A stretch of DNA of 64,000 nt from Cellulomonas uda (lineage in GTDB: Bacteria > Actinomycetota > Actinomycetes > Actinomycetales > Cellulomonadaceae), in the NCBI RefSeq assembly GCF_006538705.1, contig NZ_BJLP01000002.1:62001-126000 (forward strand), written 5' to 3'. The notes beneath the pieces were generated by a model. The model ran no database searches. It saw only the letters and a program-made list of their open reading frames with translations, and was not told the origin of the DNA. This document shows, in pieces, positions 1 through 64,000 of the stretch. A program made the translations under genes and the position numbers. The stretch's first letter is position 1. Each line of letters starts with the position of its first letter.

Positions 1-25
1 GGACGACGACGCGACCCGGATCGTC

Positions 26-910
26 ATGTCCCACCGGCTGCTGCGCCGTTACATCCTGCCGGGCGAGCGCGTGGTGCTCGCGGCGCGGCGGCACTGGGCG
101 CAGCTCGTCGAGCCGGCGCTCACGGCGACGGGCGTGTTCGTCCTGTGCGGCTGGCTCACGGTCGCGCTGACCCCGACGCTGGGGGACGGTGCGCTGTGGG
201 TCTGGTGGCTGTGGGCCGCGGCCGTGGCTCGGTTCGCCTGGCTGGCGCTCGTGTGGCGGGTCGAGTGGTTCGTCGCGACCGACAAGCGGATGCTCCTGCT
301 GACCGGGCTCGTCACCCACCAGATCGGGATGATGCCGCTCATGAAGGTCACGGACATGCGGTACTCGCGGTCCGTGCTCGGCCAGCTGCTCGGCTACGGG
401 CAGTTCCTGCTCGAGTCCGCCGGCCAGGACCAGGCGCTGCGGCAGATCAACTGGGTCGCCCGCCCCGACGCGACGTACCGGGACCTGTGTGCGCTGATCT
501 TCACGCCGGGCGAGGCGCCGCCCCCGGACGGCAAGGACGACGCGGGTCCCCTGCCACCCGCAGTCCTGCCCGCGCGCCCGACCGGCCACGGCCGGCACTC
601 GGCGGCGGCGCAGGACCCCGACGAGACGTCCGACGACGAGCTCGACGACGCGTACGCCGACTTCCCCGACGACGAGCCCGACGAGGACGACGGGCGCTAC
701 GAGCCGCACGACACGCAGCCGCTGCGCGTGCGACCGCGCGTCGGCCCCCAGCCCGTCGTCGAGACCGTCGTCGAGCGGTCGTGGGACGTCTCCGAGCCGA
801 CCACACGCTTCGTCGACCTGACCGGCCGCGGGCGGCGCCACGAGGACGACGAGCCCGACGCCCCGCCGTGGCCACCGCGTCCGGGCCGCGACGAGGGCCG
901 CGGCCGGTAA
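26..910 (+). CDS. PH-domain (bPH2-type) membrane protein
   Basis: The 294-residue product has two hydrophobic segments (about residues 30-50 and 56-77). A bacterial pleckstrin-homology-like core follows (about 80-160), with the family-typical run 'ATDKRMLLLTGLVT' then 'MPLMKVTDMRYSRSVLGQLLGYG'. The C-terminal half (from about 170) is predicted disordered: very acidic between about 195 and 235, then Pro/Arg-rich. It would sit in the cytoplasmic membrane with the PH core in the cytosol; no specific function is known. The reading frame stays open to the left edge and no Shine-Dalgarno precedes the ATG at 26, so the true start may lie upstream of the window. It converges on lpqB with a gap of about 48 bp. 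Confidence 0.7.
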   Translation: MSHRLLRRYILPGERVVLAARRHWAQLVEPALTATGVFVLCGWLTVALTPTLGDGALWVWWLWAAAVARFAWLALVWRVEWFVATDKRMLLLTGLVTHQIGMMPLMKVTDMRYSRSVLGQLLGYGQFLLESAGQDQALRQINWVARPDATYRDLCALIFTPGEAPPPDGKDDAGPLPPAVLPARPTGHGRHSAAAQDPDETSDDELDDAYADFPDDEPDEDDGRYEPHDTQPLRVRPRVGPQPVVETVVERSWDVSEPTTRFVDLTGRGRRHEDDEPDAPPWPPRPGRDEGRGR

Positions 911-958
911 CCGTCAGGGCGCGTCGGATCCGCGGCCACCCGGCGGGCGTGCCTACCG

Positions 959-2659
959 TCAGCCCGGGTACGCCGGGTCCCGCACCCCCTCGACGTGCGT
1001 GACGGCCGCCCACGTCGAGCCGACCAGCCGGTGCAGCGTGCCGTCGGTCGTCGCGACGTACACGACGCGCCCGCCCGCGAGGCCCGCGAGGTCGGGGACC
1101 TCGGCCTCGGTGGTCGTGCGCCCCGCGACGGGCACCTTGTGCACGAGCACCGACGAGTCGCTCGACCCCACGACGCCGAGCACGGACTCGTCGAGCCACA
1201 CGACGTCGCTCGCGTCCTGGAGCACCGCACCCGCGCGCACGGGCTCGCCGATGTTCTGCGGCGTGCCCTGCGCGTCGCGCACCACCGCCGCGACGTCGAC
1301 GGACACCCCGTCCGAGCCGCGCGAGACCACCGCGAGGCGGGTCGCGTCGCGCGCCATGCGCAACGCGACCACCGTGCGCCCGTCGAGCCACTCGGCGGGG
1401 ACCACGACCGGGTCGAGCCCCTGCTTGACCGCGATGACACCCTCGCCGGGCCGTGCGGTCCACACCCAGCCGAGCCGGTCGACCGACGGTGCGACGAGCC
1501 GCGGCCCGTCGAGCAGCACCTGCGAGGGGCTGTCCTCGAGCGGCACCGTCACGAGCGTGCCGGCCGGGTCGAGCATCACGCGGACGGTGCCGTCCTCGTC
1601 GCGCGCGGGCGAGCGGGCGCCCACCGGCAGCGGCGCGACGCCCTCGACCGGGCCCAGCCCGTCCTCGCCGAGCGTCACGAGCCGGTCGTCCTGGATCATC
1701 TCGACCGGTCCGTCCGGCAGGCCGCCGCGCTGCACCGACCGCGTGTCGACGATCGGCACGGAGCCCGCGGTGACCTTCACCTCGCGCACCCCGGGCACCT
1801 GCCGCAGCGTCGCGTCGAGCTGGGCGTACAGGCTCGCGGTGTCGCCCTTGAGCACGGTCGTGCCCATGTCGAGCGGCACGGTCGCGATGCCCGAGTCGTC
1901 GACGACGACGGTGTCGGCCTGCAGCTGCACGCCCTCGGGGACGGCCGTGGTCACGGCGTCCCGCAGCCACGGGGACGGGCCGGCGAGCAGCGCGCGCGCG
2001 ACCCAGGTCTGCAGGTTGTGGGACTGCGAGGGGAACCAGCGCGTCTCGGGCACGAGGAACGTGCCGTCGGCGGACAGGAAGTACAGCGAGGTCGCGCGGA
2101 ACTGCTTGTCGAAGACCGACTCCGACAGCACCAGGCCGTCGGGCGCGTCCGCGATCCGCCACTCCCCCGAGCGGTTGCGCACGAGCTCGTACGTCAGCGC
2201 CCGCTGCGCGTCCCGGGGCGCCTCGGTGAACCGCCCGTCCGCGTCGACGCGAGCGGTGAGCGGGATCGTGGCGATCACGGTCCCGGCCTGTGTCGAGGCG
2301 GGGATCACGGGGTCGTCGTACACGAGGACCTCGGCGAGCGGCTCCCACGACTGGAGCGCCGCCCCCGTGAGGTACTCGCGCGCCGTGGAGAACTCGCCGA
2401 CGAAGCCCGCGGCGCCCGCGAGCTGGAAACCCTCGACGATCTGCTGCGGCGTGGCGCCGGCGCGGGGCCCCTCGGCGAGCACGTCGACGTCCCGGCTCTC
2501 CGAGACGACGCCGTCGCCCTCGCGCACCGCGCCCGACGTCGGGATCGCCGCGCACGCGCCCAGCGCGGCCGTCGCGACGAGCGCACCGAGCAGGCGCACC
2601 ACGCGTGCTCCCCCGCGGCCGGCGGGAGCGCCGGCGGACCGGCGACGGGCCGTGCTCAT
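959..2659 (-). CDS. lpqB: LpqB, lipoprotein partner of the MtrAB two-component system
   Basis: The 566-residue product starts with an Arg-rich signal peptide ending in a lipobox (L-G-A-C, lipidated Cys36), so it should be anchored on the outer face of the membrane. The middle carries a GerMN-type region (about 180-310) and the C-terminal half has the repetitive beta-strand pattern of the LpqB propeller domain. In mycobacteria LpqB binds the extracellular part of MtrB and modulates signalling; that role is inferred here from family and position. The ATG at 2659 is chosen because AGGAGG lies just upstream and it overlaps the mtrB stop as ATGA. A much longer open frame upstream is only the shadow of mtrB. 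It is the last gene of the mtrA-mtrB-lpqB operon. Confidence 0.93.
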   Translation of the reverse strand: MSTARRRSAGAPAGRGGARVVRLLGALVATAALGACAAIPTSGAVREGDGVVSESRDVDVLAEGPRAGATPQQIVEGFQLAGAAGFVGEFSTAREYLTGAALQSWEPLAEVLVYDDPVIPASTQAGTVIATIPLTARVDADGRFTEAPRDAQRALTYELVRNRSGEWRIADAPDGLVLSESVFDKQFRATSLYFLSADGTFLVPETRWFPSQSHNLQTWVARALLAGPSPWLRDAVTTAVPEGVQLQADTVVVDDSGIATVPLDMGTTVLKGDTASLYAQLDATLRQVPGVREVKVTAGSVPIVDTRSVQRGGLPDGPVEMIQDDRLVTLGEDGLGPVEGVAPLPVGARSPARDEDGTVRVMLDPAGTLVTVPLEDSPSQVLLDGPRLVAPSVDRLGWVWTARPGEGVIAVKQGLDPVVVPAEWLDGRTVVALRMARDATRLAVVSRGSDGVSVDVAAVVRDAQGTPQNIGEPVRAGAVLQDASDVVWLDESVLGVVGSSDSSVLVHKVPVAGRTTTEAEVPDLAGLAGGRVVYVATTDGTLHRLVGSTWAAVTHVEGVRDPAYPG

Positions 2660-4359
2660 CGCACCTCCTGACGTTCGCGCGGGTCGGTCGACGGCTCGTC
2701 CCCGAGGTCCGGCAGCGCCGCCGGGTCGGTCCGCGGGCGGCTGACGGTCCGCGTCACGGGGTCGGGCGGCACCGTGTCCTCCGGGACGAGCGGCAGCGGC
2801 GAGTCGGTCAGCCGGATGCCGGCACGACGCGGCAGCGTGAGCCGGAAGCTCGCCCCGCGGCCGGGGCGCCCCCACGCCTCGAGCCAGCCGCCGTGCAGGT
2901 GCGCGTCCTCGAGCGAGATCGCGAGCCCGAGGCCCGTGCCGCCCGTGGTGCGCGCGCGAGCGGGGTCGGCGCGCCAGAAGCGGTCGAACACGTGCTGGGC
3001 CTCGTCGGCGGTCATCCCGACGCCGTGGTCCCGCACGGTCACGGCGACCGCGTTGCGGTCCGCGGCGACGACGACCTCGACCGTGCTGGCCTCGGCGTGC
3101 TCGACCGCGTTGACGAGCAGGTTGCGCAGGACGCGCTCGACCCGGCGCGGGTCGATGTCCGCGACGCACTCCGACGCGGACAGGTCGACGCGCAGCCACG
3201 AGCCGCGTCGTCCCGCGAGCGGGAACGTGTGCTCGACCGCCGCGAGGACCACGTCCCGCACGTCGCGCGAGTCCGCGTCGAGCACGGCGGCGCCGGCGTC
3301 GAAGCGGCTGATCTCGAGCAGGTCCGCGAGCAGGTCCTCGAAGCGGTCGAGCTGGGTCTGCAGCAGCTCGGCGGACCGCTTGACCGCGGGGTCGAAGTCG
3401 TCGCGCGAGGCGTGGATGACCTCGCCCGCCATCCGGATCGTCGTGAGCGGGGTGCGCAGCTCGTGCGACACGTCGGACACGAACCGGCGCTGCACGGCCG
3501 ACAGCTCCTCCATGCGGCGGATCTGGTCCTGCAGGCTCGCGGCCATCTCGTTGAACGAGGACGCCAGCGTCGCCATCTCGTCCTCGCCGCGCACCGGCAT
3601 GCGCTCCGCGAGGTGGCCGTCCGCGAGCCGCTCGGCGACCTCGGCCGCGCGGCGCACGGGACGCACCGCCTGCCGGGTCACGAGCCACGTCATGCCGCCC
3701 AGGAGGACGACGAGCGCGGCCGCGGCGGCCGCCAGGGTCCGCAGCAGGAAGTCCAGCCGCTCCTGCTCGGCCTGCAGGCTGTAGAGGAAGAACAGGCCGT
3801 ACTCGCCGGCCTGCGGCACGGTGACGTCCTGCCCGACGACGACCGCCGGCTCGACGCGTCCGCCGACCTCCCAGGCGACCGACTGCCAGTGCTGGCCGCC
3901 CTCGGCCGTCGCGTCCTGCAGCCGTTCGCTCACCAGGTCCGCGAGCGCCAGCTTGGAGCCCGCGACGCAGACCGACAGCGCAGACTCCTCCCCCGGCGCG
4001 CGCAGGAGGAACACCTCACGCTCGCCCGTGCCGCCGGACGCCTGCGCGGCGGCCACCTCGCGCAGGAGCCGCTGCACGTCGACCGCCGTCTGCGCGTTCG
4101 ACGAGTCGAACGTCGTCTGCGCCTGCGCGGTGCTGCGCGCGCTCTCGGTGAGGAGCTGCTCGACGCGGCCCGTGTACAGCCCGTCCTTCATGCGCTCGCC
4201 GACGTACAGCCCGATCGCGCCGAGCGCCGCGAGGCCGAGCGCGAGCGTCGTCGTGATGACGCGGACCTGCAGCGACGAGCGCCACGCGTGCCCCCAGCGC
4301 CGCAGCCGACGGCCCGCGCGCGCCCGCAGCAGCCGCCCGGTCCCCCTCAGCCGCGGCAT
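2656..4359 (-). CDS. mtrB: MtrB sensor histidine kinase
   Basis: The 567-residue membrane kinase has a first transmembrane helix near residues 33-53, an extracytoplasmic sensor region of about 150 residues, a second helix near 205-227, a HAMP linker, and a HisKA dimerisation helix with the phospho-acceptor His in 'SDVSHELRTPLT' near residue 298. The HATPase domain shows the N box 'LRNLLVNAVEHAE', G1 'DHGVGMT', F box 'FDRFWRAD' and G2 'GGTGLGLAIS'. The following 'EDAHLHGGWLEAWG' is characteristic of MtrB. A Pro-rich tail of about 60 residues ends the protein. It should phosphorylate MtrA, which controls peptidoglycan hydrolases and division in actinobacteria. It lies 28 bp downstream of mtrA and overlaps lpqB by 4 bp. 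Confidence 0.96.
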   Translation of the reverse strand: MPRLRGTGRLLRARAGRRLRRWGHAWRSSLQVRVITTTLALGLAALGAIGLYVGERMKDGLYTGRVEQLLTESARSTAQAQTTFDSSNAQTAVDVQRLLREVAAAQASGGTGEREVFLLRAPGEESALSVCVAGSKLALADLVSERLQDATAEGGQHWQSVAWEVGGRVEPAVVVGQDVTVPQAGEYGLFFLYSLQAEQERLDFLLRTLAAAAAALVVLLGGMTWLVTRQAVRPVRRAAEVAERLADGHLAERMPVRGEDEMATLASSFNEMAASLQDQIRRMEELSAVQRRFVSDVSHELRTPLTTIRMAGEVIHASRDDFDPAVKRSAELLQTQLDRFEDLLADLLEISRFDAGAAVLDADSRDVRDVVLAAVEHTFPLAGRRGSWLRVDLSASECVADIDPRRVERVLRNLLVNAVEHAEASTVEVVVAADRNAVAVTVRDHGVGMTADEAQHVFDRFWRADPARARTTGGTGLGLAISLEDAHLHGGWLEAWGRPGRGASFRLTLPRRAGIRLTDSPLPLVPEDTVPPDPVTRTVSRPRTDPAALPDLGDEPSTDPRERQEVR

Positions 4360-4387
4360 CGCGCGTGCCCCCCGGCGGTCCCGGCCG

Positions 4388-5071
4388 TCACGTGGGCGTC
4401 ACACCTGCCTTGTACCCGACGCCCCGGACGGTCACGACGATCTCCGGCTGCTCGGGGTCGTTCTCGATCTTGCTGCGCAGGCGCTGGACGTGGACGTTGA
4501 CGAGACGCGTGTCCGCGGCGTGCCGGTACCCCCAGACCTTCTCGAGCAGCACCTCGCGGGTGAACACCTGCCACGGCTTGCGCGCGAGCGCGACGAGGAG
4601 GTCGAACTCGAGCGGCGTGAGCGACACCGGGCGGCCGCCGCGCTCGACCCGGTGGCCGGGCACGTCGATCGTCACGTCGCCGATGGTCAGGTGCTCGGGC
4701 GCGGGCTCGTCGGACCGGCGCAGGCGGGCGCGCACGCGCGCGACGAGCTCCTTGGGCTTGAACGGCTTGGAGATGTAGTCGTCCGCGCCCGACTCGAGGC
4801 CCAGGACGACGTCGACCGTGTCGCTCTTGGCGGTGAGCATGACGATGGGCACGCCCGACTCGGCGCGGATCTGCCGGCACACCTCGTTGCCGTCCTTGCC
4901 GGGCAGCATGAGGTCGAGCAGGACGAGGTCCGGCTGGGTCTGGCGGAACACGCCCAGCGCCTCGTCGCCGTCCTCGCAGAACACCGGGTCGAAACCCTCC
5001 GACCGCAGCACGATCCCGATCATCTCGGCCAGGGCGGTGTCGTCGTCGACCACCAGCACGCGTCCCTTCAT
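4388..5071 (-). CDS. mtrA: MtrA response regulator (OmpR family)
   Basis: The 227-residue regulator has an N-terminal receiver domain with the acidic pocket D9-D11, the phospho-accepting Asp53 in 'LVLLDLMLPG', the conserved Thr of 'VMLTAKS' and the Lys of 'ISKPFKPKELV'. A C-terminal winged-helix domain follows, with the recognition segment 'DTRLVNVHVQRLRSKIE' and the terminal 'VVTVRGVGYKAG'. It is the first gene of the operon and is divergent from the gene at 5245, with 173 bp between them. The start at 5071 is set by homology (MKGRVLVVDDD); an in-frame extension to 5311 is only open frame. Known MtrA proteins bind GTCACA-type direct repeats upstream of cell-wall hydrolase genes; a candidate target is present at 35710. 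Confidence 0.96.
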   Translation of the reverse strand: MKGRVLVVDDDTALAEMIGIVLRSEGFDPVFCEDGDEALGVFRQTQPDLVLLDLMLPGKDGNEVCRQIRAESGVPIVMLTAKSDTVDVVLGLESGADDYISKPFKPKELVARVRARLRRSDEPAPEHLTIGDVTIDVPGHRVERGGRPVSLTPLEFDLLVALARKPWQVFTREVLLEKVWGYRHAADTRLVNVHVQRLRSKIENDPEQPEIVVTVRGVGYKAGVTPT

Positions 5072-5244
5072 GGCGGCATTGTCGCACCGCGACCCGGCAG
5101 CTCCGGGTGATGCCGTGCCGCCGACCGGGTGGATCTGCCTCGCGGGACGCCCGACGTGGCACGATGAGGGCGCGCTCGGCCCCGACCGCGCGCTGCCACG
5201 ACCGGGCGACCGACCCGGCCACCGACGCGAGGGAGCGACGCTCG

Positions 5245-6507
5245 ATGACGGGCCCGCAGGACGCCGACCAGACGCCCACGTGGGCCGCGCCCGGATCGGC
5301 GCCGTCGACACCGCCGACGCCCCCCGCGCCGACCGTGCCCTCCGTGCCAGCCGTGCCCCCTGCGGCCCCCGCGGCGGACGGCTGGGGACCGGCGCCCGGT
5401 GCGCAGCCGCCCGCGCCCTACCCTCCCGCCGGCCAGCCGGCGCCCGGCTACGGCACGCCGCCGGGCTACGGTCCCCCGCCGGGCTACGGTCCCCCGCCCG
5501 GGTACGGGCCTCCGCCCGGGTACGGCACCACCGCTCCCGGCTACGGCCCCGCGGGCTGGCAGCCGCCCGCCGCGCGCCCGGGGATCATCCCGCTGCGCCC
5601 GCTGAACCTCGGCGAGATCCTCGACGGCGCGTTCCGGGCGGTGCGCGCCAACCCGGCGGTCATGTTCGGGCTGTCGTTCGCGGTCGTCGCGGTCGCCGTG
5701 CTGCTGCAGGGCGTCCTCACGTGGTACGTCGGCGGCCTGCTCGCGCAGGAGTGGTCCTCGGTCCTCGACGACCCGGTCCTCGTCGACTCGGGCCTGGCCG
5801 ACGACGGCGCGAGCTCGCTCGGCGCCTCCAGCGCGATGCTGCTGACGCAGCCGGTCACCGCGCTCGCCACCACGATCCTCGTCGGCCTGCTCATCGTGAG
5901 CGTCAGCCGCTCGGTCATCGCACGCAAGGCGACCATGTCGCAGGTGCTGCGCTCGGGACGCGTGTGGCACGTCGTCGGCTTCTCGCTGCTGCAGGGCGTC
6001 GCGGTCACCCTGGTCGCCGCGGTCGCCATCGGGATCGGCGTGCTGATCGCGACGCAGACCTCGTGGGGCTGGGTGCTCGCGTACGCGCTCCTCGCGGGGC
6101 TCGCGTTCGTCGTCGCGGCGCTGTGGTTCGGCGTGCGCACGTTGCTCGTGCCGGCGGCGCTCATGCTCGAGCAGCGCAAGTTCTGGCCGACCGTGGCGCG
6201 CGCCTGGCGCCTCACGCGCGGCAGCTTCTGGCGCCTGCTCGGCATCCAGATCCTCACCTACCTCATCGCGAGCGTCGTCGCGTGGGTGGTGCAGTTCCCC
6301 GTCACGCTCGTGCTCACGTTCGTCGTCGGCTCGACCGACGCGCTGAGCGGCGGGGCGATCGCGGTGACGTCGGTCGGCAACGTGCTCGCGCTGACGCTCA
6401 CGACCGTCTTCACGGCGACCGTCGTCGCACTGCTGTACATCGACACGCGCATGCGCCGCGAGGGCCTCGACATCGAGCTCGCGCGCGCGGCGGAGCAGGC
6501 CGCGTGA
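5245..6507 (+). CDS. Polytopic membrane protein with glycerophosphodiesterase-type membrane domain
   Basis: The 420-residue protein begins with about 110 low-complexity residues rich in Pro, Gly and Tyr, including four near-identical 'PPGYG' units coded by an 18-bp tandem repeat (about 5447-5546). A conserved 'PLRPLNLGEILDGAFRAVR' then leads into roughly six transmembrane helices. This is the membrane domain found in GPDP-type and DUF7544-like proteins, but no phosphodiesterase catalytic domain is present, so no reaction can be assigned. The ATG at 5245 follows a GAGGGAG Shine-Dalgarno. The next gene starts inside its stop codon (GTGA). It opens a five-gene operon ending with DUF58. Confidence 0.75.
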   Translation: MTGPQDADQTPTWAAPGSAPSTPPTPPAPTVPSVPAVPPAAPAADGWGPAPGAQPPAPYPPAGQPAPGYGTPPGYGPPPGYGPPPGYGPPPGYGTTAPGYGPAGWQPPAARPGIIPLRPLNLGEILDGAFRAVRANPAVMFGLSFAVVAVAVLLQGVLTWYVGGLLAQEWSSVLDDPVLVDSGLADDGASSLGASSAMLLTQPVTALATTILVGLLIVSVSRSVIARKATMSQVLRSGRVWHVVGFSLLQGVAVTLVAAVAIGIGVLIATQTSWGWVLAYALLAGLAFVVAALWFGVRTLLVPAALMLEQRKFWPTVARAWRLTRGSFWRLLGIQILTYLIASVVAWVVQFPVTLVLTFVVGSTDALSGGAIAVTSVGNVLALTLTTVFTATVVALLYIDTRMRREGLDIELARAAEQAA

Positions 6508-7187
6508 CGCCAGGCGCGCTGCTCGCGCGGGTCCTCGGCGCGGTGGAGCCGCCCGTGACGCCCGACGCCGAGACCGCACGCCGCTGGGCCGTCGAGGAGC
6601 TCGCGAGCCCGGAGTACCAGGACCGGCGCTCGGTCCTCGAGCGGCTGCTGGAGTGGCTGCAGCGGCAGTTCTCGGACATGCAGGGCGTCTCGCTCGACGG
6701 GCCCGTGGTCGCGCTCGTGCTGGTGGGCGCGGTGGCGCTGGCGCTGCTGGTGGCGTGGTGGGTCGCCGGTCCGGTGCGCAGCGGGCGCGCGTCCGCGACC
6801 CGCACGGTGCTCGACCACGACGACACGCGCACCGCCGCGCAGCTGCGCGCCGCGGCGGACGCGGCCGCGCGTGCGGGTGACTGGACCACCGCGGTGCTCG
6901 AGCGGTTCCGCGCCGTCGTGCGCGACCTCGAGGAGCGCGCGGTGCTCGACGAGCGTCCCGGGCGCACCGCGCACGAGGCCACGCTCGACGCGGGCGCCCG
7001 GCTGCCCGACGTCGCCGCGGAGCTCGTCGCGGGTGGCACGCTGTTCGACGACGTGGCGTACGGCGGCCGGACCGCGACACGCGTCGACGACGACCGGCTC
7101 CGCGCGCTCGTCGTCGCGGTCGGCGCCGCGCGGCCGACCGCGCCCGCGGGCACCGCGCACCACGGCTCGGTGGCGGTGCCGCGATGA
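6504..7187 (+). CDS. DUF4129 domain protein
   Basis: The 227-residue protein has a charged N-terminal region with the pattern 'LASPEYQDRRSVLERLLEWL', one transmembrane helix near residues 72-93, and a cytoplasmic C-terminal DUF4129 domain ('LRAAADAAARAGDWTTAVLERFRAVVRDLEERAVL ...' read as two pieces, with the conserved 'RTAHEATLDA' after it). Members of this family are encoded beside MoxR and DUF58 genes in actinobacteria, and their biochemical role is unknown. It uses a GTG start overlapping the preceding TGA by 4 bp, and its own stop overlaps the next ATG, so the five genes are very likely co-translated. Confidence 0.8.
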   Translation: MTPGALLARVLGAVEPPVTPDAETARRWAVEELASPEYQDRRSVLERLLEWLQRQFSDMQGVSLDGPVVALVLVGAVALALLVAWWVAGPVRSGRASATRTVLDHDDTRTAAQLRAAADAAARAGDWTTAVLERFRAVVRDLEERAVLDERPGRTAHEATLDAGARLPDVAAELVAGGTLFDDVAYGGRTATRVDDDRLRALVVAVGAARPTAPAGTAHHGSVAVPR

Positions 7188-8374
7188 GCACCACGGACGT
7201 GCACGCCGGCAGCCACCCGGCCGGTGTGGTCGGCGACGGGACGACGACGCGCTCGCGCGCCGCCGGCCGCTGGCGGCGCCTGCGGGTCCCGCTCGCGCTC
7301 GTCGCGGCGCTCCTGGTGATCGGTCTGCTCGCCGCGCTGCCCGAGCCGCGCACCTCGACCACGCCGCTCGCACCGGACAACCCGGGACCGACGGGTGCGC
7401 GGGCCGTCGCGCAGATCCTCGGGCGGCACGGCGTGGACGTGCAGTACACGCGCCGGTTCGCCGACGTCGTCGCGGCCGACGCGCCGGGCGTGACCGTCGC
7501 GGTGCTCGGCGAGTCCGCGCTCGGTGACGCGCAGGTCGACGCGCTGCGCGGCCTCGGGGCGGACCTCGTGCTCGTCGGCACACCGTGGACGGCCGAGCAA
7601 GTCGCCGGGATCCGCGGCGGCTTCGGCGCCACGAGCGACGCCCCGCGGCCGGCCCGCTGCGACGACCCCGACGCGCGCGCCGCGGGCACGGTCGTCTCGA
7701 CCGGTGCGCTGGTCGCCGCACCCGGCCAGGTCGGTTGCTTCCCCTCGGCCGGGGCGTCGGTCGCGTACGTCGTGGCGCAGGTCGACGGCCGCCGTGTCGC
7801 GGCGCTCGGCAGCGCGGACCTCCTGACGAACGACCACCTTCAGACCGCCGGCAACGCCGCGCTCGCGCTGCGGGTGCTGGGTCGCGGCGAACGCCTCGTC
7901 TGGTACCTGCCATCCTGGGACGACCCGTGGGACGGCACCGCGTCCGACGAGACGCTCGCGAGCACGATGCCCCCGTGGACCGGACCGCTGCTGTGGATGC
8001 TCGCGCTCGTCGTCGTGGTCGCGGGCGTGTGGCGCGGACGACGGTTCGGGCGGCTCGTCGTCGAGCCGCTGCCCGTCGTCGTGCGGGCCGGCGAGACGAC
8101 GCGTGGCCGCGGACGGCTGTACCGCCGGGGCCGCGCGCACGGTCACGCGGCGGCCGCCCTGCGCGCCGCGACCGCGAGCCGGTGCGCCGCGCGGCTCGGC
8201 CTGCCGCGCTCGGCCGCCGCACCCGACGTGATCGACGCGGTCGCGCGCGCCACGGGACGCGACGCGGCCGGCGTCGAGGAACTGCTGTACGGCCCGCCAC
8301 CGACCACCGACTCCGCGCTGGCCCAGCTGGCCGGCCGGCTCGACACCCTGGAGAGCGAGGTTCACCGATCGTGA
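7184..8374 (+). CDS. DUF4350 domain membrane protein
   Basis: The 396-residue protein has an Arg-rich cytoplasmic N-terminus, a transmembrane helix near 34-52, an extracytoplasmic DUF4350 region whose core begins 'NPGPTGARAVAQILGRHGV', and a second helix near 265-285 before a basic cytoplasmic tail. DUF4350 has a fold resembling class I glutamine amidotransferase-like domains, but no catalytic Cys-His-Glu triad can be pointed out here and the role is unknown. It starts at an ATG overlapping the preceding stop and ends in a GTGA overlap with the MoxR gene. Its constant company with MoxR suggests a membrane complex that the ATPase acts on. Confidence 0.82.
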   Translation: MSTTDVHAGSHPAGVVGDGTTTRSRAAGRWRRLRVPLALVAALLVIGLLAALPEPRTSTTPLAPDNPGPTGARAVAQILGRHGVDVQYTRRFADVVAADAPGVTVAVLGESALGDAQVDALRGLGADLVLVGTPWTAEQVAGIRGGFGATSDAPRPARCDDPDARAAGTVVSTGALVAAPGQVGCFPSAGASVAYVVAQVDGRRVAALGSADLLTNDHLQTAGNAALALRVLGRGERLVWYLPSWDDPWDGTASDETLASTMPPWTGPLLWMLALVVVVAGVWRGRRFGRLVVEPLPVVVRAGETTRGRGRLYRRGRAHGHAAAALRAATASRCAARLGLPRSAAAPDVIDAVARATGRDAAGVEELLYGPPPTTDSALAQLAGRLDTLESEVHRS

Positions 8375-9432
8375 CCGACGACGTGACCGTCCCCCCGAGC
8401 AGCCCCCCGAGCAGCCCCCCGAGCAGCCCCCCGAGCCCCCCGGCCGGAGGGCAGCCCGCCGCACCCGCGGGGTTCGCGCCCAGCGTCGAGCTGCGCCAGG
8501 CGCTCGCCGACGTGCGCGCCCAGGTCGCGAAGGCCGTCGTGGGCCAGGACGCCGCGGTGTCCGGTCTGGTGATCGCACTGCTGTGCCGCGGGCACGTGCT
8601 GCTCGAGGGCGTCCCCGGCGTCGCCAAGACGCTGCTGGTGCGCACGCTCGCGGCGAGCCTCCAGCTCGAGACCAAGCGCGTGCAGTTCACGCCGGACCTC
8701 ATGCCGGGCGACGTCACCGGGTCGCTCGTGTACGACGCCCGGACCGCGCAGTTCTCGTTCCGGGCCGGGCCGGTGTTCACCAACCTCCTGCTCGCGGACG
8801 AGATCAACCGCACGCCCCCCAAGACGCAGTCCTCGCTGCTCGAGGCGATGGAGGAGCGGCAGGTCTCGGTCGACGGCGAGCCGCGCCGCCTGCCCGACCC
8901 GTTCCTCGTGATCGCGACGCAGAACCCCGTGGAGTACGAGGGCACGTACCCGCTGCCGGAGGCCCAGCTCGACCGCTTCCTGCTCAAGCTCACGCTGCCG
9001 CTCCCGGAGCGCGAGGACGAGGTCGAGGTGCTCGCGCGGCACGCCGCGGGCTTCGACCCGCGCGACCTGGCGGCCGCGGGCGTGCGGCCCGTCGCGGACC
9101 AGGCGGTGCTCGACCGCGCGCGGGCCGAGGTGGCGCGCGTGCAGGTGGCGCGCGAGGTGCTCGGGTACGCCGTCGACGTGTGCCGCGGGACGCGGCGGTC
9201 CCCCTCGCTGTCGCTCGGCGTCTCGCCGCGTGGCGCCACGGCGCTGCTCGCGACGGCCCGCGCGTGGGCGTGGCTCTCGGGGCGGGCGTACGTGACGCCG
9301 GACGACGTCAAGGCGCTCGCGCACCCGACGCTGCGGCACCGCGTGCAGCTGCGGGCGGAGGCCGAGCTCGAGGGCGTGACGGCGGAGACCGTGCTCGACA
9401 CGGTCCTCGCCTCGGTCCCCGTCCCGCGCTGA
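8371..9432 (+). CDS. MoxR-family AAA+ ATPase
   Basis: The 353-residue AAA+ protein has a Walker A motif 'EGVPGVAKT', Walker B 'LLLADEINRTPPKTQ', a sensor region 'VIATQNPVEYEGTYPLPEAQ' and an arginine-finger segment 'LDRFLLKL', all typical of MoxR chaperone-like ATPases. The first 35 residues are a Pro/Ser repeat coded by a 12-bp tandem unit (8391-8435) and are probably disordered. MoxR proteins remodel or activate partner proteins, usually encoded next door as DUF58 or VWA proteins. The GTG start overlaps the upstream stop by 4 bp and the DUF58 gene follows after 4 bp, so a MoxR-DUF58 pair is inferred. Confidence 0.93.
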   Translation: MTDDVTVPPSSPPSSPPSSPPSPPAGGQPAAPAGFAPSVELRQALADVRAQVAKAVVGQDAAVSGLVIALLCRGHVLLEGVPGVAKTLLVRTLAASLQLETKRVQFTPDLMPGDVTGSLVYDARTAQFSFRAGPVFTNLLLADEINRTPPKTQSSLLEAMEERQVSVDGEPRRLPDPFLVIATQNPVEYEGTYPLPEAQLDRFLLKLTLPLPEREDEVEVLARHAAGFDPRDLAAAGVRPVADQAVLDRARAEVARVQVAREVLGYAVDVCRGTRRSPSLSLGVSPRGATALLATARAWAWLSGRAYVTPDDVKALAHPTLRHRVQLRAEAELEGVTAETVLDTVLASVPVPR

Positions 9433-9436
9433 CGAC

Positions 9437-10777
9437 GTGGCGGTGACCTGGCGGGCCGTGCTGCTCGCCGCGCTCGGGATCCCCGTGGTCCTGCTCGTCC
9501 CGATGTCCGGGACGGTGATCGTGTGGGCCGTGCTCGTCGTGCTCGCGTGCGGCGTGGACGCGTGGCTCGCGGCGTCACCGCGCGAGGTCGCGGTGCGTCG
9601 CGAGGTGCCGGCGTCCGTGCGGCTCGGCGAGCCGGTCCGCTCGACGGTCACGCTCACGCACGTCGGCGGCCGTCGGCGGCTGCGTGCGCACGTGCGGGAC
9701 GCCTGGCCGCCGTCGGCCGGTGCGACCCCGGGCGGCGACCCCGGCACCGGGGGGCGTGGCGCGCAGACGCACCCCGACCGGCACGCGGTGGACCTGGCCC
9801 CGGGCGACGCGCGCCGCGTCCGCACGCTGCTCGTCCCGACGCGCCGCGGCGACCTGCGGGGCGACCGCGTGACGATCCGCGCGTGGGGGCCGCTGGGACT
9901 CGCCGCGCGCCAGGCGTCCGTGGACGTGCCCACGCGGCTGCGCGTGCTGCCCGCGTTCCGCTCCCGGCGCCATCTCGCCTCGCGCCTCGCCCGGCTGCGC
10001 GAGCTCGACGGGCGCGCCGCGGTGCAGATCCGCGGTGCGGGGACCGAGTTCGACTCGCTCCGCGAGTACGTCATGGGCGACGACGTGCGCTCGATCGACT
10101 GGCGCGCGTCGGCGCGTCGTGCCGACGTCGTCGTGCGCACGTGGCGGCCCGAGCGGGACCGGCGCGTGATGATCGTGCTGGACACCGGCCGGACGTCGGC
10201 CGTGCGCGTGCAGGACGAGCCGCGGCTCGACGCGGGCATCGAGGCCGCGCTGCTGCTGTCCGCGCTCGCGCAGCACGCGGGCGACCGCGTCGAGCTGCTG
10301 GCCTACGACCGGCGCGTGCGCGCCCGGGTCGCCGGGACGTCCGGGCCGCGGCTCATGCCCGCCCTGGCGGACCAGCTCGCGGGCGTGACGCCCGCGCTCG
10401 TGGAGACGGACTGGCCCGGGGTCGTGGCGCAGGTGCGTGCCCGGATGTCGCAGCGCGCACTCGTCGTGCTCCTGACGACGCTGGAGCCCGTGGTCGTCGA
10501 GCACGGGCTGCTCGACGTCGTCGCCGGGCTGGCCGACCGGCACCAGGTGGTCGTCGCGTCGGTCGCCGACCCGGAGGTCGCGGAGCTGGCGCGCGGACGC
10601 GCGGACGCGACGGCCGTGTTCGACGCGGCCGCCGCCGAGCGCGCCGGCCTCGAGCGTGCGGCGGTCGCGGTGCGCCTGCGTCAGCGCGGCGCCGAGGTGG
10701 TCGAGGGGCTGCCCGACGACCTCGCGCCGCGGCTCGCGGACACGTACCTGGCGCTCAAGGCCGCCGGCCGGCTCTGA
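9437..10777 (+). CDS. DUF58 domain protein
   Basis: The 446-residue product has two closely spaced hydrophobic helices in the first 45 residues, a beta-rich region, and the diagnostic DUF58 segment 'GTEFDSLREYVMGDDVRSID' followed by 'WRASARRADVVVRTWRPE' near residues 200-235. After this comes a VWA-like part starting 'RRVMIVLDTGRT', with DxG in place of a full MIDAS. DUF58 proteins are membrane-anchored partners of MoxR ATPases. The start is GTG at 9437, four bases after the MoxR stop. It is the last gene of the operon; an imperfect GC-rich hairpin covers its stop, and the convergent SpoIIM gene ends 21 bp away. Confidence 0.88.
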   Translation: MAVTWRAVLLAALGIPVVLLVPMSGTVIVWAVLVVLACGVDAWLAASPREVAVRREVPASVRLGEPVRSTVTLTHVGGRRRLRAHVRDAWPPSAGATPGGDPGTGGRGAQTHPDRHAVDLAPGDARRVRTLLVPTRRGDLRGDRVTIRAWGPLGLAARQASVDVPTRLRVLPAFRSRRHLASRLARLRELDGRAAVQIRGAGTEFDSLREYVMGDDVRSIDWRASARRADVVVRTWRPERDRRVMIVLDTGRTSAVRVQDEPRLDAGIEAALLLSALAQHAGDRVELLAYDRRVRARVAGTSGPRLMPALADQLAGVTPALVETDWPGVVAQVRARMSQRALVVLLTTLEPVVVEHGLLDVVAGLADRHQVVVASVADPEVAELARGRADATAVFDAAAAERAGLERAAVAVRLRQRGAEVVEGLPDDLAPRLADTYLALKAAGRL

Positions 10778-10792
10778 GCCGCGGCCCGGCGG
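10761..10792. terminator. Imperfect GC-rich hairpin between DUF58 and SpoIIM genes
   Basis: The arms around loop TCTGA (10773-10777, which includes the DUF58 stop) pair with small bulges. This lies between convergent genes and probably acts as a bidirectional terminator. There is no T tract, as is common in very GC-rich genomes. Confidence 0.4.
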
Positions 10793-10798
10793 CCCGTC

Positions 10799-11788
10799 TC
10801 AGCCCGCGGTCGCCAGGGCGTACCCGGCGCGGTCGTCGGTGAGGTCGCCCGTCTCCCCCGCCCGCACGGCGCGTCCACCCAGGACGATCGTGTACGTCCA
10901 GAACGCCGCGAGCGCGAGCGCGCCGATGACGATCTTCAGCCACCACCACAGGCCCGAGCCGGTCACGAAGCCCTCGACGAGCCCCGACAGCCCGAGGACA
11001 CCGACCAGCCCGATCGCCGCGGTGAACAGCGCACGGGCCTCCTGCGACAGGGCGCGCCCGCGCGTGCGTGGCCCGGGCGCGACCCACGCCCAGAAGACCT
11101 TGAGCCCCGCGGCGCCGGCGACGAACACGGCCGTGAGCTCGAGCAGCCCGTGGGGGGCGATGAGCGTCAGGAACACGTCCAGCGCGCCGTGCGCGGACAT
11201 CATGCCGCCGATGTTGCCGATCGCGACCGCGTTGGACCACAGGAAGTACACCGGCCCGACGCCGGTGACGCCCGTGCCCACGCAGATCGCCGCGAGCAGC
11301 GCGTTGTGGGTCCACACCGTGGCCGCGAAGCCCACGCCCGGGTCGTAGTAGGAGGCGAACGCGTCGTCGACGTACTCCTGCCGCGCCGCGGGCGTGCCCA
11401 TCGCCGCGAGCGCGCCCGGGTCCGTCGCGACCCACACGCCCGCGACCAGCGCGACCGCGACGAACGCGACCATCACGGCCACGGTCCACCAGCGCAGGCG
11501 GTAGAACGCCGCGGGCACGGTCACGACGACGAACCGCACGACCTCGCGCCAGGACGGCTCGTGCGTGCCCGCGACCGCCGCCCGGGCCCGGGCGACGAGC
11601 TGCGAGAGCTGGGCGACGGTCTCCGGGTCGGGCGCGGCCGAGCGGATCGTCGACAGGTCGGTCGCGGCGGCCTGGTAGAGCCGCACGAGCTCGTCGGCCT
11701 CCGCTCCTGTACGCCGCCGGATGCGCGTGAGGTCGTCCAGCCGCTGCCAGGACGCGGCGTGCACCGCCTGGTAGGCGTCGAGGTCCAT
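10799..11788 (-). CDS. SpoIIM-family (stage II sporulation protein M) membrane protein
   Basis: The 329-residue protein has a soluble helical N-terminus (about 1-95) with the conserved 'LVRLYQAAATDLSTIRS', then about five or six transmembrane helices. The segment 'FLWSNAVAIGNIGGMMSAHG' followed by 'LIAPHGLLELTAVFVAGAAG' is the signature of the SpoIIM/DUF95 fold. In Bacillus SpoIIM acts with a peptidoglycan-hydrolysing complex in engulfment. In non-sporulating actinobacteria the protein occurs with RDD and MoxR/DUF58 genes, as here, and its function is unknown. It is divergent from the RDD gene, with 79 bp between them. Confidence 0.9.
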   Translation of the reverse strand: MDLDAYQAVHAASWQRLDDLTRIRRRTGAEADELVRLYQAAATDLSTIRSAAPDPETVAQLSQLVARARAAVAGTHEPSWREVVRFVVVTVPAAFYRLRWWTVAVMVAFVAVALVAGVWVATDPGALAAMGTPAARQEYVDDAFASYYDPGVGFAATVWTHNALLAAICVGTGVTGVGPVYFLWSNAVAIGNIGGMMSAHGALDVFLTLIAPHGLLELTAVFVAGAAGLKVFWAWVAPGPRTRGRALSQEARALFTAAIGLVGVLGLSGLVEGFVTGSGLWWWLKIVIGALALAAFWTYTIVLGGRAVRAGETGDLTDDRAGYALATAG

Positions 11789-11867
11789 GCGGCACAGCCT
11801 GCCATCCCGCCCGACCCGCTAGGGTGCGGACGCGGGGTGAGCGGGTCGGGAGACGAGGGGGCCGGAG

Positions 11868-12707
11868 GTGAGCGGGCTGGACGTCGGGGCGGACACGATC
11901 GTCATCGGTGAGGCCGTCGAGCTCGACGCGCGGTCGGCGTCGGTGCTCTCGCGCCTGCTCGGCGCGCTCATCGACCTGGCCGTGCTGGTCGTCGTGCTGA
12001 TCGCCGCCGCGATGCTGCTCGCGAACGTCGTGCGGATCACGGCGTCCGAGGCCGTCGCGAGCGTCGGCGGGACGGTGATGGTCGCGTTCCTGCTGATCGG
12101 GCTGCCGACGCTCGTCGACACGCTCACGCGCGGGCGCTCGCTCGGCAAGCTCGCGGTCGGCATCCGCATCGTGCGCGACGACGGTGGTCCGATCGTGTTC
12201 CGTCAGGCGCTCGTGCGCGCGCTCACCGGTGTCGTCGAGCTGTGGCTCACGTTCGGGTCGGTCGCGCTGATCACGTCGATGGTCCACCCGCGCGGCAAGC
12301 GGGTCGGTGACGTGCTGGCCGGGACGTACGCGGTGCGGGTGCGGGGTGGCTCACCCTCGCGGGCGCCGCTCGTCATGCCCCCGCACCTGGCCGCGTGGGC
12401 GCGCTCCGCGGACGTCGCGCGCCTGCCCGACGGTCTCGCGCTGTCGACGCGGCAGTTCCTCGGGCGCGCGCCGCGTCTGCACCTGGGCTCGCGCGTCGAG
12501 CTCGGCACGCGGCTCACGCAGGAGGTGCAGCGCTACGTGCACCCGCTGCCGCCTGCCGGGACGCATCCTGAGGCCTTCCTCGCCGCGGTCCTGGCCGAGC
12601 GACGGGACCGCGAGCTGGTCGCGGAGCACCGGGCCGCCGAGCGTCGCGACCGTGAGGCGGCGCTCCTGCACCGTCTGCCGCACGGCGTCCCGGACCCGCG
12701 GTCCTGA
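11868..12707 (+). CDS. RDD-family membrane protein
   Basis: The 279-residue protein begins with the RDD signature region 'SASVLSRLLGALIDLAVLVV', in which the Arg and Asp pair is present, followed by three predicted transmembrane helices (about 28-52, 62-82 and 122-142). It has the family motifs 'TRGRSLGKLAVGIRIVRDDG' and 'HPRGKRVGDVLAGTYAVR'. A charged cytoplasmic tail of about 110 residues follows. RDD proteins are small membrane proteins, some with transport or ion roles, so only the family can be named. The start is a GTG at 11868 preceded by 'GGAGG'. It is paired divergently with SpoIIM and ends convergently to an SGNH gene. Confidence 0.87.
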   Translation: MSGLDVGADTIVIGEAVELDARSASVLSRLLGALIDLAVLVVVLIAAAMLLANVVRITASEAVASVGGTVMVAFLLIGLPTLVDTLTRGRSLGKLAVGIRIVRDDGGPIVFRQALVRALTGVVELWLTFGSVALITSMVHPRGKRVGDVLAGTYAVRVRGGSPSRAPLVMPPHLAAWARSADVARLPDGLALSTRQFLGRAPRLHLGSRVELGTRLTQEVQRYVHPLPPAGTHPEAFLAAVLAERRDRELVAEHRAAERRDREAALLHRLPHGVPDPRS

Positions 12708-12709
12708 CG

Positions 12710-12726
12710 CCCCGCCGGGTGCGGGG
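12710..12726. terminator. Hairpin between RDD and SGNH genes
   Basis: A perfect 6-bp all-GC stem CCCCGC/GCGGGG with loop CGGGT sits in the 32-bp gap between convergent genes and probably terminates transcription in both directions. Confidence 0.5.
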
Positions 12727-12739
12727 TGCGGCGCGGCGC

Positions 12740-14038
12740 TCAGAGCGCCGCGGCGATGCGGTCGAGCCGGTACGGCGCGAGCGTGCGGCTCATCGTCGCC
12801 GACAGGTGGTGCCGATCCCGGTACGCCATCACGTGCCCGACCACGGGCCGGCACACCGACGACGTGCACAGGAGCGACGTGGTGTCGACGAGCACGCTTC
12901 CGGGCACCAGCGCGTGGGCCTTGCGCAGCGGGTCGGGCGTCGCGAGCGCGACGTCGCGCGGCGTGCGGCAGGCGAGCGCGACGCGCACGGTCGTGGCGCC
13001 CGTGGCGCACGTGAGGGCCGACCGGCTCATGATGGGGTTGTCGACGATCGCGACGACGAGCGTGCCCGCCTCCTGCAGGCGGCGCCACGCGACGGCCATC
13101 GCGTCGGGCGTCGCGCCCGTCTCGCGGTAGCCCGTCACGACGACGACGTCGTACCGCCCGGCGACGAGCCGGCGCAGCAGGTCGGCGCGGCGCAGGTGGC
13201 ACGCGTGCTCGGCCGGCCCCGGGTCGGCGAGCAGGCAGCCCTGCGCGACGTACGTGTCGAGCCGCCAGTTCAGCCGCGCCGCGGAGTCCCGCAGCCCGGG
13301 GAGCGTCATGGCCCCGTGCGAGTCGCCCGTGACCGCGACGCGCAGCGCATCCCGCGACCGGGACCCGTACGTGCACGAGCGCACGCGCTCCGTCACGGCG
13401 GCGACGTAGCAGGAGAACGCGCCCCCGGTGTCGTCCTGCCACCCGTCGCGGCGCGGGTCGGGGCGGATGCTGCCCGACAGGTCGGGGTTGGTGCACGGAC
13501 GGTCGCGGGGGTCCATCGCGGCCGCGCCGAGGCACGGGACCCCCGTGCCCAGGACGCGCGTGAGGTCCCCGTACGCGCCCACGTCCAGCGCGCCGCTCGC
13601 GACCCACGGCCGCCCGTACCAGGCCGGGGCGACCACCCGGTACTGGCGGTTCCCGAGCGCGTCGGGCCGGACGCGCAGGTCGAACCCGCCGCCCGAGCCC
13701 GTGCGGGCGCGCGCCACGGTGACCCACGAGCCCGCGGTCCAGCGCTGCAGCACGACCGGTGCCTGGTCGGCCGCGGGCAGCACGCGGCCCGAGAACACGC
13801 GCAGCGTCCCCGGCCCGCCGGTCCCGCGGGCCGCGAAGCCGGTGACGCGCCGCGACGTCGTGGCGGCCGCCTCGGTGCCTGCTCGCGCGGCACCGCCCGT
13901 CGTCGCACGCGTGGACGAGCCTCCGGCAGGGCCGTCCGCTCGGGCCGCCGGAGCCGGCACCCCGACCGCGAGCAGCGCGACGAGCGCGACGAGCGCGGCG
14001 AGGGCACCGGGCAGGCGCGTGCGGCGCAGGGCGCTCAT
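12740..14038 (-). CDS. Secreted SGNH-domain protein (paralogue 1)
   Basis: The 432-residue product has a signal peptide, an immunoglobulin-like beta-sandwich region (about 75-150: 'VVLQRWTAGSWVTVARARTG' then 'NRQYRVVAPAW'), and a C-terminal SGNH domain. The latter shows block I 'AVTGDSHGAM' and the block V Asp-His pair in 'YRDRHHLSATM'. Six Cys residues probably form disulfides. SGNH domains of this type usually form the C-terminus of acyltransferase-3 proteins that O-acetylate envelope glycans; here it stands alone and would act outside the membrane as an esterase or acetyl acceptor/transfer module. The ATG at 14038 has AGGAGG upstream. The adjacent gene is a clear paralogue. Confidence 0.82.
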   Translation of the reverse strand: MSALRRTRLPGALAALVALVALLAVGVPAPAARADGPAGGSSTRATTGGAARAGTEAAATTSRRVTGFAARGTGGPGTLRVFSGRVLPAADQAPVVLQRWTAGSWVTVARARTGSGGGFDLRVRPDALGNRQYRVVAPAWYGRPWVASGALDVGAYGDLTRVLGTGVPCLGAAAMDPRDRPCTNPDLSGSIRPDPRRDGWQDDTGGAFSCYVAAVTERVRSCTYGSRSRDALRVAVTGDSHGAMTLPGLRDSAARLNWRLDTYVAQGCLLADPGPAEHACHLRRADLLRRLVAGRYDVVVVTGYRETGATPDAMAVAWRRLQEAGTLVVAIVDNPIMSRSALTCATGATTVRVALACRTPRDVALATPDPLRKAHALVPGSVLVDTTSLLCTSSVCRPVVGHVMAYRDRHHLSATMSRTLAPYRLDRIAAAL

Positions 14039-14091
14039 GAGGTCCTCCTGGGCGGTACGGGGTCGCGTCGGGTCCGGCGGCTGGGGAGGCC

Positions 14092-15543
14092 TCATCCGAC
14101 GATGCCGCGCTCCCCCGCGGCGCGCGCGTCGAGCGCCGCCACCACCGGCCCCAGACGGTACGCGAGGATCGAGCGGCCGAACGTCGCCGACAGGTGGTGC
14201 AGGTCCCGGTACGCCATGACGTGCCCGACGACGGGCCGGCAGTCGGCGGCGCCGCACATGAGGTCGACGGTGTCGACGAGCACCGTGCCGGGCGCCTGCG
14301 CGTGCGCGGCGAGCAGCGGGTCGGGCGGCTGGAGCGCCGCCGCGCGCGGCATCGCGCACGCGACCACCTGCGCGACCGTGGCGGCCGGGTTCGTGGCGCA
14401 CGCGAGCGTGGCGTCGTCGAGCTTCGGGCCGTCACCGATCACCGTGACCACCGCGCCGGTGCCGAGCAGCCGCCGCAGCGCCAGCGCGATCGCGTCCGGC
14501 GCCGCCGCGGTCTGCCGGTATCCGGTGAGGATGACGACGTCGTACCGCCCGCCCAGCAACCGGCGCAGCAGGTCGCCGCGGCGGAAGTGGCACTCGTCGT
14601 CGACCGGCCCGGGGTCGGCGAGCAGGCAGCGCGCCGCCGCGTAGCTGTGCAGCCGCCAGTTGAGCCGCTCGGCCTGGTCCCGCAGCCCGGGCAGCACCAT
14701 CGCCGCGTGCGAGTCGCCGACGAGAGCGACCCGCAGCGCGTCGGGACGCGTGGACCCGTAGTCGCACCGCTCCACGGGGACGTCGGTCTCGCCGTGGAAG
14801 CACGTGAACGCGCCGTTGGTGTCCCGGTGCCAGCCCACGCCGCGGCGCGGGTCGGGCATCAGCCGGCCCGCGAGGTCGGGGTTCTCGCACCCGGGCTCGG
14901 CGAACGCGACCGCGCCCTGGCACGGCTCGTCGGGCGGCAGGACCGCACGCAGGTCGCCGTAGGCGCCCACGTCGATCGCGTCGCTCGCGACCCGGGGCTG
15001 CCCGAGCCAGTGCGGCGCGACGACCCGGTACTGCGCGTTGCCGAGCCCGCCCGTCACGAGCCGCAGCGTGAACGCACCGTCGACGCCTGCCCGTCCGCGG
15101 TCGACCGTGCGCCACCCGGCGGGGGTCCACCGCTGCAGCGCGACGGGCGCCCCGGCGGCGGCGGGCCGCACGTGCCCGGCGACGTCACGCGCGCTCCCCG
15201 GCCCGCCCGTGCCCGTCACGACGACGTCCGCGACCGCCCGACCGGCGCCCGCGGCGAGCGGCACGAACGGCTGACCGACCGCCCACGGCCCCGTCACCGT
15301 CCGCGCGGCCCCGGTCGCCACGACCGGGGCGCCGGCCGCGGGCGCGAGGGCGCGTGCGGCGACGGGCAGGGACGGTGCGTGCGCGGCGGCCTGGTCGCGG
15401 GCGTCCGTGCGGTCGCCGCCCGCGCGCGAGCCCGTCGCGCCGGCCACCGCCGGCACCGCACCGACCGGCACCGCACCGACCGGCATCGCACCGACCGGCA
15501 TCGCACCGATCAGCACAGCACCGATCAGCACCGCACCGATCAC
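14092..15543 (-). CDS. Secreted SGNH-domain protein (paralogue 2), start uncertain
   Basis: It has the same layout as its neighbour: hydrophobic N-terminus, beta-sandwich ('VALQRWTPAGWRTVDRGRAG'), then an SGNH domain with 'ALVGDSHAAMVLPGLRDQ' and 'YRDLHHLSATF'. The hydrophobic N-terminus is coded by six imperfect 15-bp repeats giving GAVLI/GAMPV/GAVPV pentamers. The start is unclear. The first in-frame ATG/GTG/TTG after the upstream stop is GTG 15543, which would remove the front of the signal segment (LTQLAAVLLAAVV lies before it). A CTG at 15612 would overlap the upstream TGA as CTGA, and earlier GTGs lie well inside the Trm112-like gene. A role in de-acylating or acylating a surface glycan is inferred. 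Confidence 0.75.
   Translation of the reverse strand: MIGAVLIGAVLIGAMPVGAMPVGAVPVGAVPAVAGATGSRAGGDRTDARDQAAAHAPSLPVAARALAPAAGAPVVATGAARTVTGPWAVGQPFVPLAAGAGRAVADVVVTGTGGPGSARDVAGHVRPAAAGAPVALQRWTPAGWRTVDRGRAGVDGAFTLRLVTGGLGNAQYRVVAPHWLGQPRVASDAIDVGAYGDLRAVLPPDEPCQGAVAFAEPGCENPDLAGRLMPDPRRGVGWHRDTNGAFTCFHGETDVPVERCDYGSTRPDALRVALVGDSHAAMVLPGLRDQAERLNWRLHSYAAARCLLADPGPVDDECHFRRGDLLRRLLGGRYDVVILTGYRQTAAAPDAIALALRRLLGTGAVVTVIGDGPKLDDATLACATNPAATVAQVVACAMPRAAALQPPDPLLAAHAQAPGTVLVDTVDLMCGAADCRPVVGHVMAYRDLHHLSATFGRSILAYRLGPVVAALDARAAGERGIVG
15454..15543. repeat. Six tandem 15-bp repeats inside a signal-peptide coding region
   Basis: Six imperfect copies of a 15-bp unit (plus strand CACCGCACCGACCGG or its CATCGC.../...GATCAG variants) run end to end. 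On the minus strand they code for hydrophobic pentapeptides GAVLI, GAMPV and GAVPV at the N-terminus of the SGNH protein. The unit length is a multiple of three, so copy-number change would keep the frame. Confidence 0.9.
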
Positions 15544-15608
15544 GACCGCCGCGAGCAGGACCGCGGCGAGCTGCGTGAGCGTCGGCGTCCGGGCGCCGGG
15601 CGTCGTCG

Positions 15609-15827
15609 TCAGCGCGCCGGCAGCGGCGTCGCGGCGGACTCCAGCAGGACGGGGATGCCGTCGCGCACGGGGTACCGCAGCGGACGCTGCGGGTCCGTGG
15701 AGTCCAGGCACGGTGCGCCCTCCTCGTCCGTCGCGTCCACCAGAGTCGCGCCCGTCACGGGGCAGCGCAGCAGGTCGCGAGCCCACGCCTCGATCCCGCC
15801 GCTCGCGGCGGTCAGGTCGGGGCTCAC
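15609..15827 (-). CDS. Trm112/UPF0434-like small protein
   Basis: The 72-residue product matches the short Trm112 fold: 'WARDLLRCPVTGATLVDA' at the start and the closing 'LRYPVRDGIPVLLESAA', which is the family's strongest signature. Trm112 proteins activate methyltransferases in eukaryotes and archaea; bacterial versions are small and uncharacterised. The usual second Cys of the CPxC knuckle is absent (CPVT), so zinc binding is doubtful. The GTG start overlaps the manB stop as GTGA, so it is translated as part of the manB operon. Confidence 0.8.
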   Translation of the reverse strand: MSPDLTAASGGIEAWARDLLRCPVTGATLVDATDEEGAPCLDSTDPQRPLRYPVRDGIPVLLESAATPLPAR

Positions 15828-17302
15828 GCCGCACCACCGGCGTACGCGGGCTCGCCCTGCCGCACGAGCGCGAGCACGTCGTCGCGCACCTTCTCCATGA
15901 TGTCGGCGTCCGCGGCCTCGACGTTGAGCCGCAGGAGCGGCTCGGTGTTGGACGCGCGCAGGTTGAACCACCAGCGCGGGTGGGAGTCCCAGTGCGAGAC
16001 CGTCAGGCCGTCGAGCTCGTCGACCGTCACCGGGCCGGCGCCCTGACGCGTCACGTACGCGTCGACGACGCGCGCACGCGCGTCGGGCACGGACACGACG
16101 CGCGAGTTGATCTCGCCCGACGCGACGTACGGCTGGTAGGAGTCCGCGAGCGCGGACAGCGGGTGCGGCTGGCCACCGAGCGCCGCGAGCACGTGCAGCG
16201 CGGCGAGCATGCCGGTGTCGGCGAAGAAGAAGTCGCGGAAGTAGTAGTGCGCGCTGTGCTCGCCGCCGAACACCGCCTCGTGCTCGGCCATCTGCGCCTT
16301 GATGAACGAGTGGCCGACGCGGGTGCGCACGGTGCGCGCTCCCGCGGCCTGCAGCAGGTCGGGGACGACCTGCGACGTGATGAGGTTGTGGATCACGGTC
16401 GACTCGCGGCCCGCCGCCTGCTCCCGCGCGACCTCGCGCAGCCCGACGAGCGCGGTGATCGCCGACGGGGAGACCGGTTCGCCCTGCTCGTCGACGACGA
16501 AGCAGCGGTCGGCGTCGCCGTCGAACGCGAGGCCGATGTCCGCCCCGTGCTCGACGACGGCCTTCTGCAGGTCCACGAGGTTCGCGGGCTCGAGGGGGTT
16601 CGCCTCGTGGTTCGGGAACGTGCCGTCGAGCTCGAAGTACAGCGGGACGACGTCGAGCGGCAGCTCGGGCAGGCCCGCGGCCGTGCCCAGGACCGCGGGG
16701 GCCGTGTACCCGCCCATGCCGTTGCCCGCGTCAACCACGACCTTCAGGGGCCGGATGCCCGACAGGTCGACGAGCGACCGCAGGAACGCCGCGTAGTCCG
16801 CGAGCATCTCCCGCCCGGTGACCGTGCCGCGCTCGTCGTCGGCGACCTGCGGCACCTCGCCCCCGAGGTAGTCGCCCGCGAGGTCCCGGACCGCGGCGAG
16901 TCCCGTGTCCTGGCCCACCGGGCGCGCACCCGCGCGGCACAGCTTGATGCCGTTGTACCGGGCCGGGTTGTGGCTCGCGGTGAACATCGCCCCCGGGACG
17001 CCGAGGCTGCCCGACGCGAAGTACAGGCCGTCGGTCGAGCACAGCCCGATCGTCACGACGTCGACGCCGCGACCTGCGAGGCCGTCGGCGAAACCGGCCA
17101 CGAGCTCGGGGCCCGAGGGGCGCATGTCGTTGCCCACGACCACGGTCGGCCGGGATCCCGCCGGCGTCTCGGGGATCACGACGACGTCGGCGAACGCCGC
17201 GCCGATCGCTCGCGTGACGCGCGCGTCGAGCTCGTCGGGGACGACCCCTCGCACGTCGTACGCCTTGATGAACGCGGACAGGTCGACTCGTTCGGCACTC
17301 AC
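15824..17302 (-). CDS. manB: Phosphomannomutase/phosphoglucomutase (ManB)
   Basis: The 492-residue alpha-D-phosphohexomutase interconverts mannose-6-phosphate and mannose-1-phosphate, feeding GDP-mannose for glycans. It shows the catalytic phosphoserine loop 'TASHNPARYNGIK', the metal-binding loop 'AFDGDADRCF', the sugar-binding loop 'GGEHSAHYYF' and the C-terminal phosphate-binding region 'RASNTEPLLRLNVE'. Length is close to other actinobacterial ManB proteins. GTG 17302 is selected by homology (SAERVDLSAFIKAYDVRG). It is also preceded by TACGAT ending 6 nt upstream with no Shine-Dalgarno, suggesting a leaderless message. Gene order with the DUF3499, metallopeptidase and whiB genes matches the conserved manB neighbourhood of mycobacteria. 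Confidence 0.95.
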   Translation of the reverse strand: MSAERVDLSAFIKAYDVRGVVPDELDARVTRAIGAAFADVVVIPETPAGSRPTVVVGNDMRPSGPELVAGFADGLAGRGVDVVTIGLCSTDGLYFASGSLGVPGAMFTASHNPARYNGIKLCRAGARPVGQDTGLAAVRDLAGDYLGGEVPQVADDERGTVTGREMLADYAAFLRSLVDLSGIRPLKVVVDAGNGMGGYTAPAVLGTAAGLPELPLDVVPLYFELDGTFPNHEANPLEPANLVDLQKAVVEHGADIGLAFDGDADRCFVVDEQGEPVSPSAITALVGLREVAREQAAGRESTVIHNLITSQVVPDLLQAAGARTVRTRVGHSFIKAQMAEHEAVFGGEHSAHYYFRDFFFADTGMLAALHVLAALGGQPHPLSALADSYQPYVASGEINSRVVSVPDARARVVDAYVTRQGAGPVTVDELDGLTVSHWDSHPRWWFNLRASNTEPLLRLNVEAADADIMEKVRDDVLALVRQGEPAYAGGAA

Positions 17303-17308
17303 CGGGGC

Positions 17309-17314
17309 ATCGTA
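17309..17314 (-). promoter_or_regulatory. Candidate -10 box for a leaderless manB transcript
   Basis: TACGAT on the minus strand ends 6 nt before the manB GTG. There is no Shine-Dalgarno between them, so the transcript could begin at or next to the start codon. No clear -35 was found. Confidence 0.4.
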
Positions 17315-17389
17315 TCGGGGAACGGTCGAACCGCCGGACGTCGGACGCGCTGCGGCGCACGCCCCGCGCACACGGGGCGGGACGTCGCG

Positions 17390-17654
17390 CGCCGCCCGTC
17401 ACCTCGTCGCGGGACAGCGGCGTCCCGTCACCCTCCAGGGCGAACCAGTTGGTCACCTCGCACGACGGGCAGGAGACGAACGTCGCCTGACGCGTGTCCG
17501 GCAGCGCCATGCGGATGCGGGTCAAGCGGGTCTCGCCGCACCCGAGGCACTCCTGCGTCCCGGGCGGTAGCGCGCCCCGCGGCTGGCTGATGGAGCCCAG
17601 CGGCTCCGGTGCCGCGGCCGCGCGCGCGTGCGGCGTCCCCCTGCGACGTGCCAC
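17390..17654 (-). CDS. Zinc-ribbon small protein, 3' end unresolved
   Basis: From GTG 17654 (2 bp after the DUF3499 stop) a frame reads a basic N-terminus, then 'ECLGCGETRLTRIRMALPDT' and 'VSCPSCEVTNWFALEGDG'. Two CxxC pairs about 30 residues apart form a clear zinc ribbon of unknown function. The conserved-looking part ends near 17395-17410, but the frame has no stop there. It runs on through the manB start, and the next in-frame stop is only near 16731. A shift of one base near 'GAGGTGACG' (about 17398-17406) would bring in TGA. So either a base is missing or added (mutation or sequence error) or the protein has an odd long tail. The listed end is approximate. Confidence 0.5.
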
Positions 17655-17656
17655 TG

Positions 17657-18049
17657 CTAGACCGTCCCCTCGCCCACGTCCGCGCCTGCCCCTCGCAGCA
17701 CCCGCAGGTGCCCACGGCGCGGGGCGTCGGCGAGCGCCGCCGGCTCGGGCACGCCCGGTGCCACCACCGGCTCGGGCGCGCGCCCTGCCTCGCGCACGGC
17801 GTCCGCGAGCGCGAGCAGGTCGTCGCGGCTCGGCGCGAGCGGCTCGAACTCCGGGAGCAGCCGGACGACCTCCCACCCGCGGGGCGCGGTGAGGCGCTCG
17901 GCGTGCGGGACGCACAGGTCGTAGGAGTGCGGCTCGGCGTGCTGGGCGAGCGGGCCGAGCACGGCTGTCGAGTCCGCGTACACGTAGGTCAGCGTCGCGA
18001 CGGCCGGGCGGCCGCACGCGGTGCGCGAGCACTGCCGGACGGATCTCAC
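17657..18049 (-). CDS. DUF3499 family protein
   Basis: The 130-residue protein has the family pattern 'QCSRTACGRPAVATLTYVYA' at the N-terminus and 'SYDLCVPHAERLTAPRGWE' in the middle. The Cys and His residues could bind a metal. The C-terminal third is Ala/Pro-rich and poorly conserved. The family is restricted to actinobacteria and has no known activity. It usually lies between whiB2 and manB, as here. It starts divergently from the metallopeptidase gene with 165 bp between, and is followed after 2 bp by the zinc-ribbon frame. Confidence 0.88.
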   Translation of the reverse strand: MRSVRQCSRTACGRPAVATLTYVYADSTAVLGPLAQHAEPHSYDLCVPHAERLTAPRGWEVVRLLPEFEPLAPSRDDLLALADAVREAGRAPEPVVAPGVPEPAALADAPRRGHLRVLRGAGADVGEGTV

Positions 18050-18201
18050 GGGCTGAACCTACCCCGCCGCGCGCGGGGCGTCGCGCGTCCACGCCGCTCG
18101 TCGCCGCGCAGCGCCCCGCCACGACCACGACCGGCCGCCGTCCTGTCGCGCCTGGCCCGCCTCCCCCGCCCGCCGCGGCGGTCCCGTGCTCGTCCAGCGA
18201 C

Positions 18202-18207
18202 TATCGT
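18202..18207 (+). promoter_or_regulatory. Candidate -10 box, leaderless metallopeptidase transcript
   Basis: TATCGT followed by exactly 7 nt and then the GTG at 18215, without a Shine-Dalgarno. The same -10/7-nt/start arrangement occurs at 24781, 49614 and 62946. Confidence 0.45.
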
Positions 18208-18214
18208 GCGGAGC

Positions 18215-18700
18215 GTGAGCACGTCTTCGCCCGACCGTGCCGGACGCCGCGCGCTCGGCCCGCGCGAGGCGCCGGCGGTCCAGCCCGTACGGCGCCGTGA
18301 CCGGCGCGGCCGCGGGCTGCGCGGACCCCTGATGCCGACCACGATGCCCGCGTACCGCACGCGTGCGCAGCGGTTCGACGACCTCGTGCTCGACGCCGTC
18401 GAGCACCTCGAGCGGCGCTGGGCACGCCAGCTCGAGGGCACCGAGTTCGCGGTCGAGGACGTCCCGCCGTCCAACCCGGCGCCATGGGAGCACGGCGGTG
18501 TCCCGCTCGGTCGCTACTTCCCCGCCGACGCGGGGCTGCCCGCGCGGGTCGTCGTGTACCGCCGGCCGGTCGAGGGGCGGGCGCACGACCCGCTCGACCT
18601 CGCGGACCTGGTGCGCGACGTCGTCGTCGAGCAGGTCGCGCACATGCTGGGCCGCGCGCCCGAGGACGTGGACCCGACGTACGGCGACGACGCGCGCTGA
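18215..18700 (+). CDS. Metallopeptidase-family (minimal zincin fold) protein with altered active site
   Basis: The 161-residue product has a disordered N-terminus of about 45 residues and then the small zincin-like domain of the actinobacterial family found beside DUF3499: 'RTRAQRFDDLVLDAVEHLER', 'VPLGRYFP', and a closing helix 'DLVRDVVVEQVAHMLGRAPE'. Family members normally carry HExxH at this point. Here the aligned residues are E-Q-V-A-H, so the first zinc ligand His and the catalytic Glu are both missing and the protein is probably not a working peptidase. GTG 18215 is chosen because of the TATCGT box 7 nt upstream. The gene converges on DUF5719. Confidence 0.78.
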   Translation: MSTSSPDRAGRRALGPREAPAVQPVRRRDRRGRGLRGPLMPTTMPAYRTRAQRFDDLVLDAVEHLERRWARQLEGTEFAVEDVPPSNPAPWEHGGVPLGRYFPADAGLPARVVVYRRPVEGRAHDPLDLADLVRDVVVEQVAHMLGRAPEDVDPTYGDDAR

Positions 18701-18710
18701 CGCGTCAGCG
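18695..18710. other. Perfect 16-bp palindrome holding both stop codons
   Basis: CGCTGACGCGTCAGCG is a perfect palindrome at the junction of convergent genes only 4 bp apart. TGA at 18698-18700 ends the metallopeptidase gene, and its mirror at 18705-18707 ends DUF5719. Confidence 0.7.
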
Positions 18711-20276
18711 GGTCCCGAGGCGCGGGTCCTCGCGCACCTCGGTCGCGCCGGACACGAGGTCCGCCGGGACCGGGACGAGCACCGAGAGCAGCGTGCCGTC
18801 CGGCCGGTCGACCTGGGCGACGAGCCCACCGGCGAGCCACGCACCGCCGTCCGGCACGACCTGCACACCGCGCACGCGCGTGCCTGCGGGGACGAGCTGC
18901 GTCAGGTCCCACGCGGCGGTCCGGCCGAGCGCCAGCTCGACCCGCTCGCGCACGACGGGCTCCCCGTCCGGGCCGAGCACGCGCACCTCGGCGGTCGCGG
19001 TGCCGTCGGCGTCGAGCGCACCCGAGCGTGCCACCGCGCCCAGCACGAGCGTGCCCGTGGCGCGGTCCGGCACGGCCACCACCTGCGCGTCGGTGGCCGC
19101 CGCGGCGTCGGGCGCCGGCACCGAGGGGACCCACGCCCGCTCGCGCGTCGCGACGTCCGGGTCCTGCTGCGTCGGGGCACCCGGCCGAGCAAGCATCGCG
19201 CTCGCGACGACCGCACGGTCCGCCTCGACGACGAGCGTGTACGCGCCGGCGGGCAGTCCGCCGAGCGGCACGTCGGTCACCACGCCCGGCTCGAGCACGA
19301 GCTCGCCCGCGCCCGGCAGGTCCTCGACCCCGTCGGGGCCCAGCAGTCGCACGCGCGCCGTCGTCGTCCCACCGCCCGGCGCGAGCAGCCGCACCGCCCC
19401 CGCGTCGGGGTCGTCGACCTCGGTGGCCAGGACCGCCACGCCGGGCACGACCTGGCGCCGCGACGGCGGCGCGCTCGCGACCACGAGGTCCGTGCCCGTC
19501 GGGGTGAAGCCGTCGAGCGTGGAGTCCTGCACGTGCGCCGTGACCCGCCCGCCCGTCGCGGTGACGTGGACCGCGACCCGCCGCTCCTGCGGCGCGAGAC
19601 CGCCGAGCACGACGACGCGCTCGGCCCCGGGCGCGACCAGGTACTGCTCGGTGTCGAGGTCGACCGGACCCGTGGCGCCGTACACGTCGATGTGCACGAC
19701 CGCCGCGGTCGACCCGGCGTTCTGCAGGACGAGCAGCGCCGTCGCGCCCAGCTCGGTCGAGCCGCCGAGGAGCCACGCGTCGGTCGTCGGCGCCTGGCAC
19801 GACGCGGCGGCGAGGCCGCGCAGGTCGCCCGCGGTCACGTAGGCCGACGTCGCGGCGGCGACGGACGCGGGGTCGTCGGTCGGCTCCGCCTGCACGACGA
19901 GGGGCTCGGTCACCCAGCGCGACGTCGTCGAGCTCGCGCCCGCGCCGAACCGCTCGGCCACGACGCCGCCCCCGAGGTCGGTCACCGCACCGCCGCCGCT
20001 CGACGTCGCGACCGCGACGAGCGAGGTCAGCGGTGTCACCGGGACCGGGTCGAACGCGTCTCCCGCGTCCCGCTCCTGCGGCAGCACGAGCGGTCCCGCG
20101 CACACCAGGCGCGTCGGGGAGAACGGCACGTCGACGAGCGCGCCCGGGACCGTCACCTCGTCGGTCGCCGGGGACGGCAGCCCGGAGCCGAGGACGGCGA
20201 CCCCGGCGACCAGCGCCGCCACCGCCGCCCCGGACACGAGCCGCACCGCGGTCACCGCCGTCACCCGCGCGCCCAT
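18705..20276 (-). CDS. DUF5719 family exported protein
   Basis: The 523-residue protein has an N-terminal hydrophobic segment (about 8-32), probably an uncleaved anchor or signal, followed by a long beta-rich extracytoplasmic region made of repeated strands such as 'LVLEPGVVTDVPLGGLPAGAY' in shorter pieces and 'AGAYTLVVEADRAVVAS'. This matches DUF5719, an actinobacterial family always encoded directly after the large polytopic glycosyltransferase. No enzymatic motif is visible. The ATG at 20276 shares bases with the upstream stop (TGATG), so the two genes are translationally coupled. A role in the same envelope glycan step is inferred. Confidence 0.82.
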   Translation of the reverse strand: MGARVTAVTAVRLVSGAAVAALVAGVAVLGSGLPSPATDEVTVPGALVDVPFSPTRLVCAGPLVLPQERDAGDAFDPVPVTPLTSLVAVATSSGGGAVTDLGGGVVAERFGAGASSTTSRWVTEPLVVQAEPTDDPASVAAATSAYVTAGDLRGLAAASCQAPTTDAWLLGGSTELGATALLVLQNAGSTAAVVHIDVYGATGPVDLDTEQYLVAPGAERVVVLGGLAPQERRVAVHVTATGGRVTAHVQDSTLDGFTPTGTDLVVASAPPSRRQVVPGVAVLATEVDDPDAGAVRLLAPGGGTTTARVRLLGPDGVEDLPGAGELVLEPGVVTDVPLGGLPAGAYTLVVEADRAVVASAMLARPGAPTQQDPDVATRERAWVPSVPAPDAAAATDAQVVAVPDRATGTLVLGAVARSGALDADGTATAEVRVLGPDGEPVVRERVELALGRTAAWDLTQLVPAGTRVRGVQVVPDGGAWLAGGLVAQVDRPDGTLLSVLVPVPADLVSGATEVREDPRLGTR

Positions 20277-23200
20277 CAGCCCGCCCTCCGTCGTCGTACC
20301 GGCATCGCGAGCAGCACCGTCAGGGCCAGGACGACCACCTGGACGACGAGCCACGTGGTGCGCTGCGGGGCGTCGTGCCCGACCTCGAGGTGACCACCCT
20401 GCGGACCGAGCTCGAACGTCTGGCGCCAGCCGTTGTCGACCGAGCGCAGCGGGACGCCGTCGAGGGTCGCGTGCCAGTGGGGGTCGGCACGCTCGGCCAG
20501 GACGAGGAGGCGGCCGGGGTCACCGTCGGCGACGCGCGTGTCGACCGAGCGTCCGCGCGCGGGCACCGCGACCGCGTCCGTCGCCGGGTCCCGCACGTCG
20601 CCTCCCGGGACGGTGCGCGCCCACGCGGTGACCACGTCGACGGCCTCGCCGCCACCGGCGGGTGCCGCCGGCTGCACGCGCCACAGGATCCCGGAGGCGT
20701 TCTGGGTGACGCGCTCGAGACCGGCGGTCGAGTCGAGCTCCGCGACGAGCGCGTCCCGCTCGCGCTCCGCGGCGGCCTCGCCCTCCTCGGACAGGCCGTC
20801 GGGCAGCACCGGCACGAGCACGTCGCCGACCGCGAGCGCCGCGAGGGGCCCGGCGACGTCGCCGCTCGCACCCGCCGCGAGGCGCGCGACGAGCGCGTCG
20901 ACCTCGTCGGTCGCCGCGTCCGTCCCGGCGCCGTGCGGCGCGTCCGCCGGGCCCGCGACCGCGCGCGTCTCGACCGCGGCCGCGACGTCCACGAGCTGCG
21001 GGCCGTCCGCGCGCAGGAGCTGCCACGTGACCGCGCCGTCGGCCGCCCGCGCGATCGCCAGCACGCGGGACGCGTTCGCCGAGCCCTGCGCCTGCCGCCC
21101 GACCGCGGGCACGACCGTGCGCTCGGTGGCCGTCACGGCGAGCGCCGAGCCGTCGCGCGCCTGCACACCCCACCCCGCGAGCCACACCACCGGGACGGCG
21201 AGCGCGACGACCGCGACCAGCCCGACCCCGGCCTGCCGCCAGCCGAACGCGTACCGCGAGAGCCGCGCGAGCATCCCGTCGGCGCCCAGCAGCGCCGCGA
21301 GCACCAGGCCCAGCAGCGCGAGCGACAGCGCCGGGCCCGTCCAGCCGTAGGCGACCACGCCGTCCTGCACGCCCACGGGCAGCAGCGCGACGGCGGTCGC
21401 GGCCGCGAGCGCGACCGCCGCGACCGCCCAGCCGAGCCGCACGCCGCGCGCGACCCGACCGCGCAGCAGCGCTAGGACCGCGAGGCCGAGCACGACCGCG
21501 CCGAGCGCGAGCGGCCAGGCACGCGTGACCGCTCCGTCCGGCACGCTCTGCGGCACCAGCGCACCCGCGGCGCTCGGCAACCCCAGCAGGCGCTCGAACG
21601 ACCCCTCGGGGCGGGTCGCGACGCTCAGGCCGGGGTCCGCGACGAGCAGCCGCAGGCCGGCGGCGCCGCGCGTGAACGCCTCGACGAGCACGGGTCCCGA
21701 CACGACCAGCGCGGGCACGACGACGAACGCGACCCGGCGCCGGTGCCGCGGTGCGCACGCCGCCGCGACGAGGACCGCGAGCACACCGGGGACCAGCAGC
21801 GCCGGGGCACCCGCGACCACGCCGGCGAACGCGAGCGCGGCCGCGGCCGCGGCGGTCACCGATCCCGTCGGGCGGGCGGCGGCACCCACCCAGTCGGCGG
21901 GGTCGGCGGACGTCACGGGTCGCGGGCGGGTCCCCCGCGAGCGGTCGGCGCGCGCCTCGGCACGCTCGTCGCGGCGCGAGCGACGGGTCGCGTTGGTGAC
22001 CGGCGCTCGGACGGCGGCCGTCCCGTCCTCGGCCGTGTCATCGGACCGCTCGTCGTCGGACCGCTCGTCGTCGGACCGCTCGTCGGCTCGCTCGTCGGCT
22101 CGCTCGTCGGACCGCTCGTCGGGTCGCTGCTCCCCGTCGGACCCCTCGTCCGCTGCCCGTCCGCCCGCGCGCTCGTCGTCCCGGCGGCGCGCGGTCGCCA
22201 GACCGGACAGCACCAGGTCCACGCGCTGCACGCCGACCGCGCGCGCGATCCCGAGCGCGACCCACGGCAGCAGCACGTGCGCCAGGACCGGCCCGAGCCG
22301 GCCGTCACCGACCGCGAGCAGCAGCGCAGGCGCTCCCGCCCACACGACCGCGGCCCACGCGCGCGACGTCACCGCGCGCGTCGCGGCACCCGCGGCAGCC
22401 CACGCGCCCAGACCCGCGAGCAGCACCGAACCGAGCACGACGAGCGCCACGCCCACCGACGGGCGTCCGCCCGCGAGGGTCGTCGGCACGACGAGCGCGC
22501 CCAGCAGCGGGTCCACGGGCCCCGGCTCACCCAGCCCGCCGGACACCCAGCTCGACGTCGCGGCGGCCCACAGGCCACCCAGACCGTCGGCGAGCGGCAG
22601 CAGCCCGCCGCCGACCAGCCGCGCCCCACGGCCGACCGCCGCGACCAGCGGGCCGAACGCGACGGCGGACACCGCGACGAGCGCGACCGCGACGGTCGCG
22701 AGGCCCGCACGGCGGCGCGTCGCGAGCGCCGCGAGCTCGCGCAGCTCGAGCTCCGAGGGCGCCTGCACCACGCGCCGCGCCTCGCGCCGGGCGAGCCGGC
22801 GGTCGCGCGCCTGGCGCCAGACGTCGCGCCACGTCGCCTGCAGGGGCCGCAGCGCGCGACGCGGCAGCCGGCGCGTGCGGCGGGCACGCCGGCGCGCGGC
22901 GGCGACCGCCGCCGGACGCGCGAGCGCCTCGAGCGGGCCGCGCAGCTCGTCGACCGCCAGCCCGGGCTGCTTCGCGGCGACCTGCACGAGCGATCGCACC
23001 ACCGCACTGACGAGCGCGAGCACGACGACGACCGGGACGAACACCAGCGGCGCGGTGACCAGTCTCTGGTGGGTCAGCGCCCGGCGGCGGGCCGCGAACG
23101 AGCGGCGCGGGTCCGCGCTGTCGTCCTCGCCGTCGCCGTCCGCGTCGCGCCCGGACGGGCCCGTCCCGCGCAGGCCCAGGTAGGACGCCTGCGCGTGCCG

Positions 23201-24064
23201 CACCACGGCGCTCGGCACGACGACGACGCGGTGCCCCGCGAGCCGCGCCCGGCGGGACAGGTCGAACCCGTCGCCGAACGGCCCGAGCGCGGGGTCGGGT
23301 CCACCGAGCTCGTCCCACGCGTCGCGGCGCACGAGCGCACCCGCGGTGCCGACGCCGAGGACGTCGTCGCGCGCGTCGTGCTGGCCCTGGTCGAGCTCCC
23401 CCGGCTCGACGTCCGTCATGCGCCGCCCGGACCGGTCGGTGCGCACCCCCAGCTCGAGCAGCCGGACGGGGTCGGTCCACGTGTGCTGCTTGGCCCCCGC
23501 GATCACGACCGACGGCGCGCGGGCGACCGCGCGCGCGAGCTCGGCGAGCGCGGTCGGCTCGGGCGCGCTGTCGTCGTGCAGGAGCCACAGCCACGTGGTG
23601 CGTGCCCCGTCGTCGGACGCGAGCGCGTCGCGGACCGCCTGCCCGAACGTGCGGGCGTGCGGGGCCTGCAGGACCCGCACCTGCGGGAGCGGGCCGGTGT
23701 GCGCGGACGCCGCGACCGCGAACGCGCGCTCGACCGTGAGGGGCAGCGGGCCCTGCGGGTCGTCGGTGCGCGGTGCGACGTCGACGACGAGCACGCGGGA
23801 CGGCCGACGGGACTGACCCGCGAGCGCGTCGAGCGTCGCTGCCAGGTACGGCGTGCGCCCGCGGGTGACGAGGACCGCGGTCACCGACGTCGTCGTCGGG
23901 ATCGAGCTCGTCGTCGTCGAGCTCGTCGTCGGGGTCGAGCTCGTCGGGGTCGCAGCGCTTGCCGCTGCGCCGAGGTCGACGGCGGGTGCGCCCGGGCCGG
24001 TCGTCGGGTCAGGCGTCGTCGCGGGGTGCGCCGCGGGGTCGTGCGGCGGGCGGGTGGAGTTCAT
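20276..24064 (-). CDS. Very large polytopic family 2 glycosyltransferase
   Basis: The 1262-residue protein starts with a Thr/Ser-rich linker of about 60 residues, then a GT-A fold glycosyltransferase domain (about 62-330): 'VTAVLVTRGRTPYLAATLDA', a DxD-like 'LLHDDSAPEPTAL', and 'GTAGALVRRDAWDELGG' then 'FDLSRRARLAGHRVVVVP'. The remainder holds about twelve hydrophobic helices in several blocks, with large extracytoplasmic parts toward the C-terminus. This architecture is typical of actinobacterial proteins upstream of DUF5719 and likely adds sugars to a lipid-linked envelope polymer. A highly charged Asp/Glu/Arg repeat interrupts the membrane part. The start ATG 24064 gives the Ser/Thr-rich N-terminus; a GTG further upstream is possible. 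Confidence 0.88.
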   Translation of the reverse strand: MNSTRPPHDPAAHPATTPDPTTGPGAPAVDLGAAASAATPTSSTPTTSSTTTSSIPTTTSVTAVLVTRGRTPYLAATLDALAGQSRRPSRVLVVDVAPRTDDPQGPLPLTVERAFAVAASAHTGPLPQVRVLQAPHARTFGQAVRDALASDDGARTTWLWLLHDDSAPEPTALAELARAVARAPSVVIAGAKQHTWTDPVRLLELGVRTDRSGRRMTDVEPGELDQGQHDARDDVLGVGTAGALVRRDAWDELGGPDPALGPFGDGFDLSRRARLAGHRVVVVPSAVVRHAQASYLGLRGTGPSGRDADGDGEDDSADPRRSFAARRRALTHQRLVTAPLVFVPVVVVLALVSAVVRSLVQVAAKQPGLAVDELRGPLEALARPAAVAAARRRARRTRRLPRRALRPLQATWRDVWRQARDRRLARREARRVVQAPSELELRELAALATRRRAGLATVAVALVAVSAVAFGPLVAAVGRGARLVGGGLLPLADGLGGLWAAATSSWVSGGLGEPGPVDPLLGALVVPTTLAGGRPSVGVALVVLGSVLLAGLGAWAAAGAATRAVTSRAWAAVVWAGAPALLLAVGDGRLGPVLAHVLLPWVALGIARAVGVQRVDLVLSGLATARRRDDERAGGRAADEGSDGEQRPDERSDERADERADERSDDERSDDERSDDTAEDGTAAVRAPVTNATRRSRRDERAEARADRSRGTRPRPVTSADPADWVGAAARPTGSVTAAAAAALAFAGVVAGAPALLVPGVLAVLVAAACAPRHRRRVAFVVVPALVVSGPVLVEAFTRGAAGLRLLVADPGLSVATRPEGSFERLLGLPSAAGALVPQSVPDGAVTRAWPLALGAVVLGLAVLALLRGRVARGVRLGWAVAAVALAAATAVALLPVGVQDGVVAYGWTGPALSLALLGLVLAALLGADGMLARLSRYAFGWRQAGVGLVAVVALAVPVVWLAGWGVQARDGSALAVTATERTVVPAVGRQAQGSANASRVLAIARAADGAVTWQLLRADGPQLVDVAAAVETRAVAGPADAPHGAGTDAATDEVDALVARLAAGASGDVAGPLAALAVGDVLVPVLPDGLSEEGEAAAERERDALVAELDSTAGLERVTQNASGILWRVQPAAPAGGGEAVDVVTAWARTVPGGDVRDPATDAVAVPARGRSVDTRVADGDPGRLLVLAERADPHWHATLDGVPLRSVDNGWRQTFELGPQGGHLEVGHDAPQRTTWLVVQVVVLALTVLLAMPVRRRRAG
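22037..22120. repeat. Degenerate 12/15-bp repeats coding an Asp-Glu-Arg-Ser tract
   Basis: Tandem units of GCTCGTCGGACC and GCTCGTCGTCGGACC type lie inside the large glycosyltransferase gene. On the minus strand they code DERSDERADERADE then RSDDERSDDERSDD, a charged, probably disordered cytoplasmic loop between membrane blocks. Confidence 0.85.
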
Positions 24065-24193
24065 GCTCGGGCCATGATGCACGCCGGGGCCGTGGGTGCC
24101 GGGACCGACTCGCCACGCTCCCCCGACCGGCCGCCGCACGCTCGGGGCGCGGCGCGGGACAGGACCCGCACCCGCACCGAGGCGCTCGGGCGG

Positions 24194-24532
24194 TCAGACG
24201 ACGCGACGCTTGAGCTTGCGGCGCTCGCGCTCGGACAGGCCGCCCCAGATGCCGAAGCGCTCGTCGTTCTCGAGGGCGTACTCGAGGCACTCCGCTCGCA
24301 CGTCGCAGCCCGAGCACACCTTCTTGGCCTCGCGCGTCGAACCGCCCTTCTCGGGGAAGAACGCCTCCGGGTCGGTCTGGGCGCACAGTGCGCGCTCCTG
24401 CCAGCCCATCGGGCCGTCGTCGTCCGGCGTGCCGAACAGCGACAGGACGTTCGACGCCGCGACGGGCGCCTGGCGGTGCGCGTCGGAGGGGAACTCGGAC
24501 GTGGCCCCGTCATCGTCGAGCAGGTTCCACAT
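24194..24532 (-). CDS. whiB2: WhiB2/WhmD-type iron-sulfur transcription factor
   Basis: The 112-residue protein has the four cluster-binding cysteines C50, C73, C76 and C82 (in 'ALCAQTDPEAFFPEKG' and 'VCSGCDVRAEC'), the turn motif 'FGIWGG', and the basic C-terminal DNA-binding helix 'SERERRKLKRR'. In other actinobacteria WhiB2/WhmD binds a [4Fe-4S] cluster and controls septation with WhiA. Assignment to WhiB2 rests on the neighbouring manB/DUF3499 cluster. The upstream region carries a good sigma-70 type promoter with a leader of about 120 nt, and a GGCAxGxAxx-like purine stretch just before the ATG is weak. Confidence 0.93.
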   Translation of the reverse strand: MWNLLDDDGATSEFPSDAHRQAPVAASNVLSLFGTPDDDGPMGWQERALCAQTDPEAFFPEKGGSTREAKKVCSGCDVRAECLEYALENDERFGIWGGLSERERRKLKRRVV

Positions 24533-24661
24533 GCGTGCCTCCGGTGGTGCTTGGATCTGATGATCGACTGGTCGAGGCTCGACCTGTGCGGCCCCTGCGG
24601 CGGGCCGCCGTCGACGGCCGTGTCCACCGGTGCTGCGCCAGTTGGTTCTCGGACAATCCGA

Positions 24662-24690
24662 ATTACACGCGTGTCGTTCCTAGGCGTCAA
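24662..24690 (-). promoter_or_regulatory. Strong candidate promoter for whiB2
   Basis: On the minus strand TTGACG (24690-24685), a 17-bp spacer and TGTAAT (24667-24662) form a near-consensus housekeeping promoter. Transcription should begin near 24655, leaving a leader of about 120 nt before ATG 24532. The surrounding 24650-24750 is clearly less GC-rich than the coding DNA. The rest of the 261-bp intergenic region shows nothing else I can name. Confidence 0.6.
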
Positions 24691-24780
24691 CCGGGGGCGT
24701 GGTAGTTGTCCCGGTTTGTCGGGTGAACTTTCACATTCTGGCCACGCGGTCGGCGCGCCGCGGCTCCGGCGAGCCCCCTC

Positions 24781-24786
24781 TAGGGT
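24781..24786 (+). promoter_or_regulatory. Candidate -10 box, leaderless TIGR03089 transcript
   Basis: TAGGGT, then exactly 7 nt, then ATG 24794, with no Shine-Dalgarno; no convincing -35. Confidence 0.45.
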
Positions 24787-24793
24787 GACGAGC

Positions 24794-25564
24794 ATGCCCT
24801 CGCACACCCCCGCGCCGCGTGACCCGGCCGCACTCCTGCAGCTCCTGACGGCCGACCCGGGACGGCCTCGGCTCACGTGGTACGGCGACGACGGCGAGCG
24901 CGTCGAGCTGTCCGGGGCGGTGCTCGCGAACTGGGTCGCCAAGACCACCAACCTGCTCGTCGAGGAGCTCGACGCGGGCCCGGGGACCGGCGTCGGCAGC
25001 GACCTGCCACCGCACTGGCGCACCGTGCTGTGGGCGCTCGCGACCTGGCGTGCGGGTGCCACGCTCGTCGTCCCCGGCGACGCGACCGCGCGCGTGGGCG
25101 ACGACGTCGACGTCCTGCTCACGACGAGCCCGCCGGAGCCCGCCCCGCGCGCCGCGCTCGTCGTCGTGACCCTCGCCGCGCTCGCGCGGCGCGCCGACGG
25201 ACCGCTGCCCGCCGGCGCCGTGGACGCCGCGGCCGCCGTCATGACGTACGCCGACCAGCTCGGCTGGGTGCCCCCCGCGGACCCGGCGCGCGCGGCACTC
25301 GCCACGGACCCGCAGGACCCGGCCGCCACGGTGCGGCACGCCGAGCTCGCGGCCTGGTGGTCCGGCGAGGACGCGGACCGCCCCCGCGTGCTGCTCGCGC
25401 CGCGCCCGGACGTCGCCGGCTGGCTGCGCGACGTGCTGCGGGTGCTCGCGGCCGACGGCTCCGTGGTCCTGCTCTCCCCCGCGCGCGCCGCGGGCCTCGC
25501 GCAGGACGCCGCCGCGTTCGAGCGGCTCGTCGCCACCGAGCGGGTCACCCGCACGCAAGCGTGA
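24794..25564 (+). CDS. TIGR03089 family protein
   Basis: The 256-residue protein matches the actinobacterial TIGR03089 family, which resembles the N-terminal part of AMP-forming acyl-CoA synthetases but lacks the ATP-binding signature. Visible family segments are 'RLTWYGDDGERVELSGAVLA', 'NWVAKTTNLLVEEL' and 'HWRTVLWALATWRAGATLVV'. No adenylation motif (YTSGTTGxPKG type) is present, so catalytic activity is doubtful. ATG 24794 is supported by family alignment and by the -10 box 7 nt upstream. Immediately at its stop begins a GTGACC hexamer repeat. Confidence 0.85.
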   Translation: MPSHTPAPRDPAALLQLLTADPGRPRLTWYGDDGERVELSGAVLANWVAKTTNLLVEELDAGPGTGVGSDLPPHWRTVLWALATWRAGATLVVPGDATARVGDDVDVLLTTSPPEPAPRAALVVVTLAALARRADGPLPAGAVDAAAAVMTYADQLGWVPPADPARAALATDPQDPAATVRHAELAAWWSGEDADRPRVLLAPRPDVAGWLRDVLRVLAADGSVVLLSPARAAGLAQDAAAFERLVATERVTRTQA

Positions 25565-25590
25565 CCGTGACCGTGACCGTGACCGTGACC
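25561..25590. repeat. Five perfect GTGACC hexamers
   Basis: GTGACC repeated five times (30 bp) starts on the stop codon of the TIGR03089 gene. Degenerate continuations (CGTGACCGCACGGAACC type) follow to about 25620. This lies in the 178-bp spacer before the nucleotide-sugar operon. The function is unknown. Confidence 0.9.
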
Positions 25591-25672
25591 CCACGGAACC
25601 GTGACCGCACGGAACCATGACCGCACCCGCGTGCCTGGGACCTCCCGTCCCCGGCGGGCGGCCCCGCGTCGG

Positions 25673-25678
25673 TACGCT
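25673..25678 (+). promoter_or_regulatory. Candidate -10 box for the nucleotide-sugar operon
   Basis: TACGCT about 65 nt before the GTG at 25743 fits the TAnnnT -10 pattern. No clear -35 was identified. Confidence 0.3.
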
Positions 25679-25742
25679 GTGCGAGGTCTCGGCGCCCCGC
25701 CGGGACCGTCCCGACCCGCTGCCCCGACCGGAGAACTGCCTG

Positions 25743-26360
25743 GTGAACGTGCGCATCGTGGCGTCCGCTGACGTCGATCCCACCGCGACGATCGGCGACG
25801 GGACGTCCGTCTGGCACCTCGCGCAGGTCCGTGACGGGGCGACGCTCGGTGCGGGCTGCGTCGTCGGACGCGGCGCCTACATCGGCTCCGGCGTGCGGAT
25901 CGGCGAGAACTGCAAGGTGCAGAACTACGCGCTCGTGTACGAGCCCGCGGTGCTCGAGGACGGCGTGTTCGTCGGGCCCGCAGCGGTGCTGACCAACGAC
26001 GAGTTCCCGCGTGCGGTGAACCCCGACGGCACGGCCAAGAGCGCGCACGACTGGACGGCGGTGGGCGTCACGCTGCGCGAGGGCGCGTCGGTCGGCGCGC
26101 GCGCCGTGTGCGTCGCGCCCGTGACGGTCGGACGCTGGGCCACGGTCGCCGCCGGTGCGGTCGTGACGAGGGACGTGCCGGACTACGCGCTCGTCGCGGG
26201 TGTCCCGGCGCGCCGGCTCAAGTGGGTGGGACGCGCGGGGGTCCCGCTCGAGGACGCCGGCGGCGGCGTGTTCCGCTGCCCCACCACGGGCGAGGTCTAC
26301 GACGAGCACGACGGCGTGCTGACGCGACGTGCGTCGGCGGACGAGGAGCAGGACGCATGA
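25743..26360 (+). CDS. Hexapeptide-repeat N-acetyltransferase (WbpD/WlbB-like)
   Basis: The 205-residue left-handed beta-helix acetyltransferase has repeated hexapeptides ('ATIGDGTSVWHLAQVRDGAT', 'GCVVGRGAYIGSGVRIGENC') and the conserved 'VQNYALVYEPAVLEDGVFVG' followed by 'GPAAVLTNDEFPRA'. The last is the hallmark of enzymes that N-acetylate the 3-amino group of UDP-GlcNAc(3NH2)A or dTDP-3-amino sugars. The C-terminal 40 residues include 'FRCPTTGEVYDEHDG'. GTG 25743 is the best start (VNVRIVASADVDPTATIGDG); the open frame upstream has no homology. The stop overlaps the next gene as ATGA. It is the first gene of a three-gene operon with an aminotransferase and a dehydrogenase. Confidence 0.88.
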   Translation: MNVRIVASADVDPTATIGDGTSVWHLAQVRDGATLGAGCVVGRGAYIGSGVRIGENCKVQNYALVYEPAVLEDGVFVGPAAVLTNDEFPRAVNPDGTAKSAHDWTAVGVTLREGASVGARAVCVAPVTVGRWATVAAGAVVTRDVPDYALVAGVPARRLKWVGRAGVPLEDAGGGVFRCPTTGEVYDEHDGVLTRRASADEEQDA

Positions 26361-27457
26361 GCGCAACGACGCCCACCACGATCCCGGCGGCCAAGCCGCT
26401 CATCGGTGACGAGGAGCGCGCCGCGGTCGACCGCGTGCTGCGCTCCGGGATGATCGCGCAGGGACCCGAGGTCGCCGCGTTCGAGAAGGAGTTCGGCGAG
26501 GCGCTCGTCGGCGGCCGCGCGTGCGTCGCGGTCAGCTCCGGCACCACCGGCCTGCACCTCGGCCTGCTGGCCGCGGGCATCGGCCCGGGCGACGAGGTGA
26601 TCGTCCCGTCGTTCACGTTCGCCGCGACCGCGAACTCGGTCGCGCTCACGGGCGCGACCCCGGTGTTCGCCGACATCGACCCGCGGACCTACTGCCTGGA
26701 CCCGGCGTCGGTCGAGGCCGCGATCACCGAGCGCACCGCCGCGATCATGCCGGTGCACCTGTACGGCCATCCCGCGGACGTCACGGCCCTCGGCGCGCTC
26801 GCGCAGGCGCACGGCCTGCAGCTGTTCGAGGACGCCGCGCAGGCGCACGGCGCGACGTGGCAGGGCGCGCCGGTCGGCTCGTTCGGCACGTTCGCGATGT
26901 TCTCGCTCTACCCGACGAAGAACATGACGTCCGGCGAGGGCGGCATGGTCTCGTGCGCGACGCCCGAGGTCGTGCGCCAGGTCCAGCTCCTGCGCAACCA
27001 GGGCATGGAGCGCCGCTACGAGAACGAGGTCGTCGGGTTCAACGCGCGCATGACCGACGTGCACGCCGCGATCGGCCGCGTGCAGCTCGGCAAGCTGCCC
27101 GGCTGGACCGCGCAGCGCCAGGCGAACGCCGCGTTCCTGTCCGAGCACCTCGAGGGTGTCGGCGTCCCGTACGTCGCGCCGGGCGCGACGCACGTCTGGC
27201 ACCAGTACACGATCCGTGTCCCGCACGACCGCGACGGGTTCGCGAAGGCCCTGCTCGCCGAGCACGGCGTCGGCTCGGGCGTGTACTACCCGATCCCGAA
27301 CCACCAGCTCCCCTCGTTCGGCCTCGAGTTCGACCTGCCGGTCACCCGCGAGGCGTGCGAGCAGGTGCTGTCCCTGCCGGTGCACCCGGCGCTGAGCGCC
27401 GAGGACCTCGAGCGCGTCGTCGCGGGCGTCAACGCGGTCGCGAAGGCGGGTGCGTGA
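26357..27457 (+). CDS. DegT/DnrJ/EryC1 PLP sugar aminotransferase (WbpE-like)
   Basis: The 366-residue PLP-dependent enzyme would transfer an amino group to a 3-keto nucleotide sugar. It has 'GTTGLHLGLLAAGIGPGDEV', the 'IVPSFTFAATANSVAL' segment, the PLP-contacting Asp/Gln motif 'FEDAAQAHGA' and the internal aldimine lysine in 'SLYPTKNMTSGEGGM'. The C-terminal 'GVYYPIPNHQLPSF' is typical of DegT proteins acting on UDP-hexuronates. It overlaps the acetyltransferase gene by 4 bp and shares TGATG with the dehydrogenase gene, so the three products act together in making a 3-acetamido sugar. The exact substrate is inferred. Confidence 0.93.
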   Translation: MSATTPTTIPAAKPLIGDEERAAVDRVLRSGMIAQGPEVAAFEKEFGEALVGGRACVAVSSGTTGLHLGLLAAGIGPGDEVIVPSFTFAATANSVALTGATPVFADIDPRTYCLDPASVEAAITERTAAIMPVHLYGHPADVTALGALAQAHGLQLFEDAAQAHGATWQGAPVGSFGTFAMFSLYPTKNMTSGEGGMVSCATPEVVRQVQLLRNQGMERRYENEVVGFNARMTDVHAAIGRVQLGKLPGWTAQRQANAAFLSEHLEGVGVPYVAPGATHVWHQYTIRVPHDRDGFAKALLAEHGVGSGVYYPIPNHQLPSFGLEFDLPVTREACEQVLSLPVHPALSAEDLERVVAGVNAVAKAGA

Positions 27458-28446
27458 TGGCGAACCTGCGCGCCGGGCTCATCGGCCTGGGGATGATGGG
27501 GCGCCACCACGCGCGGGTCCTGCGCTCGCTGGACGGCGTCGACCTCGTGGCGGTCGCGGACCCGAGCGGCGACCGGCACGGCGTCGCGGGCGGGCTGCCC
27601 GTGGGCCGCTCCGTCGAGGACCTCATCGCCGCGGGCGTCGACTACGTCACCGCCGCGGTCCCGACGACGCTGCACGAGCAGGTCGCCATCACGCTCGCCG
27701 AGGCGGGCGTGCACTGCCTCGTCGAGAAGCCGCTCGCCCCCGACACCGCGGCCGCGCAGCGCGTCGCTGACGCGTTCGCCTCACGCGGGCTCGTCGGCGC
27801 CGTCGGGCACATCGAGCGCTACAACCCCGCGCTCCAGCACCTGCGCGAGCGGCTCGCCGGGGGCGAGCTCGGCGAGGTGTACCAGGTGGTCACGCGTCGG
27901 CAGGGCCCGTTCCCGGCCCGGATCGCCGACGTCGGCGTGGTCAAGGACCTGGCGACGCACGACATCGACCTCACCGCGTGGGTCACGCAGTCGTCGTTCG
28001 TGTCCGTCGCGGCGCAGACCTCGCTGCAGAGCGGCCGCGAGCACGAGGACCTCGTCGCGGTCGTCGGCAAGCTCGCCGACGGGACCGTCACCAGCCACCT
28101 CGTGAACTGGCTGTCGCCGTTCAAGGAGCGCGTCACCGTCGTGACCGGCGAGCGGGGGGCGTTCGTCGCCGACACGCTCACCGCCGACCTGACGTTCTAC
28201 GCCAACGGCACGGTCCCGACGACGTGGGAGTCGATCGCGAAGTTCCGCGGCGTGAGCGAGGGCGACGTCGTGCGGTTCGCGATCCCGAAGCCCGAGCCGC
28301 TGCGCACCGAGCACGAGGCGTTCCGCGACGCGGTGCTCGGCAAGGAGGTCGACATCGTCACGATGCAGGACGGCCTGGCAACGGTCCGCGTCGCCGAGGC
28401 GGTGCTGCGCTCGGCCGCGACGGGCACCACGCAGCTCCTCGACTGA
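27457..28446 (+). CDS. Gfo/Idh/MocA oxidoreductase (WbpB/WlbA-like)
   Basis: The 329-residue NAD(P)-dependent dehydrogenase has the N-terminal Rossmann motif 'GLIGLGMMGRHHARVL', the conserved 'LVEKPLAPD' with the catalytic-region Lys, and 'GAVGHIERYNPALQ', plus 'VVKDLATHDIDL' with the His/Asp pair seen in UDP-N-acetylglucosaminuronate 3-dehydrogenases. It would oxidise C3 of the nucleotide sugar, making the 3-keto substrate of the preceding aminotransferase. Start ATG 27457 shares bases with the upstream stop. A strong hairpin lies 10 bp after its stop. Confidence 0.92.
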   Translation: MANLRAGLIGLGMMGRHHARVLRSLDGVDLVAVADPSGDRHGVAGGLPVGRSVEDLIAAGVDYVTAAVPTTLHEQVAITLAEAGVHCLVEKPLAPDTAAAQRVADAFASRGLVGAVGHIERYNPALQHLRERLAGGELGEVYQVVTRRQGPFPARIADVGVVKDLATHDIDLTAWVTQSSFVSVAAQTSLQSGREHEDLVAVVGKLADGTVTSHLVNWLSPFKERVTVVTGERGAFVADTLTADLTFYANGTVPTTWESIAKFRGVSEGDVVRFAIPKPEPLRTEHEAFRDAVLGKEVDIVTMQDGLATVRVAEAVLRSAATGTTQLLD

Positions 28447-28456
28447 TCCCGCACCG

Positions 28457-28505
28457 GACGACGACGCGCGCGGTCCCCACCACGGGGGCCGCGCGCGTCG
28501 TCGTC
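28457..28505. terminator. Strong bidirectional terminator hairpin
   Basis: A 22-bp stem (17 perfect bp plus a TCCCC/GGGGG inner part with one G-T pair) with loop ACCAC lies in the 64-bp gap between two convergent genes. No T tract follows, but the stem is very stable and symmetrical, fitting termination from both sides. Confidence 0.85.
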
Positions 28506-28510
28506 GGGCG

Positions 28511-29869
28511 TCAGGACCCGACCGACACCGTGAACAGCGTCGAGCGCAGGCCGAGCGCGATGCGGAACGCGTCGCCCGTGAGGGTCTTGGAGCCCGCCGT
28601 CCCCGTGACCGTCACGGACGTGGCACGGCCGCCGTACGCACCCTTGCCGTCGCGCGTCACGGCGACCTTGGTGACCCGGCCGACGCCGAAGACGCTCTCG
28701 GCCGTCGCGCGGCTGACCGTCACCTGCCACGCGGGGTACGCGTCGTACGTGTCGGCCCGCGCCTTGAGGTACGGATAACCGCTGCGCGCGACGGTGTATC
28801 CCCCGTTGGACGCGCTGAACTGCGTGAACGCGAGCTTGCCGCCGTACGTCCGGACCAGTCCCGCAGTCGCCTTGACGGCCTCGGTGGTGCTCGCGGCCGT
28901 GAACGTCTGCAGCCGGGTGCCCTTGAGGTCGTACTCGGCGAGGCCCTTGAACACCTGGCACGCGGCGGTGTCGCACGTGTCGTACCACCACGGGCGGCTC
29001 GAGTACCCGGCGTCGAACGCGGCGTACGTGCGGGCCGCGACGGCCTGCGCGCGCAGCGCCTGCTGGTGCCAGTAGGACGGCATCTCCGAGGGCACGACGG
29101 ACACGAGGTACGAGGTGTACGTCGTGCCGGCCGTGACGGTCACCGAGCTCGCGGACGTCCCCGTGAGGTTCGCGGCGAGGGTGCCGCGGTACTCGCGCGC
29201 CTTGGAGCCGTTGACGTTGCGCAGCGTGCTGTCCTTGGCGCGCACGGTCACCTTGGTCGACCCGGCGAGGGCGGTGCGCACGCGGCTGCTGGTGTACGGG
29301 TACCAGGTGCCGTTCGCCTTGGCCTGCAGCGCCCACGACGAACCCGAGCGGCGGACCTGCCAGAACGTCACCGTGAGGCGCTTGCCGCCCTGCACGACCG
29401 TCTCCGGCAGCGGCGTCGCGGCGTTCGACGTGCCCGCGACGGGGTTGCTGCCCGCGACCGTCAGGCCCGGCTCCGCGACGAACGTGAGCAGGTGGTCGGT
29501 GTCGTCACGCAGCCAGACCTTGAGAGCGCGCGAGTCCGACCGCGTGGTCGACCCGGTGCCCGGGTAGTAGAACGCGAGGATCGTGCTCGCGGTGCGGCCC
29601 GCCTTCGCCTGGCCCTGCGCGCCGTACTGCGACAACCCGATGCCGTGGCCGAACCCGCGCCCGTCGATCGTCAGGTCGCCGGCAGCCGCCGGCCGGGCGT
29701 CCACGAGCGGCCGCGCGGTGGCGGCGGCGACCGCGCTGTCCGCGGTCCCGCCCAGCGCACCCGGCCGTTCGAGGCTCGAGTCGTCCGCCCAGGCCCCGGG
29801 AGCGGCCGTGCCGACGACGACCGCGGCGACCAGCGCCGCGAGCGCGCCGCGACGCACGCGCGCGCTCAC
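28511..29869 (-). CDS. SpoIID/LytB domain secreted protein
   Basis: The 452-residue protein starts with a signal peptide (about 1-28, cleavage after AWA). It carries the SpoIID/LytB region: 'GFGHGIGLSQYGAQGQAKAG', 'SYLVSVVPSEMPSYWHQQAL' and 'RAQAVAARTYAAF', then 'TFTAASTTEAVKATAGLVRT' with the catalytic-type Glu. In Bacillus, SpoIID is a lytic transglycosylase that cleaves glycan strands lacking stem peptides. The Cys pair near 'CDTAACQ' probably forms a disulfide. The GTG start overlaps the wecB stop by 4 bp, so it is the last gene of the operon amidase > SpoIID-CWB2 > wecB > SpoIID. Confidence 0.88.
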   Translation of the reverse strand: MSARVRRGALAALVAAVVVGTAAPGAWADDSSLERPGALGGTADSAVAAATARPLVDARPAAAGDLTIDGRGFGHGIGLSQYGAQGQAKAGRTASTILAFYYPGTGSTTRSDSRALKVWLRDDTDHLLTFVAEPGLTVAGSNPVAGTSNAATPLPETVVQGGKRLTVTFWQVRRSGSSWALQAKANGTWYPYTSSRVRTALAGSTKVTVRAKDSTLRNVNGSKAREYRGTLAANLTGTSASSVTVTAGTTYTSYLVSVVPSEMPSYWHQQALRAQAVAARTYAAFDAGYSSRPWWYDTCDTAACQVFKGLAEYDLKGTRLQTFTAASTTEAVKATAGLVRTYGGKLAFTQFSASNGGYTVARSGYPYLKARADTYDAYPAWQVTVSRATAESVFGVGRVTKVAVTRDGKGAYGGRATSVTVTGTAGSKTLTGDAFRIALGLRSTLFTVSVGS

Positions 29870-30942
29870 GGCCGACCCTCGAGCGCGTCCTGCAGCACTC
29901 GCACCACCCGGTCGGCGGCGTCACCCGACCCGTACGGCGTCGCCTGCGGCAGCGCACCCGGTCCTCGCAGCGCCACCTGCGCGAGCCGCGCGAGGTCGGC
30001 CTCGTCCGGAAGCAGCACGTTCCATCCCCCCTCGAGCGTCTCGACCCATTCCGTCTCGGTTCGCAGTGTGGCGCACGCGCGCCCCAGGAGGAAGGCCTCC
30101 TTCTGCAGGCCGCCGGAGTCGGTGACCACGCCGACCGAGCCCATCACGGCCGCGACCATCTCCGGGTACGGCAGCGGGTCGGCGACCACGACCGACCCCT
30201 GCGCGAGGTCGATCCCGTGCTCGGCGCAGCGGGCGCGCAGGCGCGGGTGCGCGAGCAGCACGAGCGGCACGGGCAGGGCGGCGAGCGCGGCGACGATCGC
30301 GCGCAGGCGCGCCGGGTCGTCGGTGTTCTCCGCGCGGTGGATCGTCGCGACGAGGTACTCGCCGTCGGGGACGCCGGCCGGGCGGGTCCCCGACGCGGCG
30401 ACCGCGTCACGCACCCGGAAGCACACGTCCGTCATCACGTCGCCCACGAGCACCGACCGCTCGGCCAGCCCCTCGTGCGCGAGGTGGTCCATCGCGACCT
30501 GCGTGGGCGCGAGCAGCAGGTCCGCGGCGTGGTCGGTGAGCACGCGGTTGTGCTCCTCGGGCATGCGCCGGTTGAACGAGCGCAGTCCCGCCTCGAGGTG
30601 CGCGAGCGGCAGGTGGATCTTCACCGCGGCGACCGCGGCCGCGAGCGTCGAGTTGGTGTCGCCGTAGACCAGCACCCAGTCCGGCCGGTGCTCGTCCATG
30701 ACCGCCTCGAGCGGGCCGAGCATGGCGCCGGTCTGCGCACCGTGCGAACCGGACCCGACCGCGAGGTGCACGTCCGGTGCGGGGATGCGCAGGTCGGCGA
30801 AGAACACGTCGGACATCCCCGGGTCGTAGTGCTGACCCGTGTGGACGATCACGTGCTCGGCGCCCGCGCGGCCCAGGGCCTCGGCGATCGGGGCGAGCTT
30901 GACGAACTGCGGACGAGCGCCGACGACGCTCAGGACCTTCAA
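29866..30942 (-). CDS. wecB: Non-hydrolysing UDP-GlcNAc 2-epimerase
   Basis: The 358-residue product converts UDP-GlcNAc to UDP-ManNAc, or the 3-acetamido-uronic form as WbpI does. It has the N-terminal 'VVGARPQFVKLAPIAEAL', 'IVHTGQHYDPGMSDVFF', 'VLVYGDTNSTLAAAVAA', 'LAHLEAGLRSFNRRMPEEHN' and 'VVTDSGGLQKEAFLLGRACA', all family signatures including the allosteric His and catalytic acids. The start is a TTG at 30942 overlapping the upstream TGA as TTGA, with GGTGGAGG as Shine-Dalgarno. Its position inside a cell-wall hydrolase operon is unusual and suggests coordinated regulation of glycan precursor supply and wall remodelling. Confidence 0.95.
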   Translation of the reverse strand: MKVLSVVGARPQFVKLAPIAEALGRAGAEHVIVHTGQHYDPGMSDVFFADLRIPAPDVHLAVGSGSHGAQTGAMLGPLEAVMDEHRPDWVLVYGDTNSTLAAAVAAVKIHLPLAHLEAGLRSFNRRMPEEHNRVLTDHAADLLLAPTQVAMDHLAHEGLAERSVLVGDVMTDVCFRVRDAVAASGTRPAGVPDGEYLVATIHRAENTDDPARLRAIVAALAALPVPLVLLAHPRLRARCAEHGIDLAQGSVVVADPLPYPEMVAAVMGSVGVVTDSGGLQKEAFLLGRACATLRTETEWVETLEGGWNVLLPDEADLARLAQVALRGPGALPQATPYGSGDAADRVVRVLQDALEGRP

Positions 30943-33164
30943 CGCACTGCCTCCACCGCGGAGTCCGGGACCGCGCCCGTGCCGCCGAGCACCTGCAGCA
31001 GCGACACCTCCCGCGCGGCGAACCACCGGTCGGTCGCGGCGGGGACCCCCGCACCCGCGGTGAGCAGGGTCAGCCGACCCAGCACGCCGCCCGTGAGGGA
31101 GTCGACGAGGTTCGCGTCCAGACCGGACGCGAGGACCACCGTACCGGCCTTGAGCGAGGGCTCGTAGGCGTCGGCGACCGCCGCGGCGGTCGCGTACCGG
31201 TCGGTGCCCGACAGGCGCGTGAGCCGCAGGCCGTCCGCGCGCAGGGCGTCCGCCACGCCGCTCGTCACGACGCCCGTGCCGCCGACGATGGTCGCGCTGC
31301 GCGCACCGAGCGCCGTGATCGTCGCGCGGGTCGCGGCCGGGACGCTCGAGCGCGGCACCAGCAGCACGGGCTGGCCGGACGCCGCAGCGGGTCCGCCCGC
31401 GGCGGCCGCGTCGACGAGGTTGGCCGTGACGCCCGACGCGACGACGACGGAGCCCGCGGAGCCGAACGCCCGCGCGACCGCGGCGGCGGTCGCGTACCGG
31501 TCCGCCCCCGACAGGCGCGTGACGGACAGCCCCGCGGCGCGCAGCTGCGCGGACACGTCCGTGGTGAGCACACCCGTGCCGCCGACGAGCACGGCGCTCG
31601 TGGCGCCGCGACGCGTGATCTCGGCCATCGACGCCTCGGGCACGGAGCTGCGTGTCGAGAGGAGCACCGGCGCCTTGATCGAGCGCGCGTACGGCGCGGC
31701 GACGAGCCCGTCGACGAGCGAGGCCTGCTGGCCGGAGACGACCACGACCGTGCGGCCCGTGGGGAACGCGGCGCGACCGATGGCCGCCGCCGTGGCGAAC
31801 CGGTCGTCGCCCGAGAGCCGCTGGACGTCCGACCTCGGGTCGGGCGCCGGGGGCGCCTCGAGGCTGAGGTAGGCGGACATGATCCCGAGCCGCGACCCCA
31901 GCGCGGTGCGCACACCGTCGGTCGTCGGCTTGGCCAGGAGGTACTGCACCGAGCCGGCGGTGGACGTCGCCTTGAGCTGCATGGCCGCGCCCGAGCTCGC
32001 GCGCTGCGAGACCTCGAGGCGCGCCACGTCCGACAGCCGCGGGAACTTCGCGCGGATCTGCGCCTGCGTGATCGTCGTGGTCCAGGTCGCGTACGGGTTG
32101 CGCACGCGCGGGTCGACGGACCAGTGGTCGTCGCGGCTGCGCAGGTAGGGGATCGTCGCGCTCCCCCACACGTCCTCGGAGTTGGTCGTCCGACCGCCGG
32201 TCGACGACGAGTAGTACGTCTCGGCGAGCCGGCCGTCCGGCGCCTGGATCACGCGCGCGTTGCCCGACGCGCGGGTCGCGTCCACGGCCGCGACCCAGTA
32301 CTTGCCGTACCCCGCCTCGGCCTCCTTGTTGTACGCCGTGTACTTCTGGTCGGTCGTCTCGTCGGTGAGGTGCGCGTTGATCGACGAGCGCACGCCCGCC
32401 TGGTACTTGCGGTAGGCGTACGTGCGCGCCGCGATCGCCTGCGCCTGCAGCGCGGACGCCGGCCACGACGACGGCATCTCCGCGATGCCGTAGAGGTACT
32501 CGCTGTTGAGCCGCACGACGCTGACGGTGTTCACCGCGCCGCTCAGCGGGCCGAACGCGAGGCTCCCGCGCTTGTAGCGCACGGTGCCCGACCCACCGTT
32601 GGCGCCGGGCACGCTGACCACACCGCCCTTCCAGGTGAGCGTGAGCTCCGGCCACGTCGACGGGTTGGTGCGGTACTGGGTGCCGTCGACGGTCGTCGAG
32701 ACGCGGGCGGTCCCGCTCGCGGTGGAGTACGTGAACGTGAGCGAGGACGCGGCGACCGACACGGTGGTGCCCGGCGCGGTGCCGAGCGTCCACGTCACGC
32801 CCGAGTCCCGGCTGACGGTGACCGAGGTGACGCCCGCACGGACCTGCACGCGGATCGTCGGGTCGTCGGTGCGCGTCGTGACCTTCGCGGGCGCGTAGTA
32901 GTGCTCGAGGATGTTCGTCGCCGAGCGACCGTCGAGCGCCATGCCGTACGCGCCGAACTGCGACATCCCCAGGCCGTGGCCCCAGCCGCTGCCGTGCACC
33001 GTGAAGGACGCGGGCGCGGCCGCCGGGAGGTCGACGGACGCGGCCGCACGCTCGGTGCGACCGCTCTGCGTCGGGCTCACGGGCGGGTCCGTCGCGGCCG
33101 CCGGGGTCACGACGAGCGTGCTGGTGACGAGCGCCGCGAGCAGCGGCGTGAGGGCTCGGCGCAT
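30939..33164 (-). CDS. SpoIID/LytB protein with three cell-wall-binding repeat 2 modules
   Basis: The 741-residue secreted protein has a signal peptide (about 1-26), a SpoIID/LytB domain (about 60-400) with 'GSGWGHGLGMSQFGAYGMAL', 'EYLYGIAEMPSSWPASALQA' and 'QAIAARTYAYRKYQAGV', and then three cell-wall-binding repeat 2 (PF04122) modules, each opening with RLSGxDRxATAAA ('VQRLSGDDRFATAAAIGR', 'VTRLSGADRYATAAAVAR', 'LTRLSGTDRYATAAAVAD'). The repeats should hold it on the wall, possibly via an anionic polymer. ATG 33164 shares TGATG with the preceding amidase stop. Likely function: lytic cleavage of glycan strands during wall growth. Confidence 0.92.
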   Translation of the reverse strand: MRRALTPLLAALVTSTLVVTPAAATDPPVSPTQSGRTERAAASVDLPAAAPASFTVHGSGWGHGLGMSQFGAYGMALDGRSATNILEHYYAPAKVTTRTDDPTIRVQVRAGVTSVTVSRDSGVTWTLGTAPGTTVSVAASSLTFTYSTASGTARVSTTVDGTQYRTNPSTWPELTLTWKGGVVSVPGANGGSGTVRYKRGSLAFGPLSGAVNTVSVVRLNSEYLYGIAEMPSSWPASALQAQAIAARTYAYRKYQAGVRSSINAHLTDETTDQKYTAYNKEAEAGYGKYWVAAVDATRASGNARVIQAPDGRLAETYYSSSTGGRTTNSEDVWGSATIPYLRSRDDHWSVDPRVRNPYATWTTTITQAQIRAKFPRLSDVARLEVSQRASSGAAMQLKATSTAGSVQYLLAKPTTDGVRTALGSRLGIMSAYLSLEAPPAPDPRSDVQRLSGDDRFATAAAIGRAAFPTGRTVVVVSGQQASLVDGLVAAPYARSIKAPVLLSTRSSVPEASMAEITRRGATSAVLVGGTGVLTTDVSAQLRAAGLSVTRLSGADRYATAAAVARAFGSAGSVVVASGVTANLVDAAAAGGPAAASGQPVLLVPRSSVPAATRATITALGARSATIVGGTGVVTSGVADALRADGLRLTRLSGTDRYATAAAVADAYEPSLKAGTVVLASGLDANLVDSLTGGVLGRLTLLTAGAGVPAATDRWFAAREVSLLQVLGGTGAVPDSAVEAVR

Positions 33165-35674
33165 CAGATCGCCGCCACCAGGCTCCGCAGCGTGCCGGGC
33201 GTCACCGCACCGGCGCCGCCCGCGACGTCCAGCCGGTCCGTGCCGGCGGCCTTGAGCCACTTCTGCACGCCGCCGTGGCTCGCGTTCCCCGGCACCAGCA
33301 CGACGAGGCGCGCGAGGGCACCGGCCGTGACCGAGTCGATCAGGTGGTCGTCGGAGCCCGCCGCGACGACGACGCGCGACGTCCCGACCGCCGACGCGAA
33401 CCCCTTCGCGACCGCGAGCGCGGTGGCGTAGCGGTCGTCACCTCCGAACCGCACGACCTGTCCCTTCGTCACGGAGCGCACGGACGACGTGACGGCGAGC
33501 GACACCGCGCCGGTGCCGCCCACCACCGTCGTCGTGCGCACCCCTCGCGCCTGCATGGCGTTCTTCGTCGCCGTGGGCAGCGTGCCCGGCGCCGTGAGCA
33601 GCACGGGCTGCTCGGTCGCGGCCGCCGCCCCGCCGGCCGCCGCGGCGTCCACGAGGTTCGCCTGCGCACCGGACGCGAGCACGACCGAGCGGCCGGCCGG
33701 CATCCGCGCCGCGACCGCCGCCGCCGTGCCGTACCGGTCCGCCCCCGCCAGCCGGCGCACGTCCCGGACGCCGAGCGCCTCGAGCTGCGACTCGACGGCC
33801 CGGCCCAGCACGCCCGTCCCGCCGACGAGCCACACCCGCTCGGGGGCGCGGTGCCGGATCTCCGTCCGGGTGGCCTCCGGCAGCCCGTCGACCGCGCCGA
33901 GCAGCACGGGCGCGTCGAGCGACGCCGCGAACGGGCCGGCGACGAGCCCGTCGACGACCGAGGACTGCGTGCCGGCGACCAGCACGATGTCGTCGACCTG
34001 CTGCGAGCCACCGGTCGCGGCGCGGCCGAGCGCGACCGCCGTCGCGTACCGGTCGGCGCCACCCCAGCGCGAGATGCCGCACGACTCGTCGCCGTACCCG
34101 CCCTTCGGCAGCGCCTCGACGTACACCGTGTCGACGAGCCCGTGCCGCGTGGTCGTGATCGAGTACAGCCCTGGCGGTGCCGTCGAGCCGTCCGCGAGCT
34201 TCTGGCCCCACCGCACCGGCATCCACCCGCGGCTCTTGCCCGACAGGCTCGCGACGACCGTGCCGGTGCACACCGAGCGCACCGACGCCGACCACGTCGA
34301 CCACCTCTTCGCGTACGCCTCGGCCACGACGTTGCGGCCGGGCGTGCTCGCGGCCGTCGCGACGCGCGACGTCACCCGGTTCACCTGGTCGGCCGCGTAG
34401 GAGCGGATCGTCGAGAGCCGGTTGTAGACCATCTGGCCCGGGCACGCGGTGGACCCGACGTCGCGGTGACCCATGATGACGGGCAGCTCACCGCGCCAGC
34501 CCGGCTTGCGCTTGGGGTGCGTGCTCCCGCTGCGGGCGGTCAGGACGGTGGTGCCGAGCGGGTCACGCCCGTACGACGCGAGCTTCCACGACGCGACCTG
34601 CGCGACGGCGCGCAGCACGGTCGTCGACGGGACCTTGCTCGTGAACTCGCCGATGATCGCGATGCCGATGGTGTTGGTGTTGAAGCCGCCCGAGTGGACG
34701 CCGAGCGGCACCTTGTCGAGCGACCCCTTGCGCCCCTCGTACACCGTCCCGAACCGGTCGACGAGGAAGTGGTAGCCGACGTCGCTCCAGCCGCGTCCCT
34801 TGATGTGGTACTCGTAGATGCCCCGCACGAGCGCCGGTGCCTGCGCGCGCGTGTAGTCGTTCGCGTTGACCGTGTGGTGGACGACGGCCGCCTGGATGGT
34901 CGAGCTCCAGTCGATGGGCTTGCGCAGCCGCTCGTTCGCGCGCCACTGCGCGCGCGTGACGATCGCGGGCCGCAGCGCGGCGGGGCTCACGCCGGCCACG
35001 GCGGTCGCGGTGTCGAGCGCGGTGGTGCCGGGCGTGGCGCCCGCCGTCGCGTCGGTGACCTGCGTGACCTGGGCGTCGGCGAGGTCCTCGACGCCCGCGT
35101 CGACGAGGGTCGCGGAGAGCCGCGCGGGCGCGGCTCCGGTCGCGGTCTCGAGCCGCACCTGCAGCCCGTCGGAGCCCGTGCGGACGAACGGCGCGGTGCC
35201 GCCGCGCGCACCCTCGGCCTCGGCGGTCCCGGCCTCGGGCGTCGCGGGGTCGACCTCGAGCTCCTGCCACGTCGACCACGCGCCGGCGTGCCGCGTGCGC
35301 ACGAGCACGCGCGTGACCTGCGCCCCCGCGGCCCACGTCACGCCGACGAGGTCGAAGTCGGCGGTGCCGCGCGCCGCGGTGAGCACGGCGAGCCGGGAGG
35401 TCGCCGGAACCTCGTGGTCGTGGTACGCGTCCACCGGCAGGTCGAGCGTGCGCCGGCTCGGGCCGTCGACGCCGCCGGCGAGCGGCACGGTGGCGGTGCG
35501 GACCGGTGCGTCCGGCGCGACGGGGACGCTGGTCGCGCCCGTCACGCCGCCGGGGTCCGCGCCCGCCGCCGGGAGGGCGTCGCGCGCCGGGGCCGCCACG
35601 GCCGCGGGGGCCGCCGTCACGGTCAGCGCGCCGACGAGAGCGCACACCAGGGCGAGGTGTCGGCGTCGTCGCAT
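33164..35674 (-). CDS. N-acetylmuramoyl-L-alanine amidase with cell-wall-binding repeats
   Basis: The 836-residue secreted enzyme has a signal peptide (about 1-28), a beta-rich N-terminal domain, and an amidase_2/PGRP domain (about 235-425) with zinc ligands in 'AAVVHHTVNANDY' and 'GHRDVGSTACPGQ' plus 'LGVHSGGFNTNTIGIAIIGE'. A linker with 'GWMPVRWGQKLADGSTAPPG' (FlgD-like) follows, and then three cell-wall-binding repeat 2 modules ('ISRWGGADRYATAVALGR', 'VRRLAGADRYGTAAAVAA', 'VVRFGGDDRYATALAVAK'). It should cleave the bond between muramic acid and L-Ala. It is the first gene of a four-gene operon; the upstream 129 bp carries GTCACA-type direct repeats suggestive of MtrA control. Confidence 0.94.
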   Translation of the reverse strand: MRRRRHLALVCALVGALTVTAAPAAVAAPARDALPAAGADPGGVTGATSVPVAPDAPVRTATVPLAGGVDGPSRRTLDLPVDAYHDHEVPATSRLAVLTAARGTADFDLVGVTWAAGAQVTRVLVRTRHAGAWSTWQELEVDPATPEAGTAEAEGARGGTAPFVRTGSDGLQVRLETATGAAPARLSATLVDAGVEDLADAQVTQVTDATAGATPGTTALDTATAVAGVSPAALRPAIVTRAQWRANERLRKPIDWSSTIQAAVVHHTVNANDYTRAQAPALVRGIYEYHIKGRGWSDVGYHFLVDRFGTVYEGRKGSLDKVPLGVHSGGFNTNTIGIAIIGEFTSKVPSTTVLRAVAQVASWKLASYGRDPLGTTVLTARSGSTHPKRKPGWRGELPVIMGHRDVGSTACPGQMVYNRLSTIRSYAADQVNRVTSRVATAASTPGRNVVAEAYAKRWSTWSASVRSVCTGTVVASLSGKSRGWMPVRWGQKLADGSTAPPGLYSITTTRHGLVDTVYVEALPKGGYGDESCGISRWGGADRYATAVALGRAATGGSQQVDDIVLVAGTQSSVVDGLVAGPFAASLDAPVLLGAVDGLPEATRTEIRHRAPERVWLVGGTGVLGRAVESQLEALGVRDVRRLAGADRYGTAAAVAARMPAGRSVVLASGAQANLVDAAAAGGAAAATEQPVLLTAPGTLPTATKNAMQARGVRTTTVVGGTGAVSLAVTSSVRSVTKGQVVRFGGDDRYATALAVAKGFASAVGTSRVVVAAGSDDHLIDSVTAGALARLVVLVPGNASHGGVQKWLKAAGTDRLDVAGGAGAVTPGTLRSLVAAI

Positions 35675-35709
35675 GGTGGTGCCCCTCGCTGCTCGCGGTC
35701 CAAGCCGCG

Positions 35710-35734
35710 GTCACAGTAGTTCACACCTGTCACA
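35710..35734. promoter_or_regulatory. GTCACA-type direct repeats, candidate MtrA site over the amidase promoter
   Basis: Plus strand GTCACA (35710), TTCACA (35720) and GTCACA (35729) are spaced 9-10 bp, one helical turn apart. They overlap a minus-strand candidate -10 TACTGT (35718-35713) for the amidase gene at 35674. The pattern resembles the GTCACA direct repeats reported for mycobacterial MtrA. Confidence 0.45.
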
Positions 35735-35803
35735 CATGCACGCATGCCGCGGGGACCGGCGAGGCGTGGCGCGCCACGTCCCGCCGGAGCCCGCGGTCGG
35801 CCG

Positions 35804-37570
35804 TCAGTCGGTGTCGCGCGTGCCCGACGCGCCCGCCAGCACGTCGACGAGCAGGTCGTGGTGCGCGGTCCGCACGACGTGCGCGTCGGGGTTCGCGCGT
35901 GCGAGCCGCGTCGCCAGCGGGATGCCGCGCGGGTCGCCCCACGTCACCAGCACGAGGTCGACGAGCAGGTCACCCCACGTCCGCTCGACGTAGCGCGCGA
36001 GCACGAGCGGGTCGACGTGCGCGTGCACGCCCTTCTCCCCCACGGTGCGCTTGAGCCGCGTGCTCAGCTCCTGCTGCCGGGCGGCGAGCGCGTCCAGGGC
36101 GTCCGCGCGGCCCAGGCCGCGCGCCAGCGGGCGCGCCGCGCCGAGCAGGACACGCGGCACGCCGTCGACCGTCCACCGCTCGAGACGGTGCGTGATCACC
36201 CGGTAACGCGCGGGCGAGACGTCCAGGACGGTCACGCGGTCGTCGACGTCGACGGCGTGCGAGCCGTCCGTCACGAGGTACGCCCGCGCCCCGCGCCGCG
36301 CCGCGTCCCGCACGACGCGCGTCGCGGCGGCGACGACCGCGCGGTGCAGCGCGATCGCCACGACGACCGGCGCGTCGGCCGGCAGCTCGGGCTCCGGCTC
36401 GCCGCGCAGCGTGCGTCCGAGCGTCGCCGCGACCGTCTGCGGGCCGAACCGCAGCGCGAGGTCCTCGCGCACGAGCCCCGGCCGGGCCGAGCGGTGCCGC
36501 GCCTCGAGGCCCTCGACGGCGGCCAGCACGTCGTCCACCTCGTCGCCGACCTCGACGAGCCACGCCATCCACAGGTCCTGGGCGACGTCGAGGTTGCGCT
36601 GCGCGCCGCGCGTCGCGGTCGCCACGACGGGCAGCCCGGTCGCGAGCGCCTCCACGGCGGACAGCCCGAACGTCTCCGAGACCGACAGGTGCACGAGCAC
36701 GTCCGCGTCGCGGTAGACCGCGGCGATCCCGGTGGGGTCGACGCGGCCGAGGAACCGCACCGCGTCCGCCACGCCGAGCTCGTCGGCGAGCGCGAGCGCG
36801 CGGTCGGTGTCGGCGCCGCCGCCCGCGACCGTGAGCGTCGCGTCGGGGCGGCGCGCGCGCCACGCCGCGAACGCGCGCACGAGCCGCAGCACGCCCTTGG
36901 CCTCGAGCACGTTGCCGACGTACAGCCACCGGTCGAGCCGGCCCGGCACGTCCTCGCGCAGCTCGAACCGCGTGACGTCGACCGGGTTGTGCACGGTGTG
37001 GACCGACTCGGCGACGTCCGGGTACCGACGGCGCAGGGCGCGCGAGGTGTCCTCGCCGACGCTCGTGAACCGTGCGGCCCCGCGCACCGTCTCGGCGTAC
37101 ATCGCGGACGTGCGCTCGTCGGCCCACAACCGGTTGAGGTAGGAGGCGTGCTCGCTCACGACGACGCGCGTGCGCTCCCCGACGAGGTCGACGACCGCCC
37201 AGCCGGTCGGCATGCCGACGTGCGCGTGCACGACCTGCGCGGCCGCGAGCTCGTCGGCGTACGGCGCGAGCGCGTCACGCGTGAGCTCAGCGACGCGGGC
37301 GCGGGACGTGGCGGGCGCCACGACGAACGGCACGCGCAGCACCTCGATCCCGTCGACCACCTCGCGCGTCGTCGCGAGCGCCGGGGCGTCCGGGACGCGC
37401 GCCTCGACGTGCACGACGAGCGGGTCCGGGAACTGCTCGTCCAGCGCGAGCGTCGTGGCCCGCACGAACGCGCCCCAGTACGGGTTCTCCGGCGTCGGGT
37501 ACCAGGGGGTGACGACGACGAGCCGGCCCGGCCGGCCGGCCGCGGTCCGATCCTGCGTGGGCTCAGGCAC
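35804..37570 (-). CDS. GT4-family glycosyltransferase with extra C-terminal domain
   Basis: The 588-residue protein has a GT-B fold GT4 enzyme at residues 1-400: 'LVVVTPWYPTPENPYWGAFV', 'VHAHVGMPTGWAVV', 'VSEHASYLNRLW', 'RWLYVGNVLEAKGVLRLVRA' and the EX7E motif in 'SETFGLSAVEALATGLPVV'. Residues about 405-588 form an additional Rossmann-like unit ('APVVVAIALHRAVVAAATRV' ... 'LVLVTWGDPRGIPLATRLAR' ... 'NPDAHVVRT'). The same unit is seen in the plus-strand gene at 40349 and alone at 44841. It overlaps the neighbouring GT gene by 8 bp. It likely adds a sugar during surface polysaccharide assembly; donor and acceptor are unknown. Confidence 0.85.
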   Translation of the reverse strand: MPEPTQDRTAAGRPGRLVVVTPWYPTPENPYWGAFVRATTLALDEQFPDPLVVHVEARVPDAPALATTREVVDGIEVLRVPFVVAPATSRARVAELTRDALAPYADELAAAQVVHAHVGMPTGWAVVDLVGERTRVVVSEHASYLNRLWADERTSAMYAETVRGAARFTSVGEDTSRALRRRYPDVAESVHTVHNPVDVTRFELREDVPGRLDRWLYVGNVLEAKGVLRLVRAFAAWRARRPDATLTVAGGGADTDRALALADELGVADAVRFLGRVDPTGIAAVYRDADVLVHLSVSETFGLSAVEALATGLPVVATATRGAQRNLDVAQDLWMAWLVEVGDEVDDVLAAVEGLEARHRSARPGLVREDLALRFGPQTVAATLGRTLRGEPEPELPADAPVVVAIALHRAVVAAATRVVRDAARRGARAYLVTDGSHAVDVDDRVTVLDVSPARYRVITHRLERWTVDGVPRVLLGAARPLARGLGRADALDALAARQQELSTRLKRTVGEKGVHAHVDPLVLARYVERTWGDLLVDLVLVTWGDPRGIPLATRLARANPDAHVVRTAHHDLLVDVLAGASGTRDTD

Positions 37571-38882
37571 CGGCCACCTCCGCGACCTCGGCGACGAACG
37601 GCTCGAGCAACGCGTCGCGCCGGTAGGTGCGGGCGTGCACCAGCGCGTCGACGTGCTGGCCGGCGGTCTGCTCGCGCGCGCCGCGGGCGGTCGCGACGAG
37701 CGCGTCGGCGACGCCCTGCGGCGTGAGCTCGGCCGCCGACCACGCGAGCGGGTAGCCGGCGAGCGGCTCGGCGATCGCGGTCGTCGGGGAGAACACGCCC
37801 GTGATCGGCTTGCCCGACGCCATGCACTCGAACACCTTGCCCGAGGTGACGTAGCGCGAGTCCGCCGCCATCAGCAGGATCGCGTCGAGGTCGTCGTACA
37901 CCTTCCCGATGGTGGCCTTCGAGACCGGGCCCTCGTACGTGACCCCGACGTTCTCGTCGAGCGGCAGCAGCGCGCGGATGCGGTCCGCCTGGCCGGCGAA
38001 GAACCCGAGGTGCCCGTAGACGTGCGCGGTCGCGCCCGCCATCGCGGGGTCGCGGCGGGCGAGCTTCCATCCCTCCCACATCGCGTCGTGCGGGTGCCGG
38101 TCGGTGACCGTGCCGATGAACCCGAAGCGCAGCGGTGCGCCGGGCTCCGGCGAGCGGAACCCCGGCTCGCCGAGCAGGTCCGCGTCGTACCCGTTGGGCA
38201 GCACACGCATCCGGTCCGCGGCCGCGGGGTAGCGCTCGGCGTGCCAGTGCCGCAGCGCCTCGTTGACGAACGTCACGCGCGCGGCCGAGCCGATCAACCG
38301 GCTCTCCCAGCGCCTCGCGAGGTGCCCGGGCGGGAACGCGTCGGTCTCCTCGAACAGGTCGAGGGTCCACGAGTCGCGGTAGTCCATGACGTACGGGATG
38401 CGGTGGCGCACGTGCGCCGCGTACGCCGCGGCGAAGTCCGACCACGGGTTCCCCGTCGCGACGACGACGTCGACCGGGTGGTGCCGGTGCACGCGGCCGA
38501 TCGCGTTCGCGACGGGCAGGACCCACGAGCCGTACTGCTCGGGGAACACGTACTTCTGTCCCGCGATCGTCAGCGCGCGGTGCACGAACGGCAGCGTCGT
38601 CGCGAGACGCCCGCGGTGGCGCAGGTCGGGGTCGAGGTGCGACATCGGCAGCGGCACGCGCACGACGTGCACGCGCGGGTCGACGGTCGCGAGCAACGAG
38701 TCGTCGCGCGAGCCGACGACCCGGTCGAAGAAGTCCTCCGTCACCGTCACGACCGTCACGTCCCAGCCCGACGCGGCGAAGTGGTTCGCCATCGCCAGCG
38801 GTCGGAACACCCCGCTCGCGCGGGACGGCGGGTAGTACAGCGCGACCAGCAGGACGTGCGGGCGTCGCCCGTCGTGGACCAC
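37563..38882 (-). CDS. GT4-family glycosyltransferase (439 aa, WcaI/CapM-like)
   Basis: The 439-residue GT-B enzyme has the N-terminal 'VLLVALYYPPSRASGVFRPL' and 'NHFAASGWDVTVVTVTED', a central 'VMDYRDSWTLDLFEETDAF' and 'RVTFVNEALRHWHAERYP', and a C-terminal donor site around 'RYVTSGKVFECMASGKPITG'. It is a close paralogue of the 439-residue protein at 43525. GTG 38882 is chosen for the GAGGAGG located 4 nt upstream. It is divergent from the UDP-sugar dehydrogenase gene (168-bp spacer) and is followed by the long GT with 8-bp overlap. A cytoplasmic-face role in repeat-unit assembly is inferred. Confidence 0.87.
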   Translation of the reverse strand: MVHDGRRPHVLLVALYYPPSRASGVFRPLAMANHFAASGWDVTVVTVTEDFFDRVVGSRDDSLLATVDPRVHVVRVPLPMSHLDPDLRHRGRLATTLPFVHRALTIAGQKYVFPEQYGSWVLPVANAIGRVHRHHPVDVVVATGNPWSDFAAAYAAHVRHRIPYVMDYRDSWTLDLFEETDAFPPGHLARRWESRLIGSAARVTFVNEALRHWHAERYPAAADRMRVLPNGYDADLLGEPGFRSPEPGAPLRFGFIGTVTDRHPHDAMWEGWKLARRDPAMAGATAHVYGHLGFFAGQADRIRALLPLDENVGVTYEGPVSKATIGKVYDDLDAILLMAADSRYVTSGKVFECMASGKPITGVFSPTTAIAEPLAGYPLAWSAAELTPQGVADALVATARGAREQTAGQHVDALVHARTYRRDALLEPFVAEVAEVAGA

Positions 38883-38977
38883 TCGACCTCCTCGGGCGCG
38901 CCGGGCGCGCCGCGTCGACAAGGGAAGACCTCCGCGTGGGTCCCGGTGGGTCCCGGGGACAGCGCGAAGGCCGTCGT

Positions 38978-38983
38978 TAGTAT
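38978..38983 (+). promoter_or_regulatory. Candidate promoter of the UDP-sugar dehydrogenase gene
   Basis: TAGTAT, with GGGACA (38956-38961) 16 bp upstream as a partial -35. Start of transcription is expected near 38990, leaving about 60 nt of leader before GTG 39051. It lies in the A/T-richest part of the 168-bp divergent spacer. Confidence 0.45.
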
Positions 38984-39050
38984 AGGGAGGCCGTTTCGCG
39001 CGGTTCCTGTCGACGTCCGTCAGCCCCGCCCCCGCACCCTCGAGGATCCT

Positions 39051-40352
39051 GTGAAGATCGCTGTCGTCGCCCTTGGCAAGATCGGCCTCCCGCTGGCCGT
39101 CCAGTTCGCGTCGAAGGGGCACGACGTCGTCGGTGTCGACGTGAACCCGCAGGTCGTGGAGCTGGTGAACGCGGCGACGGAGCCCTTCCCCGGCGAGGCG
39201 CACCTGCAGGACAAGCTCACCGAGCTGGTACCCGCGGGCCGGCTGCGCGCGACCACGGACTACGCCGACGCGATCCCCGGGGCGGACGCCGTCGTGCTCG
39301 TCGTGCCGCTGTTCGTCGACGACGAGACGTGGCAGCCGGACTTCGGCTGGATGGACGCCGCGACGCGCTCGCTCGGTGCGCACCTGACCCCGGGCACGCT
39401 CGTGTCCTACGAGACGACGCTGCCGGTGGGCACCACGCGCACCCGTTGGAAGCCGCTGCTCGAGGAGGTCTCCGGCCTGACCGAGGGCGTGGACTTCGAC
39501 CTGGTGTTCTCCCCCGAGCGGGTCCTGACGGGCCGCGTGTTCGCGGACCTGCGGCGCTACCCCAAGCTGGTCGGCGGACTGTCGCCGCGCGGCGCGCAGC
39601 GCGCGGTGGAGTTCTACGAGCAGGTGCTCGACTTCGACGAGCGGCCCGACCTGGCCCGCCCGAACGGCGTGTGGGACCTCGGCTCGGCCGAGGCGTCCGA
39701 GCTCGCCAAGCTCGCGGAGACGACGTACCGCGACGTCAACATCGGCCTGGCCAACCAGTTCGGCCGGTTCGCCGAGAAGAACGGCATCGACGTGCACGCC
39801 GTGATCGAGGCCTCGAACTCGCAGCCGTACTCGCACATCCACCGGCCCGGCATCGCGGTCGGCGGGCACTGCATCCCCGTCTACCCGCGGCTCTACCTGT
39901 TCAACGACCCGGACGCGACGATCGTGCGCGCGGCCCGCGAGGCCAACGCCGCGATGCCGTCGCACGCGGTCGACCTGGCGCGCGCCGCCGCGGGCGGCTC
40001 GCTGTCGGGGCTGCGCGTGGTCGTGCTCGGCGCGGCGTACCGCGGCGGCGTCAAGGAGACCGCGTTCTCGGGCGTGTTCGCGACCGTCGACGCCGCGCGC
40101 GCCGCGGGCGCGCAGGTGCTCGTGCACGACCCGCTGTACTCCGACGAGGAGCTCGGCTCGCTCGGCTGGGACGCCTACCACCTCGGCGAGCCGGTCGACG
40201 TCGCCGTCGTGCAGGCCGACCACGACGAGTACCGCACGCTGTCCGCACAGCAGCTGCCCGGCGTGCGCGTGCTGGTCGACGGCCGCCGCGTCACCGGCGA
40301 GCCCGGCTGGGACGGCGTCACGCGCATCGTGCTCGGCGCGGCCACGGCGTGA
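39051..40352 (+). CDS. Nucleotide-sugar 6-dehydrogenase (UDP-ManNAc/UDP-GlcNAc type)
   Basis: The 433-residue NAD-dependent UDP-sugar dehydrogenase oxidises C6 of a UDP-N-acetylhexosamine to the uronic acid. It has the N-terminal Rossmann segment 'IAVVALGKIGLPLAVQFASK', the hinge 'AELAKLAETTYRDVNIGLAN' (preceded by S), the catalytic Cys in 'GIAVGGHCIPVYPRL' and the C-terminal 'VVVLGAAYRGGVKETAFS'. GGHCIPVYP is characteristic of WecC/WbpA rather than UDP-glucose dehydrogenases. With wecB at 29866 it can make UDP-ManNAcA. With the WbpB/E/D-like genes it could make the 2,3-diacetamido form. GTG start by homology; the next GT gene overlaps its stop (GTGA). Confidence 0.93.
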   Translation: MKIAVVALGKIGLPLAVQFASKGHDVVGVDVNPQVVELVNAATEPFPGEAHLQDKLTELVPAGRLRATTDYADAIPGADAVVLVVPLFVDDETWQPDFGWMDAATRSLGAHLTPGTLVSYETTLPVGTTRTRWKPLLEEVSGLTEGVDFDLVFSPERVLTGRVFADLRRYPKLVGGLSPRGAQRAVEFYEQVLDFDERPDLARPNGVWDLGSAEASELAKLAETTYRDVNIGLANQFGRFAEKNGIDVHAVIEASNSQPYSHIHRPGIAVGGHCIPVYPRLYLFNDPDATIVRAAREANAAMPSHAVDLARAAAGGSLSGLRVVVLGAAYRGGVKETAFSGVFATVDAARAAGAQVLVHDPLYSDEELGSLGWDAYHLGEPVDVAVVQADHDEYRTLSAQQLPGVRVLVDGRRVTGEPGWDGVTRIVLGAATA

Positions 40353-42109
40353 CGCGGCCCGAGGGCGGCGAGCGGCGGCTCGTCGTGCTGACGCCGTGGT
40401 ACCCCACGGCCGACGCGCCGTACCACGGCTCGTTCGTCGAGCAGTCGGTCGCCGCGCTCGCGCACCCCGCGAGCGCGACGACGATCGTGCAGGTCACCTC
40501 CGTGGCGCCCGACGAGACCGCCTCGCTCACGCGCGAGGACTCGCCGCACGGGACCGTCGTGCGTCTGCGTGTGCCGCTCGACCCGATGACGCCGCGCGTC
40601 GCGACCGCGCTCGCGCACCGCGAGGCGATCGTCGCCGCCCAGGCCGCGGGCGACCTGCCCGAGCTCGCGGCGGCCGACGTCGTGCACGCGCACGTCGGCA
40701 TGCCGTCGGGGTTCGCGGTCGCGCCGCTGCTGCGCGCGGGGCAGCGGCTCGTGACGACCGAGCACGCGACCTACCTCGAGACCGTCCTGCGCACGCCGGA
40801 CGGGCTCGCCGCGTACCGCTCGATGCTCGAGCGCGGGCACGTGCACCTGACCGTGTCCCGCGCGCAGGCGCGCGACCTGCGCCGCCGGGTGCCGGACCTG
40901 CGCACGCGCGTCGACGTGATCGGCAACCCGGTCGACGACGCGCGGTTCGTGCCCGTCCCCGCGCCGCACGGGCCGCTGCTGCGCTGGGTCTACGTCGGCA
41001 ACCTCGTCGAGCGCAAGAACGTGCGCACGGTGCTCGAGGCGCTCGCCGTCGCGGACCCCGCCACGCGGCTCACACTCGTCGGGGACGGTCCGCAGCGCGA
41101 CGAGCTGGCGGTGCTGGCCGACCGCCTCGGCGTGGCCGACCGCGTCACGTGGCACGGCCCCGCACACCCCGACGAGCTGCCCGGGCTGCTCGCCGCGGCC
41201 GACGTGCTCGTCCACCTGTCCGACTACGAGACGTTCGGGCTCACGGTCGTCGAGGCGGCGATGGCGGGGCTGCCCGTCGTCGTGACCCGCAGCGCGGGCC
41301 CGCCCGAGACGCTGTCCGACGCCGCCGAGCAGGGGCTCGTCGCGTTCGTGCCCGTGCGTCCTGCGCCCCGCGAGGTCGTCGCGGCGGTCACCGCGCTCGC
41401 CGCACGCGCTGAGACGTGCGACCGTGCGGCGGTGCGGGACGTGCTCGTCGCGCGCTACGGCACCGCCGCCTACCGCGACGCGCTGCGCCACCACCTGTTC
41501 GACGCCCAGCTCCCGACCGCCGCGTCCGCGGCCCGCGTCGTGCTGCTCGCGACGAGCGAGGCGGGCGCGGGTGCGCTCGTGCCCGTGCAGGCCGAGGCCG
41601 TCCGCGCCGGCGCGCATGTCCGGCTCGTGACGCAGCTCGCGACCGAGGCCGTCGCGGCCGAGCCGGTCGTCGAGGTCGTCGACCTGTCGTCCGGGGTCGC
41701 TCGGCTGCCGTGGCGTGTCGCGTGGCGCGGGCTCGAGCTCGCGCCCGACCTCGTGCTGCGGGCGGTGCGGCGCGCGTGCGCGCTCGTCGCGCGCGTGCCC
41801 GGCCCCACCTCGGCCCTCGCGTCGCGCGGCGAGCGCGCCACGAGCGCGGTGCTCGCCCGCTGGCGCCGCGCCGCGGCCCGCGCGCGCCGCGGTGCGGACC
41901 GGGCGCTGTTCGCACGGGTCGAGGGCCGCGTGCTGCCGGACGCCGCCGACCGGCTCGCACCGGGGTGGGCCGACGAGCGCGCCGACCTCGTCGTGCTCGG
42001 CGACCGCAGCGCCAACGCGCTCGCCGCCGTGCTGCGCGAGCGGCACCCCGACGCCCGCGTCGTGCGACCGCCGAGCGACGCGACGCTGCGCCGGCTCCTG
42101 GGGGTCTGA
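40349..42109 (+). CDS. GT4-family glycosyltransferase with extra C-terminal domain (paralogue)
   Basis: The 586-residue protein is built like the one at 35804. The GT4 part (1-380) shows 'LVVLTPWYPTADAPYHGSFV', 'VHAHVGMPSGFAVAPLLRAG', 'VTTEHATYLETVLRTPDG', 'RWVYVGNLVERKNVRTVLEA' and the EX7E in 'DYETFGLTVVEAAMAGLPVV'. The C-terminal 200 residues form a separate Rossmann-like unit beginning 'ARVVLLATSEAGAGALVPVQ' and ending 'ADLVVLGDRSANALAAVLRE' plus 'PDARVVRPP', with a long basic helical stretch between. It is translationally coupled to the UDP-sugar dehydrogenase, so its donor may be the uronic acid product. That is inference. Confidence 0.85.
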   Translation: MTRPEGGERRLVVLTPWYPTADAPYHGSFVEQSVAALAHPASATTIVQVTSVAPDETASLTREDSPHGTVVRLRVPLDPMTPRVATALAHREAIVAAQAAGDLPELAAADVVHAHVGMPSGFAVAPLLRAGQRLVTTEHATYLETVLRTPDGLAAYRSMLERGHVHLTVSRAQARDLRRRVPDLRTRVDVIGNPVDDARFVPVPAPHGPLLRWVYVGNLVERKNVRTVLEALAVADPATRLTLVGDGPQRDELAVLADRLGVADRVTWHGPAHPDELPGLLAAADVLVHLSDYETFGLTVVEAAMAGLPVVVTRSAGPPETLSDAAEQGLVAFVPVRPAPREVVAAVTALAARAETCDRAAVRDVLVARYGTAAYRDALRHHLFDAQLPTAASAARVVLLATSEAGAGALVPVQAEAVRAGAHVRLVTQLATEAVAAEPVVEVVDLSSGVARLPWRVAWRGLELAPDLVLRAVRRACALVARVPGPTSALASRGERATSAVLARWRRAAARARRGADRALFARVEGRVLPDAADRLAPGWADERADLVVLGDRSANALAAVLRERHPDARVVRPPSDATLRRLLGV

Positions 42110-42137
42110 CCGCCCGCTGTCCGGGCGCCCCGGTCAG
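42106..42137. terminator. Hairpin between convergent GT genes with both stop codons in its arms
   Basis: Outer arms CTGACC (42106-42111) and GGTCAG (42132-42137) contain the two stop codons. The inner stem CGCCCG/CGGGCG has loop CTGTC. It is probably a bidirectional terminator in a 24-bp gap. Confidence 0.55.
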
Positions 42138-43360
42138 CCGTCGAGCAGGACCTCGCGCAGGACCGCGGCGCTGCGACGCCCGTCGTGCAGCTCCGCCACG
42201 AGCGCGGGACCCGCGGCGGCCGTCGCGCGCGCCGTGTCGCGGTCCGCGAGCACCGTGCGCAGCGTGCCGCCCAGCGCGTCGCCGGCGGACTCGAGCACGG
42301 GCAGGTCCCGCCCGGTCGCGGCGCGGACCTCGGCCCGGACCTGCGCGTCGACGTGGCTCACGACGAGCCGTCCCGCGGCCATCGCCTCGCACGCCGCGAC
42401 GCCGTAGATGCCGAGCCGGAACTGGTCGAGCACGACGTCCGCGTCCCGGTACAGCGCGCGCACCTCCTCGGCGGGCACCCCGGCGACGACGCGCCGCTCC
42501 ACGAGCCCCTCGGCGACGAGCGGCGCGAGCGCGCGCCCGACGAGGTCCGCGCCCTTGAGCACACCGTTGCTCGGCGCGAACACCACCCGCGGCACCGCGC
42601 GCTCCAGCACGGGCGCGTCGCTCGCCCACGCGTCCGCGTCGACGACCACCGGGCACCACCGTGCGCCCGGCCAACCCGGCAGCAGGTCGGGCGTGGAGAT
42701 GAGCACGGGGCCGTCGAACCCCGAGGCGCGGCGCCGGTTGCGCAGCGCGACCGACTCGAGCGCGCGCGTGCGCGGGTCACCACCGGGCCCCGCGCGGAAC
42801 GGCGAAGCCTGGTGGGTCGCGGCGTGCCGGCTCGGCACGCGCACGTCCGTGCCGTGCCACAGCAGCGCGACGCGCACACCCCGGGCCTGCAGCGCACGCG
42901 CCTCGGCGACCGGGTCGAAGCCGTGCAGCCGCCCGAACAACGGCCGGCCCGCCTCGATCACGACCGCCTCGACGCCGGCGACGACCGCGTCGAACACGCG
43001 CTGCTGGTACGCGCGCGACGCGCGGTGCACCACGGCCAGCGGCGCGGTGTGGTCGGCGCCGTGCCGGAACCTCGGGTCCGCCGTGAACGCCCACGCCACG
43101 GCGGGCACGCCCGAGCGGTCGAGCGCGGCCGCCCACGCGAGCCCCTGGCCCGCGAAGTTCGCCGGTCCGAGCAGCACGCGCGCCGGGCGACCCGACCGGG
43201 GCGAGACCAGCGTCGGCACCGCGCCCGGGTCGGCCGTCCACGGCGCGCGCGCCCACTTCACCGCGTCCAGCGCGCGGTCCACGGCCGGGGGGAGCGCGTG
43301 CCGGCGTGTCGTGAGGACGGACGCCGCACCGGCGGCGAGCGCGCGGGCTCGTCGAACCAC
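42134..43360 (-). CDS. Glycosyltransferase (GT-B type, group 1-like)
   Basis: The 408-residue protein has a GT-B pattern: N-terminal 'ARVLLGPANFAGQGLAWAAA', 'VALLWHGTDVRVPSRHA' in the acceptor half, then 'PVLISTPDLLPGWPGARWCP' and, in the donor half, 'RVVFAPSNGVLKGADLVGRA', 'ALYRDADVVLDQFRLGIYGV' and 'AACEAMAAGRLVVSHVDAQV'. The EX7E motif is reduced but 'ACEAMAAGR' marks the nucleotide-binding loop. The segment 'LWHGTDVR' suggests a family of wall-polysaccharide transferases; the sugar is unknown. GTG 43360 is preceded by AGGAGG at good spacing. It is divergent from the 43525 gene with 164 bp between. Confidence 0.8.
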   Translation of the reverse strand: MVRRARALAAGAASVLTTRRHALPPAVDRALDAVKWARAPWTADPGAVPTLVSPRSGRPARVLLGPANFAGQGLAWAAALDRSGVPAVAWAFTADPRFRHGADHTAPLAVVHRASRAYQQRVFDAVVAGVEAVVIEAGRPLFGRLHGFDPVAEARALQARGVRVALLWHGTDVRVPSRHAATHQASPFRAGPGGDPRTRALESVALRNRRRASGFDGPVLISTPDLLPGWPGARWCPVVVDADAWASDAPVLERAVPRVVFAPSNGVLKGADLVGRALAPLVAEGLVERRVVAGVPAEEVRALYRDADVVLDQFRLGIYGVAACEAMAAGRLVVSHVDAQVRAEVRAATGRDLPVLESAGDALGGTLRTVLADRDTARATAAAGPALVAELHDGRRSAAVLREVLLDG

Positions 43361-43484
43361 GGGTCCTCCTCGTGTCTCGGCGGTGCTCCGCCGGTGCCGT
43401 GCGCGTCGCGTCGCGCCGACCCATTGTGACGGCCCGCGCGCCTCGCCGAGCACGCACGCGCGGCCCCGTCGGGCAGGCACCGCG

Positions 43485-43490
43485 TACCCT
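43485..43490 (+). promoter_or_regulatory. Candidate -10 box for the 43525 GT gene
   Basis: TACCCT fits TAnnnT; expected transcription start about 43498, giving a short leader with the GAGGG Shine-Dalgarno at 43517-43521 before ATG 43525. Confidence 0.35.
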
Positions 43491-43524
43491 CGGGGGCGGC
43501 CCGCACCCGCTCTCCCGAGGGACG

Positions 43525-44844
43525 ATGACCACACCGAAGCACCTGCTCCACCTCGCGTGGGGCTTCCCGCCGTCGCGCGCGGGTGGCGTGTACCGCGCGC
43601 TCGCGACCGTCAACGCCTTCGCCGCTGCGGGCTGGGACGTCACCGTCGTCACCGCGAGCCGCGAGACGTTCGAGCGGTACACGGGTGCGGACACGTCGCT
43701 CGAGGCGCTCGTCGACCCCCGCGTCACGGTCCGGCGCGTGCCGTTCGACTGGCCCGCGCAGGACACCGACATCCGCGGCTACTCGGCGCTGCGCGTCGCG
43801 CTCCCGCCCGTGTGGGCGCGCCTGCGCCGCCTCGCCGACGAGGTCCCCTTTCCCGAGGCGTCCTACGGCCCGTGGCGCGCCCGGCTCGCCGCGGCCGCGC
43901 GCGCCGTACACGCCGAGCACCCGGTCGACCTGACCCTCGCGACCGCGAACCCGCACGTGACGTTCGCCGCGGCGCACGACCTGCGGCGCGCCGCGGGCGT
44001 CCCGTACGTCATGGACTACCGCGACGCGTGGCGGCTCGACGTGTTCTCGGGTGCGACGACGGCCTCCGCGCACTCCCGCGTGGGTCGCTGGGAGCGTCGG
44101 CTCGTCGCCGACGCCCACGAGGTGTGGTTCGTCAACGAGCCGATCCGCGCGTGGCACCGGGAGCAGTACCCGCACGCCGCGGACCGGATGCACGTCGTCG
44201 CGAACGGCTGGGACCCGTCCCTGCTCGAGGTCCCGCTGGTGCACACGCCGCGCCCCGGCCCGGGCCTGCGGCTCGCGTACCTCGGGACGGTCACGCCCAA
44301 GGTCCCGCTGGCCGAGCTGATCGCGGGCTGGCGCCTCGCGCTGGCCGACGGACGCCTGCCCGCCGGGTCCACGCTCACGCTCGGCGGCCACCTGGGCTAC
44401 TTCGCCGTCCCCCAGGGGACGCTGGCGCAGGCCGTCGCCGACGCCGCGGCCGACGGCGTGCGGTACGTCGGTCCCGTCGCGAAGGCCGACGTCTCACGGT
44501 TCTACGCCGACGCCGACGCGCTCGTCCTCGCGCTCGGGTCCGGCCGCTACGTGAGCAGCGGCAAGGTCTACGAGTACGTCGCCGCGGGCCGCCCCGTCGT
44601 CGCGGTGCACGACCCGCGCAACGCGACCACCGACGTCCTCGCGGGGCACCCGCTCGTCGCGCGCGTGGAGCAGGTGACGCCCGCCGAGGTCGCGCGCGCC
44701 CTCGGCGAGGTCCCCGCGCTCGTCGCGGCCGCACCCGAGCACGCCGACACCCTCGCCCGCCTGGGCCTCGCGTACCGGCGCGACGCCCAGCTCGCCCCGC
44801 GCGTCGCCGCGCTCGGCGCCGCCCTCGACGGAAAGCACGCATGA
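43525..44844 (+). CDS. GT4-family glycosyltransferase (439 aa, paralogue of 37563 gene)
   Basis: The 439-residue GT-B protein equals the 37563-38882 product in length and motif order: 'LLHLAWGFPPSRAGGVYRAL', 'VNAFAAAGWDVTVVTASRET', 'YVMDYRDAWRLDVFSG', 'HEVWFVNEPIRAWHREQYP', 'LGGHLGYFAVPQGTLAQ' and the donor loop 'RYVSSGKVYEYVAAGRPVVA'. The two clearly arose by duplication, and probably add different sugars in the same assembly line. ATG 43525 follows GAGGG by 3 nt. The stop overlaps the start of a 119-residue gene (ATGA), which is the free-standing version of the extra domain carried by the long glycosyltransferases. Confidence 0.88.
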   Translation: MTTPKHLLHLAWGFPPSRAGGVYRALATVNAFAAAGWDVTVVTASRETFERYTGADTSLEALVDPRVTVRRVPFDWPAQDTDIRGYSALRVALPPVWARLRRLADEVPFPEASYGPWRARLAAAARAVHAEHPVDLTLATANPHVTFAAAHDLRRAAGVPYVMDYRDAWRLDVFSGATTASAHSRVGRWERRLVADAHEVWFVNEPIRAWHREQYPHAADRMHVVANGWDPSLLEVPLVHTPRPGPGLRLAYLGTVTPKVPLAELIAGWRLALADGRLPAGSTLTLGGHLGYFAVPQGTLAQAVADAAADGVRYVGPVAKADVSRFYADADALVLALGSGRYVSSGKVYEYVAAGRPVVAVHDPRNATTDVLAGHPLVARVEQVTPAEVARALGEVPALVAAAPEHADTLARLGLAYRRDAQLAPRVAALGAALDGKHA

Positions 44845-45200
44845 GCACCCGCACCGTCCTCGTGGTCGCCTCGCCCGACACCTCGGACCAGGCCGTCGAG
44901 TCCCTGGCCGCCCCGCTGCGCGCCGCGGGCGGCGACGTCACGGTCGTCGACCTGCGCGCGCCCGGCACCCGCACCGCGACCGGCCGGCTCGCCGCAGCCC
45001 TGTCCGGGACCACCGCCTCGTGGTCCGCGGCCCGCCGCGTCACCGCGGCGCAGCGCGCACAGCTCCGGGACGCCGAGCTCGTCGTCGCCGCCGACCGCAC
45101 GGCCGTCCCCGCCGTGTGGCGCACGCGGCGTACCAACCCGAGCGCGGCACTGGTCAACGGCGTCCCCGCGGGGCAGCGCGTGCTCGCCGGGCGGCGGTGA
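44841..45200 (+). CDS. Small uncharacterised Rossmann-like protein (free-standing GT-tail domain)
   Basis: The 119-residue protein of no recognised family starts 'TRTVLVVASPDTSDQAVESL', a Rossmann-like strand-loop-helix, continues 'AGGDVTVVDLRAPGTRTATG', and ends with 'AELVVAADRTAVPAVWRTRR' and 'NPSAALVNG'. The last part aligns by eye with the C-termini of the long glycosyltransferases at 35804 ('LVLVTWGDPRGIPLATRLAR') and 40349 ('LVVLGDRSANALAAVLRE'), including the closing NPxAxxV / PDAxVV strand. It is translationally coupled to the preceding GT. A partner or regulatory domain for glycosyltransferases is inferred; no catalytic residues can be named. Confidence 0.7.
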   Translation: MSTRTVLVVASPDTSDQAVESLAAPLRAAGGDVTVVDLRAPGTRTATGRLAAALSGTTASWSAARRVTAAQRAQLRDAELVVAADRTAVPAVWRTRRTNPSAALVNGVPAGQRVLAGRR

Positions 45201-45203
45201 CGC

Positions 45204-46310
45204 TCAGACCCCGGCGGCCACCGGCGTCTTGACGAGGGCGGCCACCGCGTCGGCGAACGCCGACAGGTCGTCCTCGGCCACGTACGCGCCGCCCGCGGCG
45301 ACGGCCGCGTCACGCACGCGCGCGAACCGGACCTCGTCACGCTGCCACTCCCGCAGGGCCTCGGCGGCGCCCGCGGCGTCGTCGACCACGACGCCCGCCG
45401 CGCTCTCGCGCACGACGCGCGCGCTGCGCGGCAGGTCGGTGGCCACCACCGCGAGGCCGCACGCGAGGTACTCGTAGAGCTTGCTGGGGATCGCGTCGCG
45501 GAACGCGGGAGTCTGGTCGAGCAGCAGCAGCCCGACCCATGCGCCGCGCGCGAGCGTCCACGCCTCGCGCGGGGGCTGGCGGCCGTGCCACCGCACGCAC
45601 TCCGCGAGCACGGGCGACGCGAGGCGCTCGAGGAACTCCTCGCGGTCCGCGGGGGCGATGGGCCCGACGAGGTCGAGCTCCCACCCGGGAGCCGCCTCGA
45701 CCGCGTCGAGCATGGCGAACAGACCGCGGCTGCGCCGCAGGTCACCGATGTACAGCGCGCGCGGGGTCGGCCCCGGCGCGGTCGGCCCCGGGAGCATCGA
45801 GGTGTCGGCGAGGTTGCGCACCACGAGGCGTCGCTCGACGTCCGTCATGAGGTGCTGGTCGGCGACGACGAGCAGGTCCGCACGCTGCGCGGCACGGATG
45901 CCGAGGCGCGCCCACACCGACGCGAGCGCACCGCGCACCCCCGACGCCCACGGGCGGTCCTGCAGCAGCAGCTCGTAGTCCTCGTGCACGTCGGTCACCA
46001 CCGCGATCCGGCGGCCGGTGAGCCGGCGCAGGCCGCGCGCGAGCCACACGCCCGCCGCCGAGTCGGGGTCGAGCGCGACGAGCACGTCACCGCGGGCACG
46101 CAGGGGCAGCGTGAGCGCGTGCCACGAGCGGCGCACTCCCCCGCCCCGTCGCCACGAGCGGGTCGACGCCTCGGGCGGGCCGGCGGCGGCCTGGCCCAGC
46201 CCGAGCACCTCGACCTCGAGCCCGCGCCGGCTCAGCGCCGCGACCTCGCGGTGCAGGCGGGCGTCCGCGACGTCGTGGCCCGACGTCACGATGCTCACCT
46301 GCGGCCTCAT
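45204..46310 (-). CDS. Glycosyltransferase (GT4-like)
   Basis: The 368-residue protein has an N-terminal half 'VSIVTSGHDVADARLHREVA' and 'VVTDVHEDYELLLQDRPW' (the latter like GT4 enzymes that recognise acetamido-uronates or fucosamine), and a donor half 'ALYIGDLRRSRGLFAMLDAV', 'WVGLLLLDQTPAFRDAIPSK' and 'LYEYLACGLAVVATDLPRS', where the PSKLYEYLA motif binds the nucleotide sugar. ATG 46310 is the first good start. It is the last gene of the minus-strand operon GT2 > permease > ATPase > this gene, so it likely builds or caps the polymer that the ABC transporter exports. It converges on the small gene at 44841 with a 3-bp gap. Confidence 0.83.
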   Translation of the reverse strand: MRPQVSIVTSGHDVADARLHREVAALSRRGLEVEVLGLGQAAAGPPEASTRSWRRGGGVRRSWHALTLPLRARGDVLVALDPDSAAGVWLARGLRRLTGRRIAVVTDVHEDYELLLQDRPWASGVRGALASVWARLGIRAAQRADLLVVADQHLMTDVERRLVVRNLADTSMLPGPTAPGPTPRALYIGDLRRSRGLFAMLDAVEAAPGWELDLVGPIAPADREEFLERLASPVLAECVRWHGRQPPREAWTLARGAWVGLLLLDQTPAFRDAIPSKLYEYLACGLAVVATDLPRSARVVRESAAGVVVDDAAGAAEALREWQRDEVRFARVRDAAVAAGGAYVAEDDLSAFADAVAALVKTPVAAGV

Positions 46311-46324
46311 CGCGCGCACCCCGC

Positions 46325-47380
46325 TCAGAAGTCTTCGAGCGTGAACGCGGTCTCGCCGACCTCGAGGAACTTGGTGTACGCCGCGCCGCACTCCTCCGGG
46401 GTGCCGCGCATCATGAGCTTGCCCTTGTGGATCCAGATCGCGTCGTTGCACAGCTGACGGATCGACCCGAGCGAGTGCGAGACGAGGAACATCGCGCGCG
46501 CCGAGGACATCAGCTCGTCCATCTTCGCGGCGGCCTTGTTCTTGAACTTCGCGTCACCCGCGGACAGTGCCTCGTCGATCAGCAGGATGTCCGGTTCCAT
46601 GTGGACCGACACCGCGAACGCGAGCCGCTGCGACATGCCCGACGAGTACGTGCGCATCGGCATGTCCATGAACTCGCCGATCTCGGCGAAGTCCGCGATC
46701 TCGTCGGCGCGCTCCGCGACCTGCTCGCGCGTCAGGCCCTGCGCGAGCCCGCCGAGCACCACGTTCTCCCGCCCCGTGAGGGCCGAGTTGAACCCGACGC
46801 CGAGCGACAGCAGCGAGCTGATCTTCCCGCGCACCTCGATGCGGCCCGACGTGGGCGGGAGCACGCCCGCGAGCGCTCGCATGAGCGTCGACTTGCCCGC
46901 GCCGTTCGCGCCGAGGATGCCCAGCGCCGTCCCCACCGGGACGTCGAACGACATGTTCTGGATCGCCTCGACCTCGCGCACCGCGCGCTCGCCGCGCCCG
47001 AAGCGCACGATCGCGCTCTTCAGGGTCGGCACCTTCTCGAACGTCGTGCGGTACGTGATCGACACGTCCTGGACGCTGACCGCGGGCGGGACGCTCGTGT
47101 CGACCTGGTACTTGCGCTCGATGCGCGGCTCGACCGTGGCGGCGGGCTTCTTGGCCGCGGGCTTCTTGCCCGCCGGCTTCTTGGCCTTCGGCTTCGGGGC
47201 CGCCTCCTCGCCCGCGGGTGCCGTCTGGTCGGCGGGCGCGTCGGGCGCGGACGGCGCCGCGGGCGCGTCGGGCTGCTGCGGGTCGGCGGGCTGCGCGGGC
47301 GCGTTCGCGCCCGTCGCGGTGCCGGACGGTCGTCGGGAGTCGCCCGACGTGCTCACCTCAGAGGCGGACAGCGAACTCAC
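46325..47380 (-). CDS. Polysaccharide ABC exporter ATPase (TagH/Wzt-like)
   Basis: The 351-residue protein begins with about 80 residues rich in Pro, Ala and Lys, predicted disordered, followed by an ABC domain: Walker A 'ILGANGAGKSTLMRALAG', signature 'MRTYSSGMSQRLAFAVSVHM', Walker B 'PDILLIDEALSAGDAKFK' and the switch His in 'AMFLVSHSLGSIRQLCND'. The sequence around these motifs matches teichoic acid and O-antigen exporters. There is no C-terminal polymer-binding domain as in Wzt of E. coli O9a. It uses GTG 47380, overlapping the permease gene by 23 bp, with GAGGGA just upstream; GTG 47356 is an alternative. It powers export of lipid-linked glycan with the 47358 permease. Confidence 0.93.
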   Translation of the reverse strand: MSSLSASEVSTSGDSRRPSGTATGANAPAQPADPQQPDAPAAPSAPDAPADQTAPAGEEAAPKPKAKKPAGKKPAAKKPAATVEPRIERKYQVDTSVPPAVSVQDVSITYRTTFEKVPTLKSAIVRFGRGERAVREVEAIQNMSFDVPVGTALGILGANGAGKSTLMRALAGVLPPTSGRIEVRGKISSLLSLGVGFNSALTGRENVVLGGLAQGLTREQVAERADEIADFAEIGEFMDMPMRTYSSGMSQRLAFAVSVHMEPDILLIDEALSAGDAKFKNKAAAKMDELMSSARAMFLVSHSLGSIRQLCNDAIWIHKGKLMMRGTPEECGAAYTKFLEVGETAFTLEDF

Positions 47381-48227
47381 GCTCCCTCGACATGAAGAAC
47401 AGGCTCCCGACGACGGTCATGCCGACTGCCCACGAGGCCGCGGCGAGCCACATCGACGGCGACGGGATCTGTGCGTTCAGCACCAGCTCCGTCCAGCCAC
47501 CGACCATCGAGAACAGGGGGTTCACGACAACCATGAGGTCGACGTACTTCGCGACCGGGCTCGTGTCGAGCGAGTCGATCGACCAGAGGATCGGAGACAT
47601 GTAGAGCCAGATGCGCGTGAAGAACGGCAAGAAGCTCGACGTGTCGCGGAAGTACACCTGCAGGGTCGCCAACACCGCGGCGATACCGATCGAGAAGAGC
47701 GTCATGAAACCGAGGAACACCAGCGCAAGCAGCATCTGGGGGCCCCACGGCTCATCCGTGAACGCCTTGAGGATCAGCACGACGGGAAGGGTCGGCAGGA
47801 ACCGGAAGAACGCCGTGCGGACCGCGGACATCGGCATGAGGAGCCGCGGGAACGCCATGTTCATGATGAGCCGCCCGCCGCCCGTCACGGAGCTGGCGCC
47901 CGCTGACATCGACCCTGACACGAGGTGGAAGACGAAGAGGCCGCTGACGATGTGGGCCAGGGTGTCCGCGCCCCCCGATCCGCGCAGGATCACGACGAGG
48001 ATGTAGTACACGAGCGCCATGAGCAGCGGGTTCAGGATCAGCCAGAGCTGGCCGAACACCGTCTGCGAGTGAGCGGCACGGATGCTGGCCTTCGACGACT
48101 CCGCCGCGAACGGCAGTCGCGCGCGCAGGTCGCGGAAGTACGGTCCGAACCTCGGCAGGCCCGCCCGGTGGGGCGAGTAGACCTGCAGGTCCGCGTCGGC
48201 ATCGCGCACGACGTCCTTGGTCGACAT
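47358..48227 (-). CDS. Polysaccharide ABC exporter permease (TagG/Wzm-like, ABC-2 type)
   Basis: The 289-residue membrane protein has a cytoplasmic amphipathic N-terminus ('RAAHSQTVFGQLWLILNPLL' marks the first membrane entry) and six predicted helices typical of ABC-2 polysaccharide exporters, including 'FTRIWLYMSPILWSIDSL' and 'VVVNPLFSMVGGWTELVLN'. It forms the channel for the ATPase encoded next. Its DNA is clearly less GC-rich than the neighbours (about 57-63% in sampled 60-base lines such as 47581-47700, against about 80% nearby) and uses A/T-ending codons more often. This suggests different ancestry or selection. It lies 7 bp after the GT2 gene in the same operon. Confidence 0.93.
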   Translation of the reverse strand: MSTKDVVRDADADLQVYSPHRAGLPRFGPYFRDLRARLPFAAESSKASIRAAHSQTVFGQLWLILNPLLMALVYYILVVILRGSGGADTLAHIVSGLFVFHLVSGSMSAGASSVTGGGRLIMNMAFPRLLMPMSAVRTAFFRFLPTLPVVLILKAFTDEPWGPQMLLALVFLGFMTLFSIGIAAVLATLQVYFRDTSSFLPFFTRIWLYMSPILWSIDSLDTSPVAKYVDLMVVVNPLFSMVGGWTELVLNAQIPSPSMWLAAASWAVGMTVVGSLFFMSREREFAVRL

Positions 48228-48234
48228 GTGGTGG

Positions 48235-49401
48235 TCAGTCCTCCGTCACGTGACGGTCAGGCCCCGGGCCTTCGGTCGGGGCCGGACGGGGCGCATTCGC
48301 CGCAACAGGATAGACGACGCCCGTCGTCGCCCCCGCCGGGGAGGCAGCGGCGGTCGTCCCGGGAGCGACCGCCGGTGCTCCCGCACGCGGAAGTCCGCGC
48401 AGGAAGCCGGAGCCCCACGCGAGGTGCATCGTGGCGACGACGCCGGGCAGGCGGCGGCGTGCCGCGGGGGGCAGGTCGCGGCCGACGACGGCGCAGCCCG
48501 CGACGACGGCCGCGGCGTACCCCACGGGCGCGGCGAGCCCGACGAGGAGCCAGCGCGGGCCGGCGGTCGCACCGACGGCCGCGACCGCGGTCCCCAGGGC
48601 GATCCCGGCGACCGCGGCGGGGGGCGCGAGGTAGCGCAGCCCGGCGGTCTGCGGGTGGTGCTTGATGACCTGGCGCCGCCACTGCCCCGTGCGGAAGAAC
48701 TGCCGGGCGAGCGCGCGCACGTCGCCGCGCGGCCGGTACGTCACGCCGAGGTCGGGCACGAACCAGACGACCTCGCCGGCCTCCCGCAGCCGGTGGTTGA
48801 GCTCCCAGTCCTGCGCGCGCACGAAGTGCTCGTCGTACCCGCCGACCCGCTCGAGCGCGTCGCGCCGGAAGACCCCCAGGTACACGGTCGGTGCGGGCCC
48901 GGGCTCGCCCCCGGTGTGGAACGCGGCGGAGCCGATGCCGAGCGGGCTGCTCATCGCCCGCGCGACGGCGTCCTCGAACGACGTGGTCCCCACGGGCACC
49001 ATGCGTCCGCCGACGTTGGCGGCGCCGGTCTCGAGCAGGGCATCGACGGCGCGCCGCACGTAGTCCGGCTCGAGCTCGCTGTGGCCGTCGACGCGCACGA
49101 GCACGTCGTGCCGCGCGGCGGCGACCGCGAGGTTGAGCCCGTCGGGCGTGCGTCCGGTCGGGTTGTCGATGACCCGCACGCGGGCGTCGCGCCCGGCCAG
49201 CTCCTGCGCGATCTCCAGCGTCCGGTCGTGGCTCGGTCCGACGGCCAGCACGACCTCGAGCTCGCCGGCGTAGTCCTGGCCCAGGACCCGCTCGATCGCG
49301 GCCGTCAGGTGCCGCTCCTCGTCGCGCACCGTGAGGAACACGGAGACCGGAGGCAGGTGGCTGGTGCCGTCGGGCTCCGACGGGCTCTTCGCGGGGGACA
49401 T
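48235..49401 (-). CDS. Family 2 glycosyltransferase
   Basis: The 388-residue GT-A enzyme has 'VSVFLTVRDEERHLTAAIER' at the N-terminus, the nucleotide/metal site 'VLVRVDGHSELEPDYVRRAV' (DGH in place of DxD, as in many GT2 members), 'YLGVFRRDALERVGGYDEHF' and 'QDWELNHRLREAG', which holds the catalytic ED/QxxRW-type region ('FFRTGQWRRQVIKHHP'). Two or three helices near residues 265-330 anchor it in the membrane, and a Pro/Ala-rich tail ends it. The family (succinoglycan ExoA-like) often starts repeat units. ATG 49401 is preferred to a TTG three codons upstream. It is the first gene of the export operon. Confidence 0.9.
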   Translation of the reverse strand: MSPAKSPSEPDGTSHLPPVSVFLTVRDEERHLTAAIERVLGQDYAGELEVVLAVGPSHDRTLEIAQELAGRDARVRVIDNPTGRTPDGLNLAVAAARHDVLVRVDGHSELEPDYVRRAVDALLETGAANVGGRMVPVGTTSFEDAVARAMSSPLGIGSAAFHTGGEPGPAPTVYLGVFRRDALERVGGYDEHFVRAQDWELNHRLREAGEVVWFVPDLGVTYRPRGDVRALARQFFRTGQWRRQVIKHHPQTAGLRYLAPPAAVAGIALGTAVAAVGATAGPRWLLVGLAAPVGYAAAVVAGCAVVGRDLPPAARRRLPGVVATMHLAWGSGFLRGLPRAGAPAVAPGTTAAASPAGATTGVVYPVAANAPRPAPTEGPGPDRHVTED

Positions 49402-49613
49402 CGCCGACAAGGCTAGCCCAGGCGACGACGTGCGCAGGCTCGCGCGCGACGCCCGTCAGGGCGATCCGGGACGGTTGCCTCGGCGCCCGGCGCGACTGCG
49501 CGACCCGCCGCTGTGACCTGCGACGTCACCCGTTCGCCGGGTGTGCGCGCATCTCCACAATCTCTCCACCGGGCACCTGCGAGCACTCCCCCTCTCACGC
49601 CGAGGGGGCTCCC

Positions 49614-49619
49614 TAGGAT
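49614..49619 (+). promoter_or_regulatory. Candidate -10 box, leaderless LCP transcript
   Basis: TAGGAT, exactly 7 nt, then GTG 49627 with no Shine-Dalgarno. The 225-bp divergent spacer to the GT2 gene otherwise shows no recognisable site, apart from an A/T-richer patch at 49550-49570. Confidence 0.5.
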
Positions 49620-49626
49620 CGACCGC

Positions 49627-50886
49627 GTGACCAGCACCCCTGCCTCCTCGGCCCGCCACGCCTCCGCCGCGCGTCCGTCAACGGTGCGCCACGCCCGTCA
49701 CCACCGCACCGGCCACATCCTGCGCGGGACCGCGCTGGCGACGGTCGCGCTGCTCGCGTTCGGCGGCACCGCGGCGTACGCGGTCTACGCCAGGCTCAAC
49801 GGCAACATCAACCACGTCGACGTCTCGGGCCTCATCGGCCCGCGGCCGACGGGCGGCGCGCAGGTCGGCGAGGACCCGAACGCCGGCAAGGACGTCAACA
49901 TCCTCCTGATCGGCTCGGACTCGCGCGAGGGTGCCAACGGGGAGATCGGCGGTCGCGTCGCGGGCGGCATGCGTTCCGACACGACGATCGTCATGCACAT
50001 CTCGGCGGACCGGGACCGCGTCGAGATGGTCTCCATCCCGCGTGACTCGATGGTCGAGATCCCCTCGTGCCAGACGACGAACGGGGCGACCGGCGCGAGC
50101 AGCTACGCGATGTTCAACGAGGCGTTCGCGCGCGGCTGGGACCTGGGGCTGGACCTGCAGTCGGCGGCCGCGTGCACGTGGCGCACGGTCGAGGCGAACA
50201 CGGGCATCACCATCCACGACTTCATGCTGGTCGACTTCGCCGGGTTCCAGACGATGGTCGACGCGATCGGCGGCGTGGACATCTGCATCCCGCAGGACAT
50301 GGACGACAAGAAGGCGAAGCTGCACGTCGAGGCCGGCAACAAGACGTTGGACGGCAAGACCGCGCTGGCGTTCGCGCGCTCGCGGCACAGCCAGGTGAGC
50401 GACGGCTCGGACATCGGCCGCATCGGCAACCAGCAGCGGCTGCTCGCCGCGATGGCCTCGCAGACGCTGTCGAAGAACGTCCTGACGGACTGGACGGACC
50501 TGCTGGGCCTGCTCAACGCCGCGACCAAGTCGCTCACGACGTCGATGCACACGCCCGACATGGCCGGCCTCGCCTACAGCGCCCGGAGCATCCGCACTGG
50601 CAACATCACGTTCATGACGATCCCGTGGGGCGCGGCGCCCGACGACAAGAACCGTGTGGTGTGGACCGACGAGGCCGACATCATCTGGTCGAACATCGCT
50701 GCGGACACGCCGCTGCTCACCGGCACGTCCCAGGACCCGGGCGCGAAGGCCACGGACAAGCCGTCCGCGACCGCGACGCCCACGCAGGGCCAGACCGCCG
50801 AGCCGACCAAGGCGCCCACGCCGAAGGCCACGCGCAAGGCCGGCCGCGAGGCGTTCACGCTCGACGACAACACGGGCAGCTGCTGA
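49627..50886 (+). CDS. LytR-CpsA-Psr (LCP) glycopolymer ligase
   Basis: The 419-residue protein has one transmembrane helix near residues 35-57 after a basic N-terminus, then an extracellular LCP domain (about 95-300): 'VNILLIGSDSREGANGEIGG', 'RSDTTIVMHISADRDRVEMV', 'SIPRDSMVEIP' and 'TALAFARSRHSQVSDGSDIG' with the pyrophosphate-binding Arg residues. The Pro/Thr-rich tail precedes 'REAFTLDDNTGSC'. LCP enzymes move glycopolymers from polyprenyl phosphate to peptidoglycan. Next to the ABC exporter it most likely attaches the polymer made by this island. GTG 49627 is set by the -10 box 7 nt upstream. A second LCP gene follows after 2 bp. Confidence 0.93.
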   Translation: MTSTPASSARHASAARPSTVRHARHHRTGHILRGTALATVALLAFGGTAAYAVYARLNGNINHVDVSGLIGPRPTGGAQVGEDPNAGKDVNILLIGSDSREGANGEIGGRVAGGMRSDTTIVMHISADRDRVEMVSIPRDSMVEIPSCQTTNGATGASSYAMFNEAFARGWDLGLDLQSAAACTWRTVEANTGITIHDFMLVDFAGFQTMVDAIGGVDICIPQDMDDKKAKLHVEAGNKTLDGKTALAFARSRHSQVSDGSDIGRIGNQQRLLAAMASQTLSKNVLTDWTDLLGLLNAATKSLTTSMHTPDMAGLAYSARSIRTGNITFMTIPWGAAPDDKNRVVWTDEADIIWSNIAADTPLLTGTSQDPGAKATDKPSATATPTQGQTAEPTKAPTPKATRKAGREAFTLDDNTGSC

Positions 50887-50888
50887 GC

Positions 50889-52310
50889 ATGGCGCGCGAC
50901 GAGCGGGGCACGCCGCCGAGCTTCGCCCCGGGGTCCGGCGGGAGCCGGCCCACGGGGCAGGACGCGGTCGTCGTCGGCTCGTCGAGGTCACCCGGTGGTG
51001 CCGGGACGCCGCCCCCGCCGCCCGCGCCTCCTCGCACCGCCGCACCTCCTCGCACCGCCGCGCCCCGGGCCGCCACGAGCCGGCGCCCCACGGCGCCCCG
51101 CGGCACCGGCGGCACTCCCCCGTCGTTCACGCCGGGCGACGAGACCGCGCGGACCGCGCCGCGTCGCACGGCCGCCCCGTCGGGTCGCACCGCGGCCTCG
51201 TCGGGTCGCACCGCGGCACCGTCGGGTCGCGCGCCGGGCAGGCCGACGACCGGCGGCGCCACGGCCGGCCGACCCGTCCCGCCCGCCGGGCGCGCTCCGG
51301 CGGGCCGCGGTCCCGGCGGTCCCACGGGTCCCGGCGGCGCCGCCGTCGCGGGCCCGGACCAGGCTCCCCCGCGTCGCCGCCGCGGCCGGATCGCCCTCGC
51401 GGTCGTCGCGCTCGTCCTGGTCCTGCTGCTCGCGTGGCCCATCGGGCTGCTCGTGTGGGCCAACGGCAAGATCCAGCGCACGGAGGCGCTCTCCGGCGCG
51501 GACGGCACGCCCGGCACCACCTACCTGATCACCGGGTCCGACTCGCGCGCCGACGGCGGGGTCAAGGACGACGGCACGCAGGGCCAGCGCTCCGACACGA
51601 TCCTGGTGCTGCACGTGCCGGACAGCGGCCCCACCGCCCTCATCTCCCTGCCGCGCGACACGTACGTCCAGATCCCGGGGCACGACCCGAACAAGATCAA
51701 CGCGGCGTTCGCGTTCGGCGGGGCACCGCTGCTCGTGGAGACGGTCGAGGAGCTCACGGGGCTGACGGTCGACCACTACGCCGAGATCGGCATGGCGGGT
51801 GTCAAGGACGTGGTCGACGCGGTCGGCGGTGTGCGCCTGTGCTACGACCACGACGTCGACGACCGTGACTCGCACATGAAGTGGTCGGCGGGCTGCCACT
51901 CCGTGGGCGGCCAGAAGGCGCTGCAGTTCGCCCGCATGCGCAAGGCCGACCCGCTGGGCGACATCGGCCGCGGTCAGCGTCAGCGTCAGCTCGTCGGCGC
52001 GGTGCTCGACAAGGTCGACCCGAAGTCCCTCGCGCTGCACCCGTCGCAGCAGGTCTCGCTCGTGTCCGCCGCGACGGACGCGCTCACGGTCGACGAGTCG
52101 AGCGACGTCGTCGACCTCGCCCGGCTCGCGCTCGCGTTCAAGGCCGCCAACGGCAAGGGCGGCATCACGGGGACACCGCCCATCGCGAGCATGGACTACC
52201 GTCCCGGCGGCGTCGGCTCGACCGTCCAGCTCGACCCGGAGCGGACACCCCCGTTCTGGAAGGCGATCCGCGAGGGCACGCTCGAGCCGGGCACCGTCGG
52301 GGGCGACTGA
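50889..52310 (+). CDS. LytR-CpsA-Psr (LCP) glycopolymer ligase with long disordered N-terminus
   Basis: The 473-residue protein has about 160 residues of Pro/Arg/Thr/Gly low-complexity sequence on the cytoplasmic side (for example four copies of a TAAPSGR/TAASSGR-like unit), one transmembrane helix (about 168-190, 'IALAVVALVLVLLLAWPIGL'), then the LCP domain: 'TYLITGSDSRADGGVKDDGT', 'RSDTILVLHVPDSGPTALIS', 'LPRDTYVQIPGHDPNKINAA' and 'KALQFARMRKADPLGDIGRG'. Substrate Arg and Asp residues are in place. It is co-transcribed with the first LCP gene. The cytoplasmic tail could be a target for Ser/Thr kinases; that is inference. Confidence 0.92.
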   Translation: MARDERGTPPSFAPGSGGSRPTGQDAVVVGSSRSPGGAGTPPPPPAPPRTAAPPRTAAPRAATSRRPTAPRGTGGTPPSFTPGDETARTAPRRTAAPSGRTAASSGRTAAPSGRAPGRPTTGGATAGRPVPPAGRAPAGRGPGGPTGPGGAAVAGPDQAPPRRRRGRIALAVVALVLVLLLAWPIGLLVWANGKIQRTEALSGADGTPGTTYLITGSDSRADGGVKDDGTQGQRSDTILVLHVPDSGPTALISLPRDTYVQIPGHDPNKINAAFAFGGAPLLVETVEELTGLTVDHYAEIGMAGVKDVVDAVGGVRLCYDHDVDDRDSHMKWSAGCHSVGGQKALQFARMRKADPLGDIGRGQRQRQLVGAVLDKVDPKSLALHPSQQVSLVSAATDALTVDESSDVVDLARLALAFKAANGKGGITGTPPIASMDYRPGGVGSTVQLDPERTPPFWKAIREGTLEPGTVGGD

Positions 52311-52343
52311 CTCCCCGGCGTCCCGGCCGCACCGGTCAGTCGC
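52303..52343. terminator. Hairpin between LCP and cysN with both stop codons in its arms
   Basis: Perfect 9-bp arms GCGACTGAC (52303-52311) and GTCAGTCGC (52335-52343) each contain one of the two convergent stop codons; a short CGG/CCG inner pairing follows. Likely bidirectional terminator. Confidence 0.6.
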
Positions 52344-53595
52344 GCGCCGCCGTGACGATCCCCGCGCCGACGGTCCGCAACGTCGACTCGTCGACGAGGA
52401 TGAACGACCCGGTCTCGCGGTTCAGCTCGTACTGGTCGACGAGCACGGGGGTCGCGGTGCGCAGCCGCACGCGGCCGATGTCGTTGAGCTCGAGGGTGTC
52501 GGCACCCGGGTCGCGGTGCAGCGTGTTGATGTCGATCCGGTAGTCCACCGCCGTGACCTTCGCGCGCGTCGAGCGCGTCGTGTGCTTGAGCCCGTAGACG
52601 ACGCCGGGCCGCAGCGGCGCGGTCTCGTCCATCCAGCACACCTGCACGTCGAGGTCCTGCGTCGCGTGCGGCGTGTTCGCCGGGCGGCACAGCATGTCGC
52701 CCCGGCTGATGTCGAGCTCGTCGGCGAGCCGCACGACGACCGACATCGGCGGGAACGCGACGTCGACGGGCTCGCCGGCCTGGTCGATCGAGGCGATCGT
52801 CGAGGTGAACCCGCTGGGCAGCACGACCACGGGGTCGCCCGGCCGCATGACGCCGCTGGCGACCCGGCCCGCGTACCCCCGGTAGTCGCGCGCGGAGCTC
52901 GACTGCGGGCGGATCACGTACTGCACCGGGAAGCGCACGTCGATGAGGTTGCGGTCGCTCGCGACGTGCAGGTGCTCGAGATGCCCGAGCAGCGTCGCGC
53001 CGTCGTACCAGGGCGTGCGCGCGCTGCGGTCCACGACGTTGTCCCCGAGCAGCGCGGACACCGGGATGAACGTCAGGTCGTGCGTGCGCAGCCGCGCCGC
53101 GAAGTCGGCGAAGTCGGCGCGGATCTCGTCGAACACGTCCTGCGACCAGTCGACGAGGTCCATCTTGTTCACGCACACGACGAGGTGCGGCACGCCCAGG
53201 AGCGTCGCGAGGAACGCGTGGCGGCGGCTCTGCTCCGTCATGCCCTTGCGCGCGTCGACGAGGATCAGCGCCGCGTCCGCGGTCGAGGCCCCAGTGACCA
53301 TGTTCCGCGTGTACTGGATGTGCCCCGGGGTGTCCGCGATGATGAACTTGCGCCGCGGCGTGGAGAAGTAGCGGTACGCGACGTCGATGGTGATGCCCTG
53401 CTCGCGCTCGGCGCGCAGGCCGTCGGTGAGCAGCGCGAGGTCGGTGTAGTCGTCGCCCCGGTCGGCGCTGACCCGCTCGACCGCCTCGACCTGGTCGGTG
53501 AACAGCGACTTGCTGTCGTACAGCAGGCGTCCGATCAGCGTCGACTTCCCGTCGTCGACGGAGCCGGCGGTCGCGAACCTCAGCAGATCGCTCAT
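52336..53595 (-). CDS. cysN: Sulfate adenylyltransferase GTPase subunit CysN
   Basis: The 419-residue translation-factor-like GTPase has G1 'FATAGSVDDGKSTLIGRLL', G2 'GITIDVAYRYFSTPRRK', G3 'IADTPGHIQYTRNMVTGAST' and G4 'VCVNKMDLVDW', followed by two beta-barrel domains. With CysD it makes adenosine 5'-phosphosulfate (APS) from sulfate and ATP, driven by GTP hydrolysis. The length shows no fused APS kinase domain, unlike NodQ or mycobacterial CysNC; the kinase is separate at 59279. ATG 53595 lies 2 bp after the cysD stop. It is the last gene of the operon hypothetical > sulfotransferase > cysQ > cysD > cysN. Confidence 0.95.
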   Translation of the reverse strand: MSDLLRFATAGSVDDGKSTLIGRLLYDSKSLFTDQVEAVERVSADRGDDYTDLALLTDGLRAEREQGITIDVAYRYFSTPRRKFIIADTPGHIQYTRNMVTGASTADAALILVDARKGMTEQSRRHAFLATLLGVPHLVVCVNKMDLVDWSQDVFDEIRADFADFAARLRTHDLTFIPVSALLGDNVVDRSARTPWYDGATLLGHLEHLHVASDRNLIDVRFPVQYVIRPQSSSARDYRGYAGRVASGVMRPGDPVVVLPSGFTSTIASIDQAGEPVDVAFPPMSVVVRLADELDISRGDMLCRPANTPHATQDLDVQVCWMDETAPLRPGVVYGLKHTTRSTRAKVTAVDYRIDINTLHRDPGADTLELNDIGRVRLRTATPVLVDQYELNRETGSFILVDESTLRTVGAGIVTAARD

Positions 53596-53597
53596 GT

Positions 53598-54524
53598 CTA
53601 GAAGTACCCCTCGCGCTTGCGGTCCTCCATCGCGGCCTCGCTCACCCGGTCGTCGCCGCGCGTCGCGCCGCGCTCCGTGAGCCGGGCGGCCGCGATCTCG
53701 TCGATCACGTCCTGCACGGTCGCGGCGGTCGACTCGACCGCCGCGGTCAGGTTCGCGTCGCCCATCGTGCGGTAGCGCACGCTGCGGCGCGTGACGGTCT
53801 CGCCCTCCCGGGGCTCGACGAACGCGTTGACCGCGTAGAGCATCCCGTCGCGCTCGACGACGTCGCGCTCCGCGGCCAGGTACAGGTCGGGGATCGCGAC
53901 GTCCTGCGCACCGATGTACGACCAGATGTCGAGCTCGGTCCAGTTGGACAGCGGGAACACCCGGATCGACTCGCCCGGGTGCACGCGGCCGTTGTAGAGC
54001 GACCAGAGCTCCGGGCGCTGGTTCTTCGGGTCCCACTGGCCGAACTCGTCACGGAACGAGAACACCCGCTCCTTGGCGCGTGCCTTCTCCTCGTCGCGCC
54101 GCGCCCCGCCGAACAGCGCGTCGAAGCCGTGCTGCTCCGCGGCCTCGAGCAGCACGGGCGTCTGGATGCGGTTGCGCGAGCCGCTCCGCTCCTCGCGGAC
54201 CAGCCCGCGATCGATCGCCTCCTGGACCGACGCGACGACGAGCCGCAGCCCGAGCTCGTCGACGACCGCGTCGCGGAACTCGATGACCTCGGGGAAGTTC
54301 AGCCCGGTGTCGACGTGCATCACCGGGAACGGGATGCGCGCGGGCGCGAACGCCTTCACCGCGAGGTGCAGCATGACGATCGAGTCCTTGCCGCCCGAGA
54401 ACAGCAGGCAGGGCCGGCGCATCTCGGCCGCGACCTCGCGCATCACGTGGATGCTCTCGGACTCGAGGGCCTCGAGGTGGCTCAGCTGGTAGTGCGGCTG
54501 GTGGTGCGGTCGGCTCGTGGTCAC
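53598..54524 (-). CDS. cysD: Sulfate adenylyltransferase subunit 2 CysD
   Basis: The 308-residue PP-loop ATP pyrophosphatase is the catalytic subunit that adenylates sulfate. It has the PP motif 'CLLFSGGKDSIVMLHLAVKA', the conserved 'PFPVMHVDTGLNFPEVIEFR', 'FDALFGGARRDEEKARAKER' and 'SFRDEFGQWDPKNQRPELW', and a C-terminus of the usual length ending 'MEDRKREGYF'. It works as a heterodimer with CysN. Its GTG start overlaps the cysQ stop by 4 bp. No cysH, sulfite reductase or sulfate transporter gene is found nearby, which points to PAPS production for sulfation rather than cysteine synthesis. Confidence 0.96.
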   Translation of the reverse strand: MTTSRPHHQPHYQLSHLEALESESIHVMREVAAEMRRPCLLFSGGKDSIVMLHLAVKAFAPARIPFPVMHVDTGLNFPEVIEFRDAVVDELGLRLVVASVQEAIDRGLVREERSGSRNRIQTPVLLEAAEQHGFDALFGGARRDEEKARAKERVFSFRDEFGQWDPKNQRPELWSLYNGRVHPGESIRVFPLSNWTELDIWSYIGAQDVAIPDLYLAAERDVVERDGMLYAVNAFVEPREGETVTRRSVRYRTMGDANLTAAVESTAATVQDVIDEIAAARLTERGATRGDDRVSEAAMEDRKREGYF

Positions 54525-55318
54525 GGGGCACCATCCTCCCGGGTCGGCGGGGCGTCGGGTGCGACGAGCGCCTGCGCGCGGGCGACGAGACCCAGGAGCT
54601 CGTCCGCGCGCTCGGGCTCGCACACGAGCAGGTCGGGCAGCCACGGGCTGCGCCGGTTGTACTCGAGCGCGGCGCCGTCGACGCGCGAGCAGTGCAGACC
54701 GGCCGCGGTCGCGACCGCGACCGGCGCGGCCGAGTCCCACTCGTACTGGCCGCCCGCGTGGACGTACGCGTCGGTCCGGCCCGTCACGACCGAGGCGACC
54801 TTGACCCCCGCCGAGCCCATGGGCACGAGCTCGACGTCGGCCAGCGTCGCGAGCGCGTCGACGAGCGCGGGCGGGCGCGAGCGGCTCACCGCGAGCCGCA
54901 GCGGGCCGGGCCGGCGCGCGGGCCGTTCGACGCGCGCGTCGGTGCGCAGCACCGTCCCTCGTCCGGGCAGCGCCACGGCGCCCGCGACGAGCCCCCGCCC
55001 GCGCTGCCAGAGCGCGACGTGCACCGCCCAGTCGTCCCGCCACGAGCCGTCGTCGTGCCGTTCGGCGTACTCGCGGGTGCCGTCGAGCGGGTCGACCACC
55101 CACACGCGGTCGGCGGACAGGCGTGCGCCGTCGTCGGCGGCCTCCTCCGACAGCACCGCGTCGTGCGGGCGCGCCCGCGTCAGCTCGCGCGCGAGGTATG
55201 CCTGGGCGGCCGCGTCGCCCCGCGCGCGCAGATCGGTCGTGTCGCCCTGGTCACGCTCGGCGAGCAGCACCCGGCCCGCGCCCTGCGCGAGCGCGGCGGC
55301 CAGCTCGTGGTCGGTCAT
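54521..55318 (-). CDS. cysQ: CysQ-type 3'(2'),5'-bisphosphate nucleotidase
   Basis: The 265-residue inositol-monophosphatase-fold enzyme hydrolyses PAP, the by-product of sulfotransferases, to AMP and phosphate. It has the metal-binding 'LSEEAADDGARLSADRVW' and 'WVVDPLDGTREYAERHDDG', plus 'QYEWDSAAPVAVATAAGLH' with the second metal site and 'YNRRSPWLPDLLVC'. It is placed between the sulfotransferase and cysD with 4-bp overlaps on both sides, exactly where a PAP-recycling enzyme would be expected if the sulfotransferase is active. ATG 55318 overlaps the upstream stop. Confidence 0.93.
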   Translation of the reverse strand: MTDHELAAALAQGAGRVLLAERDQGDTTDLRARGDAAAQAYLARELTRARPHDAVLSEEAADDGARLSADRVWVVDPLDGTREYAERHDDGSWRDDWAVHVALWQRGRGLVAGAVALPGRGTVLRTDARVERPARRPGPLRLAVSRSRPPALVDALATLADVELVPMGSAGVKVASVVTGRTDAYVHAGGQYEWDSAAPVAVATAAGLHCSRVDGAALEYNRRSPWLPDLLVCEPERADELLGLVARAQALVAPDAPPTREDGAP

Positions 55319-57275
55319 GCGTCGTCCTCCTTGAGGGTCAGCGTCGAGCGCAGCGCGCGAGCCGCACCCACGAGCCGCGGCGCCGACGCGTCGACCACGT
55401 CGTCGTCCGCGGCGGTGCGCGGCGGCCGCAGCACGGTCCCCAGCCCGCCGACGACCGCGACGCCCGACGCGGTCACGCGCGCCACGAGGAGCTCGCCGAG
55501 CTCCGCGACCTGCGGCTGCAGGTCCTCCGGCACGCCGAGCGCAGGCTCGTCGGGACCCGTGGACCACCGCGAGAGCGCCGTGCGCACCTGGGCCGGGGTG
55601 AGGCCCGACGCGCGTCGACCCAGCGCGCCCGTGTTGCGCAGCCGCAGCACCGCGGCCTCGCGGTCGCTCATCGCCCGGACCACGCGACCCGCCCGCACCA
55701 CGCGCGTCGGGAGGTCCAGCATGCGCACGGGTGCGTCGACCAGCAGCGCACCGTCGGACGGTCGCGGCACCAGCACCGTGACTCCCTCCACGCCCACGCG
55801 GCGCGTCCACACCTCGAGGAGGTCCTCGCGGTCGGCCGCCGCGAGCGGCACGCGGCCCGGCCCGCCGGCCGCGAGCGCGGCGGTCAGCCACGACCGCAGG
55901 GTCTGCGTCCCGCCCGCGAGCAGGTGGTCGGCGTAGCAGCCGAGCAGGACGTCCCCGAGCGGGCGGAGCGTGACGAGCACGCGCGCGTCCCGCAGGTCCG
56001 AGTCGGGCACCGCACCGGGGTCCAGGGCCCAGGCGTCGTCGCTCACGAACGTCCGGCGGCCCGCGGCGGGCGCGTCGGGCGACAGGTCGACCCCGTGCGC
56101 GCTCAGCGCGTCGGCGGACGCGGCGAACGCCGCGCGCAGGCGATGCCCGCCCGTGTGCGGCGGCCCGACGTGCACGAGCCGGCCGGGCGCGGGCACGAGG
56201 TTCACCCCGTCGAGGCGGTGCCGGCGCTGCGTCCCCGCCTGCGCCTCGGCGACGAGCTCCTCCGCCCGCTCGAGCAGACCTGCGAGCGCGATCGTCGCGA
56301 CGTCCAGCGGCACGCTCGTCGTCGTGTTCGACGCGGGCGGGTCCGCCGGGACGCGCGCGAGCTCGTCGAGCGAGCCAACCACGCGCACACCCGACGCGCG
56401 GACCTCGTCGGCGACCTGCCGGCCGAGCGCGGCGACACCCGCGACGAGCGGCGCCGGGATGGTCGGCCGCACCGTCCCCGGAGGCGGCTCCCACCCGTGC
56501 AGCATGGGCGTGACCGCCCCGCGGTAGACCAGCGCGCGACGGCGCGCGGCGGGCACCCGCAGCCGGCGCGTGCGGACGTTGAGCTGCCGCACGAGCTCGC
56601 TCTCGGGCAGGGTCATGCCGCGGTTGCGCTCGCTCACCGCGAGCGTGCCGGCCGGGATCGCGAGCAGCTGCTCGAACACCGAGAACAGCCGCTCGGGCGC
56701 GGAGCGCTGCAGCACGACGACCGTCACGTGCTCGGCACCGAACACCCGCGCCCACCGGTGCGTGAGCCACGTGTCGTCCGCGCGGTGGAACGTGCGCACG
56801 CGCTCGGGCCGGCGCAGCCGCGCGGCGAGCCAGTCGTCGAACGGTGTGGGCTCGCCGTTGCGGACCGCCTGCTGCCACATCGAGGGCAGGAAGCCACCCA
56901 TGTCCCGCAGCGTGAGGACGACGTGCGAGCGCGGGCCGACGAGCTCGCGGACGCGACGCACCTCGTCGAGGTCGGACCAGGTGAGCTCCTCGGAGCTCAG
57001 CAGCACCCGGCTCGTCGTGTCCGCCGCGAGCGCCGCCCGCAGGTCCCCCAGCCGGTGCTGCCCGGCCGTCTGCGTCTCGACGCTCGCCCACCGAACAGCG
57101 CGCGGAACGCGAGCGCGTGGTTGACGTCCGCGCCCGGGTACTGCACACCGGCCGCCTGCAGCTCGGCGCGCTGGTCGTGGAACGCGCCCTGCACCGACGA
57201 CGTGCCGGTCTTGTGCGCGCCGATGTGCACGAGCCGCGTGCCCTCCGGGAGCGGCTCGAGGACGAGGTCAGCCAC
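55315..57275 (-). pseudogene. Tandem-domain sulfotransferase interrupted by a frameshift
   Basis: From GTG 57275 (GGAGGTGG upstream) one frame codes 'RLVHIGAHKTGTSSVQGAFH', the 5'-phosphosulfate loop of a sulfotransferase, up to 'NHALAFRALFGGR' near 57084. Coding then continues in a different frame from 'VETQTAGQHRLGDLRAALAA' (57081 downward) to 55315. A single missing base at about 57081-57084 explains it; restored, the protein would be 653 residues. The downstream frame alone has a GTG at 57006 (563 residues) but lacks the PAPS loop. The second half repeats the fold with 'RLVHVGPPHTGGHRLRAAFA', a degenerate PAPS loop. Stop overlaps cysQ by 4 bp. It may be a true mutation, a phase-variable site or a sequence error. 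Confidence 0.8.
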
Positions 57276-57828
57276 GGGCCACCTCCGCGCGCGCCTCGTC
57301 GACGAGCGCGAGCGTGCGCACGAACACCCCCGCGAGGAGCTCGCCGACGAGCTCCGCGTCGACCTCGTCGGCCGCCCCGGAGGCGTGCGTCGTGCCCATC
57401 CCGTGCGCCGTGCCCGTCCCGTCCGCCGCGAGCCGCAGCACGTCGGCGACGACGTCCGCACGCAGGCGGTCCCGCAGCGTCCCGGGCTCCGTCGGGGCCA
57501 GCGCCGCGGTGACCCGGCGGACGAGCTCGAGCGCCGCGTCGGACGGGAGCGGGCGGTCGTCCTCGGCCCCGGCCTCGGACCCGGCCTCGGACCCGGCGTC
57601 GGCCCCGCCGTCGGCCCCGCCGTCGGTCTGGACCGCGGGCTCGGCGGCCCACTCGTCGAAGGTCCGCACGTCCCCCGCGAGCACGGCCCGCGCCCAGGCA
57701 CGACGCTTCGCCGCGGCCCTCTCGTCGTCGAGCCGCACCGTCGCGGTCGTCCGGTCGTCGTGCTGGGCGTCGTGACCTGCGGTGATGCCGGGACGTTCGG
57801 GGGACGTCAGTGCACTGCCTTTCCTCAC
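57268..57828 (-). CDS. Hypothetical protein upstream of the sulfotransferase
   Basis: The protein is unrecognised (186 residues from GTG 57828). It contains 'DERAAAKRRAWARAVLAGDV' and 'RTFDEWAAEPAVQTDGG', an acidic Ala/Gly/Ser repeat (ADGGADAGSEAGSEAGAED), and a helical C-terminus 'AELVGELLAGVFVRTLALVD'. Its TGA lies 8 bp inside the sulfotransferase gene, so it is probably coupled to it. The start is uncertain: an ATG at 57906 is in frame, but falls at the likely transcription start and the extra 26 residues look non-coding; a GTG near 57742 is another option. It could be a small partner of the sulfotransferase; there is no direct evidence. Confidence 0.5.
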   Translation of the reverse strand: MRKGSALTSPERPGITAGHDAQHDDRTTATVRLDDERAAAKRRAWARAVLAGDVRTFDEWAAEPAVQTDGGADGGADAGSEAGSEAGAEDDRPLPSDAALELVRRVTAALAPTEPGTLRDRLRADVVADVLRLAADGTGTAHGMGTTHASGAADEVDAELVGELLAGVFVRTLALVDEARAEVARG

Positions 57829-57905
57829 GGTCCCGCACAGGCGGGCCGACGGGCTCTCCGGCGCCCGTGGGGGACGCCGGAGGTCCGGCGGCGGGCACCG
57901 ACCCA

Positions 57906-57916
57906 TACGGTAGCGT
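57906..57916. promoter_or_regulatory. Possible overlapping divergent -10 boxes
   Basis: Plus strand TACGGT (57906-57911) and TAGCGT (57911-57916) fit -10 boxes for the 57984 gene, giving a leader of about 65 nt. The complementary TACCGT (57912-57907) fits the minus operon of sulfur genes. The spacer is short, so the two directions may compete. Confidence 0.35.
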
Positions 57917-57983
57917 TCAGCCTCGGCCGGGCCGCGCCACGTCTCGTCGTGCCCGGGACCGAGTCTTCAGGAGGACATCCCCC

Positions 57984-59243
57984 ATGGGTCGACTGCGATC
58001 GACAGCTGGCCGCGCCAAGCGCTCTCTCAAGCGGAGGGTGCGCAACGTCGTCGCACCGGCCGTCGCCTCGGACGCGAAGAAGGCCAGCAAGGCCGCGCGC
58101 GACGCGGCGACGTCCGCGGACCTCGCCGAGAGCGCGCTCGCGGAGGTCCGCCGCCTCGTCGGCGGCCTGCCCGGTGGCGTCACCGTCACGGCGGCGCGCC
58201 CGACGACCGCGAAGGTCTCCGGCCGCAAGCCCGTCGTGGGCCTCGCCGGGTTCTTCGGCGACGGCAACTACGGCGACGAGCTGTTCCTCGAGGTGTTCAA
58301 GCAGCACCTCGGCCCGCACTTCGAGCTCAAGGTCCTCGCGGACCTGCCGAGCACGCCGTACTTCTCGCGCGACGTCAAGGACGTGGTCGCGGACGTCGAC
58401 GCGATCGTCATCGGCGGCGGCGACATCCTGCAGCCGTGGAACCAGGACCCGCGCTACTTCAACCACGCGTTCCTGGCCAAGCCGGTGTTCGTCGTCGGCA
58501 TCGGCGTGCCCCAGTACACGGGCCCCAACGCGCCCGAGGAGAAGGAGCACATCGTCGCGCGGCACCGCCGCTTCATGGCGCACCCGAACGTGCGCCGGAT
58601 CGGCGTCCGCGACGACCAGGCCGCCCTGTGGATCCGCGACCGGCTCGACCCGCCGGGCGAGATCCTCGTCGCGCCGGACATCGTCTCGAGCCTCGACCTG
58701 CCCCCGGCGACGAAGCCCGCGGGTGCGCCGATCCTGGGCGTCGTGACCCGCTTCCGCCCCAACCGCGCGAAGCCGGACGACTACTCCGAGGTCGTCAAGC
58801 TCGCGCAGCACGTGACCGAGCAGGGATGGCGCGTGCGCCAGATCATCCTGGGCACGAACAACGTGGGCAAGCGTGACCTCGCGAACGCGGAGGACTTCGT
58901 GTTCGAGGGCAAGGAGGTCGTGTACTCCGAGGACCTCGACGACCTGTCGCGCGCGATCGGCGAGTGCACCACGCTCGCGTCGATGAAGTTCCACGGCACC
59001 GTGGTCGCGACGATGTACGGCGTGCCGTCGATCGTCATGATCCCGACGAACAAGAACATCAACTTCATGCACCGCATCGGGCTCGACGCGCTCGTGTCGA
59101 GCTTCGACTCGCCGCAGCTGATCGAGAAGTTCGACGGCCGGCCCGAGGTCGACCCGACGGACCTCGCGCGGATCCGCCGCCAGGCGACGGAGCACATGCG
59201 CGGGCTCGCGAACGCGATCGCCGAGGCGGTCGTCGCGCGCTGA
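57984..59243 (+). CDS. Polysaccharide pyruvyl transferase family protein (CsaB-like)
   Basis: The 419-residue protein has a basic N-terminus, an Ala/Lys-rich helical stretch (about 28-60, possibly coiled coil), then the polysaccharide pyruvyltransferase domain: 'VVGLAGFFGDGNYGDELFLE', 'DAIVIGGGDILQPWNQDPR', 'RRIGVRDDQAALWIRDRL', 'DIVSSLDLPPA', 'TLASMKFHGTVVATMYGVPS'. Family members transfer pyruvate from PEP to a sugar, making a ketal that serves as an anchor for S-layer proteins or gives negative charge. ATG 57984 is preceded by CAGGAGGA at ideal spacing. It is monocistronic, divergent from the sulfation operon and convergent with cysC, with a strong terminator between. Confidence 0.88.
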   Translation: MGRLRSTAGRAKRSLKRRVRNVVAPAVASDAKKASKAARDAATSADLAESALAEVRRLVGGLPGGVTVTAARPTTAKVSGRKPVVGLAGFFGDGNYGDELFLEVFKQHLGPHFELKVLADLPSTPYFSRDVKDVVADVDAIVIGGGDILQPWNQDPRYFNHAFLAKPVFVVGIGVPQYTGPNAPEEKEHIVARHRRFMAHPNVRRIGVRDDQAALWIRDRLDPPGEILVAPDIVSSLDLPPATKPAGAPILGVVTRFRPNRAKPDDYSEVVKLAQHVTEQGWRVRQIILGTNNVGKRDLANAEDFVFEGKEVVYSEDLDDLSRAIGECTTLASMKFHGTVVATMYGVPSIVMIPTNKNINFMHRIGLDALVSSFDSPQLIEKFDGRPEVDPTDLARIRRQATEHMRGLANAIAEAVVAR

Positions 59244-59260
59244 CCGCAGCACCGCACCCC

Positions 59261-59302
59261 GCAGCGGGGGTCGACGCCTCAGAGGCCGTCGACCCCCGCT
59301 GC
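59261..59302. terminator. Strong bidirectional terminator overlapping the cysC stop
   Basis: Perfect 16-bp arms GCAGCGGGGGTCGACG (59261-59276) and CGTCGACCCCCGCTGC (59287-59302) surround a 10-nt loop that carries the cysC stop codon. It thus serves both the pyruvyltransferase gene and cysC. Confidence 0.85.
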
Positions 59303-60580
59303 GCGTAGGGCCGCCAGGACGGTCGCGACCGCGCCGCCGATGTCGTCGCGCGACGTGTCCAGCACGACGTCCGCGTCGTGCGGCACCTCGTACGGCGAGG
59401 ACACCCCCGTGAACTCCGGCAGGTCCCCCGCCCGGGCGCGCGCGTACAGGTGCTTGCGGTCACGCGCCTCGCAGACCTCGAGGGGCGTGGCGACGTGCAC
59501 GAGCACGAACCCCGCGACCGCCTCCGTGCGGCGGCGCACGTCCGCGCGGTCCTCCTCGAACGGCGCGATCGCCGCGACGAGCACGATGCCGCCCGCGCCC
59601 GCGACGAGCGAGGCGACGTAGCCGATGCGCCGCACGTTCTGCGAGCGGGACTCGCGGTCGAACCCGAGGCCCGCGGACAGCATGTGCCGCACCTCGTCGC
59701 CGTCGAGCACGGTGACCTGCCGGGACACGGACGTCTGCAGGCGCTGCGCGACGGCCTTGGCGACGGTCGACTTCCCGGAGCCCGACAGCCCCGTGAACAG
59801 CACGACCGCGCCGGGCCCCGCGCCCGCGTCGCGCGACGACGCCAGCTCCCGCACCGAGGCGGCCGGGAACCGTGCCTCGAGCACGGCCGCGCGGCGCTGC
59901 TCGGCCTCGGCGTACGCCACCCGCGCTCCGCTGGGCGCCGCCGTGAGGTCGAGGACGTCGGTCGCGCCGTACGCGCGGGCGAGCTCGTCGAGCGTGGGCT
60001 CGCCGCCCGGCCACGCGAGGCGCTCGAGGCGCGCGCCGCGCGCCCACGGGACCGCCACGACCTCGACGGGCACCGCGACCCGGCCCGAGCGCGTCAGCTC
60101 GTCGCGCAGCGCGGCGGTCGCCCGCACGACGCCCGCCGCCGTCACGTCCAGCGCGTGCGCGGGGCGCGGCGGTGCGACGAGGCAGAGCAGGAGGACGGTG
60201 CGTACGTCCCGGGCCCGCTCGACGAGCCCGTCGACCTGGTCCAGACCGACCACGTCGTCGACCAGGACGCCCAGCGCGGGTCCGTCGCCCACGCGGTCCC
60301 GGACGGCGTGCGCGGCCACGCGGGCACGCGGGTCCGCGTCCTCGCCGCCCCGCAGCCCGCGGGGGCGCAGCGCCGCCAGCGGGTGGCCGCCGCGCTCGCG
60401 GACCGCGACGGGCGTGTTCTCGTCGTCCAGCAGGACGACGGCGCCGTCCGGGGCGGCCGCGACCACCGGGTGCCGGTCGGCCGGGATCGCCCCGCCGAGC
60501 GCGAGCTCGACGGCGTCGGCGTCCGTCGCGCCGAGGACCAGCTGGGGTAGACCGCTCCAGCGGGTCCAGTCGTCGCTCAT
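59279..60580 (-). CDS. cysC: Adenylylsulfate (APS) kinase with ATP-sulfurylase-like N-terminal region
   Basis: The C-terminal 185 residues of this 433-residue product form an APS kinase: P-loop 'VLFTGLSGSGKSTVAKAVAQ', 'VTVLDGDEVRHMLSAGLGFD', 'SRSQNVRRIGYVASLVAGAG', 'VHVATPLEVCEARDRKHLYA' and 'FTGVSSPYEVPHDADVVLDT'. It phosphorylates APS to PAPS, the sulfuryl donor. The N-terminal 240 residues include 'DAVELALGGAIPADRHPVV' and 'VLLDDENTPVAVRERGG', like the PUA-type domain of bifunctional ATP sulfurylases, but QxRNP and HxxH catalytic motifs are absent. So this part is probably regulatory or vestigial. ATG 60580 is chosen; TAACCT 8 nt upstream suggests a nearly leaderless transcript. Confidence 0.9.
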   Translation of the reverse strand: MSDDWTRWSGLPQLVLGATDADAVELALGGAIPADRHPVVAAAPDGAVVLLDDENTPVAVRERGGHPLAALRPRGLRGGEDADPRARVAAHAVRDRVGDGPALGVLVDDVVGLDQVDGLVERARDVRTVLLLCLVAPPRPAHALDVTAAGVVRATAALRDELTRSGRVAVPVEVVAVPWARGARLERLAWPGGEPTLDELARAYGATDVLDLTAAPSGARVAYAEAEQRRAAVLEARFPAASVRELASSRDAGAGPGAVVLFTGLSGSGKSTVAKAVAQRLQTSVSRQVTVLDGDEVRHMLSAGLGFDRESRSQNVRRIGYVASLVAGAGGIVLVAAIAPFEEDRADVRRRTEAVAGFVLVHVATPLEVCEARDRKHLYARARAGDLPEFTGVSSPYEVPHDADVVLDTSRDDIGGAVATVLAALRAAGVDGL

Positions 60581-60588
60581 GATCGCCC

Positions 60589-60594
60589 AGGTTA
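60589..60594 (-). promoter_or_regulatory. Candidate -10 box for cysC
   Basis: Minus-strand TAACCT ends 8 nt before the cysC ATG at 60580, with no Shine-Dalgarno in between. Only 55 bp separate cysC from the acyltransferase gene upstream, so cysC has its own promoter or is also read from upstream. Confidence 0.4.
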
Positions 60595-60635
60595 TCTCGA
60601 CCCCGGAGGTCGACAACGCGTCCCGGCGCGGGCCG

Positions 60636-62771
60636 TCACCCGTCCGCGGCGGTCCCGCTCGGGTGCGGCTCGGGGCTGCCCGTGCGGTCCCGCGCGTCGT
60701 CGTCGCGCTCGTCCAGACCCGTGGCGGCGAGGATCCGGTCGGCGACGAGCGGGCCCAGCGAGCGCGCGTACGTCGCCGTGATGTGCCCCGCCGTGTCCCG
60801 GTACGCGAGCACGCCGCCGATGACCACGGGGCACCCGGTGTCCGTGCAGTACAGGTCCTGGATGTCGACGTAGTGCGCCCGGGGCACGCGTTCCACCGCG
60901 AGCTGCAGCAGGTCGACCACGGCGAAGCCCTCGTCGAGCGGGATGGTGCAGCCCGCGGGGTCCTGCCCGATGCGCGCGACGCACGCCAGGGCCGCGTCGC
61001 TCACGATCGGACCGTCCGAGACGGCGACGACCTGCGAGCCGCGGCGCGCGACGTCGCGCATCATCGCCGCCATGCCGGGCACGCGCGAGAGCTTCTCGGC
61101 GCCGACCGCCGACCGGCTGCCCGACGTGATGACCAGGTCGTAGGGCTCGCCGTCGAGCAGCTTCGAGCGGATCTCCTCGGACGTCTCGACGCAGTTCTCG
61201 TTCACGTCGCGGCTCAGGGAGCACCCGTTGCCCACCATGACGGTGACGCGCCAGCCGCGCTCGTCGGCCTGCTCGAGCAGCCCGGGCAGCAGGGCCGCGG
61301 CGTGCGAGTTGCCGACGACCGCGACCCGCAGCGAGCCGTCCGGGTCGCCGTCCTCGCACGTGCGGGCGCCGGACGTGGGGGTCGAGTAGCAGTCGTACGC
61401 GCGCTCGGTGTCGTGCTCCGCGTCCTGCGGCGAGGGCACCATGCCGGCGAACGTGACGCCCGCGCACGCCTCGCGGTGCTCGAGCGCGAGCGCGCCGCGG
61501 CAGTCCGCCTGCACCACGGGGGGTGCGGTGGCCGTCGGCGTCGCGTTCTGCTCGAGCGCACGCACCCCGGCCGCGGCGCCCGCGACGACGAGCACCGTGA
61601 TCGCGCTCGCCGCGACCAGCGGGGTGCGCAGCCGTCGCGCCGTCTCGCGCCGCGGCAGCCCGCCCACGTGCCGCACCGGGTTCTCGACGAGGTGGTAGGC
61701 CGGGAGCGCGAGCGCCACGCCCCCGGCGAGCGCCACGGGCACGAACCACGGCGAGTCCTCGGCGAGCAGCGTGGGCAGCAGCACGACGACGGGCCAGTGC
61801 CACAGGTACAGCGAGTAGGACGCGTCGCCCACGTAGTTCGCGAACCGGTTGGTGAGCGGCCACGGGCCGCGCACGCCCGCGCCCTCGCCCGCGGCGATCA
61901 CGAGCGCGGTGGACAGCACCGGCAGCACGGCCCACGGTGCGGGGAAGCCCGCGTCCTCCCGCACGACCAGGAGCGAGACGACGATCCCCGCGAGCCCCAC
62001 CCAGGCGAGGACGGGCCGTGCACGCCCGAGCGTCATGCCCAGGCGCGCCGCGGCGATCGCGACGAGCGCACCGATGCCCAGCTCCCACACCCGCGTGAGC
62101 GTCGAGAAGAACGCGTAGGTCGGCTGCGCCGAGGTCTGGACGACCGCCCACACGAACGAGGCACCGACGACGACGCTCATCGCGGCGAACAGCGCACGGC
62201 CGTGCCGCGCCGCGCGCTCGCGCCCCGCCGCGCGGCGCGCCGTCAGGACGAGCAGGCCGAGCATGAGCCACGGCCACACGAAGTAGAACTGCTCCTCGAC
62301 GGAGAGCGACCAGAAGTGCTGCACGGGCGAGGGCGGCAGCCCCTGCGCGAAGTAGTCGGTGCCCTCGCGCGCGAACCGCCAGTTGACGACCGTGAGCGCC
62401 GCGGCGACGGCGTCGCGCACCGTGCTCGCCAGGCGGCTGCCGCCCACGAGCACGGCCGTGAGCCCCACGGTCACGGCGAGCGTCAGGAGCGCGTTGGGCA
62501 GGATGCGGCGCACGCGGCGCGCGTAGAACCCGCGGAACGAGATGGTGCCGCTGCGGCGGTGCTCGCGCAGGAGGAGTCCGGTGATCAGGTAGCCGCTGAT
62601 GACGAAGAACACGTCGACACCGACGAACCCGCCGTGCGGCCAGCCGACCACGTGGTCGGCCATCACGGCGATCACCGCGACGGCACGCAGCCCCTGGACG
62701 TCCCTCCGGCGCACTGCCGGCGTCGGGCGTTCGGCCGACGCCGCCACGGCCTCCGCGGTCGCCGACGTCAT
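60636..62771 (-). CDS. Acyltransferase-3 / SGNH O-acyltransferase (OafA-like)
   Basis: The 711-residue membrane enzyme has an AT3 domain of about ten helices (about 20-385) with 'RDVQGLRAVAVIAVMADHVV', 'GFVGVDVFFVISGYLITGLL', the 'RRVRRILPNALL' arginines and 'HFWSLSVEEQFYFVWPWLML', followed by one linker helix and an extracellular SGNH domain with 'VAVVGNSHAAALLPGLLEQA' (Ser in GNSH) and 'LAYRDTAGHITATYARSLGP' (Asp-His pair). Such proteins acetylate or otherwise acylate envelope polysaccharides. The two free-standing SGNH proteins at 12.7-15.5 kb resemble its C-terminal domain. Cys-rich loops suggest disulfides. The leader before ATG 62771 includes a stable hairpin. Confidence 0.93.
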   Translation of the reverse strand: MTSATAEAVAASAERPTPAVRRRDVQGLRAVAVIAVMADHVVGWPHGGFVGVDVFFVISGYLITGLLLREHRRSGTISFRGFYARRVRRILPNALLTLAVTVGLTAVLVGGSRLASTVRDAVAAALTVVNWRFAREGTDYFAQGLPPSPVQHFWSLSVEEQFYFVWPWLMLGLLVLTARRAAGRERAARHGRALFAAMSVVVGASFVWAVVQTSAQPTYAFFSTLTRVWELGIGALVAIAAARLGMTLGRARPVLAWVGLAGIVVSLLVVREDAGFPAPWAVLPVLSTALVIAAGEGAGVRGPWPLTNRFANYVGDASYSLYLWHWPVVVLLPTLLAEDSPWFVPVALAGGVALALPAYHLVENPVRHVGGLPRRETARRLRTPLVAASAITVLVVAGAAAGVRALEQNATPTATAPPVVQADCRGALALEHREACAGVTFAGMVPSPQDAEHDTERAYDCYSTPTSGARTCEDGDPDGSLRVAVVGNSHAAALLPGLLEQADERGWRVTVMVGNGCSLSRDVNENCVETSEEIRSKLLDGEPYDLVITSGSRSAVGAEKLSRVPGMAAMMRDVARRGSQVVAVSDGPIVSDAALACVARIGQDPAGCTIPLDEGFAVVDLLQLAVERVPRAHYVDIQDLYCTDTGCPVVIGGVLAYRDTAGHITATYARSLGPLVADRILAATGLDERDDDARDRTGSPEPHPSGTAADG

Positions 62772-62821
62772 GCGGCGGCCTCGATCGTCCTGGCCATCGT
62801 CCTGGGGGCTCCTTCTGCCAC

Positions 62822-62844
62822 GGCCCGCCTCCTGACGGCGGGCC
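62822..62844 (-). other. Hairpin in the acyltransferase gene leader
   Basis: Perfect 8-bp stem GGCCCGCC/GGCGGGCC with loop TCCTGAC, about 50 nt upstream of the ATG. It lies downstream of a possible minus-strand -10 TATCTT (62863-62858), so it would be in the 5' leader. It could be an attenuator, or a terminator shielding the divergent gene. Confidence 0.4.
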
Positions 62845-62945
62845 TGAGCGCTCCGGAAAGATACCGCCCTGCCCCGGCACCCGACGACGCCGCAGGTGAG
62901 CCGCTCCGGCGTGCCGCGCGCGCACGCCGCCCGCCCGCGCTCCGG

Positions 62946-62951
62946 TACCCT
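62946..62951 (+). promoter_or_regulatory. Candidate -10 box, leaderless pyruvyltransferase transcript
   Basis: TACCCT, exactly 7 nt, then GTG 62959 with no Shine-Dalgarno, as at 18202, 24781 and 49614. Confidence 0.45.
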
Positions 62952-62958
62952 CGGCCCG

Positions 62959-64000
62959 GTGGACGAGCCTGGCGACTACCTGCGGCGCGTCGGTGGCGTG
63001 CACGCCTTCCAGTGGAACCCGCTGCGCGAGGTCGACGGCGAGACGCAGCTGCTGAACAACTTCGGCGACCTGCTCGGCCCTGTCGTGGTCGAGCTGGTGC
63101 TCGAGTCGATCGCCCCCGGCACCCGGCTCGAGCAGACGCCCGAGCGGCGCGTCGTGTCCGTCGGCTCGGTCATGCACTTCGCCCGCCCGCGTGACGTGGT
63201 GTGGGGCACGGGCATCAACGGCAAGGTGACGAACGCGCGCGTGCACGGCGAGCGCAAGCTCGACGTCCGCGCCGTGCGCGGCCCGCTGTCCGCCGCGTAC
63301 ATGACCGCGCGCGGCATCGACGTGCCCGAGGTCTACGGCGACCCGGCAATGCTCCTGCCCATGCTCATGCCCGAGCTGTCGCTCTGGACGCGCCACCAGG
63401 TCACCGACCTGCTGGTCGCCCCGAACCTCAACGACCTGCGCTCGGGGCCGTCGTGGCCGGTCGACCCCGAGGCGGGGCAGCGCCTGCTGGTCCCGACCGA
63501 CCCGCTGCGCACGGTCCTGCGGACCATCGCGCAGTCCCGGTTCGTCGTCGGGTCCTCCCTGCACGCCGTGATCATCGCGGACGCGCTCGGCATCCCCGCG
63601 CGGTTCGTGGCCTCCGCGAACGAGTCCGTGTTCAAGTACCGCGACTACCTGGCGGGCACCGGCCGGCCCCTGGCGCGGATCGCGGACTCGGTCGACCAGG
63701 CCCTCGAGCTCGGGCCGCACGAGCCCCCGGTGATCGACCTCGAGCGCCTGCTCGCGGCCTTCCCCCGGGACGTCTGGGCGCTCGGCTCCCGGCAGACCGG
63801 GTGGGCGGGGCGGGAGTTCGGGGTCGCGCGGTTCCCGCGCGTCGTCACGAGCGACCTGCTGCGGGCGACCCGCGACGAGCTGTCGGCCGACGACCTGCGC
63901 GCGCGCTGGCTCGAGCAGCTCGTGCCGCGCGCGGTGAGTGCGGCGACGGGCGAGGAGGTCGCGCCGCTGGTGCTCGAGCCGACCGACCGGGCCACGGAAG
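62959..64000 (+). CDS. Polysaccharide pyruvyl transferase family protein (ExoV-like), cut by window edge
   Basis: The frame is open from GTG 62959 to the right edge (347 residues seen). It has 'FQWNPLREVDGETQLLNNFG' and 'NNFGDLLGPVVVELVL' at the N-terminus, 'VVSVGSVMHFARPRDVVWGT' and 'GTGINGKV', 'LDVRAVRGPLSAAYMTARGI', 'VPEVYGDPAMLLPMLMP' and 'SRFVVGSSLHAVIIADALGI'. These fit the ExoV-type pyruvyltransferases, which put pyruvate ketals on exopolysaccharide sugars using PEP. It differs strongly from the CsaB-like protein at 57984, so the two probably act on different residues. After about residue 235 the sequence is less conserved and may be a second domain. The stop lies outside the window. 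Confidence 0.87.
   Translation, partial: MDEPGDYLRRVGGVHAFQWNPLREVDGETQLLNNFGDLLGPVVVELVLESIAPGTRLEQTPERRVVSVGSVMHFARPRDVVWGTGINGKVTNARVHGERKLDVRAVRGPLSAAYMTARGIDVPEVYGDPAMLLPMLMPELSLWTRHQVTDLLVAPNLNDLRSGPSWPVDPEAGQRLLVPTDPLRTVLRTIAQSRFVVGSSLHAVIIADALGIPARFVASANESVFKYRDYLAGTGRPLARIADSVDQALELGPHEPPVIDLERLLAAFPRDVWALGSRQTGWAGREFGVARFPRVVTSDLLRATRDELSADDLRARWLEQLVPRAVSAATGEEVAPLVLEPTDRATE

Follow-up and report, generated by a model that had tools for sequence, protein, structure and literature searches.

A gene island of Cellulomonas uda with a probable sulfation branch for a teichulosonic-acid-like wall polymer

A glycan island in the genome of Cellulomonas uda probably directs the synthesis of a sulfated, pyruvylated teichulosonic-acid-like wall polymer, and its sulfate-activation and sulfotransferase genes probably form the sulfation branch of this wall-polymer island. 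The island was analysed in a window of 64,000 nucleotides (assembly GCF_006538705.1, contig NZ_BJLP01000002.1, positions 62,001 to 126,000), and its features are collected in Table 1. The evidence lies in gene identities and co-inheritance, in the linkage to NeuB, in one strong APS kinase alongside a cysH-linked set elsewhere in the genome, and in a fold that resembles glycan sulfotransferases. A sulfated wall polymer of the host's family is known as a structure, and the locus now gives candidate genes for a whole pathway in Cellulomonas and relatives. An earlier note on this DNA had proposed a sulfated, pyruvylated and acylated wall polymer; the single strong APS kinase and a second cysDN-cysH set on contig C29 speak for that proposal, but the sulfotransferase gene is frame-broken in the assembly.

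In the order of steps that we infer, CysDN would convert sulfate and ATP to APS, CysC would phosphorylate APS to PAPS, and the sulfotransferase, with PAPS as donor, would sulfate a sugar of the glycan while the chain grows within the cell. The CysQ-like phosphatase would recycle PAP, clearing this by-product. The most likely glycan is a polymer of a nonulosonic acid (Kdn-like), for which NeuB and a NeuA-phosphatase fusion would make and then activate the acid. The pyruvyltransferases and the acyltransferase would decorate the polymer, an ABC transporter of the Wzm/Wzt type would export it, and LCP ligases would join it to peptidoglycan, if the branch is active in this strain.

Table 1. Features of the glycan island in the window
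Feature	Position	Strand	Basis
Glycosyltransferases and UDP-sugar dehydrogenase, same island	35804..46451		GT4-type Pfam families; PF03721/PF00984/PF03720
ABC glycan exporter (Wzt/Wzm, TagH type)	46325..48227	-	ATPase 46325-47380, PF00005; putative permease 47358-48227
GT2 glycosyltransferase	48235..49410	-	PF00535
LCP-family glycopolymer ligase	49513..50886	+	PF03816, 151.6 bits
LCP-family glycopolymer ligase	50889..52310	+	open frame; PF03816, 149.1 bits on 50889-52228
cysN, large subunit of ATP sulfurylase, without fused APS kinase	52336..53595	-	TIGR02034
cysD, small subunit of ATP sulfurylase, paralogue of the module type	53598..54524	-	TIGR02039
CysQ-like phosphatase	54521..55318	-	PF00459 above cut-off; position kept in relatives
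Candidate sulfotransferase, main part: rest of catalytic domain and second, degenerate sulfotransferase-like domain (~55375-56215)	55315..57066	-	profile hits, fold of C. composti relative
Candidate sulfotransferase, N-terminal part with HIGAHKTGT loop, other frame	57066..57275	-	profile hit, 75 bits
Small gene, function unknown, overlaps sulfotransferase start	57268..57738	-	no Pfam/NCBIfam match
Polysaccharide pyruvyltransferase, CsaB-like	57960..59243	+	PF04230, 71.3 vs 25.3 bits
cysC, APS kinase with ~240-residue N-terminal domain of unknown type	59279..60580	-	PF01583, TIGR00455
OafA-type O-acyltransferase with SGNH domain	60636..62771	-	PF01757, PF19040
Second pyruvyltransferase, runs off window, end on contig C39	62896..63999	+	PF04230, 50.9 bits

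The set for PAPS synthesis is complete by curated cut-offs, as CysD (447.2 bits, cut-off 396.6), CysN (551.9 bits, cut-off 336.1) and the APS kinase domain of CysC all pass their models in an NCBIfam search. CysC also scores 184.6 bits with PF01583 in Pfam and is the sole strong APS kinase found in a search of the whole genome. The CysN counterpart in the near relative G052 is 97% identical. The CysQ-like protein reaches the Inositol_P superfamily but not the CysQ equivalog (TIGR01331; 78 vs 228.8 bits). The sulfotransferase and cysQ genes overlap by 4 bases, as do cysQ and cysD, and cysD and cysN are separated by 2 bases. The earlier description of all five genes as packed together therefore holds for the run from the sulfotransferase to cysN but not for cysC, which lies 2 kb upstream of the sulfotransferase gene, outside the overlapping run and behind a small gene and a plus-strand pyruvyltransferase. 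Mycobacteria, in which PAPS for sulfolipids is made by a CysNC system, offer an actinobacterial example of PAPS production for surface sulfation. There CysN and the APS kinase form one fusion protein, as in PDB entries named CysN/CysC, whereas the Cellulomonas cysC is separate from cysN and carries its own N-terminal domain.

A search of the genome for a second cysDN/cysH set finds one on contig C29, where cysH, cysD and cysN lie beside a nitrite/sulfite-reductase-family gene; this CysH is probably of the APS type. The module CysD splits from the C29 CysD with a support of 100/100. It had been a concern of the earlier note that the window might hold the only cysDN and cysC genes of the genome, with cysH just beyond its edge, and the C29 set removes this concern. 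It also argues against the explanation that the genes simply activate sulfate for making cysteine and came into the glycan island by chance, which is very improbable. The sulfotransferase and CysQ-like genes within the run speak against it as well, as does the distribution of the APS kinase: only 55 of the 221 family genomes contain a strong one, yet CysH is present in all three genomes examined among those that have none. What favors a role in assimilation is that the module's CysD is the only CysD found in C. composti and in eight sampled genomes of other genera, so the module probably serves assimilation there too. Thus the term "dedicated", which the earlier note applied to the PAPS module, fits the genome of C. 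uda but not these nine. The gene layout is not a product of chance, since it is seen again in four more genomes of the genus.

The sulfotransferase family is present in 25 of the 221 family genomes. Every one of these 25 also contains a strong APS kinase, located within 30 kb of the sulfotransferase in 18. The window pieces have no Pfam match at E 0.1, and the protein of one relative (L044) falls under the Sulfotransfer_4 gathering score (12.2 vs 22.8 bits), a model matched at E up to 1 by 11 of 25 relatives (best E 0.00024). The label sulfotransferase is drawn from a motif and from the predicted fold of relatives. That fold, together with the PAPS-loop motif, is of the PAPS-dependent sulfotransferase type, and the predicted structure of one relative is nearest to heparan-sulfate sulfotransferases. 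In Foldseek the structures superpose only loosely, the best hit having a TM of 0.39 of query, and identity to the 3-O- and N-sulfotransferases (PDB 3bd9, 1nst) is 13-14%. The locus points in this way to a sulfotransferase family that Pfam misses in the window, and to candidate enzymes for glycan sulfation. Small molecules are frequent substrates of bacterial sulfotransferases, which would suit a PAPS supply whose sulfated end product is a small molecule and not a glycan; we regard this as highly unlikely.

The earlier note had described a sulfotransferase gene, and a reading frame ending at 55315 is indeed present, but the gene is split across two frames and the window assembly holds no intact single frame. 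The N-terminal part, which carries the PAPS-loop-like motif, is out of frame with the remainder, the change lying at ~57066-57100; in G052 the gene is one frame, and in C. composti NBRC 100758, which carries the same module, the sulfotransferase genes are open. In the profile search domain 1 scores 277 bits, and domain 2 is matched in two pieces (18 and 81 bits). The frame change may mean that sulfation has been silenced in the strain, or it may be an assembly error. A search of the genome turned up no second gene of this family, so the strain may not sulfate. A dead branch, with a real frame change and the cys genes left over, is a distinct if minor possibility and is compatible with a sulfated polymer in relatives. 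However, the dN/dS of the sulfotransferase against G052 is 0.27, the same as that of cysQ, which indicates purifying selection and argues against old decay. The assembly is a draft of 103 contigs, the change sits in a G-rich stretch, and the neighboring genes compared have no internal stop. The small gene at the sulfotransferase start has a 55% identical counterpart in G052, and the three remaining genomes with the module give no hit at E 1e-6.

The nonulosonic-acid genes lie past the contig end and were outside the view of the earlier note. NeuA and NeuB are on contig C39. This contig is the continuation of the one that holds the window (C2), as judged by collinearity with G052, whose pyruvyltransferase homologue is split over the ends of the two. 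The island thus contains both a nonulosonate synthase and a CMP-nonulosonate synthase gene, as a teichulosonic acid locus should. NeuB scores 271 bits with PF03102 and falls under the Neu5Ac and Pse synthase equivalog cut-offs of NCBIfam. In the NeuA-phosphatase fusion, the cytidylyltransferase is below the Pse equivalog and the phosphatase domain below those for KDN-9-P (89.8 vs 180 bits) and KdsC; the G191 homologue is above the PF02348 cut-off.

The APS kinase lies less than 20 kb from NeuB in 31 of the 35 family genomes that have both (13 of 13 in the Promicromonospora group), and NeuA/NeuB are near the module in all four module-bearing relatives of the genus. These linkages speak against a role of the sulfotransferase on a second island polymer (galactan, glucan or glycolipid) with NeuAB as mere neighbors, which we consider unlikely. 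In Promicromonospora citrea 665T, the sulfate is located on a pyruvylated Kdn-teichulosonic acid (PMC6801904, citing Dmitrenok 2017), although the organism also has a pyruvylated, O-acetylated galactan (PMC6801904), which favors a second polymer. A close NeuB is absent from eight of the 25 sulfotransferase genomes, so this family is not restricted to ulosonate polymers, and 18 of 53 genomes with a close NeuB have no strong APS kinase. Furthermore, the closer sulfotransferase homologues of three Promicromonospora-group genomes (G189, G191, G195) are sited away from the NeuB/cysC cluster and not near the APS kinase. The homologue beside the cluster in this group is distant (63-66 bits) and is seen in two of five genomes scanned; in G195, G185 and G188, the remaining three, the stretch covered begins or finishes at a contig end or close to one. 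In G162 and G137, APS kinase and NeuB are close together and the 20 kb scanned contain no sulfotransferase.

A sulfated teichulosonic-acid-like polymer agrees with what is reported of P. citrea, whose genus belongs to the same GTDB family as C. uda. Each trait of that polymer (nonulosonic acid, pyruvate and sulfate) is covered by genes of the island, which also include those for export and wall ligation. The P. citrea polymer is a chemical structure (PMC6801904), whereas the Cellulomonas polymer is predicted from genes. The product class is therefore not new; the earlier note had been aware of no described wall-polymer sulfation locus of this layout in Cellulomonas-like bacteria. The SCO4873-SCO4882 cluster of Streptomyces coelicolor encodes a nonulosonate wall polymer, a phosphate-free, Kdn-containing teichulosonic acid, but sulfate is not mentioned in the parts consulted of its descriptions (PMC13011467, PMC7831098). 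Sulfated surface polysaccharides with biosynthesis genes are also described in marine Vibrio KMM 8419 (PMC11641403) and Cobetia (PMC11766843); these are Gram-negative capsules. We lean slightly towards the view that islands with APS kinase and NeuAB in Cellulomonas, Promicromonospora and their relatives mark a widespread, hitherto unassigned class of sulfated, pyruvylated nonulosonic-acid wall polymers. On this view the sulfate would be added by an undescribed family of bacterial glycan sulfotransferases with a heparan-sulfotransferase-like fold and, in some members, a tandem degenerate partner domain. Sulfate addition to a Gram-positive wall polymer, and sulfate replacing phosphate as the negative charge of the wall, are thereby opened to test.

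The remaining island genes agree with the earlier note, which had placed an ABC glycan exporter, LCP ligases, pyruvyltransferases and an acyltransferase beside the cys genes: Pfam identifies the exporter ATPase, two LCP ligases, two pyruvyltransferases and an OafA-type acyltransferase. The teichoic-acid and galactan exporter models of NCBIfam all score the transporter under their equivalog cut-offs, and the putative permease has a sub-cut-off NCBIfam match and no Pfam hit. The first pyruvyltransferase is CsaB-like only, as it is below the CsaB equivalog cut-off (64.8 vs 213.1 bits). The GT4-type match is weak for the glycosyltransferase gene at 42134-43372. A mannose-6-phosphate isomerase gene lies near the island.

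The window's sulfotransferase (ST), cysQ-like, cysD and cysN genes form one run on the minus strand of contig C2 (126,258 bases, of which the window covers 62001-126000, in a 3.56-Mb genome of 103 contigs). The packed, overlapping module described in an earlier note holds for ST/cysQ and cysQ/cysD, each with a 4-base overlap; cysN lies 2 bases from cysD, and cysC sits apart. Upstream of ST are a small gene with no assigned function, a pyruvyltransferase gene (plus strand), cysC, an OafA-type acyltransferase gene and a second pyruvyltransferase gene that extends past the window edge. Downstream of the run are two LCP ligases, a GT2, an ABC exporter, several GT4-type genes and a UDP-sugar dehydrogenase. 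The best reading is that the locus makes a nonulosonic-acid wall polymer carrying sulfate, pyruvate and acyl groups. The PAPS is very probably used for surface-glycan sulfation, and a ulosonate polymer is the likely sulfate acceptor.

A search of the genome with PF01507 matched three places: the window CysD and, on contig C29, a CysD and a CysH. The C29 order is nitrite/sulfite-reductase-family gene, cysH, cysD, cysN, so the second cysDN/cysH set that the earlier note proposed to look for is present. The C29 reductase is over the PF01077 cut-off and reaches no NCBIfam cut-off (its top model is nitrite reductase); its label of sulfite reductase therefore comes from its place. The window could have held the only cysDN and cysC genes, with cysH just past its edge, an outcome that the earlier note set against its own reading; cysDN is duplicated, and PF01583 gave a single match over cut-off in the genome, the window APS kinase. 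The C29 CysH scores 220.8 bits against the APS-reductase model and 181.3 bits against the PAPS-reductase model, reaching neither cut-off, and passes those of two general CysH models. It is 83-86% identical to the CysH of three genomes (G022, G032 and G070) in which a survey of 221 genomes of the same GTDB family found no strong APS kinase. Together these observations suggest that assimilation can start from APS, which leaves the one APS kinase free for sulfation. Thus, PAPS in this genome is probably not for cysteine.

In a CysD tree (18 rows, 15 distinct), cysH-linked Cellulomonas copies split from module-type copies with 100/100 support, and the window genome holds one of each. This is not a general rule, since a single CysD, in the module, was found in C. 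composti, of the same genus, and in eight sampled genomes of other genera (CysD and CysH distinguished by match length). C. composti has its CysH elsewhere, so its ATP sulfurylase is probably shared by sulfation and assimilation.

Members of the ST family are present in 25 of the 221 genomes, including two weaker matches (G138 and G152; E 1e-6 and 7e-21), and all 25 are among the 55 with a strong APS kinase. Among the matches listed, the nearest ST is on the same contig within 30 kb of the APS kinase in 18 of the 25, far apart in two and on a different contig in five. Comparison with relatives, as the earlier note suggested, bears the layout out: G052, a near relative of the same genus, repeats it with one ST gene. 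G042, G040 and C. composti retain the order APS kinase-STs-cysQ-cysD-cysN and have two or three ST genes. Four genomes (G135, G133, G198 and G200) also have cys genes within the fetched flank of ST. In three Actinopolyspora genomes an ST-family member adjoins an APS kinase, with no cysDN match in the fetched flank. The window APS kinase bears an N-terminal domain of ~240 residues that is present in 12/221 genomes (Cellulomonas, group g8 and the Promicromonospora group); it has no above-chance Pfam or PDB sequence match, and its predicted fold is of low confidence.

In the genome a single ST-family gene was found, the one in the window; it contains one frame change in the assembly. No closer relative than G052 was found (84% identity across ST), and its ST lies entirely in a single frame. 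The dN/dS values are 0.27 for the main part of ST, 0.38 over the 58 codons of its short N-terminal part, 0.27 for cysQ and 0.22 for cysC. Codons on either side of the frame change look to be under purifying selection, which argues that it arose recently or reflects an assembly error. The ST protein includes two sulfotransferase-like domains in tandem, the second of them degenerate, and relatives at three loci (L043, L045 and L051) share this arrangement. ORFs with the sulfotransferase loop motif number two to four in several Nocardioidaceae loci and eight, over ~13 kb, on one Propionibacteriales MAG contig.

Coordinates of features in the window and in other genomes
Feature	Sequence	Position
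APS kinase N-terminal domain	window	59831-60580
ST N-terminal part, carrying HIGAHKTGTSSVQ	window	57275 down to ~57100
ST N-terminal frame	window	57066-57275
ST remainder, different frame	window	from ~57066
Second ST-like domain, degenerate at PAPS loop	window	55375-56215
Tandem ST-like domains	L043	
Tandem ST-like domains	L045	8929-11394
Tandem ST-like domains	L051	8711-10786
Eight loop-motif ORFs	L085 (Propionibacteriales)	314-13660
ST-family member beside APS kinase	L103, L110, L120 (Actinopolyspora)	~9366-11194
Module CysD	C. composti (G029)	C7:118590
CysH	C. composti (G029)	C1:439503
TauE/SafE-type transporter gene	L176 (Promicromonospora group)	14213-15304

The only nonulosonate synthase (NeuB, PF03102) gene of the genome is on contig C39. 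The second pyruvyltransferase of G052 (618 residues, in a one-contig genome) matches the C2 end with residues 2-474 and the C39 end with residues 472-618, which argues that C39 continues the surface-glycan island. After the pyruvyltransferase end, C39 carries GT4 and GT2 genes, then NeuB, preceded by a CMP-nonulosonate synthase (NeuA) that is fused to a KdsC/KDN-9-phosphatase-like domain and followed by a protein with no Pfam or NCBIfam match, for which "polysialyltransferase-like" is a conjectural label. A gene for mannose-6-phosphate isomerase lies ~5 kb from NeuB, and mannose-6-phosphate is the precursor of Kdn, the candidate acid. G052, G040, G042 and C. composti likewise have NeuA, NeuB and the unassigned protein close to the module. 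Of the 221 genomes, 35 combine a strong APS kinase with a close NeuB: the two are within 20 kb in 31 (including all 13 Promicromonospora-group genomes having both), far apart in one, and on different contigs in three, one of them the window genome.

The product class is already known chemically, a qualification to the sulfated, pyruvylated, acylated wall polymer of the earlier note. According to section 23 of PMC6801904, the Promicromonospora citrea 665T wall contains a Kdn-teichulosonic acid that includes glucose 3-sulfate and 7,9-pyruvylated Kdn, as well as a pyruvylated, O-acetylated galactan. To the extent the literature searched shows, assigning genes to this product class is new, as is the ST family. 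In the Promicromonospora group, the G191 locus has cysN-cysD-cysQ, cysC, an exporter, NeuB, NeuA and pyruvyltransferases, adjoined by a distant ST homologue; that of Promicromonospora sp. AC04 has cysD, cysN, NeuB and a pyruvyltransferase, and this distant ST recurs there. No ST was seen in three further genomes of the group, where contigs end near the cluster, or within the scanned 20 kb of G162 and G137. We infer that the distant ST acts on the sulfated Kdn polymer. The Kdn teichulosonic acid cluster of Streptomyces coelicolor is SCO4873-SCO4882, and the passages on it in PMC13011467 and PMC7831098 that were covered mention no sulfate. One Promicromonospora-group cys/NeuB locus also contains a TauE/SafE-type gene, possibly encoding a transporter of sulfur compounds.
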